From Apus apus (lineage: Eukaryota; Chordata; Aves; Apodiformes; Apodidae), in the NCBI RefSeq assembly GCF_020740795.1, contig NC_067294.1, positions 17,985,001-18,049,000 of the forward strand: a stretch of 64,000 nt of DNA, written 5' to 3'. A program made the translations under genes and the position numbers. How positions within the stretch are numbered: position 1 is the first letter of the stretch; every line of letters begins with the position of its first letter. Of this stretch, positions 1-64,000 are shown piece after piece. The notes below the pieces were generated by a model. It was given only the letters and a program-made list of their open reading frames with translations. It was not told the origin of the DNA and did not search any database.

Positions 1-219
1 GATGCAGCCAATAGTGAAAAAGCGACCAGAAGGCAGATTTTTTTAAGGGGTAGATTGATTTAGGGTTTCTTTAGTTTATATACTATTACACTTAAACAAT
101 TAATTCAACAGTTGGAACGATTACCAAGTGACTGTCATTTTGCTTAAACGAAGGTAGAAAGCACTGCAACTTGTTAATAAAGTACTTAATCCGTGGATCT
201 TCCTCTTGGTCCTCTGTTC

Positions 220-760
220 AACAAATGACAAGTGAGAACAAGTCCAGCTGAACCTCCTGCTCTAAGCGGGCCATTTGTAAAGGTGCAAAGGATCTGAATT
301 CAAGTGCCTAATTGCTGTCATTTGCATATGTATTACCTCAGAATGGGTAGAGACCTCCTCTGGAAACACCGGCAGACACAACAACAAGAGATCCCTGCAC
401 AGGGAAACTGCCTCCACAAGTTCAGCCGCCCCACTCGGACATTTCTGCAGAAGCCTCTCCCCAAAAATGGGCGACACTCTCCTCCTTCACCTGAGAGGAG
501 AAATCAGTAACTTAACCCTTCCTGGAAAAAACACGCACGTGTCAGGAAGGAAAAACTCTTCAACACCAAACGACAATCCCGTTTCCCCAAATCCAACAGG
601 CAGAACCAGCAGATCTCATTCTACACAGGACACACTCCCCTCCCCATTACTGACATTTCCCCTTTTAGTCAACACAAGAAAAAGCCTCTCAGCTCAACCT
701 GAACCTGTCATCACAGATAAACTGAAGACTGCCGCGGCGAGCTGCCTGCTCTGACGGGAA
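220..760. repeat. Gamma-B downstream repeat module, exon-less copy R1
   Basis: It begins near AAGTCCAGCTGAACCTCC, has the conserved GGCC-TTTGTAAA and ATTTGCAT (octamer) block at about 268-345, and ends with CTGAAGACTGCC...CTGCCTGCTCTGACGGG. It is nearly identical to 1640-2160. The same order of blocks sits directly downstream of real gamma-B exons, but no exon is present here. Confidence 0.7.
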
Positions 761-787
761 TAGAGACAGTCCGGTTTTACATTACAT

Positions 788-1640
788 AAAATTTATTTGC
801 GGGTACAGCAAGAATAACAGCAGGTACGCCTGTTTTCCCAACAGTCCTATTTTCTGAACAGTAATTTACATCGGAGGATGCAAGGAATGATTCAAAGAAG
901 CCACTGAGATAAAGGCTACAACTATTACATTGTTGGAACATCTAAAAATGCAGCTAATGCTGAGAACCTTCATCTTGGTAGGATACAATTTCACGAAAGC
1001 ACAGTAGGACGGCAGAAAACAAGCACCGCTGCACACCCTGATCTATGCGGACCGTTTGTCAAAGTGGAAATGGCCTTCATTCAAGTGCCTAATGGCTGTC
1101 ATTTGCATATCTATCTCCTTAGAATGCGTAGAGACCTCCTCTGCTAGCACAGACACCCTAAAGAACTGTTGCAAAAAGAGGCTGAGAGACCGAATTCCTC
1201 GGTGCAGTATTGCCCCATTAAAGACCACCGAATAGGTTCAAGCACCACTCTTTGGGAAAGGCACCTAGGAAAATTAAATAACTCTGAAATACGAAAGGCG
1301 AGGGTTTTCTTTCTCTCCTTTAGATCTCATTCAACACCTGCATTTCTGTTGGAAACGCTGAGCAGAAAGGGTAAAAGCAGAGAACTACCGCACAGGACGG
1401 AAGCAATTGAAAAGAGAACTAACTGCACTGAGCAACAATGCCCGGACAGATAACTCGACCCGCTGGGGTTTCCATTTCTGCAGAAGGCTTTCCGCAAATG
1501 ACGGGCGACTGGCTCCTTCGTCTTACACGAACAATCCCTAAGTCCTCCTTTCATGGAGAAAACACGCCCGTTTCCAGAAAGGAAACGCTCTTCATCACCA
1601 AGAGGCAATTCCACTTTTCAACAAACGACTGCAGAGAACA
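788..1640. repeat. Gamma-B downstream repeat module, exon-less copy R2
   Basis: Copy of the module including the GGTACGCCTG block (about 820-830), the octamer ATTTGCAT near 1100 and a GAGGCTGAGAGACCG block. It is closely matched by 20101-20900. Confidence 0.7.
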
Positions 1641-2165
1641 AGTCCAGCTGCACCTCCTGCTCTATGCCGGCCATTTGTAAAGGTTCAAAGAGCCTGAATA
1701 CAAGTGCCTAATTGCTTTCATTTGCATATCTATGCCATCAGAATGGGTAGAGACCTCCTCTGGAAACACCGGCAGACACAACAACAATAGATCCCTGCAC
1801 AGGGAAACTGCCTCCACAAGTTCAGCCGTCCCGCTCGGATATTTCTGCAGAAGCCTCTCCCCAAAAACGGGCGACACTCTCCTCCTTCAACTGAGAGGAG
1901 CAATCAGTAACTTAACCCTTCCTGGAGAAAACACGCACGTTTCAGGAAGGAAAAACTCTCCAACACCAAACGACAATCCCGTTTCCCCAAATCCAACACG
2001 CAGAACCAGCAGATCTCATTCTACACAGGACACACTCCCCTCCCCATTACTGACATTTCCCCTTTTAGTCAACACAAGACAAAACCTCTCAGCTCAACCT
2101 GAACCCGTCATCACAGATAAACTGAAGACTGCCGCGGCGAGCTGCCTGCTCTGACGGGAATAGAG
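1640..2165. repeat. Gamma-B downstream repeat module, exon-less copy R3
   Basis: Nearly the same sequence as 220-760, with the octamer near 1720. The R1/R3 period is about 1.4 kb, which indicates a local tandem duplication. Confidence 0.75.
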
Positions 2166-2600
2166 ACAGTCCGTTTTTACGTTCCCTCTCGGACACACGC
2201 ACCAGCGCTCCCCAGCCACCCCACCCGAGGAACACGCACCCCAGGGTTCAAAAGGACTGAAGAAAAAGAGCCTCTCCCCAAAAATGGGCGACACTCTCCT
2301 CCTTCATCTGAGAGGAGCAATCAGGAACCTAACAATTCCTGGAGAAAACACGAACGTTTCAAGAAGGAAAACTCTCCCGTACAAAATGACAATTCCGTTT
2401 CGCCAACTTTATCACGTAGAATCAGCAGATCTAATTCTACATAGGAAGGATTCACCTTCCCCATTACTGACACAACTCGCACCCGCGCTTCCCAGCCACC
2501 CCACACCGGGGAGCGTGAAAAAGAGCTCTGCTTTAAATATCTCATAGGGAACACGGTGTAAATTTTTACCAAAAGGAGGGACTGAAATCAGACATGTAAA
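2166..2600. repeat. Partial modules with relics of gamma-B exon flank (R4)
   Basis: Holds two stretches resembling the DNA just past the gamma-B donor: ACACGCACCAGCGCTCCCCA near 2193-2212, and a weaker copy (CGCACCCGCGCTTCCCAGCC) near 2478-2497. Between them is a CTCCTCCTTCA-TGAGAGGAG block also found in R1 and R3. No coding remnant is recognisable. Confidence 0.6.
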
Positions 2601-3700
2601 ATGTGATCAAGGTGGCATTAATCCAACCTCGCCAGAATCATACTTGGCTCCCCGCAAACTGCTCGGAAAATGGCTTTGAGAGTAACGCAAGAACAACATC
2701 AGGTACGCCTGGTTTCCTGATGTTCCTCAGGAGACAATGCCTACATCATCGAAGTGCTGGAACACTTCAACATGCAGCTCATCCTGAGGAAGGAAGAGCA
2801 ATGGAGCGGCAGTTGCCCTTTTTAATAGAACATTCATGTAGCGTTTCTAGAGTTTCTACACAATCGCACTGAATTCGGCAGACAGAAGGACTATGAAGGG
2901 CCTCTCTTGTCAGATGTCAAGATGTAAAGTATCATACCTTCTTTAATTATTCAACAATGATTCAGCTAAATCCTTTACATTTCATCTTGGTAGGAAACCC
3001 TTTAAACACAGTTCTGTAAAACGGCAGAAGAGATTCCAGCTGCACCTCCTGCTGCAGGCGGCCCGTTTGTAATTGTGCAAATGGCCTTTATTCAAGGGCC
3101 TAATGGCTCTCATTTCCATATCTGTGTCCTCGGATTGGTTAGAGACCGCTCCTGGTAGCTCAGACACCCACAAGAACAAGAAAAAAGGGGCTGAGAAAGA
3201 GAGCTCCTCGGTTCAGTATTTCCCCTTTCAAACGTTCAAGCACCTGCTTTGTTCAGGGCTTATTGCTTGTTTTTGAGACCCCATTCTACACCCTCATCCG
3301 TTTATAAAAGGCTGAGCAGGAACTGGTCACAAATAATGGAAGTGAGGGAACTGACACACAGGAGAAAGAAGATAGAAATAACTACACAACGAACTCGGAA
3401 ATAACTATCTGCATAAAACTTATCCTCCCCAAGAAGTGATTCAAACGTCAATCCGATTTCTCCAGACTCCGTCTCACACAGCAAGCAGATCTCGTTCTAC
3501 TCAGGGAGTTAACACTCAAAACCTTCTCGCTACAGAGAAACTGAAGAGTGCCAAGACGAACTGCCTGCTTTGGGGAAAGGCAGTCACCCCGCTCCTTCAC
3601 TCACTCACTCCCGGAGACACGCACCAGCGCTCCCCAGCCACCCCACCCACGGAACAGACAACCCAGGGGGCCAGAAGGAGAAGAGCGAGAGCGCGCGGGC
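2600..3700. repeat. Downstream flank of V8 (full repeat module)
   Basis: The start of the intron after V8. It matches 22400-23520 and 40190-41440 block for block: GGTACGCCTGGTTTCC, the octamer-like ATTTCCAT near 3112 (mutated), and the GGGAAAGGCAGTCACC block next to the exon. It serves as the reference for the exon-less copies. Confidence 0.7.
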
Positions 3701-3711
3701 TCACACACCTG
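3701..3711 (-). other. Splice donor ending variable exon V8
   Basis: On the minus strand the exon ends CAG|GTGTGTGAG after codon 813, in phase 0. Gamma variable exons are known to splice to three shared constant exons, which lie outside this window. The reading frame continues past the donor by chance to a stop at 3601. V6 and V4 have CAG|GTCTGT at the same site. Confidence 0.75.
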
Positions 3712-6147
3712 CGGTGCGTCGGGGCGGGCGGGCGGCTCTCCCGGTCCGGCGCTGCTGCTCGGGCTCCGCTCCCCGCACGCCTCCCCGCCGAGCAGCTCCT
3801 CCGCGGCCAGGCTGGGCAGCGGCGGCGGCTGCAGCCAAGCGGCCTCGGGCAGGCCGCGGCCCGGCGCCACGCACACGTTGTAGGAGTAGGGCAAGGTGCC
3901 CTCGCAGAAGTCGGCCGGGAAGGCGGCGCCGGCCACCGAGAAGCGCTGCGCGCCCAGGCAGCGCAGCACGGCGGGCGGCCCGGCCCGGCGCAGCCGCGCC
4001 AGCACGGCCAGCGCCACGCTCAGCACGAAGAGCGCGGACAGCAGCGCCAGCGCCAGCACCAGGTAGAACTGCAGCTCCGCCGGCGACTCGGCGCCCGCCG
4101 CCCGCTCGCTCAGCTCCGGCAGCGCCTCCTGCAAGCTCTCGGCCAGCACCACGTGCAGCGTGGCCGTGGCCGACAGCGCCGGCTGCCCGTGGTCCTTCAC
4201 CACGGCCACCAGCCGCTGCTTGGCCGCGTCCCGCTCCGACACGGCCCGCGCCGTGCGCACCTCGCCGCTGTGCAGCCCCACGCGGAACAGCGCCGGCTCC
4301 GCCGCCGCCACCAGCTCGTACGACAGCCACGCGTTGCGCCCCGCGTCCGCGTCCACCGCCACCACCTTGGCCACCAGGTAGCCGGCCTCGGCCGAGCGCG
4401 GCACCACCTCGAACGGCGCCGCCGCCGCCCCCCCCGCCTCCCCCGGGCCCGCCGCCGGCCACAGCACCCGCGGCGCGTTGTCGTTGCGGTCCAGCACGAA
4501 GACGCGCACCGTGGCCGTCGAGCTCCGCGCCGGCGCCCCGCCGTCCTGCGCCCGCACCGCCACCGCGAACTCGCGGCACTGCTCGTAGTCGAACGAGCGC
4601 TGCGCGTACACCGCGCCGCTCCGCGCCTCCACCGACACGTAGGGCGCCGCGCCCGCGCTGCCGCCCGCCAGCCAGTAGCTCACGCGCCCGTTGGCGCCCG
4701 CGTCCGCGTCCCGCGCGCGCACGCGCAGCACCGCCGCGCCCGCCGCGTTGTTCTCCGCCACGTACGCGCTGTAGGCCGCCTCCTCGAACACCGGCGCGTT
4801 GTCGTTCACGTCCGACACCTCCAGCACCAGCGCCGCGCGGCTCCACAGCGACGGGCTGCCCCGGTCCCTGCCCACCACCCACACGCGGTGCTCCGCCGCC
4901 TGCTCCCGGTCCAGCGCGCTCGCCGTCACCACCTTGTACGAGCCGCCCGACGACGCCACCAGCGACAGCGGCGCCTCGCCCGACAGCTCCAGCCACACGG
5001 CGCCGTTCTCGCCCGAGTCCGGGTCGGTCACCTTCACCAGCGCCACCACCGTGCCGACTGCCGCGTCCTCGGGCACCGGGCTCGACACCGACAGCACCGT
5101 GATTTCGGGCGCGTTGTCGTTCTCGTCCGTGATTTCTATTTCCACTTCACAGTGTGCCACCAGCCCGCCGCCGTCCCTCGCCTCCAGGCCGAAGCTGTAC
5201 TTGCTCTTCTCCTCGAAATCGAGGGCTCCCGCCGTCCTCACCTCGCCGCTCTCGCTGTCGACGCTGAACAACGCTCGCACGCCCTCCGGGACGTTCCCGA
5301 AGCCGTAGGACACCCGCGCGTTGGAGCCCGCGTCCGCATCCGTGGCTCGCACCTGCAGCACCACGGACCCCACCGGTACATTCTCCCGCACTCGCTCCTC
5401 GTAGATGCTTTTACTGAACATGGGCGCGTTGTCGTTGGCGTCGGTGACGTTGACGAGAATCTGGACAGTCCCGGACCTCGCGGGGTCTCCGCCATCCACC
5501 GCCGTCAGCACCAGCTGAAAGGAGCTCTGCTCCTCACGGTCCAGAGCTCTCTCCAGCACTAGTTCCGGCTGCTTCTTCCCTCCCGAGCTCTCCTTCAAAG
5601 CCAGAGAGAAGGACGGGCTGCTAGTGAGCTGGTAGGTCAGCAGCGCGTTGCTGCCCACGTCCGGGTCTCGCGCCGTCTCCAGCGGAAAACGCGCCCCGGG
5701 AAGTGTCAGCTCTGGGATCTCGAGGCCGAGAGCAGCCTTGCTGAAGGCCGGGTCGTTGTCGTTGACGTCGTGGATGTCGACCTGGACGTGGAAGACGTTG
5801 AGCGGGTTGTGCAGCAGCGCCTCGAAGCTGACGGAGCAGGACGCCGCCTCGCCGCACATCTCCTCCCGGTCCAGCCGCTCGCTCACGTACAGCTGCCCGC
5901 TCTCCCCGCTCACGCCGAAGTATTGCTTCTCGGCGCTGAGCCGCAGCTTGCGTGCCGGCAGCTCCGCCGGGCTCAGCCCCAGGTCCCGCGCCAGCGGCCC
6001 CACCAGCGAGCCTCTGCCCAGCTCCTCGGGGATGGCGTAGCGGATCCGCTCCGGCGCCGCCCGGCAGCACAAGCCCAGCAGCAGCAAGGCGGCCAGCAGC
6101 ACTCGCCCGCCTGCTCGCCGCCGCCTCGGCCTCTGCCTGCCCGCCAT
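3709..6147 (-). CDS. PCDHGB: Clustered protocadherin gamma-B-type variable exon (V8)
   Basis: A single large exon of 813 codons. It encodes a homophilic cell-adhesion receptor of the neuronal surface. A signal peptide covers residues 1 to about 31 (arginine-rich start, then a leucine-rich core). Six cadherin repeats follow, with boundaries marked by DVNDNDP (128-133), DANDNAP (236-242), DENDNAP (341-347), DVNDNAP (446-452) and DRNDNAP (553-559). EC1 carries the clustered-protocadherin C-x5-C loop (C98-C104). The membrane segment is about 693-717. The tail has GTLPYSYNVCVA, as in mammalian gamma-B proteins. I chose the ATG at 6147 because it directly precedes the signal peptide; the frame stays open 93 codons further upstream only because of GC richness. 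The exon ends at a phase-0 donor, CAG|GTGTGT. It is nearly identical to V6 except in EC2. Gamma-B identity is a family-level call; the exact orthologue is not resolved. Confidence 0.93.
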
Positions 6148-6394
6148 GCTCGCCAGCGCTCGCCGCGCTCCTCCCTCCTGCCGCTGCCCTCGCTCGCTCC
6201 CTGCCAGCCCCTCTCCGCAGCCCGCGCAGGGGCCGCCGGACGGCAGCGAGCTCGGCGCCGCCTCGGACGCCGCTGCTCTCGCCTCTCTCTGCTGCCCGTG
6301 CCGCTGCCGCTCTGCCCGGCGCCGGCCGAGCGAGCAGCCTGCGGGGGCAGGACGCTGCGGCGGCTGCGGCTGCGGCTCCAGCGCCGCTCCTTGT

Positions 6395-6413
6395 CGGCCA
6401 ACAGCGGCACCCG
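6395..6413 (-). promoter_or_regulatory. CSE / CGCT-box promoter element of V8
   Basis: Minus-strand CGGGTGCCGCTGTTGGCCG lies about 250 bp upstream of the V8 ATG. Clustered protocadherin promoters carry a conserved sequence element with a CGCT core that binds CTCF. The same string precedes V6, and related strings precede V4, V5, V7, V2 and V3. Position and core are seen directly; CTCF binding is inferred. Confidence 0.75.
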
Positions 6414-6604
6414 GAGGCGCCGCCACGACACCGCAGCCGCCTGATGGCCGCGCTCGGGGGCCCGGGCTGGCAGCGGGGGGCGCGGCTCTTCCCGCCTCTC
6501 CGCTCTCGCTGCCGGTGGAATCTGGAAGCTCCTACGGCCTTGGGTACGTGCCTGAGCCCCAAGGCTTTAATCTGAGATGCGCTGTTGTGATTTGTCCTGT
6601 CATG

Positions 6605-7130
6605 ACAGATCTCCAGGCTGTGAGACCTCAAGTCCTTCAGCCGTTCCTCATAGCAGAGATCTTCCAGTTCTTTGCCTGTTTTCACCTCCTTCTCTGGTAC
6701 TACTATAACAGATTTATGTTTTTTTCAATGACACCCCAAGAACTGCATGCACTATTCCAGGTGAGGTCTTATGAAAGTAGAGTTGAAGTGCAGAATCCCC
6801 TCCCACAACCTGCTGCTGGCCACACTACTGCTAATGCAGCCCAGGATACAATTGGTTTGCTGGGTTCCGAGCACACACAGCCAACTCAAGTCCCATTTGT
6901 CACCCACCAGAACCCCCAAGGTCTTCTCCACAGGGCTTCACTCAAGACCCACAAGGTGTACAGGCTGTCCCTGTCCCTCCAGAGGGCATCCCCTCCATCA
7001 AGCTACTCAACAGCACCACTCAACTTCTTGTCATCGCAAACCTGCTGAGGGTGCACTCAACCTGTCTGTGCCACTGAAGAAGATAATACTGAGATATATT
7101 AACAGTATTGGTGCAAGTACAAACCCCTGA
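6605..7130 (-). mobile_element. CR1-type LINE fragment
   Basis: AT-richer sequence just upstream of the V8 promoter. On the minus strand it resembles the 3' coding part of CR1 (plus-strand features CTCCAGGCTGTGAGACCTCA and AATGCAGCCCAGGATACAAT). It is heavily decayed, with no open frame. The copy at 26515-27040 is the duplicate. Confidence 0.55.
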
Positions 7131-7790
7131 TGTTCCACATGTTACTGGTTTCCAGTTGGACACTGGGCAATTGACTAAAAGTCTTAGGGAACTGCCTTCT
7201 CCACGCAGCCAGCTCCACCTAACATTCCTCCTCTCAAACCCATATCTCTCCAATTGAGTGGCTGCCATTTAGGGGGTGAATGTGTGGGGGACACTCTGCA
7301 TGAGTTCTCCCTCTAACCCCCCAGTCTGTTCATGGGAGCCGTGGCTGGGCTGGCTGGCCACTCTGCACTTGGAGGACTGCAGCAGAGGTGGGTTTGCTTC
7401 CTTTCCCTACAGCCAAGTGTGCCTGGGTGAGCACACCGTGACTATGAAATCCTTCCTCTCCAGCAATGCCATGGTGCCCCTGGGTGGCATCACATCCCTT
7501 AAGCAAATCAATGACAGCCTTTAGCTTAGTGTGATCTGCAAACCTGCTGAGGATGCACTCAACCCCACTGTCTCTGTAATTGATATTACTGAGATATATA
7601 AAGAGTATTGGTGCAAGGATGAGCCCTTGACGGACACCACGTGTCAGTGGCTTCCACTTGGACACTGAGCCATTGAGTAGAACTCTTTGGCTGTGGCCAC
7701 CCAGCCAGTTCCCTCTACATCCAACAGTCCACCTCTCAAACCCACATCTCTCCAATCGGGTGGGCCCCATGGTTTGGGGAACACTCAATC
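7131..7790 (-). mobile_element. CR1-type LINE fragments (reverse transcriptase remnants)
   Basis: Minus-strand translation gives a degraded reverse-transcriptase core (KWKPLTRGVRQGLILAPILF, later ILSRFADHTKLKAVIDLL), matching the CR1 pattern GVPQGS...FADDTKL. A second short copy of the same piece lies at 7020-7270. Both are broken and 5' truncated. Confidence 0.65.
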
Positions 7791-8500
7791 AAGACACATC
7801 ACAAGTTCCAGATGGAATAACCAATATGCAGCTGCAAGATCCAGTTGTTCGTATCAGCTCAAAGACACCACTGTGCACATGAGGAATTCGGGAGATAACT
7901 GACCCTGAAGCCATTGAGACAATGTTTATGTCTACACCAAATAGTCCCCATAGTCACCACAACATCTTGCTCTAAAACTGTGAACACAAACCTATTAAAC
8001 CCTTTTTTTTCAAATACCGCTTCTTTCGGTCATCCAGGTAAGTTTGTTCTCAGAACATAGAAGTTCCCGTGAGCCTCGGATACTTCAATTACTAATGGGC
8101 TATTTCGCAAATCGGAAAGAGGAGCTGTTTGCAACGTGTGAGCTGCTTTTCCCAGGCCAGTCGGGACTTCCAGGGGAAAAAAAAAAAAGTCAACCAATAC
8201 AAAACCACAAGAACCAAATGTGGACTGTTCTTCAAAAGAAGAAAAGGCAGATCCGTCCACAGAAAACTTCAGGTGTGGGCTGGTCTGACAATGGAAAGAG
8301 TAAAACTCTTTTGCTTGAGGAAAAGTACCCCAGTTCCTGATGCTCCTCAGGGCCTGTTTGCACACTGACACCAGCTCTCAGCAACGCTCAAAGGAAAGAG
8401 CGGAAATCAAGACCTTGTAGAAACCGACAGACCTTAGCTGGTCACCACGGGGAGAAGGGGGCACACGGTGACCCACTGAATTTCCTGCGTGATGTGCTCT
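7791..8500. other. Intergenic segment with a dispersed repeat
   Basis: At 7790-7960 it resembles 12130-12330 and 34050-34240 (shared AGCTCAAAGACACCA and GTGCACATG blocks). The rest matches 27700-28460 of the second unit, except for a short insertion there. No gene seen. Confidence 0.5.
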
Positions 8501-8504
8501 AGGT

Positions 8505-8583
8505 GACCCTGCTCTGGCAGGGGGGTTGGACTAGATGATCTTTCGAGGTCCCTTCCAACCCCTAGGATTCTGTGATTCTGTGA
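8505..8583 (+). mobile_element. CR1 LINE 3' end
   Basis: Typical CR1 terminus: GGTTGGACTAGATGATCTTT, then GGTCCCTTCCAACCCCTAGG and ATTCTGTGATTCTGTGAT octamer repeats. It lies opposite in orientation to the neighbouring CR1 copies. The duplicate at about 28462-28541 has fewer terminal octamers. Confidence 0.85.
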
Positions 8584-9056
8584 TGCTGTGAATTCTTTCA
8601 AGCTCTACACAGACCACGGGGTTGGGAACTACAGGTACCGCAGATTTTCTCAACGCTCCTGTTGCTCCAAACAAGAAACAGCTCCATGGATGACCCATAC
8701 TTGTTCACAGGTCTTGCTGATAACTCAGCTCCCAGTTATGTCCTCATGCTGCTCCCTCAAAACATAATCCCTCAAAAACACCCCTCGCGTATTCACTCCC
8801 GTTTGGCAGAAGAGAACACAAAGTTCCAGTGGGAACAGGTTTCTCAAGGCCAGCAGGGTCTTTCCAGCCGCAGTGAGACTCTGGATGTGCTCACCGACTG
8901 AGAAAACAACTTCTCTAACCACTGTCACTGTTAAGGTAACACTGCCCTGACAGTTTGTTTTGATTGTAAACGGTAAAATATCGAGTTTAAAAATGTAGCA
9001 TGTAAAATTAAGCGCTGCTGCACGAGAGTCAACAATATGAAACAAGCTGTAATGTG
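8584..9056. other. Intergenic, no gene seen
   Basis: Matches 28545-29010 almost base for base. An open plus frame at 8662-8901 is conserved in the duplicate, but it has no recognisable domain and the identity extends through non-coding sequence. Confidence 0.5.
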
Positions 9057-10100
9057 ACACAGAATCACAGAATCATGGAACTATTCAGGTTGGAAAAGCT
9101 CCTTGGGTCACCAAGTCCAACCATCATCCCTACTCTACAAAGTTCTCCCCTAAACTACGTCCACCAACACCACATCCAAACGACCCTTCAACACATCCAG
9201 GGATGGTGACTCCACCACCTCCCTGGGCAGCCTGTTCCAGTGTCTGACCACTCGTGCTGTGAAAAAATTGTTCCTACTCTCCAGTCTAATCCTCCCCTGT
9301 TGCAGCTTGAAGCCCTTCCCTCTTCTTCTGTCACTGATTACCTGTGAGAAGAGACCAGCACCAACCTCTCTACAATGACCTTTCAGGCAGTTGTAGAGAC
9401 TGATGAGGTCTCCCCTCAGCTTCCTCTTCCTCAAACTAAACATTCCCAGCTCCCTCAAGCGTTCTTCGTTGGATTTATTCTCCAGCCCTTCACCAGCTTC
9501 CTTGCCCTCCTCTGTCCTCGCTCCAGCACCTCGACATCTCTCTTGAACTAAGGTGCCCAAAACTGGACACACCAGGGCTGAGCACAAGGGGACCATCACC
9601 TCTCTGCTTCTGCTGGTCACATTATTTCTAATCCAAGCCAGGATGCCATTGGCTTTCTTGGCCACCTGGGCACAGTGCTGGCTCATGTTCAGCTGCTGGT
9701 CAATGAGAACCCCAGGTCCTTTCCTACCAGACACTTTCTAGCCACACTTCCCCAAGCCTGGAGCGTTGCCTGGGGTTGCTGTGGCCCAAGAGCAGGACCT
9801 GGCAGTTGGCCTTGTTGAAGCCCAGACCATTAACATTAGCCCAACAATCCAATCTATCCAAGTCTCTCTGTAGAGCCTCCCTATCCTCATGCAGATCAAC
9901 ACCCAGCTTGGTGTCATCTGCAAACTCACTGACAATACACTTGATGTCCTTATCAAGATCATCAATCAAGACGTTAAACAGAAACAGTCCCAACACTGAG
10001 CCCTGAGGAACACCACTTGTGACCAGCTCCAGCTGGATTGGACTCCATTGAGCACCATAAAAAGCACAAATTAATGACAACTTGACAGTTCCTGAAACCT
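9057..10100 (-). mobile_element. 5'-truncated CR1 LINE with reverse-transcriptase region
   Basis: The 3' terminus is at 9057-9075 (CAGAATCACAGAATCATGG on plus). Minus-strand frames encode [20 protein letters not shown] and [14 protein letters not shown] (the reverse-transcriptase catalytic FADD box), then [13 protein letters not shown] and [19 protein letters not shown] from the CR1 C-terminal region. The frames overlap and do not form one open protein. This is the youngest-looking CR1 copy here, and it is shared with 29012-30055. Confidence 0.88.
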
Positions 10101-10149
10101 CCCCTCTCCCGCATGGTTGCCACTGGTCCATCATCACTTGCATCGAAAG

Positions 10150-10900
10150 AAAAGCTGCACAGACAACTTCTACTTACCATGCATAATATTTGATTTCTCA
10201 GCATGTGGATGTGACAAACAAGAACATTTCTACCAGTAACACTGCAAGGAAACATGTCTGTGAAAGTCTTTCTCTTCACAGCTGTAAATATGAAAGGCAC
10301 GTTAGGACAGTCAGACAAATAGAACAGGGCTTCTGTCCTCATCAGAGGCAAAGGCCCACCTTGAGATCATTACAATGACCAAAACTGGAAGTTAAAACCT
10401 GTACAAAGAAAGGAACAGAACATACACCTTGGGTACATCATTAAGTTGTTAAGTAGGCAGTCAATACACAGTTTGCTCTTCCCAAGGCTCCCATTATGGC
10501 ATTTGTCACAAGTACATAATGAAGCTTTTGGTTCAGAACTGATAAGGACACGTCAACACAGAAGAAGAACTCCCCAAGACTCCTAGCTGGAGTAACTTGT
10601 CTATCAAAATATTTTTTGAAGAAGAAATTCACATTGCATCATGCTACAGATGGGCACTGAACGCAGAAAGGAGCAAAAAAATATCTCTTGGTCCTTCAAC
10701 AGCCACTCAAAAACAGCTCCACAGCTTTCACCTCCAACCCTTCACGCTTTGCACCGTGTTTTATAACCCTCAGAATTTCAAGTACACGTCATGAAGCAGA
10801 TATTTTTCCAGACCATTTATCTTCAGCAAGCATCAGGATCACCCACGGAACTCACAGGGATATCTTTGCATCTCTGGACTGAGATGAAAATATATTTCTG
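10150..10900. repeat. Intergenic repeat family I, copy 1
   Basis: Blocks such as CCCAAGGCTCCCATTATGGC, GTCACAAGTACATAATGAAG and GCTACAGATGGGCACTGAAC recur in diverged form at 14600-15240 and 16080-16560. No open frame or known element is recognised. It may be an old tandem repeat or an unclassified interspersed element. Confidence 0.5.
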
Positions 10901-12100
10901 TGATCAGTGCAAGTCAGAGAAAAAAAAAATCAAACATCAAGGTAAAGAAGAATAGGTTCTCCAGAAGAGACTGTGTCAGTGAAAAGCGTGTAACAGAATA
11001 ACAACGTGATAAAACACAAAGCTCTGCTCTAAGGAAACTCCAACAATTCAGGCCCTGCCTGGGGTTGTTAGACATTCACAATACAGAAACACGTGTAATC
11101 AAGAGCCAACTGCCTAGGCTGTTTCTCTTCAATATGCACCAGCATCACACCACGGACTTCACACAGATTTCTTCACATCTCTGGACTAAGACATGTCCTC
11201 AGAGAAGAACCATCGAGGTTCCAAATGGAAAAGACAAGCAGAGGTGTGATTTCTCTCTCTTTACATATTCCTCTGCACCTTTAATATCTCCCCTCCAGCC
11301 CCGCTGTGGCTCCTACCATTGTATGTACTTTCAAGCCAAAGCACATCCAGCTCCATTACAAACAAGACAACCTTAAAAGATGGGAGAATCAGCAAAATAC
11401 ATCTCCAGTTTCCTCCAGTCACCCCTTTACACTCAGCCACCCAAATAAGACTTCCTCAAATTATCACAACTATTATTATCCTCTTTCATCTTTTAAGCAA
11501 CAAACATCATCAAGGGACCAGTTGTTGCCCAGAACTTCCAACACCATGGGCACAAAGGTGGCAGCACAGACAAACACAAATGCATTTCATTGCTAACAAC
11601 GTTATCATGGAGAAACAAAAAGGCTGAGAAGAGGAGAATCCATGAGCAGCAAAATGACAGGTGGGACCATTAACGCTCCGTTTCTGATCCCTCTCAAACA
11701 CAACGAGTGCTGGGAAAGTACCAGAGCCTGCTAATAATGCAAGTTGCCCTTTGTTAATACTGCAAGGCACCTGTACAGAAGGGGCAATTTCCAAAGGCAA
11801 ACGTTGAAAGAAATGATCTGATAGGGACTGAGAAGAACAAGCTCCGTTCTGATGAACCTCCAGCCAGCAGCAACCTCACTTCTCCTGCCTCCCACACCAA
11901 AGATAACGACGAGCAACGAACCCACATTCAGCCCCCGCAGCAAGAGCCACCCGCACACAGAGAAGAAGAACCCTCCCCTTGGCAGGAACGGGGCTGTGCA
12001 GGGACAGGGCAGGGAAGTGGCAAAAGAGGGGTCGTGAAGCAAGACTTTGCAGACAGACAGCACTGAGAGGAATGTTGCACACACATCTCCTCCTTATGGA
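10901..12100. other. Intergenic, no gene seen
   Basis: AT-rich. The second unit has a different, longer sequence here (about 30770-34010). A GGACTTCACACAGATTTCTT block near 11154 echoes the end of family I copy 1. Short open frames lack domains. Confidence 0.4.
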
Positions 12101-13240
12101 AAACAAGGATCACCACATGGATGCAGGCACAGACACTGCTCTGCTCATCACACCCAGCTGAAGAAACATAACACGTTCCAAAGGGCATCAGTGATACCCA
12201 GCTCAGTCCAAGACTCAGGCAGCAGTACCAGCTCAAAGACACCATCGTGCACATGGGCAATTTGGGAGCTACAGGACTCTACAACCATTGATTCAATGTT
12301 TCTGTCTAAGCCAAAGAATCCCCATCCACAGGAAGAGCTGCATCCAGCTTGGCAGGGCATAACATGAGTAACTTCCTCACACATACATCAAGTAACAGGC
12401 CTCAAGCACAGAAATTCATGACTAAAGTACCCTCCCATTCCCTACATTCCCACCAATCTACAGATACAGTAGAGCAGGAAGAGAAAAAACAAAATATAAA
12501 TCAGACAGGCAAGGCAAGGAAGCAGTTGAAGACAAAGTGTTCTCAGCGAAACCCACTAGGAAGTCTTCTTGGTCTTCACTACGGGTAGTGAATTTCATTC
12601 CTGAGAGAACCTGGAAGTCATTATCTTAAGATGCAAGTGCCACCCACCACCCTACTGTGGACAAAAAAATATGAAGGTTGATTTTATGAAAGCGTCTTCA
12701 GCTCTCAGCAAGTTGTCTCTCCTGTGTGGCCTGCTCATCTCCCATAAAAATGAAGCCATAAATTCAAGCACCTCACCATGGGCCTCTTTGTCAATCTAAG
12801 TCTTCTGAGACTTCACTTCCAGGTCTGCTTCATCTTAGCTTCTATCACAATCATCAGGTGACTGTGACAAATACAAGTCTTTGCTGTAGAACAATATTCC
12901 ATCTCCAATGGAAAAGCACTATCCAGAAATGGAGAACATGAACCTTGACCTCCCAGGAAACAAAGGCCTGATATGAAAGGGTCAGTGTAAACTTCTTGTC
13001 AAGGGTCTCTTTCTCAAGGTAAGTCTTCTAAGAAGTTACAAGGTCTCTGTAATCTTCTGCTTCATTTTAGCTTCTACCACAATCTGCAGGTGACTAACGG
13101 CTTGCCATGTGCATGTAAGTCTTTGCTGTAGAACAATATTCCATTTCTAATGAAAAATCACTCTCCAAAACTGGGAAAGATGATCCTGAACCTGCCAGGA
13201 AACAAAGGCCTGATACAAAATCTAATTTCAATGAAGAAGA
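12101..13240. repeat. Intergenic internal repeats
   Basis: A roughly 240-bp block containing TTTGCTGTAGAACAATATTC, followed by CCAGGAAACAAAGGCCTGAT, occurs twice here (12880-12975 and 13123-13215). It recurs at 33768-33858 and 34798-34890. No coding potential recognised. Confidence 0.6.
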
Positions 13241-14000
13241 AACTCCACGCTGTTCCAGGGAGATAGAGTTGGATGAAGGAAGTTTGTCACAGGAATTACA
13301 AGCTGTCCTACCCAAGCAGCATCAATCTCCATGCACACTTCCTCCACAAACACTTTTTGATCAGAGGACTATGATTCCCTTTCAGGACAGGGAAACCACG
13401 ATCACAGCATGAATGGCACAGGCCTTGGCACCAGCCATGAAATCAGACCATTACCCCCATACAAAACCATGTTCACCAACCTGTTTGCAGGGTTCTAGCC
13501 CAGCCCCTCACCCTCCTTGCTCTGCATTCACAGCTTTCAGTTGAACATTGGACAATATCCAACTGTTGGTTATTTGTCAGCCCCAGGCAAAAGAGCATTT
13601 CATTCAGGGACCCTCCAGGGAAGCAGAAGTTCATCAAAGTCTTTCCCTTGGCAGCTGAACACCTTGGAGCTATGGATGGAAACTGCTCCCCCAGCCTGAT
13701 AATTCCAGGAGATCTTTTAGTGCTTTCAGCTTTGCCAGGCACAATGAGGCCCAGCTCAGCTCCCTGACAAAAACAAGGCCAGAACGGGAATCCCAGGGAA
13801 GTGTATGAACCAGAGCTTCCCCTTTCAGGGTGTGTCGTTTGCAGCAGGCACACAACAAAAAGGTAACAAGTTGCTGACAAGTCCACAGGAGGCTCACACA
13901 CAACCTCCCACCACAATGTGCCACAAAGTAATTGATCCGGACAATAAAAAAAGCAAACTGCTTGGAACCACAGCTCTGGGCCTCATCTGAAAACTAGGAC
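13241..14000. other. Intergenic, no gene seen
   Basis: Matches 34920-35660 of the second unit closely. An open minus frame at 13473-13916 is partly kept there, but it has no recognisable domain. Confidence 0.45.
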
Positions 14001-15540
14001 AAATGGAACTCTTACACCCTTCTTTTAGCCATTTCTGGCTCCATCACAGGAACATCTTCCACCTGCCTCATATCTGTAAAGACAGAACTCTTCACCCTGC
14101 CAAAACACAACAGGAAATGTCCTCCAACATTTCAAACAAGTATTGCACACACAGCTCAGAACTCAAGCACTTCAACAAGATGGGTGCAAAGAGAGTTTTC
14201 TGCTCCTCCCACAGACCTTGAACACCAAAGCTTCTAACAGCCATCATGCAAGGCGCAGGTATCCAAGCTGAAAAGGCAACACCAGCCTTCTTCAGCACAT
14301 GGGCAACTTGGAAGATCCATTGCACTACCACACTAATGCAAATTGCACATCTAGGCCTAATGCACAGGACTCCTCACGCAACAGGAAAGTGATGATCCCA
14401 CAACGTGGCCAGCTGGAGTTCCAGCAATGCAATATGCAAATATCAGACCCTTCAGGCTCTTTTGATCCAGTCCAGCAAGGAGCCCTGGGAATGAACAAAA
14501 CGCATGGCATGTCTGCACTGGCACCTCTTCACACCCAGCACCTCTGAGATTCTCCTCCAACCCTTCACATACTGCACGCTTGTCAATGACCTTCATAATT
14601 TACAGAAAGACTCCACCAAGAGAAAATCACACAGACAACTCCTTTACAATCAAAATGTACGGGGCTTCTCACCTCCTCAGTGTGACACTGGAAGAGCCTT
14701 TCTTCCAGTATCAATTCAAGGAAATCCAACTATGAAAGTGTTTCCTATGAAAACCAGCAAGGCAAGAAGTTAAAATGAGAAAGGATCATAACATTCTTAT
14801 GGCACTTGGAGTAGATACATAAGGAAATATTTTCTAGGGAATGAAAAGACTGTTGGCTCCTCCCCAGGCTCCCATAAGGACACGTGTCCAAGGTACACAA
14901 TTCAGCAGGTACTTGAGAACATCACAGTAACTTGCAAACACACAAGGCCAACATCCCAGGGATCCCAAGAGAGCAGAACAATGTGTCCTAGGGCAAATGT
15001 ACTTGGAAAGATGAAACTCAAGTCGCATAAAACTACAGTTGGGCACTGACCAGGGAAAGGAGAAAATAATCTCTCATGTACATAAACAGCACCTCGTAAA
15101 GAGCTTCCACAGTGCAAATATCCTGCCCTTCATGATTTGCAAAGTTTTATTTAATCAGCATTATTTGAAAGAACTTCTTATCACAAGAACAGTTCCCAAG
15201 GACCACTTCCCTGTAACCTGCACCAGGATCAGGACATGGGGGTGTAGCGGAAGAGAGAGAACATTTTCTGAGAGGTTTGAAATCACAGAAAGTACACAAA
15301 TGTAGACACGCTGCTTCTGCTACGTTTACATCTAGTTACACCTACTTCCCAAAACAGGACAGAAGAGCAAAGGGCCCTCACTTCTCCTGCCTTCCACACC
15401 AGCTGCTGAAAACTACAGCAAAAGCCCTGAATGAGCAAAAGACACCAACACAAGAGTCTCTGTCCATAGGCCTCGATTACCTGCTCCCACCGAGGAAAGG
15501 CAGTGGGAAGAGGAGCACAAAGACTGTCAGGGAAGGGAGG
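14001..15540. repeat. Extra intergenic repeat block present only in copy 1
   Basis: A diverged direct repeat of the following block. The pairs CCTGCCTCATATCTGTAAAG/CCTGCCCTGCCTCTGTAAAA, AACAAAACGCATGGCATGTC/AACAAAACACGTCATGTCTC and GTACTTGGAAAGATGAAACTC in both lie in the same order. Sequence joins from about 13990 to 15541 in the second unit (near 35690), so unit 2 lacks the block. Confidence 0.65.
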
Positions 15541-16560
15541 ATTTCAAATTCTACCACAGCAAACTTCCCCACCTGCCCTGCCTCTGTAAAATCAGATCTC
15601 TTCACCCTGCCCAAATATTACCCAACAGGAAACCTCCCTCCACACACAGGCACCACTGAATGAAGTGCTGTGAACACAAGACTTCTCAGACCTCAAGCAC
15701 TGCAACAGAGGTGGGTGCAAAGAGAGTTTTCTGCTCCTCCCATAGATTCTGAAGAAACACCAAAGGTTCTAACAACCATCATTCAAGTCCCACTCATTGC
15801 TCAAAGGCAACATCAGCTTTCTTCAGCAAAAGAACAACTTGGATTTACATCTAGGCCTAACACCCACCATTCACATAACTCCCAACTCAACAGGAACGTA
15901 AAGTGACCAACCCACAACGTGGCCAAACAAGGTGATATGCCACAGTTAGAGAACTTTAGGCTCCTTTGGTCTAGTCCAGCAATGATCCCTGGGGTTGAAC
16001 AAAACACGTCATGTCTCCACTGGTATCTCCTCACACACAGCACGCTGAAATCCTTCACATATTGTGTGGGGGTGAACGATCTTCATAACACACAGACAGA
16101 TGCCATCAACAGAAACTGCACAGACAACCTCCCCTCTACCATAAAACATAAATAGCTCCTCGCCACGTGTACGTGATCATAAGATTCCTTCTGCACTTAG
16201 AGAAGATAAAAAACTACAGTTATTCAATAGGTAATTAAAACACGGTTGGCTCCATTCTTAGCTCCCATTATGGCATATGTCACAGGTACATAATTCAGCT
16301 GTTAAGAGAACATCACAATAACCTGCAAATACACACGAGGCACCTCCCAGCGATGCAAACACAGCAGAAGAATGTGACTTAAGCAAACGTACTTGGAAAG
16401 ATGAAACTCATATTGCAAGAAACTAGAGCTGAACTAGAGCTGACCAGGAAACTGAACAATCCATATCAATTTTGTAAGCCATATATTTCGAGTTCAGCTG
16501 CACCCCTTCAAAACTTCCATCCTGTTCTTTGACCCTCATAATGTGCAAGAACATTTTATA
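15541..16560. repeat. Intergenic repeat, second copy, abutting V7
   Basis: Homologous to 14001-15100 and to 35705-36730. It ends beside the V7 splice donor, so it forms the start of the V7 intron. Confidence 0.6.
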
Positions 16561-16660
16561 AGGTTCCCCAGAACCTTACCGGCCCACCCCGACGAAAAGG
16601 CAGCGGGAAAACAGCACAAAGACCGTGAGGGATGAGAAGGCAGGAGGGGGCGGGCAGAGA

Positions 16661-16670
16661 CACTCACCGG
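16661..16670 (-). other. Splice donor ending variable exon V7
   Basis: The exon ends CCG|GTGAGTG, a near-consensus donor in phase 0. It is the same site as in V5 and suits splicing to the shared gamma constant exon. Confidence 0.8.
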
Positions 16671-19109
16671 GGGGGCAGCAGCAGCGGCGGGGTCGGCGCC
16701 GGCAGGGTCCTCCCCGAGCAGCGGCGCGGGCTCGGCGGGCGGCGGGCGGGCCGGGAGGGTGTCGCAGCAGCTGCCGCCCGACAAGCCGAGCTGGCTCTTG
16801 CGCGAGTCGGCGGTGAGCGACACCTCGTGCGAGTAGGAGTGCAGGAAGGCGCGGACGCCGTCGATGCCCACGAAGTGCGAGGCCGGCACGCCGCGCAAGG
16901 CGCCGCTGCCCGCCGCCAGCAGCTGCGAGCGCCGCCAGCGCCGCAGGCGCAGCGCCAGCAGCAGCAGCAGGAAGGCGAGGAAGAGGCACGACACGGCCGC
17001 CACGGCCACCACCAGCCACCGCGTCAGCCTGCCGGCCGGCTCGCCCGGCGCCGCCGCTGCCGCGCTGCCCAGCTCCGACAGCAGCTCGGCCACGCTCTCG
17101 GCCAGCACCACCGTCAGCGTGGCCGTGGCCGACAGCGCCGGCCGCCCGTGGTCCTTCACCACCACCACCAGGCTCTGCCGCGCCGCGTCGCGGGCCAGCG
17201 GGAAGCGCGCCGTGCGCACCTCGCCGCTGTGCAGCCCCACGCGGAACAGCCCCGGCTCCGTCGCCTTGGCCAGCTCGTACGACAGCCACGCGTTCTGCCC
17301 CGCGTCCGCGTCCACCGCCACCACCTTGGCCACCAGCGCCCCGGGCTCCGCCGACCGCGGCGCCAGCTCCACGCCCGCCCACCCCGACCCCGACGCCCCC
17401 GACGCCGCCGCCGCCGCCGGCGGGTACAGCACCTGCGGCGCGTTGTCGTTCTCGTCCACGATCTCCAGCCGCACCGACACGTTGCTGCTCAGCGCCGGCG
17501 CGCCGCCGTCCTCCGCCACCACCCACAGCCCCACCTAGCGCACCTCCTCGTAGTCGAAGGAGCGCAGCGCGTACAGCGCGCCCGTCTCCGCCTGCACCGA
17601 CACGTACGACGACAGCGCCGAGCCCCGCACACGCCCCTCCCGCAGCCGGTAGCGCACGCGCGCGTTCTGCCCCCAGTCCGCGTCCGCCGCCCGCACCCGC
17701 AGCACCAGCGCGCCCGCCGCGTTGTTCTCGGCCAGCCGCGCGCTGTACCGCGCCTCCGCGAACACCGGCGCGTTGTCGTTCACGTCCAGCACCCGCAGCG
17801 CCAGCACCGCGCTGCTCCGCAGCGACGGCGACCCGCCGTCCGCCGCCCGCACCGTCACGTTGTACTGCGGCACCTCCTCGCGGTCCAGCTCCCGCGTCGT
17901 CACCACGCGGTAGTAATTCTCAAGCGACTTCTCCAGCCGGAACGGGACGCCGGCGGCCAGCGAGCAGCGCACCTCGCCGTTGGCGCCCGAGTCCCGGTCC
18001 TGCACGTGCAGCAGGGCCACCACGGTCCCCGACGGGGCGTCCTCCGAGATCTCGCTCAGCGCCGACGACACCGTGAGTTCGGGAGCGTTGTCGTTGATAT
18101 CTGTCAAGGTGATGGAGATTTTGGCTGTGTCGAAAAGACCCCCGCCGTCTCTTGCTTGCACCTCTAGTTCGTAGGAGTCTGCTTCCTCAAAGTCCATGCT
18201 CTGCATCAGCGTGATCGCTCCCGTCTCGGAGTCTAACTGGAAAATCTGCGAGGCTTTCTCTGTGATTTTCTTGAACGAGTATTTAACGTGGCCGTTCGTG
18301 CCGTCGTCGGCGTCGGTGGCCGTGAGGGTGAGGAGGGTGGAGCCCACGGGCACGTCCTCCGCCACGCGCACCGTGTACTCCGCCGCGCTGAACACGGGCG
18401 CGTTGTCGTTCGCGTCCAGCACCGCCACGCGGATCCGCGCCGTGCCCGTCCGCGCCGGCTCGCCGCCGTCGCTCGCCCTCAGCACCAGCTCGTGAAACGC
18501 CGCCTCCTCCCGGTCCAGCGCCTTCGCCAGCACCAGCTCGGGACGCTGATCCCCGCCGGGGCCCGCCTGCACGGCCAGCGAGAAGTGCTCGTCGCCGCTC
18601 AGCTCGTAGCTCTGCAGAGAATTACGTCCCACATCCGGGTCGTGAGCCTCCGCCAGGGGAAACCGGGACCCGGGGGCTGTCGTCTCGCTTATTATCTCCT
18701 CCAGCTCAATTTCCTTGAAGCTGGGCGCATTGTCGTTAATGTCCGTGATTTCCACTTCGACTCCATAAACCTTCATGTCCCCCTCCGCTATCAGCTCACA
18801 CCGCAGCACGCATTGCTGCGCACTCTCGCACAGCTGCTCCCGGTCTATCCTCTCCGCCGTCACCAAATGTCCCGTCTTCCCGTGCAGAGCGAAATACTGC
18901 GTCCTACCTCTGTCTATGATGCGCACGCCGCGGTCGCGGAGCGCCGGCAGGTCCAGCGCCAGGTCCTTGGCCACGTCGCCCACGAACGAGCCCTTGGGCA
19001 TCTCCTCGGCAACCGAGTAGCGCAGCTGCCCCCACGCCGCCTCCCACGCCGCCACCAGCACGCCCCACAGCAGGGCTCGCTCCCGCCGGCCCCAGCGCCT
19101 CCCCGCCAT
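16668..19109 (-). pseudogene. PCDHGA: Protocadherin gamma-A-type variable exon with an in-frame stop (V7)
   Basis: A full-length 814-codon gamma-A variable exon interrupted by one TAG at codon 525 (plus positions 17535-17537). The near-identical paralogue V5 has GAG (Glu) there, so this is a single G-to-T change. A signal peptide covers 1 to about 27, before [11 protein letters not shown]1 has C94-C100, and DINDNAP, DANDNAP and DVNDNAP mark the repeat boundaries. The stop falls in EC5, just after SFDYEEVR, so a translated product would be a soluble EC1-EC5 fragment without EC6, membrane segment or tail. The frame is intact afterwards through EC6, the membrane segment, the gamma-A tail signature [16 protein letters not shown] and the donor CCG|GTGAGT. 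The ATG at 19109 fits the signal peptide and the promoter element. It may be a young pseudogene, a segregating null allele or a base-call error. Confidence 0.85.
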
Positions 19110-19256
19110 TGCCCGCAGCTCCGCCGCACACACCGCCAAGCCTGCTCCCGACACCGCTCCGCTCCCGCCTGGACGCTCCCGCCGGCCCCTCCGCCTCGCC
19201 GCACCACGGCTCCGCACCGGGGGACGCTCGCACACCGCCCGGCCGCCGAGCCAGCC

Positions 19257-19278
19257 AGCGAGCGAGCGAGCGAGCGAG
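19257..19278. repeat. (AGCG)n microsatellite upstream of V7
   Basis: About five and a half AGCG units in the 5' leader region of V7. The paralogous site upstream of V5 (about 39418-39436) has one unit fewer, so the tract has changed length since the duplication. Confidence 0.8.
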
Positions 19279-19335
19279 CCGGGACGCAGCGGGCGGGGCT
19301 GCCTGCAGCGCTCCGGCCTTCCTCTCGCTCCTCCT

Positions 19336-19354
19336 CGGTCAGCAGCGGCGCCCG
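19336..19354 (-). promoter_or_regulatory. CSE / CGCT-box promoter element of V7
   Basis: Minus-strand CGGGCGCCGCTGCTGACCG lies about 230 bp upstream of the V7 ATG. It shares CCGCTGCTGACCG exactly with the element of V2. Functional assignment rests on family knowledge of CTCF-binding CSEs. Confidence 0.75.
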
Positions 19355-19480
19355 CAGCCTCCTCCCGGCACTGCAGCCACCGAGCGCTGCCCAGCGCTGC
19401 CCGCCCCAGCGCTCCCCGGCAGCTCGGCCACACACATCCCACCGCTCGGGGAAAACCACTCCCAATGCTGAGAGATATGT

Positions 19481-20100
19481 ATCTCGCAATGCCGATTTCT
19501 ATGTCAAAGAAAATAGAATATGGAGGATATTTCGAGACTTATCCCACTACTCGCAAAGCACAATCCTTATCACGACCTGGACAGCTCCTGTAGCTCCTGG
19601 AATTACTTCTTCACCTCGCTGGAGACCTAATGTGTCTCATACAGCCCCATTAAATCCCCACATACCGACCAATAGACCAGAACACTATTGAAGAACCTGT
19701 CCGAAATGGACACTGGTGATTGCCTGCAATTACTTTCTCATATCCCTGTTTTTCCTTTTTAACGGTCCCTTTTGCTTCTATCATACCAATAAAACGACGG
19801 GCTGATGGAGATACACGTAAAGTAAAATATTGCATCTCATTAGAAGGTAAAGAATATGACGTGTCTTTTCCCACAGTTGAAAACCACTCTCCCCAGCACC
19901 GATTTCAGTAACAATCATGGTTGAATTCCTAGTACACGTACAGGAAAAGAAATACAAATGTGAAAAGAAATAAAAACGTGATATTCAGACACACACCCAC
20001 CCAGAACCTTTCAGATTCTCAGTCTCAATATTTTCCAGATTCTCAGAAGCTTCCGCCTGGCCAGAATCTTCCGCTTTGCTCCCCAAAGACTGCAGGGAAA
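19481..20100. other. Spacer between tandem units
   Basis: AT-rich and only distantly similar to 39640-40190 (shared TTGAATTCCTAGTACAC and TTCAGACAC-CACCC blocks). No gene seen. It is much more diverged than either flank. Confidence 0.5.
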
Positions 20101-21010
20101 CTTTATTTGCGAGTACAGCAAGAATAACAGCAGGTACGCCTGTTTTACCAACAGTCCTATTTTCTGAACAGTAATTTAGATCGGAGGATGCAAGGCATGA
20201 TACAAAGAAGCCACTGAGATAACGGTACAACTATTACATTGTTGGAACGTCTATAAAATGCAGCTAATGCTAAGAATCTTCATCTTGGCAGGATACAATT
20301 TCTCGAAAGCACAGTAGGACGGCAGAAAACAAGCACCGCTGCACACCCTGATCTATGCGGACCGTTTGTCAAAGTGGAAATGGCCTTCATTCAAGTGCCT
20401 AATGGCTGTCATTTGCATCTCTATCTCCTCAGAATGGGTACAGACCTCCTCTGCTAGCACAGACACCCTAAAGAACTGTTGCAAAAAGAGGCTGAGAGAC
20501 CGAATTCCTTGGTGCAGTATTGCCCCCTTCAAGACCATCAAATGGGTTCAAGCACCTCTCTTTGGGAAAGGCAGCTAGTAAAAGCAAATAACTCCGAAAC
20601 ACAAAAGGCGAGGGTTTTCTTTCTCTCCTTTAGATCTCATTCAACACCTGCATTTCTGTTGGAAACGCTGAGCAGAAAGGGTAAAAACAGAGAACTACCG
20701 CACAGGACGGAAGCAATTGAAAAGAGAACTAACTGCACTGAGCAGGAATGCCCGGACAGATAACTCGACCCGCTGGGGTTTCCATTTCTGCAGAAGGCTT
20801 TCCGCAAATCACGGGCGACTGGCTCCTTCGTCTTACACGAACAACCCCTAAGTCCTCCTTTCATGGAGAAAACATGCACGTTTCAGGAAGGACAAACTCT
20901 CCGACATCAAGCGACAATCTTATTTTCCCGATTCCATCACGCAGAACCAGCAGATCTCATTCTACACGGGAAGAATTCGCCTTCGCCCTGACTGACAAAC
21001 TCTTTTAGAC
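20101..21010. repeat. Gamma-B downstream repeat module, exon-less copy
   Basis: Counterpart of 788-1640 in the second tandem unit. The octamer is at about 20411 (ATTTGCATCT). It continues with the CAGCAGATCTCATTCTACAC block at about 20948. Confidence 0.7.
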
Positions 21011-21460
21011 AACACGAGTGTGGAAGAGAAAACCTGACCCTCTTATCAACAATAACTGAAAAGTGCCACGGCGAACTGCCTGCTTTAGGGAAAGGCAGTC
21101 ACCGCGCTCTTTCACTCACTCCCGCAGACACGCACCAGCGCTCCCCAGCCACCCCACCCGCGTAAAACCCCACCCGTGAAACAGACAACCCAGAGGACCA
21201 AAAACGCAAGAAGAGAAGAAAAGACACACCTGTCAGGAAGGAAAAACTCTCCAACATTAAGCATCAATATAATTATGCCAACTCTGTCACACAGCAGATA
21301 GCATCATAGCGAGCTCAAAAGAGTTGAAGACAAAAAACTCTGAGCTCAACCTGAACCTGTCATCACCGATAAACTGGAAAGTGCCCCAGAGAACTGCCTG
21401 CTGTAAGGGAAAAACAGTCACCCCGCTCTTTCGCTCACTCCCAGGTTCAGCGCCATCAAA
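21011..21460. repeat. Relic of gamma-B exon downstream flank
   Basis: Contains GGGAAAGGCAGTCACCGCGC and ACACGCACCAGCGCTCCCCA at about 21090-21150. Next to true gamma-B exons these lie within about 120 bp of the donor, but here no exon follows. A second AACTGCCTGCTGTAAGGGAA block at about 21391 resembles the V4 flank near 41300. Confidence 0.65.
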
Positions 21461-21795
21461 CAAGTCTAATCACCTCTCTTGAAGAAAGGGGGTTAGGAAA
21501 AGACAACACATCTTGCTTGCTAAGGTGTTGTGTGTTTGGGATCCCGTTCTACACCGTCACCCGTTTATGAAACTGCAGGAGATTGCACGACAGGAGGAAG
21601 TCAGGGAACTAAGAGGAGAAAGCAATGATAAGTAACTGCACAAAATCAGGCCTGAATACAATGGATCCACTCTATAATGCTGACTACTCTGCAACACGGT
21701 CTTCATCCAAACGATGAGAGGAGATAGGAGGGCACACGGCGGAAAATGAGAACATTGAGTAGGGAGAAACAGTCTGTAACTGTCCATTCATTGCA
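21461..21795. other. Spacer between module copies
   Basis: No gene seen. The first part has a CCCGTTCTACACCGTCACCC block related to the module. The rest (about 21580-21790) is unmatched elsewhere in the window as far as I can tell. Confidence 0.4.
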
Positions 21796-22400
21796 TGGAG
21801 AAAACACGCCCGTTTCCAGAAAGGAAACGCTCTCCGTCACCAAGAGTCAATTCCGCGTTTCAACAAACGACTGCAGAGAACAAGTCCAGCTGCACCTCCT
21901 GCTCTATGCCGGCCATTTGTAAAGGTTCAAAGAGCCTGAACTCAACTGCCTAATTGCTGTCATTTGCAGATGTATTATCTCAGAATGGGTAGAGACCTCC
22001 TCTGGAAACACCGGCAGACACAACAACAATAGATCCCTGCACAGGGAAACTGCCTCCAGAAGTTCAGCCGCCCCCGCTAGGACATTTCTGCAGAAGCCTC
22101 TCCCCAAAAACGGGCGACACTCTCCTCCTTCACCTGAGAGGAGCAATCAGGAACCTAACCATTCCTGGAGAAAACACGAACGTTTCAAGAAGGAAAACTC
22201 TCCCGTACAAAATGACAATTGCGTTTCGCCAACTTTATCACGCAGAATCAGCAGATCTAATTCTACATAGGAAGGATTCACCTTCCCCATTACTGACACA
22301 ACTCGCACCCGCGCTTCCCAGCCACCCCACCCCGGGGGGCCTGAAAAGGAGCTCTGCTTTAAATATCTCATAGGGAACACGGTGTAAATTATCTTTACCG
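21796..22400. repeat. Gamma-B downstream repeat module copies (fused)
   Basis: Matches 1640-1900 and then 2300-2580 of the first unit. The octamer position reads ATTTGCAG near 21961 (mutated). The join between the two parts differs from unit 1, so a deletion or exchange occurred between tandem modules. Confidence 0.65.
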
Positions 22401-23520
22401 AAAGGAGGGACTGAAATCAGACATGTAAAGTGTGAAAACGGTGCGATTAATCCAACCTCGCCAGAATCATATACTTGGCTCCCCGCAAACTGCTGGGAAA
22501 ATGGCTTTGAGAGTAAAGCAGGAACAACACCAGGTACGCCTGGTTTCCTGATGTTCCTCAGGAGACAATGCCTGCATCATCGAAGTGCTGGAACACTTCA
22601 ACGTGCAGCTCATCCTGAGGAAGGAAGAGCATCGGGGCGGCAGTTGCCCTTTTTAATAGAACATTCATGTAGCGTTTCTGGAGTTTCTACACAGTCGCAG
22701 TGAATTCGGCAGATACAAGGACTATGAAGGGCCTCTCTTGTCAGATGTCAAGACATAAAGTATCATCACTTGTTTAATTGTTTAACAGTGATTCACCTAA
22801 ATTCTTTACATTTCGTTTTGGTAGGAAACCTTTTCAACACAGTTCTGTAAAACGGCAGAAGAGATTCCAGCTGCACCTCCTGCTGCAGGCGGCCCGTTTG
22901 TAAATGTGCAAATGGCCTTTATTCAAGGGCCTAATGGCTCTCATTTGCATATCTATGTCCTCGGATTGGTTAGAGACCGCTCCTGGTAGCTCAGACACCG
23001 ACAAGAACAAGAAAAAAGGGGCTGAGAAAGAGAGCTCCTCGGTTCAGTATTTCCCCTTTCAAACCTTCAAGCACCTGGTTTGTTCAGGGCTTAGTGATTG
23101 TTTTTCAGACCCCATTCTACACCCTCATCCGTTTATAAAAGGCTGAGCAGGTCACAAATAAGGGAACTCAGGGAACTGACACACAGGAGAAAGAAGAGAG
23201 AAATAACTACACAACGAGCTCGGAAATAACTATCTGCATAAAATTTATCCTCCCCAATAAGTGATTCAAGAGTCAATCCGATTTCTCCAGACTCCGTCTC
23301 ACACAGCAAAAAGATCTCGTTCTGCTCAGGGAGTTCACGCCCAGAGATAAAAACCTCTCGCTACAGAGAAACTGAAGAGTGCCAAGACGAACTTAGGGAA
23401 AGGCAGTCACCCCGCTCCTTCACTCACTCCCGGAGACACGCACCAGCGCTCCCCAGCCACCCCACCCGCGGAACACACAACCCAGGGGGCCAGAAGGAGA
23501 AGAGCGAGAGCGCGCGGGCT
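22400..23520. repeat. Downstream flank of V6 (full repeat module)
   Basis: Matches 2600-3700, with the octamer ATTTGCAT intact near 22942. It runs into the V6 exon end through GACACGCACCAGCGCTCCCC. Confidence 0.7.
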
Positions 23521-23530
23521 CACAGACCTG
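23521..23530 (-). other. Splice donor ending variable exon V6
   Basis: CAG|GTCTGTG on the minus strand, phase 0, after codon 813. Position +3 is C rather than the purine seen in most donors. The same variant occurs in V4. Confidence 0.65.
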
Positions 23531-25966
23531 CGGTGCGTCGGGGCGGGCGGGCGGCTCTCCCGGTCCGGCGCTGCTGCTCGGGCTCCGCTCCCCGCACGCC
23601 TCCCCGCCGAGCAGCTCCTCCGCGGCCAGGCTGGGCAGCGGCGGCGGCTGCAGCCAAGCGGCCTCGGGCAGGCCGCGGCCCGGCGCCACGCACACGTTGT
23701 AGGAGTAGGGCAAGGTGCCCTCGCAGAAGTCGGCCGGGAAGGCGGCGCCGGCCACCGAGAAGCGCTGCGCGCCCAGGCAGCGCAGCACGGCGGGCGGCCC
23801 GGCCCGGCGCAGCCGCGCCAGCACGGCCAGCGCCACGCTCAGCACGAAGAGCGCGGACAGCAGCGCCAGCGCCAGCACCAGGTAGAACTGCAGCTCCGCC
23901 GGCGACTCGGCGCCCGCCGCCCGCTCGCTCAGCTCCGGCAGCGCCTCCTGCAAGCTCTCGGCCAGCACCACGTGCAGCGTGGCCGTGGCCGACAGCGCCG
24001 GCTGCCCGTGGTCCTTCACCACGGCCACCAGCCGCTGCTTGGCCGCGTCCCGCTCCGACACGGCCCGCGCCGTGCGCACCTCGCCGCTGTGCAGCCCCAC
24101 GCGGAACAGCGCCGGCTCCGCCGCCGCCACCAGCTCGTACGACAGCCACGCGTTGCGCCCCGCGTCCGCGTCCACCGCCACCACCTTGGCCACCAGGTAG
24201 CCGGCCTCGGCCGAGCGCGGCACCACCTCGAACGGCGCCGCCGCCGCCCCGCCCGCCTCCCCCGGGCCCGCCGCCGGCCACAGCACCCGCGGCGCGTTGT
24301 CGTTGCGGTCCAGCACGAAGACGCGCACCGTGGCCGTCGAGCTCCGCGCCGGCGCCCCGCCGTCCTGCGCCCGCACCGCCACCGCGAACTCGCGGCACTG
24401 CTCGTAGTCGAACGAGCGCTGCGCGTACACCGCGCCGCTCCGCGCCTCCACCGACACGTAGGGCGCCGCGCCCGCGCTGCCGCCCGCCAGCCAGTAGCTC
24501 ACGCGCCCGTTGGCGCCCGCGTCCGCGTCCCGCGCGCGCACGCGCAGCACCGCCGCGCCCGCCGCGTTGTTCTCCGCCACGTAGGCGCTGTAGGCCGCCT
24601 CCTCGAACACCGGCGCGTTGTCGTTCACGTCCGACACCTCCAGCACCAGCGCCGCGCGGCTCCACAGCGACGGGCTGCCCCGGTCCCTGCCCACCACCCA
24701 CACGCGGTGCTCCGCCGCCTGCTCCCGGTCCAGCGCGCTCGCCGTCACCACCTTGTACGAGCCGCCCGACGACGCCACCAGCGACAGCGGCGCCTCGCCC
24801 GACAGCTCCAGCCACACGGCGCCGTTCTCGCCCGAGTCCGGGTCGGTCACCTTCACCAGCGCCACCACCGTGCCGACTGCCGCGTCCTCGGGCACCGGGC
24901 TCGACACCGACAGGACCGTGATTTCGGGCGCGTTGTCGTTCTCGTCCGTGATTTCTATTTCCACTTCACAGTGTGCCACCAGCCCGCCGCCGTCCCTCGC
25001 CTCCAGGCCGAAGCTGTACTTGCTCTTCTCCTCGAAATCGAGGGCTCCCGCCGTCCTCACCTCGCCGCTCTCGCTGTCGACGCTGAACAACGCTCGCACG
25101 CCCTCCGGGACGTTCCCGAAGCCGTAGGACACCCGCGCGTTGGAGCCCGCGTCCGCATCCGTGGCTCGCACCTGCAGCACCACGGATCCCACCGGTACAT
25201 TCTCCCGCACTCGCTCCTCGTAGATGCTTTTAGTGAACACGGGCGCGTTGTCGTTGGCGTCGGTGACGTTGATGAGAATCTGGACAGTCCCGGACCTCGC
25301 GGGGTCTCCGCCATCCACCGCCGTCAGCACCAGCTGAAAGGAGCTCTGCTCCTCACGGTCCAGAGCTCTCTCCAGCACTAGTTCCGGCTGCTTCTTCCCT
25401 CCCGGGCTCTCCTTCAAAGCCAGAGAGAAGGACGGGTTGCTAGAGAGCTGGTAGGTCAGCAACGCGTTGCTGCCCACGTCCGGGTCTCGCGCCGTCTCCA
25501 GCGGAAAACGCGTCCCGGCAGATGTGAATTCGTTGATCTCGAGGCCGAGAGCAGCCTTGCTGAAGGCCGGGTCGTTGTCGTTGACGTCGTGGATGTCGAC
25601 CTGGACGTGGAAGACGTTGAGCGGGTTGTGCAGCAGCGCCTCGAAGCTGACGGAGCAGGACGCCGCCTCGCCGCACATCTCCTCCCGGTCCAGCCGCTCG
25701 CTCACGTACAGCTGCCCGCTCTCCCCGCTCACGCCGAAGTATTGCTTCTCGGCGCTGAGCCGCAGCTTGCGTGCCGGCAGCTCCGCCGGGCTCAGCCCCA
25801 GGTCCCGCGCCAGCGGCCCCACCAGCGAGCCTCTGCCCAGCTCCTCGGGGATGGCGTAGCGGATCCGCTCCGGCGCCGCCCGGCAGCACAAGCCCAGCAG
25901 CAGCAAGGCGGCCAGCAGCACTCGCCCGCCTGCTCGCCGCCGCCTCGGCCTCTGCCTGCCCGCCAT
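23528..25966 (-). CDS. PCDHGB: Clustered protocadherin gamma-B-type variable exon (V6)
   Basis: An 813-codon variable exon with the V8 layout: signal peptide 1-31, EC1-EC6, membrane segment about 693-717, and a tail with GTLPYSYNVCVA. It encodes a single-pass neuronal adhesion receptor of the gamma-B class. Compared with V8 I see protein differences only between about residues 145 and 245, in EC2 and the EC2-EC3 linker: for example INEFTSAGTR in place of IPELTLPGAR, SSN for TSS, and APVFTK for APMFSK. EC1, EC3-EC6, the membrane segment and the tail read the same. The start at 25966 was chosen by the signal peptide. It ends at CAG|GTCTGT in phase 0, a slightly weaker donor than that of V8. Confidence 0.93.
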
Positions 25967-26213
25967 GCTCGCCAGCGCTCGCCGCGCTCCTCCCTCCTGC
26001 CGCTGCCCTCGCTCGCTCCCTGCCAGCCCCTCTCCGCAGCCCGCGCAGGGGCCGCCGGACGGCAGCGAGCTCGGCGCCGCCTCGGACGCCGCTGCTCTCG
26101 CCTCTCTCTGCTGCCCGTGCCGCTGCCGCTCTGCCCGGCGCCGGCCGAGCGAGCAGCCTGCGGGGGCAGGACGCTGCGGCGGCTGCGGCTGCGGCTCCAG
26201 CGCCGCTCCTTGT

Positions 26214-26232
26214 CGGCCAACAGCGGCACCCG
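26214..26232 (-). promoter_or_regulatory. CSE / CGCT-box promoter element of V6
   Basis: Same 19-base element as upstream of V8, CGGGTGCCGCTGTTGGCCG, about 250 bp before the V6 ATG. Confidence 0.75.
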
Positions 26233-26514
26233 GAGGCGCCGCCACGACACCGCAGCCGCCTGATGGCCGCGCTCGGGGGCCCGGGCTGGCAGCGGGGGGC
26301 GCGGCTCTTCCCGCCTCTCCGCTCTCCCTGCCGGTGGAATCTGGAAGCTCCTACGGCCTTGGGTACGTGCCTGAGCCCCAAGGCTTTAATCTGAGATGCG
26401 CTGTTGTGCTTTGTCCTGTCATGACTGATCATGGTAAGAACTCTCTCCATCTCTTTATGAAGCCCCCTTTAAACATCGAGCAGCTGCAGTAAGGTCTCCC
26501 TGGAGCCTTCTCTT

Positions 26515-27690
26515 CTCCAGGCTGTGAGACCTCAAGTCCTTCAGCCCTTCCTCATAGCAGAGATGTTCCAGTTCTTTGCCTGTTTTCACCTCCTACTCTG
26601 GTACTACTGCAACAGATTTATGTTTTTTTCAATGACACCCCAAGAACTGCATGCACTATTCCAGGTGAGGTCTTATGAAAGCAGAGTTGAAGTGCAGAAT
26701 CCCCTCCCACAACCTGCTGCTGGCCACACTACTGCTGATGCAGCCCAGGGTACAATTGGTTTGCTGGGTTCCAAGCACACACAGCCAACTCACGTCCCAT
26801 TTGTCACCCCCCAGAAACCCCAAGGCCTTCTCCACAGGGCTTCCCTCAAGACCCACAAGGTGTACAAGCTGTCCCTGTCCCTCCAGAGGTCATCCTCTCC
26901 ATCAAGATACTCAACGACAGCACTCAACTTGTTGTCATTGCAAACCAGCTGAGGGTGCACTCAACCTGTCTGTGTCACTAAAGAAGATAATACTGAGATA
27001 TATTAACAGTATTGGTGTAAGTACGAACCCCTGATGTTCCACATGTTACTGGTTTCCACTTGGACACTCGGCAATTGAATAAAACTCTTAGGACACTGCC
27101 TTCTCCATGCTGCCAGCTCCACCTAACATTCCTCCTCTCAAACCCATATCTCTCCAATTGAGTTGCTGCACTTTAGGGGGTGAATGTGTGGGGGACACTC
27201 TGCATGAGTTCTCCCTCTAACCCCCCAGTCTGTTCATGGGAGCCGTGGCTGGGCTGGCTGGCCACTCTGCACTTGGAGGACTGCAGCAGAGATGGGTTTG
27301 CTTCCTTTCCCTACAGCCAAGTGTGCCTGGGTGAGCACACAGTATGAAATCCTCTCCAGCAATGCCATGGTGCCCCTGGGTGGCATCACATCCCTTGAGC
27401 AAATCAATGACAGCCTTTAGTTTAGTGTGATCTGCAAACCTGCTGAGGATGCACTCAACCCCACTGTCTCTGTAATTGATATTACTGAGATATATAAAGA
27501 GTATTGGTGCAAGGATGAGCCCTTGAGGGACATCACGTGTCAGTGGCTTCCACTTGGACACTGAGCCATTGACTAGAACCCTTTGGCTGTGGCCACCCAG
27601 CCAGTTCCCTCTACATCCAACAGTCCACCTCTCAAACCCACATCTCTCCAATCGGGTGGGCCGCATGGTTTGAGGAACACTCAATCAAGA
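26515..27690 (-). mobile_element. CR1-type LINE fragments (duplicate of 6605-7790)
   Basis: Same decayed CR1 pieces as in unit 1, including KWKPLTRDVPQGLILAPILF at 27217-27684. Here the GVPQG-like motif is slightly better kept (DVPQG). Confidence 0.6.
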
Positions 27691-28461
27691 CACATCACAT
27701 GTTCCAGAGGGCATAACCAACATGCAGCTGCAAAATCCAGTTGTTTGTATCAGCTCAAAGACACCACTGTGCACATGAGGAATTTGGGAGATAACTGACC
27801 CTGAAGCCATTGAGACAATGTTTATGTCTGCACCAAACAGTCCCCATAGTCACCACAACATCTTGGTCTAAAGCTGTGAACACAAACCTATTGAAACCTT
27901 TTTTTTCAAATACCGCTTCTTTCGGTCATCCAGGTAAGTTTGTTCTCAGAACATAGAAGTTCCCGTGAGCCTCGGATACTTCAATTACTAATGGGCTATT
28001 TCGAAAATCGGAAAGAGGAGCTGTTTGCAACGTGTGAGCTGCTTTTCCCAGGCCACTCAGGACTTCCAGGGGAAAAAAAAAACAACAAAAGTCAACCAAC
28101 ACAAAACCACAAGAACCAAATGTGGGCTGTTCTTCAAAAGAAGAAAAGGCAGAATGTCAGCCCCACAGAAGGCAGTTTGCCCGTGACACAAACACAGCGA
28201 CGTGCACTTTGGATCCGTAAACAGGAAACTTCAGGTGTGGGCTGGTCTGACAATGGAAAGAGTAAAACTCTTTTGCTTGAGGAAAAGTAGCTCAGTTCCT
28301 GATGCTCCTCAGGGCCTGTTTGCACAGTGACACCAGCTCTCAGCAACGCTCAAAGGCAAGAGCAGAAATCAAGACCTTGTAGAAACCGACAGACCTTAGC
28401 TGGTCACCACGGGGAGAAGGGGGCACACGGTGACCCAATGAATTTCCTGTTTGATGTGCTC
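27691..28461. other. Intergenic, duplicate of 7791-8500
   Basis: No gene seen. Compared with unit 1 it has about 60 extra bases near 28154-28220. Confidence 0.45.
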
Positions 28462-28541
28462 TAGGTGACCCTGCTCTGGCAGGGGGGTTGGACTAGATGA
28501 TCTTTCGAGGTCCCTTCCAACCCCTAGGATTCTGTGATTCT
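28462..28541 (+). mobile_element. CR1 LINE 3' end (duplicate)
   Basis: Same CR1 terminus as 8505-8583, ending GATTCTGTGATTCTGTGAATTC with one octamer fewer. Confidence 0.85.
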
Positions 28542-29011
28542 GTGAATTCTTTCAAGCTCTACACAGACCACGGGGTTGGGAACTACAGGTACTGCAGATT
28601 TTCTCAATGCTCCTCTTGCTCCAAACAAGAAACAGCTCCATGGATGACCAATGCTTGTTCACAGGGTCTTGCTGATAACTCAGCTCCCAGTTATGTCCTC
28701 ATGCTGCTCCCTCAAAACATAATCCCTCAAAAACACCCCTCGCGTATTCACTCCCGTTTGGCAGAAGAGAACACAAAGTTCCAGTGGGAACAGGTTTCTC
28801 AAGGCCAGCAGGGTCTTTCCAGCCGCAGTGAGACTCTGGATGTGCTCACCGACTGAGAAAACAACTTCTCTAACCACTGTCACTGTTAAGGTAACACTGC
28901 CCTGACAGTTTGTTTTGATTGTAAACGGTAAAATATCGAGTTTAAAAATGTAGCATGTAAAATTAAGCGCTGCTGCACGAGAGTCAACAATATGAAACAA
29001 GCTGTAATGTG

Positions 29012-30055
29012 ACACAGAATCACAGAATCATGGAACTATTCAGGTTGGAAAAGCTCCTTGGGTCACCAAGTCCAACCATCATCCCTACTCTACAAAGTTC
29101 TCCCCTAAACTACGTCCACCAACACCACATCCAAACGACCCTTCAACACATCCAGGGATGGTGACTCCACCACCTCCCTGGGCAGCCTGTTCCAGTGTCT
29201 GACCACTCGTGCTGTGAAAAAATTGTTCCTACTCTCCAGTCTAATCCTCCCCTGTTGCAGCTTGAAGCCCTTCCCTCTTCTTCTGTCACTGATTACCTGT
29301 GAGAAGAGACCAGCACCAACCTCTCTACAATGACCTTTCAGGCAGTTGTAGAGACTGATGAGGTCTCCCCTCAGCTTCCTCTTCCTCAAACTAAACATTC
29401 CCAGCTCCCTCAAGCGTTCTTCGTTGGATTTATTCTCCAGCCCTTCACCAGCTTCCTTGCCCTCCTCTGTCCTCGCTCCAGCACCTCGACATCTCTCTTG
29501 AACTAAGGTGCCCAAAACTGGACACACCAGGGCTGAGCACAAGGGGACCATCACCTCTCTGCTTCTGCTGGTCACATTATTTCTAATCCAAGCCAGGATG
29601 CCATTGGCTTTCTTGGCCACCTGGGCACAGTGCTGGCTCATGTTCAGCTGCTGGTCAATGAGAACCCCAGGTCCTTTCCTACCAGACACTTTCTAGCCAC
29701 ACTTCCCCAAGCCTGGAGCGTTGCCTGGGGTTGCTGTGGCCCAAGAGCAGGACCTGGCAGTTGGCCTTGTTGAAGCCCAGACCATTAACATTAGCCCAAC
29801 AATCCAATCTATCCAAGTCTCTCTGTAGAGCCTCCCTATCCTCATGCAGATCAACACCCAGCTTGGTGTCATCTGCAAACTCACTGACAATACACTTGAT
29901 GTCCTTATCAAGATCATCAATCAAGATGTTAAACAGAAACAGTCCCAACACTGAGCCCTGAGGAACACCACTTGTGACCAGCTCCAGCTGGATTGGACTC
30001 CATTGAGCACCATAAAAAGCACAAATTAATGACAACTTGACAGTTCCTGAAACCT
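29012..30055 (-). mobile_element. 5'-truncated CR1 LINE (duplicate of 9057-10100)
   Basis: The 194-residue C-terminal frame (29105-29689) translates identically to that at 9150-9734, and the FADDTKLG box is kept. It inserted once, before the 20-kb duplication. Confidence 0.88.
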
Positions 30056-30770
30056 CCCCTCTCCCGCATGGTTGCCACTGGTCCATCATCACTTGCATTG
30101 AAAGAAAAGCTGCTCAGACAACTTCTACTTACCATGCATAATATTTGATTTCTCAACATGTGGATGTGACAAACAAGAATGTTTCTACCAGTAACACTGT
30201 AAGGAAACATGTCTGTGAAAGTCTTTCTCTTCACAGCTGTAAATATGAAAGGCACGTTAGGACAGTCAGACAAATAGAACAGGGCTTCTGTCCTCATCAG
30301 AGGCAAAGGCCCACCTTGAGATCATTACAATGACCAAAACTGGAAGTTAAAACCTGTACAAAGAAAGGAACAGAACATACACCTTGGGTACATCATTAAG
30401 TTGTTAAGTAGGCAGCCAATACACAGTTTGCTCTTCCCAAGGCTCCCATTACGGTATTTGTCACAAGTACATAATGAAGCTTTTGGTTCAGAACTGATAA
30501 GGACACGTCAACACAGAAGAAGAACTCCCCAAGACTCCTAGCTGGAGTAACTTGTCTATCAAAATATTTTTTGAAGAAGAAATTCACATTGCATCATGCT
30601 ACAGATGGGCACTGAACACGGAAAGGAGGAAAAAAATCTCTCTTGGTCCTTCAACAGCCACTCAAAAACAGCTCCACAGCTTTCACCTCCAACCCTTCAC
30701 ACTTTGGACTGTGTTTTATAACCCTCAGAATTTGCAAGTACACGTCATGAAGCAGATATTTTTCCAGACC
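30056..30770. repeat. Intergenic repeat family I (duplicate of copy 1)
   Basis: Matches 10101-10810 closely. Unit homology breaks off at about 30770, where a CR1 fragment begins. Confidence 0.5.
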
Positions 30771-31870
30771 AGGTGATAGGTCTTATGATGAAAGCAGAGT
30801 TGAAGTGTAGAATCCCCTCCCACAACCTGTTGCTGGCCACACTACTGCTGATGCAGCCCAGGGTACAATTGGTTTGCTGGGTTCCAAGTACACATTGCCA
30901 ACTCAAGTCCCATTTGTCACCCACCAGAACCCCCAAGACCTTCTCCACAGGCCTTCTCTCAAGACGCACAATGTTTACTGAAACTGGGCATTGCAAGAAC
31001 TTCCACTTGTCCTTGATGAACTTCATGAGGTTCACGTGATGTTCATGAGGATCACTTGAGTCCACTTCTCCAGGCTGTCCCTGTCCCTCCAGATGGCATC
31101 CCCTCCATCAAGCAAATCAATGTCACCACTCAACTGCAGTGACACTCAGTTCAGTGCTTTTATATCACCCCAAGGTCAATGTGTATAGCTCTGAGCTAAG
31201 ACAGCACTCATCTTTCCTCCTGCTAAGATACCTTTATGATTTCCTCTCTGATGCAGCAAATTCATTATCTTCCATCTTCAGGCACGAAGGGCTCATGATG
31301 GAAAGCACAAAGCCACATTGAGTGCTGCACAGAGCCACAGAATTATTTGAGCTGAAAGGAACATACTAAGATCATCTGGTCCACCCGTCTGCCATGGGCA
31401 AGGGACATCCTTCACTAGACCAGGTTGCTCAAAGCAACATTGAACTTATTCTTGGACTTCTCCTATGATGGTGCATCCACAACTTCTCTGGGCAACTTGC
31501 TCCAGAGTCTCACCACACTTATTAGGAAAAAAAAAATTAAGTCCAGTCTCACCCTCCCCTCAAAACTCTGTCTGTCCAACTGAGCAGCCAGCATGGTTTG
31601 GGGAACCATGGAGTGGACACCCTGCATGCGTGCTCCCACTGAGCCCCCAGTCTGTTCATGGAAGCCATGGCTGGGCTGGCTGGCCACTCTGCACTTGGAG
31701 GACTGCAGCAGAGATGGGTTTGCTTCCTTTCCCTACAGCCAAGTGTGCCTGGGTGAGCACAGTGTCTAGGAAAGCCTTCCTCTCTACAGCTCTCAGCATC
31801 AAAGGTGTGCACGGGAACTGCCCCTGCACCCAGACACTGGGAACACAAGTGACCTTCCCCATTTGAGCAG
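30771..31870 (-). mobile_element. CR1-type LINE fragments specific to unit 2
   Basis: Includes the CR1 coding piece also seen at 26650-26850. A CR1 3'-region piece at about 31325-31560 has plus-strand ACAACTTCTCTGGGCAACTTGC and a CAGAGTCTCACCACAC block. Another copy of the 27217-27330 piece lies at 31590-31760. All are decayed and on the minus strand. Confidence 0.6.
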
Positions 31871-33400
31871 ACACCCCGAGGTCAGTCCCATGACAACAAG
31901 CAAGGAGAGTGTCAGGAACATAGGAAATTAATGGATATAGTGGAATAATGCTCCTCAGGCCAAACCTCCTGAACAGAATGAACTCAACCATCATGGCACT
32001 CTATTAGGCACATGGTTGTGTTGGCAGCAAGCAAGGACAGGACCATCTGGTCTTCTACAGCCCCTCAACAGAGCTCCCTTGTCTTCTCTCACCACTGTTC
32101 TCTCAAGAAACAGAGGAATTCTGAAGCACAGAAATGATAAATGGCCGAAGGAGAAGAGGAGCAGCCATTCAGCAGAAACTGAGTCATCAAACTCAAACAA
32201 ATTCAAAGGAACCATTGCCTTTAGGGACAGTGAAGCTACAATCCTAACATGAGTGGCACAGGCCTTGACACCAGTAAGATTTCATTCAGAAGTATTTTGG
32301 GGCAACAGAAGTATATCAGAGGCCTGGTTTAGAACAGGAGAAGCAACGAGGAAGGAACATGAAACCTAGAGAAGTGAAGGCATCAGAGCTTGTCAGCTGT
32401 AGTAGGCACACAAGAAGGGCACCTACTGGGTAGAAAGTACACGGGAGGATCCCCTACATTCTCACCAGTCTTAATACCAACATCAGCACTTACTTCATAG
32501 GAACAAGAGCCTTCAGTATCACCTGAAGGTTGGTCAAGGCTGCAACAATCTTAATACAACCAGGATGGAACTCTACACCACAGTCTTACAAGGACATATA
32601 TCTGATAAAATTGTATTTCACTTAGAAAATACTAAAAATAGCAACCCTGAAGCATGTTTGCACTTCCAGAGCCATTGCTTGCAGAATTGTTAAGAGATTG
32701 TCATCCCCTTTCATGATGTGGAGAAAAAGGGCTTGGTGTGAGTAGCTGAGGCCTTGACATTAGGAGTGATATTAAGGCACCACCCAGGCAGATGGAGCAT
32801 ACAACCCTCTTTTCCTGCTTCCAGGCCAGTCTCTCACTGACCTTCCACCAATTTGTCACCATGTGAAGACAACAAGCAAGAGCATTTCTTCAAGCAACAT
32901 TTTCAGACACATTATCACACACACACAGGCCCAGCCTTACCACACCATGACAAGCAAGGCAAGAATGTCACCACTGCTCACAGGGAGAAGCAGGCAATAC
33001 GAAAGGAAACTGCAGAACACACAGCTTAGCCTGCTGCAGTAGAGGCAAGGTGATGTCCAAAACTAGGGCACATTCAGAATCAGCCTTCTGAGCATACCCC
33101 AGATGTTCAGGAGACTCAAGCAGAGTGGTTATCCAACAGAGAATGGGTCATCAAAGTCAGGGTTTATGGGGAATCTCTGGCTTACTTCTTTGCACTGTTC
33201 TACAGACCCAACTTCTGCTGAGGTCATGTTTCCATCTATTTGCCTTGGTAGGAACAGAACACAAAGATACCATCACATCTTCTGCCTTTCACACCTGCTG
33301 CAGCATCAGCAAGAGGCACTAACACACAACACGTTGCCTAACAAAACTCTGCTGATCATTACAAGTGAACCCACAGACACAGTAGAGCAGGAAAAGATAA
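31871..33400. other. Intergenic, unit-2-specific, no gene seen
   Basis: AT-rich sequence with no convincing match in unit 1 and no open frame with a recognisable domain. Confidence 0.4.
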
Positions 33401-35000
33401 ACAAAACTTAAAGCAGACAAGTAAGGCAAAGGAAGCAGTAGAAGATAAAAGTGTTCTCAGAGAAACTCACCTGGAAGTCTTCTTGGTCTTCACATCAGGC
33501 ACTCAAATTCATCCCCAGAGCACCCACAATTTTACTCGGGACTACAAGTAAAGGGGATCATTCTAGGAAAGAGTCATCAGCTCTCAGCAAGTTGTCTCCG
33601 TTCTGTGACCTTCCCATATTCCAGAGGTATGAAACTGTAAGTGTACACCTCTTATCAAGGGCCTTTTGCTCAAGCTAAGTCTTCTAAAAATTACAAAAAG
33701 GTCTCTTTTATCTTCTCCTTCTTTTTGCCTCCTACCACAATCTTCTGCCGAGAACAAGTAAGTCTCTGCTGTAGAACAATATTCCATCTCAAATGAAAAA
33801 GCACAATCCAAAAATGGGGAAAATGAACCTGGACCTCCCAGGATACAAAGGCCTGAAACAAAGTCTGATTTCAATGATGAAGAAACTCTACACTCTTCCA
33901 GGGAGACAGGTAGGACAGCTTATAATTCCTGTGAGAAACTTCCATTACCCACATCTCTCTCCCTGGAAGAGTGTAGAGCTTCTTCATCATTGAAATTAGA
34001 CTTATGGAAAACTAGGATCACCACATGGATGCAGGCACAGCCACTGCTCTGCTCATCACACCCAGCTGAAGAAACGTAACATGTTCCAAAGGGCATCAGT
34101 GATACCCAGCTCAGTCCAAGACTCAGGCAGCAGTACCAGCTCAAAGACACCATCGTGCACATGGGCAATTTGGGAGCTACAGGACATTGATTCAACCATT
34201 GACTCAATGTTTCTGACTAAGCCAAAGAACCCCCATCCACAGGAAGAGCTGCATCCAGCTTGGCAGGGCATAACATGAGTAACTTCCTCACATGTACATC
34301 AAGTAACAGGCCCAAAACCCAGAAATTCCTGGCTAAAATAACCTCCCATTCCCTACATTCCCACAAGTCTACAGACATAGTAGAGCAGGGAAAGAAAAAC
34401 AAAACATAAATCAGACAGGCATGGCAAGGAAGCAGTTGAAGACAAAGTGTTCACAGAGAAACTCACTAGGAAGTCTTCTTGGTCTTCACTACGGGTAGTG
34501 AATTTCATCCCTGAGAGAACCTGGAAGTCATTATCTTAAGATGCAAGTGCCACCCACCACCCTACTCTGGACTAAAAAATACGAAGGTTGATTTTATGAA
34601 AGCGTCTTCAGCTCTCAGCAAGTTGTCTCTCCTGTGTGGCCTGCTCATCTCCCATAAATACGAAGCCATAAGTTCAAGAACCTCACCATGGGCCTCTTCG
34701 TCAATCTAAGTCTTCTGAGAAATTACAAGTTCACTTTCAGGTCTGCTTCATCTTAGCTTCTACCCCAATCATCTGGTGACTGAGGTTGCAAATAAAATTC
34801 TTTGCTGTAGAACAATATTCCATCCCAAACAGAAATGTACTATCCAGAAATGGAGAAGATGAACCTTGACCTCCCAGGAAACAAAGGCCTGATACAAAAT
34901 CTAATTTCAATGAAGAAGAAACTCTACACTATTCCAGGGAGACAGAGGTGAGTAATGTAAGTTTCTCACAGGAATTACAAGCTGTCCTACCCAAGCAGCA
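33401..35000. repeat. Intergenic internal repeats of unit 2
   Basis: The block with GAAACTCAC and GGAAGTCTTCTTGGTCTTCA occurs at 33462-33497 and 34458-34490, and once in unit 1 (about 12550-12582). This gives a local tandem duplication of about 1 kb in unit 2. Confidence 0.6.
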
Positions 35001-36730
35001 TCAATCTCCATGCACACTTCCTCCACAAAGACGTTTTGGTCAGAGGACTGTGATTCCTTTTCAGGACAGGGAAACCAGGATCACAGCATGAATAGCACAG
35101 GCCTTGGCACCAGCCATGAAATCAGACCATTACTCCCAGACAAAACCATGTTCACCCACCTGTTTGCAGGGTTCTAGGCAGGCCCCTCACCCTCCTTGCT
35201 CTGCATTCACTGCTTTCAGTTGAACCATGGACAATATCCAACTGTTGGTTATTTGTCAGCCCCAGGCAAAAGAGCATTTCATTCAGGGACCCACCAGGGA
35301 AGCATAAGTTCATCAAAGTCTTTCCCTTGGCAGCTGAACACCTTGGAGCTATGGATGGAAACTGCTCCCCCAGCCTGATAATTACAGGAGATCTTTTAGT
35401 GCTTTCAGCTTTGCCAGGCACAATGAGGCCCAGCTCAGCTCCTTCACAAAAACAAGGCCAGAACGGGAATCCCAGGGAAGTGTATGAACCAGAGCTTCCC
35501 CTTTCAGTTTGTGTCAGTTGCAGTAGGTACACAACAAAGGGAACAAGTCCACAGGAGGCTCACACACAACCTCACACCACAGACAATGTGCCACAAAGCA
35601 ATTGATCTGGACAATAAAAAGAGGACAAAATGCATGGAACCCCAGCTGTGGGCCTTATCTGAAAACCAGGACACACTGAACCTTTACAGATTCCTTGCAG
35701 GCTTTTCAAATTCTACCACAGCAAACTTTTCCACCTGCCCTGCCTCTGTAAAGACACATCTCTTCACCCTGCCCAAATATTACCCAACAGGAAACCTCCC
35801 TCCACACACAGGCACCACTGAATGAAGTGTTGTGAACACAAGACTTCTCAGACCTCAAGCACTGCAACAGAGGTGGGTGCAAAGAGAGTTTTCTGCTCCT
35901 CCCATTAATTCTGAAGAAACACCAAAGGTTCTAACAACCATCATTCAAGTCCCACTCATTGCTCAAAGGCAACATCAGCTTTCTTCAGCAAAAGAACAAC
36001 TTGGATTTACATCTAGGCCTAACACCCACCATTCACATACCTCCCAACTCAACAGGAACATAAAGTGACCAACCCACAACGTGGCCAGTTGCAGCCCAAA
36101 CAAGGTGATATGCCACAATTAGAGAACTTTAGGCTGCTTTGGCCTAGTCCAGCAATGATCCCTGGGATTGAACAAAACACAGGTCATGTCTCCACTGGTA
36201 TCTCCTCACACACAGCACGCGGAAATCCTTCACATATTGTGTGGGGGTGAATGATCTTCATAACACACAGATGCCATCAACAGAAACTGCACAGACAACC
36301 TCCCCTCTACCATAAAACATAAATAGCTCCTCACCACGTGAACGTGATCATAAGATTCCTTCTGCACTTAGAGAAGATAAAAAACTACAGTTATTCAACA
36401 GGTAATTAAAACACGGTTGGCTCCATTCTTAGCTCCCATTATGGCCTATGTCACAGGAACATAATTCAGCTGTTCAGAGAACATCACAATAACCTGCAAA
36501 TACACACGAGGCACGTCCCAGTGATGCAAACACAGCACAAGAAAGTGACTTAGGAAAACGTACTTGGAAAGATGAAACTCATATTGCAAGAAACTAGAGC
36601 TGAACTAGAGCTGACCAGGAAACTGAGCAATACATATCAGTTTTGTAAGCCATATATTTCGAGTTCAGCTGCACCCCTTCAAAACTTCCATCCTGTTCTT
36701 TGACCCTCATAATGTGCAAGAACATTTTAT
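35001..36730. other. Intergenic, start of V5 intron
   Basis: Matches 13320-14000 joined to 15541-16560 of unit 1, without the 1.5-kb block between them. No gene seen. Confidence 0.5.
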
Positions 36731-36831
36731 AAGGTTTCCCAGAACCTTACCGGCCCGCCCCGAGGAAAAGGCAGCGGGAAAACAGCACAAAGACCGTGAG
36801 GGAAGGGAAGGCAGGAGGGGGCGGGCAGAGG

Positions 36832-36841
36832 CACTCACCGG
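36832..36841 (-). other. Splice donor ending variable exon V5
   Basis: CCG|GTGAGTG on the minus strand, phase 0, near consensus. Confidence 0.8.
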
Positions 36842-39271
36842 GGGGGCAGCAGCAGCGGCGGGGTCGGCGCCGGCAGGGTCCTCCCCGAGCAGCGGCGCGG
36901 GCTCGGCGGGCGGCGGGCGGGCCGGGAGGGTGTCGCAGCAGCTGCCGCCCGACAAGCCGAGCTGGCTCTTGCGCGAGTCGGCGGTGAGCGACACCTCGTG
37001 CGAGTAGGAGTGCAGGAAGGCGCGGACGCCGTCGATGCCCACGAAGTGCGAGGCCGGCACGCCGCGCAAGGCGCCGCTGCCCGCCGCCAGCAGCTGCGAG
37101 CGCCGCCAGCGCCGCAGGCGCAGCGCCAGCAGCAGCAGCAGGAAGGCGAGGAAGAGGCACGACACGGCCGCCACGGCCACCACCAGCCACCGCGTCAGCC
37201 TGCCGGCCGGCTCGCCCGGCGCCGCCGCTGCCGCGCTGCCCAGCTCCGACAGCAGCTCGGCCACGCTCTCGGCCAGCACCACCGTCAGCGTGGCCGTGGC
37301 CGACAGCGCCGGCCGCCCGTGGTCCTTCACCACCACCACCAGGCTCTGCCGCGCCGCGTCGCGGGCCAGCGGGAAGCGCGCCGTGCGCACCTCGCCGCTG
37401 TGCAGCCCCACGCGGAACAGCCCCGGCTCCGTCGCCTTGGCCAGCTCGTACGACAGCCACGCGTTCTGCCCCGCGTCCGCGTCCACCGCCACCACCTTGG
37501 CCACCAGCGCCCCGGGCTCCGCCGACCGCGGCGCCAGCTCCACGCCCGCCCACCCCGACCCCGACGCCGCCGCCGCCGCCGGCGGGTACAGCACCTGCGG
37601 CGCGTTGTCGTTCTCGTCCACGATCTCCAGCCGCACCGACACGTTGCTGCTCAGCGCCGGCGCGCCGCCGTCCTCCGCCACCACCCACAGCCCCACCTCG
37701 CGCACCTCCTCGTAGTCGAAGGAGCGCAGCGCGTACAGCGCGCCCGTCTCCGCCTGCACCGACACGTACGACGACAGCGGCGAGCCCCGCACACGCCCCT
37801 CCCGCAGCCGGTAGCGCACGCGCGCGTTCTGCCCCCAGTCCGCGTCCGCCGCCCGCACCCGCAGCACCAGCGCGCCCGCCGCGTTGTTCTCGGCCAGCCG
37901 CGCGCTGTACCGCGCCTCCGCGAACACCGGCGCGTTGTCGTTCACGTCCAGCACCCGCAGCGCCAGCACCGCGCTGCTCCGCAGCGACGGCGACCCGCCG
38001 TCCGCCGCCCGCACCGTCACGTTGTACTGCGGCACCTCCTCGCGGTCCAGCTCCCGCGTCGTCACCACGCGGTAGTAATTCTCAAGCGACTTCTCCAGCC
38101 GGAACGGGACGCCGGCGGCCAGCGAGCAGCGCACCTCGCCGTTGGCGCCCGAGTCCCGGTCCTGCACGTGCAGCAGGGCCACCACGGTCCCCGACGGGGC
38201 GTCCTCCGAGATCTCGCTCAGCGCCGAACGGACCGAAATCTGGGGCGCGTTGTCGTTGACGTCTGTCACGGTGATGGAGATTTTCGCGGTGTCAAAGAGG
38301 TCCCCGCCGTCACGTGCCTGCACTTCCAGTTCGTAGGAGTCTGCTTCCTCAAAGTCCAGGCTCCGCACCAAAATGATCACTCCCGTCTCGGAGTCTAACT
38401 GGAAAATCTGCGAGGCTTTCTCTGTGATTTTCTTGAACGAGTATTTGACGTGGCCGTTCGTGCCGGCGTCGGCGTCGGTGGCCGTGAGGGTGAGGAGGGT
38501 GGAGCCCACGGGCACGTCCTCCGCCACGCGCACCGTGTACTCCGCCGCGCTGAACACGGGCGCGTTGTCGTTCGCGTCCAGCACCGCCACGCGGATCCGC
38601 GCCGTGCCCGTCCGCGCCGGCTCGGCGCCGTCGCTCGCCCTCAACACCAGCTCGTGAAACGCCGCCTCCTCCCGGTCCAGCGCCTTCGCCAGCACCAGCT
38701 CGGGACGCTGATCCCCGCCGGGGCCCGCCTGCACGGCCAGCGAGAAGTGCTCGTCGCCGCTCAGCTCGTAGCTCTGCAGAGAATTACGTCCCACGTCCGG
38801 GTCGTCAGCCTCCGCCAGGGGAAAACGCCACCCCGGACTTGTAGTCTCGCTCATTCTCAGTTCCGTTTCTGCCTCCCGGAAGCTGGGCGCGTTGTCGTTA
38901 ATGTCTGTGACCTCAACTTCGATTCCATAAACCTTCATGTCCCCCTCCGCTATCAGCTCACACCGCAGCACGCATTGCTGCGCACTCTCGCACAGCTGCT
39001 CCCGGTCTATCCTCTCCGCCGTCACCAAATGTCCCGAGTTCCCGTGCAGAGCGAAATACTGCGTCCTACCTTCGGAGACAAGGCGCACGCCGCGGTCGCG
39101 GAGCGCCGGCAGGTCCAGCGCCAGGTCCTTGGCCACGTCGCCCACGAACGAGCCCTTGGGCATCTCCTCGGCAACCGAGTAGCGCAGCTGCCCCCACGCC
39201 GCCTCCCACGCCGCCACCAGCACGCCCCACAGCAGGGCTCGCTCCCGCCGGCCCCAGCGCCTCCCCGCCAT
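36839..39271 (-). CDS. PCDHGA: Clustered protocadherin gamma-A-type variable exon (V5)
   Basis: An intact 811-codon gamma-A variable exon encoding a single-pass adhesion receptor. A signal peptide covers 1-27, with mature start QLRYSVAEE. Six EC repeats have regular calcium-binding linkers (DINDNAP, DANDNAP, DVNDNAP, DENDNAP) and the EC1 loop CESAQQC. The membrane segment is about 695-717. The tail has [16 protein letters not shown] and [17 protein letters not shown], which closely match mammalian gamma-A proteins. It ends at the donor CCG|GTGAGT, phase 0. It is three codons shorter than V7 in an Ala/Gly/Ser-rich stretch of EC6. V5 and V7 differ in EC1-EC3, especially around residues 62-80, 131-148 and 299-350. 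From EC4 onward they are almost identical, apart from the V7 stop, a change in EC5 and that three-codon length difference. The ATG at 39271 was chosen by the signal peptide. Confidence 0.94.
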
Positions 39272-39493
39272 TGCCCGCAGCTCCGCCGCCCACACCGCCA
39301 AGCCTGCTCCCGACACCGCTCCGCTCCCGCCTGGACGCTCCCGCCGGCCCCTCCGCCTCGCCGCACCACGGCTCCGCACCGGGGGACGCTCGCACACCGC
39401 CCGGCCGCCGAGCCAGCCAGCGAGCGAGCGAGCGAGCCGGGACGCAGCGGGCGGGGCTGCCTGCAGCGCTCCGGCCTTCCTCTCGCTCCTCCT

Positions 39494-39512
39494 CGGTCAG
39501 CAGCGGCGCCCG
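39494..39512 (-). promoter_or_regulatory. CSE / CGCT-box promoter element of V5
   Basis: CGGGCGCCGCTGCTGACCG, identical to the V7 element, about 225 bp upstream of the V5 ATG. Confidence 0.75.
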
Positions 39513-39638
39513 CAGCCTCCTCCCGGCACTGCAGCCACCGAGCGCTGCCCAGCGCTGCCCGCCCCAGCGCTCCCCGGCAGCTCGGCCACACACATCCCAC
39601 CGCTCGGGGAAAACCACTCGCAATGCTGAGACATATGC

Positions 39639-40189
39639 GTGCACGAAAATACGACGTTTCAGATAATATTCACTTTTTCCCTTACTCCAAAAGCAATCCG
39701 CATAAAAACTACACAGCTTTTGTACCACTTGCGCTTGAGTTAATTTTCTCTCCCTTTCTGCAGATCAAAGGCGCCTCATGCAGACACAGTCATTCGCAAC
39801 ATCCCGACAGCAAAGAAGATCCTTCCTCAAATAGAGGCAGGTGATCTCCTGCACTGGTTTTCTCTCCGCCGTGCTGTTACTAACGATGCCTGTAAAGTGG
39901 ATCTAAAACCTCTGCTACACGAATAAAAGGACGTGTTAATGGCAATATATAGGTGAAGTTAAATACTGTTTCTCGTTTTCTTGTAAAGGATATTCCGAGT
40001 CTTTTACCATTAGTTCAAAACCATCCCAACCAGAAATTCCATAGCAATCATGTCTGAATTCCTAGTACACAGATATCAAAAGAAATTAAACGTGAATATA
40101 AATTAAAACATGGTTCTGACATAAAAATAAGATTTTCAGACACGCACCCGCGGAAGCCAGAGGTATCAAGTTCAGAATGGCAAGAGACA
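39639..40189. other. Spacer between unit 2 and the V4 flank
   Basis: Diverged counterpart of 19481-20100. No gene seen. Confidence 0.5.
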
Positions 40190-41440
40190 GGAGCTCTGCT
40201 TTAAACATCTCATAGAGAACAAGGTGTAAATTATCTTTTACATCGCGAGTGATTGAGATCAGACATTTAAAGGAGCATTAGTCCCACCCGGCTGGAATCA
40301 TATGCTTGCCTCTCCGCAAACTGCTGGGAAAGTGGCTTTGAGAATGAAGCAAGAAGAGCAATAGGTACGCCTGCTTTCCTTATATTCCTCTTTTCTCAAC
40401 AGTATTTTGAACTGGGGAAGAGCAATTGAATGTTTCAGGGAAATACTGAGATAATGCCTAAATCATTCAAGTGCTGCAACACTTCAACATGCAGCTCATA
40501 CTGAGAAAGGAAGAGCAATGGAGCGGCAGTTGCCCTTTCAAATAGTCCACATTAATGTTGCTTTTCTAGAATTTCTACGCATTTGCACTTAACTAATTCG
40601 ACAGGTTGAATGACTAGGAAGGGCCTCTTCTGTCAGATATCAAGATGTAAAGGACTATAACTTGTTTCATAATGATTCAGCTAAATCCTTTAATCTTCAT
40701 CTTGGTAGGAAACCTTTTCAACACAGTGAAGAGAAGAGATTCCAGCTGCACCTCCTGCTGCAGGCGGCCCGTTTGTAAATGTGCAAATGGCCTTTATTCA
40801 AGAGTCTAATGGCTGTCATTTGCATATCTGTGTCCTCAGAATGGTTAGAGATCCTAGTGGTAGCTCAGGCACCAATAACTGTTGCAAAAAGGGGCTTAAA
40901 AAAAAAAAAAAAAAAAAAAAAGACCTCAGTTCAGTATTTCCCTTTCAATGCCATCAACCTGGTCCAAGCACAGAGTTTGTTCAGGGTTTTTTGTTTGTTT
41001 TTGAGACCCCATTCTACATCCTCATCCGTTCATAAAAGGCTGACGAGGAACTGCTCACAAATAAGGGAACTGAGGGAAGTGACACACAGGACAAAGAAGA
41101 GAGAAATAACTGCACAATGCACTCGGAAATACCTTACCTGCATAAAACTGACTCAAGGGTCAATTCCATCTCTTCAACTACATCGCACAGAATCAGCAGA
41201 GCGCGTGCTACACAGTGAGTTCACAATTGCTTGAGATACAAACCTGTCAGCTCAACTTGAACCTGTCAACACCGATAAACTGGAAGTGCCCCAGAGAATT
41301 GCCTGCTGTAAGGGAAAAACAGTCACCCCGTTCTTTCACTCACTCCCGGAGACACGCACCAGCGCTCCCCAGCCACCCCACCCGCGGAACACACAACCCA
41401 GGGGGCCAGAAGGAGAAGAGCGAGAGCGCGCGGGCTCACA
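40190..41440. repeat. Downstream flank of V4 (full repeat module)
   Basis: Third exon-linked copy of the module, more diverged over most of its length. The octamer ATTTGCAT is near 40818, followed by a 24-base poly-A (40898-40921). The last 100 bp before the exon are almost identical to the V6 flank, in keeping with recent conversion of the V4 3' end. Confidence 0.7.
40898..40921. repeat. Poly-A tract
   Basis: 24 consecutive A residues replacing an A/G-rich stretch in the paralogous modules (GAAAAAAGGGGCTGAG near 3179 and 23010). Confidence 0.9.
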
Positions 41441-41446
41441 GACCTG
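41437..41446 (-). other. Splice donor ending variable exon V4
   Basis: CAG|GTCTGTG in phase 0, identical to the V6 donor. Confidence 0.65.
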
Positions 41447-43894
41447 CGGTGCGTCGGGGCGGGCGGGCGGCTCTCCCGGTCCGGCGCTGCTGCTCGGGCT
41501 CCGCTCCCCGCACGCCTCCCCGCCGAGCAGCTCCTCCGCGGCCAGGCTGGGCAGCGGCGGCGGCTGCAGCCAAGCGGCCTCGGGCAGGCCGCGGCCCGGC
41601 GCCACGCACACGTTGTAGGAGTAGGGCAAGGTGCCCTCGCAGAAGTCGGCCGGGAAGGCGGCGCCGGCCACCGAGAAGCGCTGCGCGCCCAGGCAGCGCA
41701 GCACGGCGGGCGGCCCGGCCCGGCGCAGCCGCGCCAGCACGGCCAGCGCCACGCTCAGCACGAAGAGCGCGGACAGCAGCGCCAGCGCCAGCACCAGGTA
41801 GAACTGCAGCTCCGCCGGCGACTCGGCGCCCGCCGCCCGCTCGCTCAGCTCCGGCAGCGCCTCCTGCAAGCTCTCGGCCAGCACCACGTGCAGCGTGGCC
41901 GTGGCCGACAGCGCCGGCTGCCCGTGGTCCTTCACCACGGCCACCAGCCGCTGCTTGGCCGCGTCCCGCTCCGACACGGCCCGCGCCGTGCGCACCTCGC
42001 CGCTGTGCAGCCCCACGCGGAACAGCGCCGGCTCCGCCGCCGCCACCAGCTCGTACGACAGCCACGCGTTGCGCCCCGCGTCCGCGTCCACCGCCACCAC
42101 CTTGGCCACCAGGTAGCCGGCCTCGGCCGAGCGCGGCACCACCTCGAACGGCGCCGCCGCCGCCGCCGCCCCGCCCGCCTCCCCCGGGCCCGCCGCCGGC
42201 CACAGCACCCGCGGCGCGTTGTCGTTGCGGTCCAGCACGAAGACGCGCACCGTGGCCGTCGAGCTCCGCGCCGGCGCCCCGCCGTCCTGCGCCCGCACCG
42301 CCACCGCGAACTCGCGGCACTGCTCGTAGTCGAACGAGCGCTGCGCGTACACCGCGCCGCTCCGCGCCTCCACCGACACGTAGGGCGCCGCGCCCGCGCT
42401 GCCGCCCGCCAGCCAGTAGCTCACGCGCCCGTTGGCGCCCGCGTCCGCGTCCCGCGCGCGCACGCGCAGCACCGCCGCGCCCGCCGCGTTGTTCTCCGCC
42501 ACGTAGGCGCTGTAGGCCGCCTCCTCGAACACCGGCGCGTTGTCGTTCACGTCCGATACCTCCAGCACCAGCGCCGCGCGGCTCCACAGCGACGGGCTGC
42601 CCCGGTCCCTGGCAGTGATGGTGATGTTGTAAGCAGAGACCTGTTCTCTGTCCAGGCCACTGGCTATTATTAGTTTATAGGTGTTGGCTGATGACGATTC
42701 TAGTCTGAAAGGCAAATCCCCGTCGATGTTGCAGCTCACTTTTCCATTATCCCCCGAGTCTCTGTCACGGACATTGATCACTGCTATAACTGTGCTCGGT
42801 TCTGAATCTTCGGGTACCGGGTTCAAGATTGGAAGGACAGTAATAGTTGGCGCATTGTCATTGATGTCTATAATATCTATGTGCACTTTGGCGTGCGCAC
42901 TCAACCCACCCCCGTCCTTGCCCTCAACAGTCGCATCATAGTATTTCTCCTCCTCATGATCTAAGGGACCTGTAACCCTCACGTCCCCTGTCCTGGAGTC
43001 CAAACTGAAGACCTGGAGAGCATTCTTAGAGATGTCATTGAAAGAGTAGGTAATTTCTGCATTTGTACCTTCGTCACTGTCAGTAGCTTTCACCTGAAAG
43101 GCTAAGGAGCCCTCTGGCAGGTTTTCCAGCAGCTGAAACATGTAGATTTCTTTGGTGAATACCGGGGGGTTGTCATTTGCGTCGGTCACGTTAATCTTAA
43201 GCTGAGTGGTCCCTGATCGTACTGGATCCCCGCCATCCACTGCCGTCAGTATTAAATGGTGATTTCTCTGTTTTTCTCGATCTAAGCTTTTCTCCAGTAC
43301 CAGTTCAGCTTGTTTCGTCCCATCAGGACTCTCCCTCACTACAAGGGAGAAGTGCGGGTGTGGGGTAAGTTGGTAGTTTTGTAATGAGTTCGCTCCAATG
43401 TCGGGGTCTCTTCCACTGCCCAGTGGGAATCTGGCCCCAGGGGGTGTGGACTCGATCATTTCTATGGCAACAAATTCTCTGTCAAACCGCGGCGCATTGT
43501 CGTTGATATCCTGGACAGTAACGCTCACATGAAATATATTGAAAGGGTTTTCCACGAATGCCTCCAAACTGAGGACACATGGGGACACGGCCCCGCAGAT
43601 GCTCTCTCGGTCTATCCTCTCGTTTACCCGCAGATTTCCATTATCTTCCCCGAGAGTGAAGTACTGCTTTTCATCGCTAGAGACTATCCGCAGCTTGCGT
43701 GCCGGCAGCTCCGCCGGGCTCAGCCCCAGGTCCCGCGCCAGCGGCCCCACCAGCGAGCCTCTGCCCAGCTCCTCGGGGATGGCGTAGCGGATCCGCTCCG
43801 GCGCCGCCCGGCAGCACAAGCCCAGCAGCAGCACAGCCAACAGCGCGACCCGCCCGGCGGCTGCTCGGCCCTGCGCTGCCGCTCGGACGTCCAT
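41444..43894 (-). CDS. PCDHGB: Mosaic protocadherin gamma-B-type variable exon (V4)
   Basis: An 817-codon gamma-B variable exon, starting at ATG 43894 directly before a signal peptide (MDVRAAAQGRAAAG, then a leucine-rich core). EC1 has CGAVSPC, and six EC repeats are followed by the membrane segment and the GTLPYSYNVCVA tail. It is a patchwork. Positions 43833-43688 (end of signal peptide, start of EC1) are identical to V6. Positions 43687-42612 (rest of EC1 to the end of EC4) are clearly divergent and much less GC-rich. From 42611 to the end the sequence again follows V6, with one visible base change and a 6-bp in-frame GCC expansion. It ends at CAG|GTCTGT, phase 0. The pattern fits gene conversion or unequal exchange between gamma-B paralogues. 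Because its EC1-EC4 differ, it should have its own homophilic specificity. Confidence 0.94.
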
Positions 43895-44112
43895 TCTCTG
43901 CTTTGCTGAAGCGGATTCTGCAGGCGGCTTTCAATTAGGTTTTGCGAGCAGGTGAATCAGCACCTGAAATAAATAAATATACGAAATCCCTTCTTCTGGT
44001 CGGAGGATGAGGTTGAGTCAGGCAATTCCTGCTTTTCTCTCTCCTCTGCTCCGTGAGGAGGGGGATTGCGCGGGCGCCGGGGAGGAGCCGGTGGCTGAGC
44101 CGCTTCTCCATC

Positions 44113-44132
44113 TTGGCCAACAGTGACACCCT
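44113..44132 (-). promoter_or_regulatory. Variant CSE upstream of V4 with altered CGCT core
   Basis: AGGGTGTCACTGTTGGCCAA lies about 220 bp upstream of the V4 ATG. It matches the gamma-B element of V6 and V8 on both sides, but the core reads CACT instead of CGCT. That is what decay of a methylated CpG would give. The promoter may bind CTCF differently. Confidence 0.65.
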
Positions 44133-44139
44133 GAGTCCA

Positions 44140-47100
44140 TGTCTTAGAACCGCAGCGTCCGAGGGGAAGGGAACAGCCCGAAGGTCCTGCTATGCGCGTC
44201 CTTAAAAGAGACCGCAGTCGAACGTCCTGATACGTGCGTCCTTAATCCGCACCCACACTCGGCTCGGAAAGTACAGATGATGTCAGGGGCGCGAAGGAGA
44301 AAACGTGTATCTGTGCGGACATGGTGCATCTGGGAATTGTTATTGTCTGAATTTCTTACACTTCCAAGTCTTGTGCAAGACAATCCTCGCCCGTTGCTCG
44401 GAGGACGTGGTGCAGGATCTCTGTCTCTGCCTCGCAGTGATCTTACTGGTTTCTAGGGTGAGGGGGCGGGCGTGTCTCCCACCGGGAGAGAAATGGCAGG
44501 ACGGGACTGCTCGTAAATAGTGGTTTTCGACAGCTGGGAGATCCCGAGCCAGCGCTCAGCTTTCCCGCTTTGAATGGTAATGGCTGATGGAGGAGAAAAG
44601 CTGGGAATCCCAGCCACTGAGTAAACTACAGCGGACACACCTGTGATGGATCCCATCTCTTTCAAAGTCCCAATCCCGATTTTCTTCTGTCTGCGTCTCA
44701 AGCGAGTCAAGAGAAACCAGACAGATCCTTCATGAAAAGCCGTTGTATCTCACCCGTAAATTAAACCTCCTCTTACGGTGAAAAAAAAACAAGACCTGAA
44801 GAAAAAACAGATGACCAAGCCCCTTATGCAGCAGATACGAAAAGGTTAGAAAACTTCTCTACGACATACCTGGTGGAGTGGATTTCGCATATGCACCAAC
44901 ACTGAGTCTCTGTAGATGGCATTGTGAAGACCTACCTCCTCCCCGTCACAGTGAGGTGTCATTAGAAAACGTTTTCCTGCTGATTCTGACCATGCATCCA
45001 GTGGAGGATACTTTCCTTTCCTCCAGCTGCATCTATACACGACTCACAGTAACAATAACCTATCAGAATGAGAAATTGGTTTGCATTTGTAGTGTTTCAG
45101 ATGTCAAAAGGCAGCAACCAAGTGTCTCTGTATGAGGCCGGGAGAAGGAAACAGATGTTTATATAGGGGACGGGGGGACTCTGATGAAACCTGTTGGGGA
45201 TAATTCACTGCCTCTTATATAGCAAGAATTGCGTAGCCCAACACAGATAAAAATTTTAATGGATCTTCACACACCAAAGCACCTTCCAGATCGCTGTTTC
45301 CAAGTGAAGACTGATGCCTCCTTCTTCCAGGATTTGCTCCTTCCCATTGCACCCAAGCCCACAAGCCACAGCACAGTTAAGTCCCAGCAGGACACAGCTA
45401 AGAACCAGCCAATATTTTCTTCCCACATGCATGATGCATGTGGTTTTCTCTGATGGATGGTAGCAGAATTTGGTAAAAAACACAAGGTTAGTTCACGTGA
45501 AGCATAAGTTTGACTCATCTTAGGTTCCCACCACACAAAGGAGGACCAGTAGCAGGTCTAGAATCAACATTAAAAAAAAAAAATATCTCTGTGGACCTTC
45601 ACCGGGAACCTTACAATGTAATTCTCTCAACCTGAAAGCAGTAATTTTTTATGTGCCTCTAGTTTATTATTATTATTTTTTTTCTAACTGTAACACTACA
45701 ATGTATCACTGGCTTAAAAGCAGAATAACAAATAGCAGGACATAATATTATTAATTAATTAGATTCCTGAAGTCCTAAAAGCCTCAATGTCCATGCTGAA
45801 AAATCACTAACGAAGAAAATATGACAAGCTGCTTCCAAGGAAGCCTGTTTGGTATCCATGCTGTCAGAACAGAATGGTGTGTTTGGCAGGAAAAAATGTT
45901 TTACTATGATAAGGAAACAAAGGAGTAAAATATTTTATATTCTCAGATTAGACACAAGATAAATAGGCTGTGTATTTTGTTTTAAAATATTTCTCATCAG
46001 TATTCCATTAAATATTTGATGCCAATGACTATATATTAATTGCCAATTTCATTTGTATTGAATCCAAAGGTTAAGTCAGGAAGACCACCACTGGGAAAAA
46101 AAACTGATGGGATATCAGAAGAATTTTTCACCATGTAATGTGAACCTATTCATGGAACAGATGTTCCTTTAATTAGGATTGATTAATTCATCTGTTGAAG
46201 GCAGATTTCCAAGTAACCTGAGACTTCAGAGGTGCTGACTACTAGGTTACCCAATTCTATCAGCATTTGAGAGCTAATAGAGGGGTGGTAATGAAATTCT
46301 GGGAACTGGGTATTAGGAAGTTTCAAGGAGGTGTCAGAGGAAGGCAGAGTCTGAAATTTCTCTGTGCACATGCAACAGAAACTTCCAGCCTTAGTAAAAC
46401 CAGACAAGATTAACTCAGCCCAGCTGGTGGTAAATGTGGCCCATAAAACACATACAGGAGATTCAGCACATGTTCAGGGGGTGATATTCATGAACTGGTG
46501 ATCATTGTAAGATGTGATTTTTAATACTGTGAGTTGTGTACTTTGAGACGGATGTGGCTGCCCTCAGAATCCTAAGCACTGTGTACACAAAGGAAGGTTT
46601 TTGTTTTTGGTTTGGTTTGGTTTGTTTTTTTTAATAATGTACCTGAAAGAAACCTGGGCCATCATTCTTGACAAAGTGATCTCCCATAAGATGAGCTCAC
46701 CAGAAGCTTCAGCTGAGATGTTATTCATAGCTCTGTTTATTGTAGCTTGACACAATTGGAAGAGATTAGAATAGATAATGGTCCATCCCTTCAGAGAAGG
46801 ACCCTGAGCAGAACCCTGAGCAGAGAGTTCAGAGTTCAGAGGAGAACCCTGAGCAGAGTAACTTCACACAGGACTCCAGGCACACACAGCATACCATGAA
46901 GACCTTGGTCATAGAAAACGAAGAGTGTCCCCTTTTCTGGCATTCAAGCCATTTTAGGACTTGACTGCAAAACTTCAATTCCATACATAATTTTTAGTAA
47001 AAGAAATTCCCACGTGGATTTCTTGTTCATAGGCAGTTTTCTCACCAGGGGCAAGTGGGAGCTGCCTGCAGCTTCCTTGGTTCCAATGAGCTGGCTGAGT

Positions 47101-48948
47101 TTATCCTGCTGACCAGGGATTTATGTTGCACAAGAAAGCACAGGCCTGAGCCTTCCCATGTCGAAGCAACTGTGATTCACCCAGTCCTCCATGTACAACC
47201 ATCTTCTGGTCATCATCACTACACCAAGTCAGAACTTAGGTTTTTGTCAAGGACTTTGTGGAAGGGATGGCTGTAGTCCTCTGCATTTCCTGAGAGTGAG
47301 TCCTCTCCCTGGTAGCTTTTTTCACTCACCTCATGCCAACCTCCTGGGGATCCCCTAAACTCTTCCCCAAAGAAACACATGTGCTGTCTTTGGACCATCC
47401 ATCTCCCTAAACTTTGTGCTCTAACACCTCACAGGTATCATCTCCAGCTGGAGGCATTGGGACCGTGGGATAGGTCACTCCTCCACCTCTCTACTTTGAG
47501 GAGGCCTTTGCACACCCAGGGTCCCTCTTAGGGAAGGGAAAAGTTTCCCCTGGCCTGGGTTCTGTCACTGCCAGAAGCTCAATGTTTGGAAGAACACAGA
47601 ACTGTGCCAGCAAATCCCTGCACCTTAAAAATGTCCTAAATGCTCTATAGGCATCATGCTCACTAAACTTCATGTCAAACACAAGAAATGTACCCACTGA
47701 ACTTCACATGAGCCAGGGGACAAAATAAGACTCTGCCATTTTGGAAAACTTTGACAGAGCTTTCCCAGAAGGAACATGCCCACAAAAACTGTCTCCACAC
47801 AAGGCATTCCAGTGCTCTCTTTATTTCAGTTTTACACACAAGGGTATCCCAGTTTATAGCAGCACAGGTTATCACTGCAGCACAACATAGCCTGAGGGTT
47901 TCCAAATACTCCATGCCACACTGCCATCAGTTAAACAATCATTAATATACAGGGGGTGACAGTCCTTCTGAAGAGGAAGAGATAAGACAATGTTGAAACA
48001 TGGTTCACAAAGGACAATGAAGGGCAAATGCTCTAACACAAACCCAGAAGATCTTGTTTGGACAGGTTTCCATTCCCATCAATAAGCCTCTAAATTAAGG
48101 AAAATGAGACTAAACTCAACAGCCATTTTCCAATCTCTGTTCTCCCCTCAGACAAAATCCTTTGAAGAAAATTGTGGAGTTTTTTTAATTCCATGTAAAT
48201 ACAATGAGTGTGTTTTCACAACTCAATACAGTAACAGTCTATACCAACACTGTCTGTTGCTCCATTATCAATGCCATCCCAAGGAGACATCCCACCCAGC
48301 CCCTTCTCATGGGCCTAAGGAAGATCTTGTGTGTCTTGCTCTTCTCCTTGAAAGAAGATGAGGCTGCTGTACTCAAAGGGTCAAAAGGCCCTTCTTGCCT
48401 GCTGAGCTGAGTCTGTGCACATCTCAATAGGTGTGAGCAACTCCCTGCTTCACTGGGCAGCTCTTGTGCAACGTACATAGACACACAACAGCTGTGTGGA
48501 CAGATGTAGTGACCAGAGGACAAGACACACGGACCAACCCATCTCAGACAGAGACACCTAGAACAGATGGAAGAAAGATTCCCATGCTTGCACCACATTG
48601 CAACACAGTACTCACTAATTCCTTGGCTTTCCAGACCAAGGAAAAGGTCTATGTGCATTTTAATGAGCCTGGGATTTGCCTGCCTGACCTTATCGTTTAA
48701 TTAGAGCACAGAATCAGAGGTCCACAGCCTTGCCTAAGAGCAAATAAGGCAAGAAGTTAACTGGGGGATCTGGACCTGATCCCAATATTGAAGCATTTCA
48801 GTAATGGCTGTAACAGAGATGAAACCTATTCTTGCCTGACTGACAATTACAAATGCAGATTTGCCTTGGAGGAACCATGGCCACACACTGTAGCCCAGAA
48901 CCCTTTGATATCTCGAGGTGTGAAGGCTCTGGCTGTGCTGACTCCACA
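44140..48948. other. Single-copy AT-rich spacer between gamma-like and beta-like genes
   Basis: Nearly 5 kb with no repeat of the flanking units, no recognisable coding frame and no clear CR1 piece. Minor features are an A/T-rich tract near 45570-45680, a T/G-rich tract at about 46600-46635, and three copies of ACCCTGAGCAG within 46801-46856. A plus-strand TTTATT at 47820-47825 is a possible minus-strand polyadenylation signal for V3, about 1.1 kb past its stop. Confidence 0.5.
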
Positions 48949-51384
48949 CTAGTTAAAGGAAAGACTATTGAACTGTTCTGCAGAGAGTGTCCCAGGATTG
49001 TCTGGTGCTATGTCCCCTACAGTGACAGGGCCATGGTGGAATTCCTGATTGGTGCCTCTACTCATGGCACAGTGTTGTGGTGGCAGGCTGGGGAGGATGG
49101 GCTTCAGGAACTTGAACTCGCTGTTGCCTGAGCCTGTCGTGAGGCTAATCTCATAGCAATAGGGGTGGGGCAGGGTTCCCATGGCAGCTGCATCAGCCAG
49201 GCCACTCTGCAGGTCTCCAGCACCATAAAGCACATGCCCACCCTTCAGATCCTTTCCCTTGCACACCTTGCGAACCACAAAAGCTGCCATGGATGCAACG
49301 AAAAGGAGTGAAACAAAGACCAAGGAAATTATTAAATAGGTGGTCAGGGAGCCTCCCTCCTCCTCCTCCGTGCCCAGGCGAGGTGGTAGGTGCACATCTG
49401 AGAAGTCGTTGAGCAGGACTGCGCTCAGTGCCGCAGTGGCTGACAGTGGTGGCCGCCCATTGTCTCGCACCAGGACAACCAGCTTCTGCTTCACAGCGTC
49501 TCTTTCTGTCACTGGCCTCTTCAGCCGGACCTCCCCACTTTGAGCACCCACCACAAACAGCCCGGGGTCGGTGGCCCTCAGCAGGTGGTATGAGAGCCAT
49601 GAGTTCTGCCCGGAGTCAGCGTCAACAGCCACCACTTTGGTGATGAGGTAGCCAGTCTCAGCTGACATGGGCACGAGCTCGCTGGACAGTGGGCTGCTGT
49701 CCTGGCCTGGGTGCAGCACCAAGGGTGCATTGTCATTCTCGTCCACCACCACAAGGCGAACAGTGACATTGGCACTGAGAGGAGGTGACCCTGCATCAGA
49801 GGCAGTCACCAAGGCCTCAATGTGCCTCACCTGCTCGTAGTCCAGAGGCCGCAGCACAGACACATGCCCATTTTCTGAGTTCACGGAGATGCAGGAGCAA
49901 GAATGTCGCTCCATGGGGTGCACTGGGGTCAGGAAATAGGTCACCTTGGCATTGGGCCCCACATCAGCATCAGAAGCACTGACAGCTCCAACGAGGGCTG
50001 TGGGGACATTGTTCTCACGCACATACATAGTGTATGATGTCTGGTTGAAGACAGGTGCATTATCATTGACATCAGAAATATCCACGGTGAAGGTTTGGGT
50101 GGTCGTGAGAGGAGGTGACCCTGTATCTGCTGCTGTGATAGTCAGGATGTACCGTGCCATCTCCTCCCGGTCCAGTGGGCTCACGGTCACCAGCTCATAG
50201 TAATTCTCATAGGCTGGCCTCAGGGAGAATGACAGCTGGTCCTCAAGGGCACAGGAGATCTTCCCGTTGGCACCAGCATCCCGGTCCCTGACAGCGAAAA
50301 GGGCAACCACTGTCCCAGGTAACGCATTCTCAGGGATGGAGCTGCTGAAGGAACTGACCACCAGCTCCGGAACATTGTCATTCACATCCACCACCTGCAT
50401 CAGCACCTTGCAGATTGCTGAGAGGCCCCCACCATCCGTGGCCCGAACACTGAGTTCATGATTCTCAGCCACCTCAAAGTCCAGAGCCTTTGTCAGTTTA
50501 ATTTCACCGGTCTTAGGGTCAATGGAGAATGGTGAGTGGCCTTGGCCCACCATTTGGCTGAACTGATAGGAAATGTCCCCATTAGGTCCTGCATCCAGAT
50601 CAGTTGCCACCACTCTCAGAACCACAGAGCCCTCTGGTGTGTTTTCCAAAACCTGCCCAATGTACACCTCCTCAGTGAAGACGGGAGCATTGTCATTCAC
50701 ATCTAGAACCACAATGCGGATCTGGGTGGTCCCACTCCTGGGTGGAGAGCCCCCATCCACAGCAATGAGACTGAAACCCACTTCTGTCTGCTCTTCTCTG
50801 TCCAGAGGTTTTTCCAAGACCAGTTCAACATACTTCTTGTCCTTAACTCGGGTCCCAAAGGAGACACTAAAGTACTCGTTCTCGGGAGCGATGCTGTATG
50901 CCTGGATGCTGTTGCTGCCGATATCCAGGTCCCGAGCTCCCTCCAGAGGGAAACGCGACCCCGGGTTGCTCGTTTCCAGGATCTGAAAAGTGGCTTGCTC
51001 CTCCGGGAAAACGGGCGAATGGTCATTGATGTCCTGCACGGCCACCTCGACCCGAAAGATCTGCAGGGGGTTTGCCAGCAGCAGCTCGAAGGGGAGAGTG
51101 CAGGTAGAGGACTGTCCGCACAGCTGCTCCCGGTCCAGCCTCTCCGCCACTAGGAGGCGGCCGGTGCCGCGGTCTAAGCGAAAGCGCTGCGGGCCGTCCT
51201 GCGGGGCCAGGCGGGCGCGGCGAACCGAGAGCTGCCCCGGGGCCAGCCCCGCGTCCTCCGCTAGGTTGGCTACCACGGAGCCGCTCGCCGCCTCCTCGGC
51301 TACGGAGTAGCGGAGGGGCTCGGAGCGCGCGTGCGGCAGGGAAAGGAGAGCAGCGAGACAAAGCACTTGCCTTGTGATCGCCAT
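48949..51384 (-). CDS. PCDHB: Protocadherin beta-type single-exon gene (V3)
   Basis: An 811-residue intronless protocadherin. A signal peptide covers 1 to about 21 ([19 protein letters not shown]), then [12 protein letters not shown]1 with CGQSSTC, and six EC repeats joined by DINDHSP, DVNDNAP and DENDNAP linkers. The membrane segment is about 680-704 ([13 protein letters not shown] core). The tail has [21 protein letters not shown] and ends NSLSFN before TAG. Mammalian beta proteins have EVCLTGGS...EFKFLKP and end NSFGF(N), so this is a beta-type product. It has no cytoplasmic splice donor and would not use gamma constant exons. The frame stays open upstream to 52068, but the ATG at 51384 precedes the signal peptide. 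Codon use is less GC-rich than in the other genes, and its EC6 is not homogenised with them. Confidence 0.92.
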
Positions 51385-51538
51385 GCCGGGGCGGCGAACA
51401 GCCTCCGTTTCACGGGCCGTCCGCGAGGAAAGCGGCGTCCAGCAGCAGAGGCGGCGGGCCGGGCTGGGGCGGCGGGCGGGCTCCCTCCCTCTCTGTCTCT
51501 CGCCGAGTGCAGCCGGAGGCCCGGAGCGCGGCCGTCCC

Positions 51539-51559
51539 GGGTCGGCAGCGGCTGTCTCG
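51539..51559 (-). promoter_or_regulatory. Candidate CSE of V3
   Basis: On the minus strand GCCGCTGCCGACCC, about 155 bp upstream of the V3 ATG, matches the gamma-A/V2 core CCGCTGCTGACC with one change and keeps CGCT. Confidence 0.55.
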
Positions 51560-52137
51560 GGTACCGTTGGCCGCAGCTCACAACTAATGCTGCCGCCTGA
51601 CGGGGCTGGGCTGGGCAGGGACGTGCCGGGCTCGGCCGCCTCCCTTCCCGCCGCCGCTCGGCGCCGCTTGTCAGGGACCGCCATCCTGCGGCCAGCGCCG
51701 GGACTGCCCGCCGCTGAACGCCGCAACCTCACTCCGGTCCCCGACCGCACACGCGCGATTGCAGCCGCGCGCCCGCGTCGGGGCCCCGCGAAGGGGGCGC
51801 GCACACGGCGCCGAGGAGGGAAATGCAGGGAGGGAGCGCGGAGAGCTCTGCGGGGCTGCCGCTCGGCTCCCCGAGCACCGGCAGCGCCGGCACTGGCCCA
51901 AGTGTCTGCCCCGATCCCCGCTGCCGGAAAACGCGGCGGCAATACAAGCGCAAGACGTTTCCCACGGTAGCGTGGGGCGGAGGCTGAGCCCGGAGGGTCT
52001 GAACGAACATCCGCGGCCGGAGAAGACGGGCAGGAGCCGCCGCAGGGACAGCCCGCAAGCAACAGCATAGTGCTGCACTACAGCTACTGGGGAATGTCAG
52101 TCAGAGGACGGGGAAGGGGGGCGAGTCCCAGCAAGGC

Positions 52138-54636
52138 TCAGGCGTGGACGAGATGGCCGACCGGCCAGTCCGGCGGCACAACGGCAGGAGGGGCTGGGGT
52201 TCCTAGGGCAGCTGCCCCGACGCTCCTGGGCTCCGAGCTGCACAGCGGTCCCTCGTCCTGGCCCGATCCCGCCTCAGCGCTGCCTTGCGGGATGGCCAGG
52301 ACTGGCCTCAGGATCTGGAATTCGCTCCTCTCCGAGCCGGTGGTCAGGCCCACTTCGTAGCGGAAAGCCGGCGACAGAGTGCCCGTCCCGCTTATGTCCT
52401 CGCTGCCGGGGACGTAGTCGCCGTCGGTGTAGCAGTGGGCAGCGGGAGGCGAAAGGCGTGGCCGGAGGCGACTCTTGCAGAGCCTGGCTGCCGAGAAGAC
52501 GAGGATGGAGAGGAGGAAGAGCGAGGAGACGCAGACCAGGGAAGCGATGAGATAAGTGGTGAGCAGGTCCTCGTCGGCCACCTCAGGCTGCTGCCTCCCC
52601 ACTGGAACGCGGTTGAGCTGGAGGAAGGCGTCGGAGAAGCCGTCCACCAGGGCGATGGCCAGGGTGGCGCTGGCGGAGCGCGGCGGCTGCCCGCGGTCTC
52701 GCACCAGCACCACGAGCCTCTGGCGGGCCGCGTCCCTCTCCGCCACGGCCCGCGCCGTGCGCACCTCGCCGCTGTGCAGCCCCACGCGGAACAGCCCCGG
52801 CTCCGTCGCCTTGGCCAGCTCGTACGACAGCCACGCGTTCTGCCCCGCGTCCGCGTCCACCGCCACCACCTTGGCCACCAGCTCGCCCGCCGCCGCCCCG
52901 CGCGCCACCAGCTCGCCCGCCAACGCGCTGCTGCCGGGGGGCGGGTGCAGCACCACGGGCGCGTTGTCGTTCTCGTCGCGCACCACCACGCGCAGCACCG
53001 CCTGCGCGCTCAGCGGCGGCGAGCCGCCGTCGGCAGCGCGCACCGCCACCTCCAGGCCGCGCACCTCCTCGTAGTCCAGCGCCCGCAGCGCCCGCACGAT
53101 TCCGCTCTCAGCGTCCACGGACACGAAAGATGCCTCTGCGGGGATTCCCGGCGGGGCTGCCCCCAATGCGTATCTCACGTGGGCGTTTTTCCCCGCATCG
53201 GCGTCCGTGGCTCTCAGGCGGCCCAGGATCGTCCCCGCGGGCTCGTTCTCCTTCAGCACCATGGTGTATACCTCCTGCGTGAACATGGGCGCGTTGTCAT
53301 TCACGTCCAGAAGCCGTAAGAGCAATGTCTTCGACGTCGAGAGCGCGGGGGAGCCCTCGTCGCGGGCCCGCAGTGTCACGTTGTACTCTGACACTTCTTC
53401 CCTGTCCAAGCCCTCCGATGTCACCAGCGCGTAAGCGTCGGCCGCCAGCGGAGCGATGCTGAAGGGCTGCTCACCTGCCGTTTCGCAGCTTGTCCTGCCA
53501 TTTTCTCCCGAGTCCCGATCCCGCACGTTGAAAAGGGCCACCACAGTGTTTGGTGGGGCGGCTTCCGAGAGTGTGCTGGTGACGGACGTGATTATCACCT
53601 CGGGTGCGTTGTCGTTCACGTCCTCCACCTGCACCTCCACCTTGCAGTGAGCGGACAGGCCCCCTCCGTCTGTGGCCTGGACGTCTATCTCGTACGACTT
53701 TGTTTCTTCATAATCTACCGGCTTTTTGAGTCGAATCTGCCCCGTCTCGGAATTTATTTTAAAGGTCTGGAGATTTTCTTCTGAATTTTGAACTATGGAA
53801 TAGGATATTTCCCCATTCGTTCCGGCGTCTAAATCACTAGCAGAAACTGCCACAACTAATATATCCTGGGAACTATTTTCTAATACCCGAGCTTTATACA
53901 GACTCCGGGTAAATTCTGGGATGTTGTCATTTGTATCCAGGACTACTACACGGATTAAGGCGGTACCAGAGAGTGGTGGAGACCCACCATCCACAGCCGT
54001 GACACTGAAAGTCACTTCTGCCTGTTGTTCTCGGTCCAGCTCTCGGTCCAATACCAGTTCGGCGTACCTCCTGCCATCACTCCGCCTCCGGGTGTGGATA
54101 TGGAAATAGTCGTTCGAGCTGATGTTGTAATACTGAAGACTATTGTTCCCCACATCCGCATCCTGAGCGCTTTCCAATAAAAATCGAGCTTCTGGCATTG
54201 CAGTTTCCGGGATCTTTAAAACTATCTCTGTATTTAAGAACACGGGAGCATGATCATTTATATCGGTGAGGCTTACCTCGGCTCGGAAGGACTGCAGCGG
54301 GCTCTCCAGCAGCACCTCGAAACGCACAAGGCAGGGCTCGCTCTGGCCGCACAGCTCCTCCCTGTCCATTCGCTCTCGCACCACCAAATCCCCGGTGTGT
54401 TGGTTCAGTTGTAAATACTGCTTTTGTCCTTCAGAAATGAGCCGAGCCTGCCGAGCCGATAACTCCTCACGGGTCAGTCCCAAATCCTTAGCGATATTCG
54501 CCACAAAGAAGCCTCTCTCCGTCTCTTCGGGCACAGAGTAGCGGGCTGTTTCTGTTCTCGATCCTGACACAAGAAGGAGCAGAATCAGAGGCACTGCTAG
54601 CCCTGGCAACGGTTCCTGGCTCTTCCTCAGCTCCAT
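52138..54636 (-). CDS. PCDHB: Protocadherin beta-like single-exon gene (V2)
   Basis: An 832-residue intronless protocadherin. A signal peptide covers 1 to about 29 (MELRKSQEPLPGLAVPLILL), then ARYSVPEETERG, EC1 with CGQSEPC, and six EC repeats with linkers DINDHAP, DTNDNIP, DVNDNAP and DENDNAP. The membrane segment is about 693-717. The tail has FRYEVGLTTGSERSEFQILRP, a beta-like signature, and ends GHLVHA at TGA. No donor-like GTGAG or GTAAG is visible in the tail region, so it is probably unspliced. A 462-bp block covering EC6 and the end of EC5 (52628-53089) appears identical to V1, while EC1-EC4 differ and are less GC-rich. The start at 54636 fits the signal peptide, with a CGCT element 145 bp upstream. 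Confidence 0.92.
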   Translation of the reverse strand: MELRKSQEPLPGLAVPLILLLLVSGSRTETARYSVPEETERGFFVANIAKDLGLTREELSARQARLISEGQKQYLQLNQHTGDLVVRERMDREELCGQSEPCLVRFEVLLESPLQSFRAEVSLTDINDHAPVFLNTEIVLKIPETAMPEARFLLESAQDADVGNNSLQYYNISSNDYFHIHTRRRSDGRRYAELVLDRELDREQQAEVTFSVTAVDGGSPPLSGTALIRVVVLDTNDNIPEFTRSLYKARVLENSSQDILVVAVSASDLDAGTNGEISYSIVQNSEENLQTFKINSETGQIRLKKPVDYEETKSYEIDVQATDGGGLSAHCKVEVQVEDVNDNAPEVIITSVTSTLSEAAPPNTVVALFNVRDRDSGENGRTSCETAGEQPFSIAPLAADAYALVTSEGLDREEVSEYNVTLRARDEGSPALSTSKTLLLRLLDVNDNAPMFTQEVYTMVLKENEPAGTILGRLRATDADAGKNAHVRYALGAAPPGIPAEASFVSVDAESGIVRALRALDYEEVRGLEVAVRAADGGSPPLSAQAVLRVVVRDENDNAPVVLHPPPGSSALAGELVARGAAAGELVAKVVAVDADAGQNAWLSYELAKATEPGLFRVGLHSGEVRTARAVAERDAARQRLVVLVRDRGQPPRSASATLAIALVDGFSDAFLQLNRVPVGRQQPEVADEDLLTTYLIASLVCVSSLFLLSILVFSAARLCKSRLRPRLSPPAAHCYTDGDYVPGSEDISGTGTLSPAFRYEVGLTTGSERSEFQILRPVLAIPQGSAEAGSGQDEGPLCSSEPRSVGAAALGTPAPPAVVPPDWPVGHLVHA

Positions 54637-54780
54637 TACCTCCCAGAGAACCGATGGCCCCCCTCGCGAGCTGGATTGGAGCTGCCGATCCAGCCTGCAG
54701 ACCTCGGAGCGGAGCAGCCCGCGATGGCGCAGCCCCGCAGTCCCGCGGGAGGTGGATCCGGGAGCTGCGCGTGTGCTCCG

Positions 54781-54799
54781 CGGTCAGCAGCGGCAGCAG
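54781..54799 (-). promoter_or_regulatory. CSE / CGCT-box promoter element of V2
   Basis: CTGCTGCCGCTGCTGACCG on the minus strand, about 145 bp upstream of the V2 ATG. It shares CCGCTGCTGACCG with the gamma-A elements. Confidence 0.7.
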
Positions 54800-54919
54800 G
54801 TGGCAGATCTGCGGAAGGACGCGGAGATTTCCCAGAGCAAAGCTTGCAAAATAGAACCTGCTCTTCTTTGTTCCGAGGACAGGACATACAGATTTAACTG
54901 CCCGTACAGCCCCATTCAA

Positions 54920-55304
54920 ATATCAAATACTAGTTGAATGAGCACTGCTTCTGCTCACATTTATTTGAAGATGAGATTTCTTTCAAGCTGCTCTTTCTGA
55001 TTTCCCTCCCTACAGTGGTTTATGAACAGCGAGGAAAATTCTTCTAGGCTGTTTAGCTAAAGAAGCTGTGTATAGGTGTCCAGCTTCAGAAGCGATCTGA
55101 TTCATGAACCGCGGCAGAGATTGCCATGTAGCTCCCCGTACTAATTCTCGGGAGGGTTTTTGGAATGGACCAAGATTGTTTCCTCGATTCAGGACCTCTC
55201 AGACTGGCAGTCCTGGAGAAGGAGTTGGGGACAGCATCTCTCCGACCTCAGCCTGGGTCAGAAAGCCCCCGTCCTTCTTTCTCTCGCCTCTGAGAACGGA
55301 CATG
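54920..55304. other. Upstream of V2, no gene seen
   Basis: No recognisable feature beyond the V2 promoter region. Confidence 0.4.
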
Positions 55305-56515
55305 CCAGGTCTCGCTGATTTCCCCTGGATACAATCTACTCAGAAGGCATGGATTTATTCCCCAAATCCTGCCCAATGGGTGGCTATTTCCTCGGCAATT
55401 ACTGTGATAAGTGATCTTCGAGATAACACACACACCCGAGGGAGTAGCAAGTGGGTTTTTATTGTTTTCTGTCATCAGGCAATTGACTTTTAAAATGTAT
55501 GAGCAACAGAAAATATCACATGACTTTATCGATCAATATGGATCAATGAAAGAAAAAGAAACCAGAAAGCTTCTTGATGCCCTATATTCTACAGTGCCTT
55601 AAGTCTGATGCAAATCTTATAGCCTATTTTACTGTAAAACCACAACCTTTTACTTCACTAGTGCCTTATACTAAAAGATCCTGAAATGTTATTTTCAAAG
55701 ATAGAGTAAGAAAAAAAAACGACAACAAAACAACACTCAAAACAAAACGGAGAAAGACACTGCTGAAAGCCCATGCTTCACAGTATGGAAAACCTGTAAA
55801 GCCCTGGTCATATCTGCAAAGGGTGGCAATGTCGTCCATGCCTAATAAAATCAACGTTGGCTGGTTTTAAGGAATTACGTTGTAAGCAACAATGACATTT
55901 TCTTAACATTTCTTTGGCCTGGTATTGGACAGTCTGCAGAAAATTAAGACATTATTACAGAGCTCTCTCTATAAGGGGCGAAAGAAAAATACAGAAAAGG
56001 TGATGTAGGAAAAAGTTGTCTGGAAGATCTACTTATAATTATCAGGATTTCCTCTGACATGTAGAAGCAGTAGCACTCTCACAATCATACATCAAGTCTC
56101 TGTGTAATAAACATGCAACACAGTCCTTCTTCTCCATCCACAGCACGATTACAAAGTACCTACAGGAACAAAGTACTGCTCAGGTGGAGGGTGGCTTTGC
56201 TCTCCCACATAAAGGACTTGTACCTCCCTGGTATGTGTTTGTTGGGTGTTTGGTCTCTTTCTTCTGTTTTCCCCGTAAGGACGTTAGCCCATGAGGAAAG
56301 ACATGCTTGTCTTTCTCCTCCCTCACTGATGGCTGAGCCAAGGGTTTGGTTCAGAACTGACATTTTGCTCCATCCCCTGGTTTCCAGCACAAGCTGCTTC
56401 CACAGCTCTGGGCCTCGTGTCTTCGGAGAGGGGAGCTCTGCCCTGCAAAGAACAGAGAGGGGAGGTTGTCATCTGAAGGTCAGCAGGCACCAGCAAGAAC
56501 CGTAGAGGACATGTC
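55305..56515. repeat. Beta-unit upstream duplication, copy 1
   Basis: Matches 62700-63905 in the same orientation and order. Shared stretches include GGTGGCTATTTCCTCGGCAA, ACCAGAAAGCTTCTTGA and, very closely, 56280-56500 with 63680-63895. It lies upstream of V2 as the other lies upstream of V1, so gene and upstream DNA duplicated together. Confidence 0.8.
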
Positions 56516-57095
56516 TTACAGCACTGCCTGTGGGACACTGATCTCTGCCCAGAGTCAGAGAGGAGGCTGGACCAGGGTGTGGGTCTCTGACCTGCTCAGG
56601 AACAATTTGAAGCTGGAAACCATGCTCCACTTTGGACATCACCAAGGCACTCCTGCAATGCTTTTGTGAGTGTCAGGGAGTAATTTCAGATGGTAGGAGC
56701 CCCAAATAAAATAACTTTCTCACAGTCAATCGAGTTGAAAGGTGATGTATGGAGATGGGTCCCCTGAGGCTGGTGCAACTGCAGCTCTGAGAACCTGCAG
56801 TGAAGTGGGTTAATGTCATCAGTGGTTATGAAATCCAAACCTTTTAAGGGGTGACTGCTAGATGGTGCCCTGAAAACCAGTAAGCCAATGTTTAGAAGGG
56901 CCTTGGACTGAGTGGGAGAGTGAGGAGAGAAGGACCTGTTTCAATGATCACAGGATTGTCATGATTGGATAACCAAAACAAACAACAACAAAACAAAACA
57001 AAACCCAAACAAAATCACAAAAAAACCCAGCTAACCAAAAAACCCGAAGATCCATACACCTCACAAACACAACAGCAACACACTATCCACAAAAA
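56516..57095. other. Intergenic with CAAAA-rich simple repeat
   Basis: No gene. A/C-rich (CAAAA/CAAC)n-like sequence occupies about 56970-57065 and abuts the CR1 cluster. Confidence 0.5.
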
Positions 57096-58165
57096 AATCC
57101 ATCATGCCAACCAGAACATGCGCTGAAGTGCCACATCTACACATTTCTCAATAACATCCACGAATGGTGACTCCACCACCTCCCTCGACAGCCTCTTCCA
57201 GTACCAACTACTGTTTCATTAAATAAAGTCCTCCTAATATCCAATCTGAACCTCCCCTGGCACAACTTCAGGCCAATTCTTATGATTCTGTCATTATTCA
57301 TGTGGGAGAAGAGGCAAACACCCACCTCACTACAATCTCCTTTCAGGTAGCTCTCGAGGGCCATGAGGTCACTCCTCAGCCTCCTCTTCTCCAAACTCAA
57401 CAATTCCCGTTCCCTCAGCCCCATCTCATTGGACTTGTCCTCTAGAGCCTTTACAACATTGGTTGCTCTTCTCTGCACACGATCCAGCACCTCAGTGTCA
57501 TTCTTGCAGTGAGGAGCCCAGAACTGAACACAATGCTCAAGATGCAGCCTCACCAGTGCGGAGTACAAGTGCACAACCACTTCCCTACTCTTACTTACCA
57601 CACTATTCCTGATGTAGGCCAGGATGCTGGTGACCTTATTGGCCACATGGCACATGTTGCCTCATGTTAAGCCAGCTGTAAACCAGCAACCCCAGGTCCT
57701 TTCCCCCTGGGCAGCTCTCCAGACACTATTCCCCAAGCCTGTCCCATTACTTGGAATTGTTGCAAGCCAAGTGCAGGACCTGACACTAAGCCTTGTTTAG
57801 CCACAAACAACTGACCTCAGCCTATGGATCCAACCTCTCCAGCTCACTCTGTAGAGCCTTCCCACCCCTGAGCACACAAACGCTTGTGTAAAATTTGATG
57901 TCAGCCGCTACTGAGGGAGCACTCTATCACCTCACCCAGAGCCTTCATGAAGATACTAAACAAGTCTAGCAACATAACGGAGCAATGGGGAGCGCAACTG
58001 GTGACCAGCCAGCAGTTGGCAACTTGCTGGGCTTGGCCATCCAGCCAGGTTTTACCCAGCAAAGAGTACACATGTCTAAGCCAAGAGCCACCAGCTTTTC
58101 TAGGAGGATGCTGTGGGAGATGGGGTAAAAATCTTTATATAAGTCTAGAGAGACAGCAACCGCTC
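57096..58165 (-). mobile_element. Older CR1 LINE fragment
   Basis: The minus frame at 57137-57655 encodes a CR1 C-terminal region (LEHCVQFWAPHCKNDTEVLD, VQRRATNVVKALEDKSNEMG, LRSDLMALESYLKG). The DNA up to about 58160 continues into its reverse-transcriptase region with no open frame. 5' truncated and decayed, more diverged than the 9057 copy. Confidence 0.8.
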
Positions 58166-58940
58166 CATTTCCCTCATCTACCTTCACTGGGCAGCCTGTT
58201 CCAGTGTCTCAGCAAGCACAGAGTGACAATCTTCTGCCTAATATCCAACGTAAATCTCCTCTCTTTCAGTTAAAAATCATTCTTCATTGGACTGCTGCTA
58301 CATGCCATTGCAAAGAGTATCTCCCCAGATTTCGTTTAGGTTGCCTTCAGGTAATGGAAGGTGCTCAAATATACCTCAGAGTGAAGAATTGTTTCCTAAA
58401 GATCAACCGGAATCGACCCTCATTCATTTTAAAGCCGTTCCCCCTTATCTTATTGTACATGCCCTTGTCAATAGACCCTCCCCAGCTTTCCCGTAGCCCG
58501 CTCAGGCACTGGAATCTACTCCAGAGGACTCCCCAGAGCCTTCGCTTTGCTAAAGCTTTCTCCAGATTGAACAACTAAACACCATCACTATCTCAGGCTG
58601 TCCTCATGGAAGAGGTGCTCCAGACTTCTGACCACCTTCAGTGATGACACCCGGACACACGACCTCCCAATGATGCTCCCTCCAAGCTTCCCCACCCTCC
58701 CAAAAATTTCTCCTTCCATCGAGATCCCTCTAACCTAAATCTATCTTTTCCTGTTTAAAGTCAGTACCACTTATAGAAAATCCCTCCCCAGCAAGCCCCT
58801 AGTGCCTTTAAGGTACTGGCAGGTGATCTAAAGTCTAGCCAGAGCCTTCTGTTCTCCAGGCTGAACACCCCCACCTTTTCCAGCCTGTCTTCAGAGGAAA
58901 GGTGCTCCAGCCCTCTGATCATTGTCAGTGATGACACACT
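58166..58940 (-). mobile_element. Cluster of older CR1 LINE 3' fragments
   Basis: At least two further pieces of different CR1 subfamilies lie head to tail: 58180-58620 (plus GGGCAGCCTGTTCCAGTGTC) and 58640-58940 (minus translation EDRLEKVGVFSLENRRLWLD). They lie in the intron just past the V1 donor. Confidence 0.7.
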
Positions 58941-59013
58941 CAACCACCACCTGCCCCACTCTGTCCCTCCCCGCTCCCACCGCCTCCCGCCACCCCCTGC
59001 TCCCGGCCAGGAC

Positions 59014-59022
59014 CCTCACCTG
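59014..59022 (-). other. Splice donor ending variable exon V1
   Basis: CAG|GTGAGG on the minus strand after codon 795, phase 0, the same phase as the gamma-A and gamma-B donors. It is stronger than those of V4, V6 and V8. Confidence 0.75.
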
Positions 59023-61404
59023 TGCGGCCCAGTCGCCTTCCTCGCCGAGGTTGGTGGCCTCCTGCGAGCACACCGAGCTGCGCTGGTCGGGCGGGCCGGG
59101 GGGCAGCCCGGCGGGGAAGCAGGGCAAGAGCGGCCTGAGGAAGCGAAACTCGCTGTTGACGGTGCCGCCGGCGAAGCAGATGTCGTAGACGTAGCTGCGG
59201 GGCAGGGAGCCCGCCGTGCTCTCCGTCACAGCCGTCGGGAAGGTGGGCAAGGGCTCGGCCCTGGCCCGCCGCAGCCTCAGCACCACGGCGGCCACGGCGC
59301 TGGCCACGAAGAGCGCCGACACGCAGGCCAGCGAGGCGATGAGGTAGAGGGTGAGGGGCCCGTCGGGCTCGGCGGCCGGCGCCTCCTCGCTCCGCCGCCA
59401 GTGCGCGTCGGAGAAGCCGTCCACCAGGGCGATGGCCAGGGTGGCGCTGGCGGAGCGCGGCGGCTGCCCGCGGTCTCGCACCAGCACCACGAGCCTCTGG
59501 CGGGCCGCGTCCCTCTCCGCCACGGCCCGCGCCGTGCGCACCTCGCCGCTGTGCAGCCCCACGCGGAACAGCCCCGGCTCCGTCGCCTTGGCCAGCTCGT
59601 ACGACAGCCACGCGTTCTGCCCCGCGTCCGCGTCCACCGCCACCACCTTGGCCACCAGCTCGCCCGCCGCCGCCCCGCGCGCCACCAGCTCGCCCGCCAA
59701 CGCGCTGCTGCCGGGGGGCGGGTGCAGCACCACGGGCGCGTTGTCGTTCTCGTCGCGCACCACCACGCGCAGCACCGCCTGCGCGCTCAGCGGCGGCGAG
59801 CCGCCGTCGGCAGCGCGCACCGCCACCTCCAGGCCGCGCACCTCCTCGTAGTCCAGCGCCCGCAGCACGTACACGTCCCCGCTCACAGCGTTGACCGACA
59901 CGGCGGGCTGCTCCTTGCCCTCCTGCCGCACCAGCGCGTAGCTGACGCGGGCGTTCTCCCCCGCGTCGGCGTCCGTGGCCTTCACGCTGCCGATCCGGAC
60001 CATCGGGCTGTTGTTCTCCGTCACCCACAGCGTGTACACCTGCTGCGCGAACTCGGGCGCGTTGTCGTTCACGTCCGAGATCCGCACGAAGATGCTTGCC
60101 CGCGAGCTCAGCCGCGGCCTGCCCCAGTCCAGCGCCGTGATGCTGATGTTATACTCCGCCGTCCTCTCCCTGTCCAGCGCCGCGTTGGTTCGCAGCTCGT
60201 AGTAGCTGTCGAACGTGGGGCTGAGGCTGAACGGCAGGTCCCCGGCGATCGAGCACTCCGTCCTGCCGTTGTCCCCGGAGTCCCGGTCCCGCACGCTGAA
60301 CAGGGCCACCACGGTGCGCGGCGCCGCGTCCTCGGCGATGGAGGCGCTGACGGACGTGAGCGCTATCTCCGGGGCGTTGTCGTTCACGTCCAGGACCTCC
60401 ACATGCACTTTACAGTGGCCGAAAAACCCTCCGCCGTCGGTGGCTCTCACCACCAGCTTGTGTACCTTCGCTTCTTCGAAGTCGAGGTTGCCCGCCACCC
60501 GAATCTCCCCCGTGGCAGGGTTCAGCTCGAAGAGCTTCACGGTCCTCTCCGGTGTCTGGGTGAAGGTGTAACGCACCTTCCCGTTGGAGCCTTCGTCGGG
60601 ATCCATGGCCACGACTCTGACCACCAGCTGCTCCGGGGGGCTGTTCTCGGCCAGCCGCACCTCGTACACCTCCCGAGCGAAGACTGGGGTGTTGTCATTG
60701 ATATCGAGCACCACGATCCGGACCCGAGCAGTGCCCGAGCGGGGTGGCGAGCCCCCGTCGGTGGCCGTGAGCACTAAGTTCAGCTCTCGCTGCTCTTCGC
60801 GGTCCAGCTGACGCTCTAGGACCAGCTCCGCGAATTTGGCTCCGTCTTCCGCAGTTGAGACAGCGAGGGAGAAATGCGAATTGGAGCCGAGGCTGTAGTT
60901 CTGCAAACCGTTCATACCCACGTCCCTGTCCTGGGCGCTTTCCAGAGGGAATCGGGACCCAGTAGATGCCGTTTCAGGAATCTCTAAAACCACCTCCTTC
61001 TTCGGAAACACGGGGGAATTGTCGTTCACGTCACGAACCTCCACCTCCCCGCGGATCAGCTGCATCGGATTCTCAAGGAATACCTTAAAGAAGAGCGTGC
61101 AGGTCTCGCTCTGCGGACAGAGCTGCTCTCGGTCCAGCGACTCCTTCACCGTCAGGACGCCGCTGCTCGGATCCAGGCGGAAAAGCTGCTCGTTCCCCTC
61201 GGACACAACGCGGGCCTTGCGAGCCGCCAGCTGGCTCGCAGCCACCCCCAGCTCCTTGCCAATGTCGGCGACAAAGGACTCCCTCTCCATTTCCTCCGCC
61301 ACAGAGTAGCGGAGGCGCTCGGCCCCGCTCTGACACACGCAAACGCACAGAAGAAACAAGAGCACTTGCCTCTCGCTGCCTCCGCTCCGTCTCCCGCTCG
61401 CCAT
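59020..61404 (-). CDS. Protocadherin variable exon, beta-like with a splice donor (V1)
   Basis: A 795-codon variable exon: signal peptide (MASGRRSGGSERQVLLFLL), [16 protein letters not shown]1 with CPQSETC, six EC repeats, and a membrane segment about 686-709. The tail has YVYDICFAGGTVNSEFRFLRP, close to the beta tail motif seen in V2 and V3. Unlike them it does not end in a clean beta-style terminus. After GEEGDWAAQ there is a strong phase-0 donor CAG|GTGAGG, and the frame only runs on 42 low-complexity codons to a stop at 58891. It therefore probably splices to downstream constant exons as gamma genes do. An in-frame ATG 15 codons upstream (61449) is an alternative start; 61404 fits the signal peptide and has G at -3 and +4. 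Whether it should be called beta, gamma or an ancestral intermediate cannot be settled here. Confidence 0.9.
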
Positions 61405-61630
61405 CCCTCTCCACCAAAGCCATCCACCCTCCTCCGCGGCTCCCAGCATTTTTTCTCACCGGCGTCCGAGGCAGAGCGCTCTGGCTCAGGGGTGGCGGCA
61501 GAAGGGGCTCGGAAAGCCCCCGAGCACCCCGGCTCCGTGCCCCGCCGCCCTTCCCCAGCAGCTCCCGCGGCTGCTTTTTGTCTCCCGCTGCCTGCACAGC
61601 CGGGGCGGGCGGAGGAACCTGCGGCTCCGT

Positions 61631-61647
61631 GGCCAACACCCCCACCC
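61631..61647 (-). promoter_or_regulatory. Degenerate CSE-like sequence upstream of V1
   Basis: GGGTGGGGGTGTTGGCC lies about 227 bp upstream of the V1 ATG. It matches the gamma-B CSE at 14 of 17 bases, but the CGCT core is replaced by GGGT. It is a weak candidate by position and flanks only. Confidence 0.35.
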
Positions 61648-61759
61648 AGCGTCGCAAGGCGGAATCTTCCCTCTGCCTTTTTCGGGCCAGCGCTGCTGCC
61701 GCAACGATGCTGCTGTTCTGGGACACACCATCCTTAGGCTGTTTAATTCGCAGTCTGTA

Positions 61760-62699
61760 GCACACTCCATCCAAACGACACACCACTCCAGGGGATCTTT
61801 AAGGTCCTTTCCAAGTCAAACCATTCCACGATTCTACAGTCCTTTCTTCTTTGGTGTTACCGCACTGGCTTAGAAATCCCTGAGAGGTCCCTGTACTTAG
61901 AGATCAAACCTGAATCCCCGGACCTGTGTAAGGACCGACGGCCAACAAGTAGTTAATATCAAAGGCGAGGAGAGGTCACTAATGAAAGCCCCAGATACAC
62001 AAACGCTGAGGAGCGGGAGCAAAAGGAGACAACAGCAAGGACCAGGGATCTAACGGCACTAATCGATGGGCCATTAGCGGAACCATTCACGTGTAAACGG
62101 CAAGAGGTTCAACCAGAAACTTGTTAATGATGAGGGGAAAAAAGAAAGGAGACCATGGATTATCGCAAAGAGTCTCTGAAGAAAAAGTGACTTGATCAAA
62201 TTATTTTTTCTGGTGGATTTCTAAGAATATGAAATACTGATATGGGATGTCTAGAGGTAGGATCTTATTCAGTAGAAGGAGTGATAACGAGTGGACTCGA
62301 GACGACCAGCTGTGAGGAAACGGGTAGGGGAGTTGTGAGTGAGGGAAATACCACTATTACAGAAGAATTTTTGGTTCCTTTTCCAAGAGAGCATCCAGCC
62401 TCCTCTCCCACTCTGCATTCAGCCCAGTTAACGCTTTCCCCATCACTCTGATCAATGCAAACGTTACTTTCTCGCCGTATTAACTCGGTGCTTACCAACC
62501 AACGGGCTCTGCCCGACCTCTTAGAAAGGATCCTAACAGGGCAACCGAGATCTTTCAGCTGAGCTCGCAGCTGATGGCAGCCACGCAGCATCCGACTGGT
62601 GCTCACTGGTCTCTCCCTCCTTGGGAGCTTTCTCCTCCCCGCCCCTCCAACACACGCCCAGCAATGGCCTCAGCTGGGCTCAGAAAACCGCCCTGCACC
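61760..62699. other. Upstream of V1, no gene seen
   Basis: A short GATCTTTAAGGTCCTTTCCA-like piece followed by CATTCCACGATTCTACAG at about 61794-61840 resembles a small CR1 3' end. Otherwise no recognisable feature. Confidence 0.4.
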
Positions 62700-63905
62700 T
62701 CGCTCCGGGCCTGATCCCAGCTCTCTCTCATATCCCCTGCATCCAGCCCACTCAGAACGCATGGATGTGTTCCCGAAATGCTGCTGCTAGGTGGCTATTT
62801 CCTCGGCAATGACTGCGAGGAGTGACCTTCGAGACAGCACACTCACCAAGGGAGTTCCAACTGGGTTTTATTGGTTTCTCTCATCAGGCAATTGACTCTT
62901 ACACATGTGTGAGCAACAGGAAATATCACATGATTTATCGAGCAATAATAGCGAGAAGTGAAGGCAAAGAAACCAGAAAGCTTCTTGACGCCCTGTGTTC
63001 TACAGTGCCTGAAGTTTGTTGAAAGCGTTTTAGCCAATTTTCCTTTAAAAACACAAACTGTGCATTTAATTCTCTACTACGCTGCACTAAAAACTCCTGA
63101 AACGTTCATTTCAAACTTATAGTAAGAAAAAAAACCACAAGCAACAACCAAACCAAACGGGGATACATTGCTGGAAAGCCCTTCTTTACAGTCTGGAGAA
63201 CTTTCAGCTCCTGGTCATATCAGCAAAAGTGGACCAATGTCAGCTGTGTCTAAGGGAATCAGCTTTCCCTATTTCTTAATTAATTACTTCATTAGCATCA
63301 TTAACTTTGCTTCATATCTGGTTGGCCTGGTATTGCATAGTCTGCATAAAATTAAGACATTAATACAGAGCTCTCTTCATAAGGGAAAAAGAAAAAATAA
63401 AGAAGAGGCAATGGAAAGATGTCTGGATGATCTAATATGTTTATCCCAGGATCCCCCTGACATGTAGAAGCAGTAGCTCTCACTATCATATATCAAGTCT
63501 AGGTGTAATCAGCATGCAACACAGTCCTCATCTTCCTCTATGCACAGAAGAAACAGAAAATACAAATAGGAATAAAGTACTGCTCAAGGGAAGAGTGGGT
63601 TTGCTCTCCCACAGAGAAGACTAGCACTCCCATGGTATGTGTTTGGTGGAAGTTTGGTCTCTCTGTTTTCTTTCCCCTCTGAGGATGTTAGCCCGTGAGG
63701 ACAGACATGCTTGTCTTTCTCCTCCCTCACTGATGGCTGAGTCAAGGGTTTGGATCAGAACTGACATTTTGCTCCATCCCCTGGTTTCCAGCACAAGCTG
63801 CTTCCACAGCTCTGGGCCTCGTGTCTTCGGAGAGGGGAGCTCTGGCCTGCAAAGAACAGAGAGGGGAGGTTGTCATCTGAAGGTCAGCAGGCAACAGCAA
63901 CTGCA
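62700..63905. repeat. Beta-unit upstream duplication, copy 2
   Basis: Partner of 55305-56515. Short indels separate the two. No coding frame is shared consistently. Confidence 0.8.
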
Positions 63906-64000
63906 GTCAATGTAGTTAAATGGTTCTCCTGGTTTGAGGCAAGATGAAGCCAATTTTACTTTTACTGATTTTTTTTTTTTCCTTCAGTAAGCTTTCTTTT

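What the first reader, a model, noticed from the sequence alone, without database searches (positions are those of the whole stretch)
41444..43894. V4 is a three-part mosaic with sharp identity edges
Compared with V6, V4 is identical over 43688-43833 (146 bp), clearly different over 42612-43687, then nearly identical again from 42611 to the exon end and into the 3' flank. The divergent middle is much less GC-rich. This is what gene conversion (or double unequal exchange) replacing the ends of one gamma-B exon would leave, while keeping its own EC1-EC4 recognition face. The seen part is the identity map; the mechanism is inferred.
Basis: partly seen in the sequence, partly recalled or inferred. 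Interest (0 to 1): 0.8.

Follow-up and report, generated by a model that had tools for sequence, protein, structure and literature searches.

The report
Protocadherin exon with array-copied ends
A gene for a nerve-cell recognition protein keeps its own recognition core, while both of its ends are almost letter-for-letter copies of the ends of its neighbours; DNA copying between neighbouring genes is known in this gene family, but here it spares mainly the part that tells cells apart.

Summary
V4 (41444-43894) matches V6 at 146/146 bases (43688-43833), at 57.8% over 43681-42612, and with 1 substitution in 1271 bases from 42611 to 41335, 109 bp past the splice donor. Silent sites (pS 0, 0.77, 0.003) rule out protein constraint. 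The 42611 edge is a step.

V4 and V6 are two of at least 11 gammaB exons in the genome: 11 of 11 carry the block at 100%; ten, V4 included, carry the whole 3' tract at 99-100%. The other ten share the sequence before the ATG through EC1, and late EC4 through EC6, and vary almost only in EC2-EC3. GammaA and beta exons are similar. V4 is the outlier: own residues 38-396, array-type ends.

Best explanation: recurrent, probably GC-biased gene conversion, V4 a recipient. EC2-EC3 classes disagree with both flank trees, so cassettes have moved between positions.

Regional conversion with a discrete EC4/EC5 boundary is published for fugu. The two-sided form, in a probable bird, looks like a new variant. 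Assembly error was not tested with reads.

The parts
43688..43833 (-). 5' shared block (end of signal peptide to mature residue 37, in EC1)
   Evidence: 146/146 identical to V6 and V8; 11 of 11 genome matches at 100%
42612..43687 (-). V4's own middle: mature residues 38-396 (most of EC1, EC2, EC3, most of EC4), GC3 0.53
   Evidence: pS 0.771 to V6; only itself in a whole-genome DNA search, which skips very common words; next best protein match 51%; PDB matches led by gammaB
41335..42611 (-). 3' shared tract: end of EC4, EC5, EC6, TM, cytoplasmic part, splice donor and 109 bp beyond it
   Evidence: 1 substitution in 1271 bp to V6; ten gammaB copies, V4 included, at 99-100% over the full length, an eleventh over query 1-771 (40 of 61 candidates scored, so a lower bound)
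41444..43894 (-). V4 exon, ATG to splice donor; the most upstream gammaB exon found
43895..46900 (-). V4 upstream region, without counterpart elsewhere in the window (not searched in the genome)
   Evidence: stretch 43834-46900 finds only itself
40200..41334 (-). 3' flank: older similarity to V6 flank (80.4%) and V8 flank (81.8%); V6-V8 94.1%
23528..25966 (-). V6 exon (gammaB, class I cassette)
3709..6147 (-). V8 exon (gammaB by near-identity to V6, class I cassette)
25573..26259 (-). V6 coordinates of the 5' arm (about 290 bp before the ATG, signal peptide, EC1 to residue 99), invariant in ten gammaB exons (B2-B11) apart from single columns
   Evidence: invariant runs of 93, 519 and 74 columns
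23933..24813 (-). V6 coordinates of the 3' arm (residue 353 to just past EC6), invariant in ten exons apart from single columns and a short GGC-type repeat; in nine (without B11) on to 23526
   Evidence: runs of 229, 225, 94 and 318 columns in ten; run 24250-23526 in B2-B10
24814..25572 (-). V6 coordinates of the variable cassette (EC2-EC3 and start of EC4)
   Evidence: mean pairwise difference up to 0.31 in 75-bp windows; of 116 variable residues in 1-415, 115 lie at 100-353 and one at 75

Best explanation
V4 is the first gammaB variable exon found in a clustered protocadherin locus, in a probable bird. Shown: its two ends match the ends of ten other gammaB exons, while residues 38-396, the upstream region (against V6 and the rest of the window) and the 3' flank (80% to V6) do not. 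Inferred: misaligned repair in the germ line repeatedly copied array sequence into the ends of V4 (gene conversion, probably GC-biased). Copying stopped where V4's sequence was too different or where changes in the recognition face were selected against. The result is one shared cis/intracellular module (EC5-EC6, TM, cytoplasmic part) joined to V4's own trans-recognition module. In the other ten exons the same process has run further and left mainly EC2-EC3 variable.
For: Silent-site steps 0 / 0.77 / 0.003 and run tests. Identical inner edges against 10 of 10 other gammaB exons. The tract ends at 41335 while the flank stays at 80%, against a single recent crossover. At three of V4's four edges the arms common to the ten run on (354 bp beyond 43833, 187 bp beyond 43688, 124 bp beyond 42611, in V6 coordinates), so V4 looks like the recipient. 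GC3 0.96 and 0.99 in the V4 ends, 0.53 in its middle. Arms are more alike than flanks: among B2-B10, 5' flanks 75-99% and 3' flanks 89-99.5%, while the arms hold long invariant runs. GammaA (9 exons) and beta (10) repeat the 3' half: EC5, EC6 and the first 56-58 columns after EC6 have pS 0 in 36 of 36 and 45 of 45 pairs.
Against: No reads, no second individual and no related species were examined, so direction and timing are inferred. Exact identity over GC-rich paralogous stretches is also what over-correction in assembly would give. At the fourth edge (41335) the other exons begin to diverge as well, so it says nothing on direction. The older 80% flank similarity beside a saturated middle shows at least one earlier exchange or crossover that I cannot reconstruct. 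GC3 is high in the non-homogenised middle of V6 too (0.88), so GC bias is not a clean marker.
Confidence: 0.85

Rival explanations
1. Cassette replacement: V4 was an ordinary array gammaB exon whose EC1-EC4 segment was replaced by a divergent one, so the middle and not the ends is the import.
For: The cassette classes of the other exons have moved relative to their flanks; V4's 3' flank is homologous to that of V6 and V8.
Against: V4's upstream region is also unlike the rest of the window, so two separate imports around a 146-bp relic would be needed; the middle found only itself in the genome by DNA search.
Confidence: 0.12
2. Unequal crossing-over inside gammaB exons built the mosaic: V4's 5' half was joined to a copy of the array's 3' half plus flank.
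For: The 3' flank is homologous at 80% while the upstream is not; tandem units about 20 kb apart exist; the flanks hold truncated copies of gammaB exon ends.
Against: A single crossover would leave tract and flank equally young; the tract is 99.9% and the flank 80%. It also does not give the isolated 5' block. It may explain the older layer.
Confidence: 0.1
3. Assembly artefact: GC-rich repeated exon ends were collapsed or polished to one sequence.
For: The arms are GC-rich; two exons (B5, B11) share a 1-base G-run difference that breaks the frame, as a repeated consensus error could.
Against: The eleven copies lie 16.7-21.3 kb apart with flanks that differ on one 19.4-Mb contig; polishing should not turn about 58% similar sequence into 100% with a sharp edge (inference); small private differences persist in the tract.
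Confidence: 0.05
4. Purifying selection on DNA or protein in the ends.
For: [quoted passage not shown]
Against: Silent sites are identical too, yet matches that by place and score are gammaA exons reach only 78-79% to the V4 tract and those in the beta region 71-72%.
Confidence: 0.03

Closest known systems
Fugu Pcdh2 alpha and gamma subclusters (PMC1852091, section 7 read in full; passages)
   Same: 3' part of variable exons about 99% identical, discrete boundary in EC4 or EC5, raised GC3, read as repeated regional gene conversion.
   Different: There the divergent region is counted from mature residue 1 as one block (signal peptide excluded; EC1 is not given apart in the section I read). Here the other ten gammaB exons also share the sequence before the ATG, signal peptide and EC1, and essentially only EC2-EC3 varies; V4 shares mature residues 1-37 at the 5' side.
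Zebrafish Pcdh clusters (Noonan et al. 2004, not held; values as quoted in PMC2764143)
   Same: Very high ratio of highest to lowest ectodomain dS (79.5-1280 as quoted); gammaB here 0.489/0.0030, about 163, by a different estimator, 8 of 10 exons.
   Different: Teleost; I could not read the primary paper, so whether a 5' homogenised arm was described there is unknown to me.
Green anole Pcdh cluster (PMC2764143, passages seen)
   Same: A sauropsid with an expanded gammab subgroup.
   Different: Reported as low gene conversion (dS ratios 2.25-3.40, and 7.89 for gammaa); the locus here is of the high-conversion kind.
Xenopus tropicalis Pcdh cluster (PMC4978886, passages seen)
   Same: EC2 and EC3 described as the domains that appear not to be subject to gene conversion, unlike the other ectodomains.
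   Different: Low level there (ratios 2.32-5.35 in the four table rows that I saw).

Membership tests
Clustered protocadherin gammaB variable exon | One long exon coding for six cadherin repeats, TM and a short cytoplasmic stretch | tested here: met
   Pfam Cadherin (5 stretches), Cadherin_2 and Cadherin_C_2 over V4; single ORF 41336-43930
Clustered protocadherin gammaB variable exon | EC1-4 closer to gammaB than to gammaA, beta or alpha | tested here: met
   V4 middle: gammaB4 459.5, gammaB2 430, gammaB3 400, gammaB7 383 bits against gammaA9 390, alpha7 373, gammaA1 361, beta8 301. Against a clean call: gammaA9 lies between gammaB3 and gammaB7, and non-clustered protocadherin-10 reaches 424 summed over three stretches
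Clustered protocadherin gammaB variable exon | Splices to the shared gamma constant exons | not tested
   A GT donor follows 41444; constant exons were not searched for
Pcdh arrays homogenised by regional gene conversion (fugu/zebrafish type) | Paralogues near-identical at silent sites in the 3' exon part, divergent upstream, discrete boundary | tested here: met
Pcdh arrays homogenised by regional gene conversion (fugu/zebrafish type) | GC3 higher in the homogenised part | tested here: met
   V4: 0.958, 0.531 and 0.987 for block, middle and tract
Pcdh arrays homogenised by regional gene conversion (fugu/zebrafish type) | Intergenic flanks less alike than the homogenised exon part | tested here: met
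Pcdh arrays homogenised by regional gene conversion (fugu/zebrafish type) | Paralogues within a species more alike than orthologues between species in that part | not testable with these tools
   No related eukaryote genome was at hand (the genome has no relatives here)
Pcdh arrays homogenised by regional gene conversion (fugu/zebrafish type) | Homogenised region confined to the 3' (EC4-CP) side, as described for fugu | tested here: not met
   A second arm at the 5' side: V4 146 bp; B2-B11 about 690 bp

The most novel reading that the evidence does not exclude
The array works as a cassette system over evolutionary time. Two long, nearly identical arms (sequence before the ATG to EC1, and late EC4 to EC6 and beyond) flank an EC2-EC3 recognition cassette. 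Because the arms recombine freely, whole cassettes and cassette pieces move between array positions, so new specificities arise in a constant adhesive and signalling frame. V4 is a gene partly drawn into this system.
Probability: 0.45. Interest if true: 0.75.

Novelty: new variant of a known kind. Interest (0 to 1): 0.55.

Why it matters
Eight frame-intact gammaB isoforms of the ten beside V4 are nearly identical in EC1, late EC4, EC5, EC6, TM and cytoplasmic part and differ almost only in EC2-EC3. If that holds in the animal, the species has in effect done the domain-swap experiment that separates affinity (EC1:EC4) from specificity (EC2:EC3), as proposed in PMC5001838 (passages). It also places a probable bird among the high-conversion lineages while the one lizard whose paper I saw is low, so the cause of the difference can be tested across sauropsids. 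For V4 it gives a control isoform with its own EC1-EC4 on the same cis and intracellular module.

Tried and rejected
Purifying selection: rejected by silent sites. V6 as specific partner: within the window V4 shares V6's state at all five V6/V8 substitutions of the tract. Of two relic copies used to polarise three of these sites, the one at 21031-21175 supports a derived V4/V6 state at two (41441, 41392) and not at 41384; the one at 2082-2246 disagrees at 41392. With the genome in hand, V4 is equally close to B5 and within 2 substitutions of B4, B7 and B9, so I dropped it. Positive selection on EC2-EC3: mean dN/dS 0.24-0.60 within classes (class I 5 exons, class II 3 of 5), no support on average; V6-V8 has 11 residue changes, all at residues 113-213, not tested formally. 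GENECONV itself was not run; I wrote a permutation analogue. Structure prediction was not run, as it would not bear on the question. The first gammaB table included the frame-shifted B5 and B11 and is distorted from EC5 on; one search leaves these two out. The gammaA table leaves out L046 (9 of 10 exons used, V7 with its stop codon skipped). The residue labels printed are 12 too low (wrong start base); residues in this report come. The plasmid search was empty, as expected.

Full report
What is there. The window holds eight protocadherin variable exons on the minus strand. By PDB matches V4 and V6 are gammaB, V5 gammaA (among EC1-4-length chains), V2 and V3 beta (likewise). V8, V7 and V1 are filed by near-identity or position, not by a PDB search. 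The window lies at C14:17985001-18049000 of an unnamed 1.10-Gb genome in 110 contigs. Among 11 globin matches I read a group of three on C15 and one of four on C1, a layout that I recall for birds; the best single-stretch haemoglobin alpha matches are mostly named alpha-A, behind six fused human-type chains that score twice, and the best beta matches include entries that I recall as bird. This supports a bird; the species is not known.

The observation. V4 against V6, from upstream: 46.6% over 44300-43834, 146/146 over 43833-43688, 57.8% over 43681-42612, 1 substitution in 1271 over 42611-41335, 80.4% over 41334-40200. Five segments and seven segments fit about equally by BIC; the seven add a 71-bp identical patch in the 3' flank. 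The 42611 edge is a step; the other edges are compatible with steps but do not prove them. Silent-site pS is 0 of 44.7 sites in the block, 195.3 of 253.3 in the middle, 1.0 of 323.7 in the tract. Permutation run tests support block and tract on all sites, third positions and four-fold sites; the block on four-fold sites alone has p = 0.008, in the restricted test p <= 5e-5.

The wider array. Whole-genome searches found 11 matches to the 146-bp block, all at 100% (11 of 11 candidates scored), and ten of 99-100% to the whole tract, V4 included, plus an eleventh over query 1-771 (40 of 61 candidates scored). I call the exons B1 (V4) to B11. Across the other ten, the 5' arm (V6 26259-25573: about 290 bp before the ATG, signal peptide, EC1 to residue 99) and the 3' arm (V6 24813-23933, residue 353 to just past EC6) are invariant but for single columns and a short repeat. 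B11 diverges after that, and B5 and B11 share an extra G at V6 24359 that breaks the frame. Of residues 1-415, 116 vary among the ten; 115 lie at 100-353 and one at 75. V4 differs from the ten at 99 residues that are fixed among them, from 38 to 394 in V6 numbering, and its two inner edges are at the same bases against 10 of 10.

Interface positions. Taking positions named in the passages that I saw (PMC5106212; 77 from PMC5001838) in V6 numbering: 41, 77, 79 and 86 in EC1 are fixed in the ten; in EC2-EC3, 125, 128, 253 and 257 vary, but 111, 206 and 294 are fixed. So not every named EC2-EC3 position differs. 128 and 257 were named for gammaA, whose numbering may be shifted, and numbering beyond EC3 is offset by about two against mouse gammaB (my alignment reading); I rest no claim on single residues. 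V4 differs from the ten at 79 and 86.

Other subclusters. 9 of 10 gammaA exons (L046, with an early stop, left out) and 10 beta exons have pS 0 in EC5, EC6 and the first 56-58 columns after EC6 in 36 of 36 and 45 of 45 pairs (mean pN up to 0.009 in gammaA, 0 in beta), with highest mean dS 0.264 (gammaA EC3) and 0.227 (beta EC2); their EC1 is less homogenised (mean pS 0.052 and 0.029) than in gammaB. GammaB, 8 frame-intact of the ten: dS 0.0036, 0.403, 0.489, 0.051, 0.0030, 0.0060, 0 for EC1 to TM+CP. Published ratios of highest to lowest ectodomain dS, by other estimators: anole 2.25-7.89, coelacanth 1.59-1.75, elephant shark 1.8-2.3, zebrafish 79.5-1280, fugu 38.4 to over 94.6, Xenopus 2.32-5.35 in the four rows seen. 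This locus sits with the teleosts.

Mechanism. A single recent crossover cannot give a 99.9% tract beside an 80% flank, nor the isolated 5' block; conversion can. At three of V4's four edges the arms shared by the ten run on past the edge, so V4 most likely received the shared sequence (inference). The 80% flank next to a saturated middle needs an older exchange too; truncated copies of gammaB exon ends in the V6 and V8 flanks show that such events occurred. GC3 falls from 0.99 (tract) to 0.53 (V4 middle), as GC-biased conversion would leave, but gene-specific composition could contribute (V6 middle 0.88).

Cassettes. EC2-EC3 of the ten form two classes at about 65% identity: I = B2, B3, B7, B8, B9; II = B4, B5, B6, B10, B11. 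Holding class I as one clade is rejected on the 5' flank (p-AU 1.4e-52, 10 rows) and on the 3' flank (p-AU 4e-4, 9 rows, B11 left out because its flank is only 47-51% alike); at least three class changes are needed on either flank tree. The classes come from the cassette letters, but I had already seen the flank identity tables when I chose the test. So recombination in the arms has moved cassettes relative to flanks; conversion and crossing-over are not separated by this. Mean dN/dS within classes is 0.24-0.60 in EC2-EC3: the variability is at least partly escape from homogenisation, without sign of average positive selection.

Literature. Fugu section 7 was read in full and describes the 3' half of the phenomenon, with boundary, GC3 and interpretation. 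Anole and Xenopus papers were seen as passages, the two structure papers as passages and, for one, one section, one tandem-array paper as passages. Noonan et al. 2004 is not held and is cited only through others. In the listings of searches (the best 14-25 titles each) I saw no paper on gene conversion in avian beta or gamma protocadherins; the library holds only open-licence PMC papers, and the anole paper cites a chicken alpha-cluster paper (Sugino et al. 2004) that I did not see.

Verdict. Real, well defined, mostly the known phenomenon of regional gene conversion in protocadherin arrays, in a two-sided form that leaves EC2-EC3 as a cassette. V4 is the gammaB member that keeps the most of its own sequence.

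Noticed in passing
17535-17537 (V7, minus strand): In-frame TAG replaces E498 of the gammaA exon V7; the frame beyond stays open. A pseudogene, a polymorphism or an error.
   Followed up: partly
L034 and L040 (B5, B11), at the base matching V6 24359: Two non-adjacent gammaB exons share one extra G in a G run that shifts the frame: a broken allele perhaps spread by conversion, or a repeated consensus error.
   Followed up: partly
59405-59864 and 52628-53087: Late EC5 to EC6 of V1 and of the beta exon V2 is identical in letters, between divergent EC1-EC5 and TM parts; ten V1-like exons agree at silent sites from EC5 to the start of the cytoplasmic part.
   Followed up: partly
25232-25534 (V6) against V8: All 11 residue differences between V6 and V8 lie at residues 113-213; 432/432 bases before and 1700/1704 after agree.
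   Followed up: partly
682-781, 2082-2246, 21031-21175, 21305-21442: Truncated copies of the gammaB exon end/intron start in the 3' flanks of V8 and V6, relics of earlier duplications.
   Followed up: partly
40732-40802: 71 bp identical between V4 and V6 3' flanks within 78-80% surroundings, about 1.5 kb upstream of the V5 start; possible regulatory element or short conversion.
   Followed up: no
L046 (C14:17884400-17889200): A gammaA exon with an early stop (after 369 codons of the mature frame), likely degenerate.
   Followed up: no
L040 (B11): The last gammaB exon found follows the 3' arm only to about V6 23933 and has a divergent 3' end and flank.
   Followed up: no
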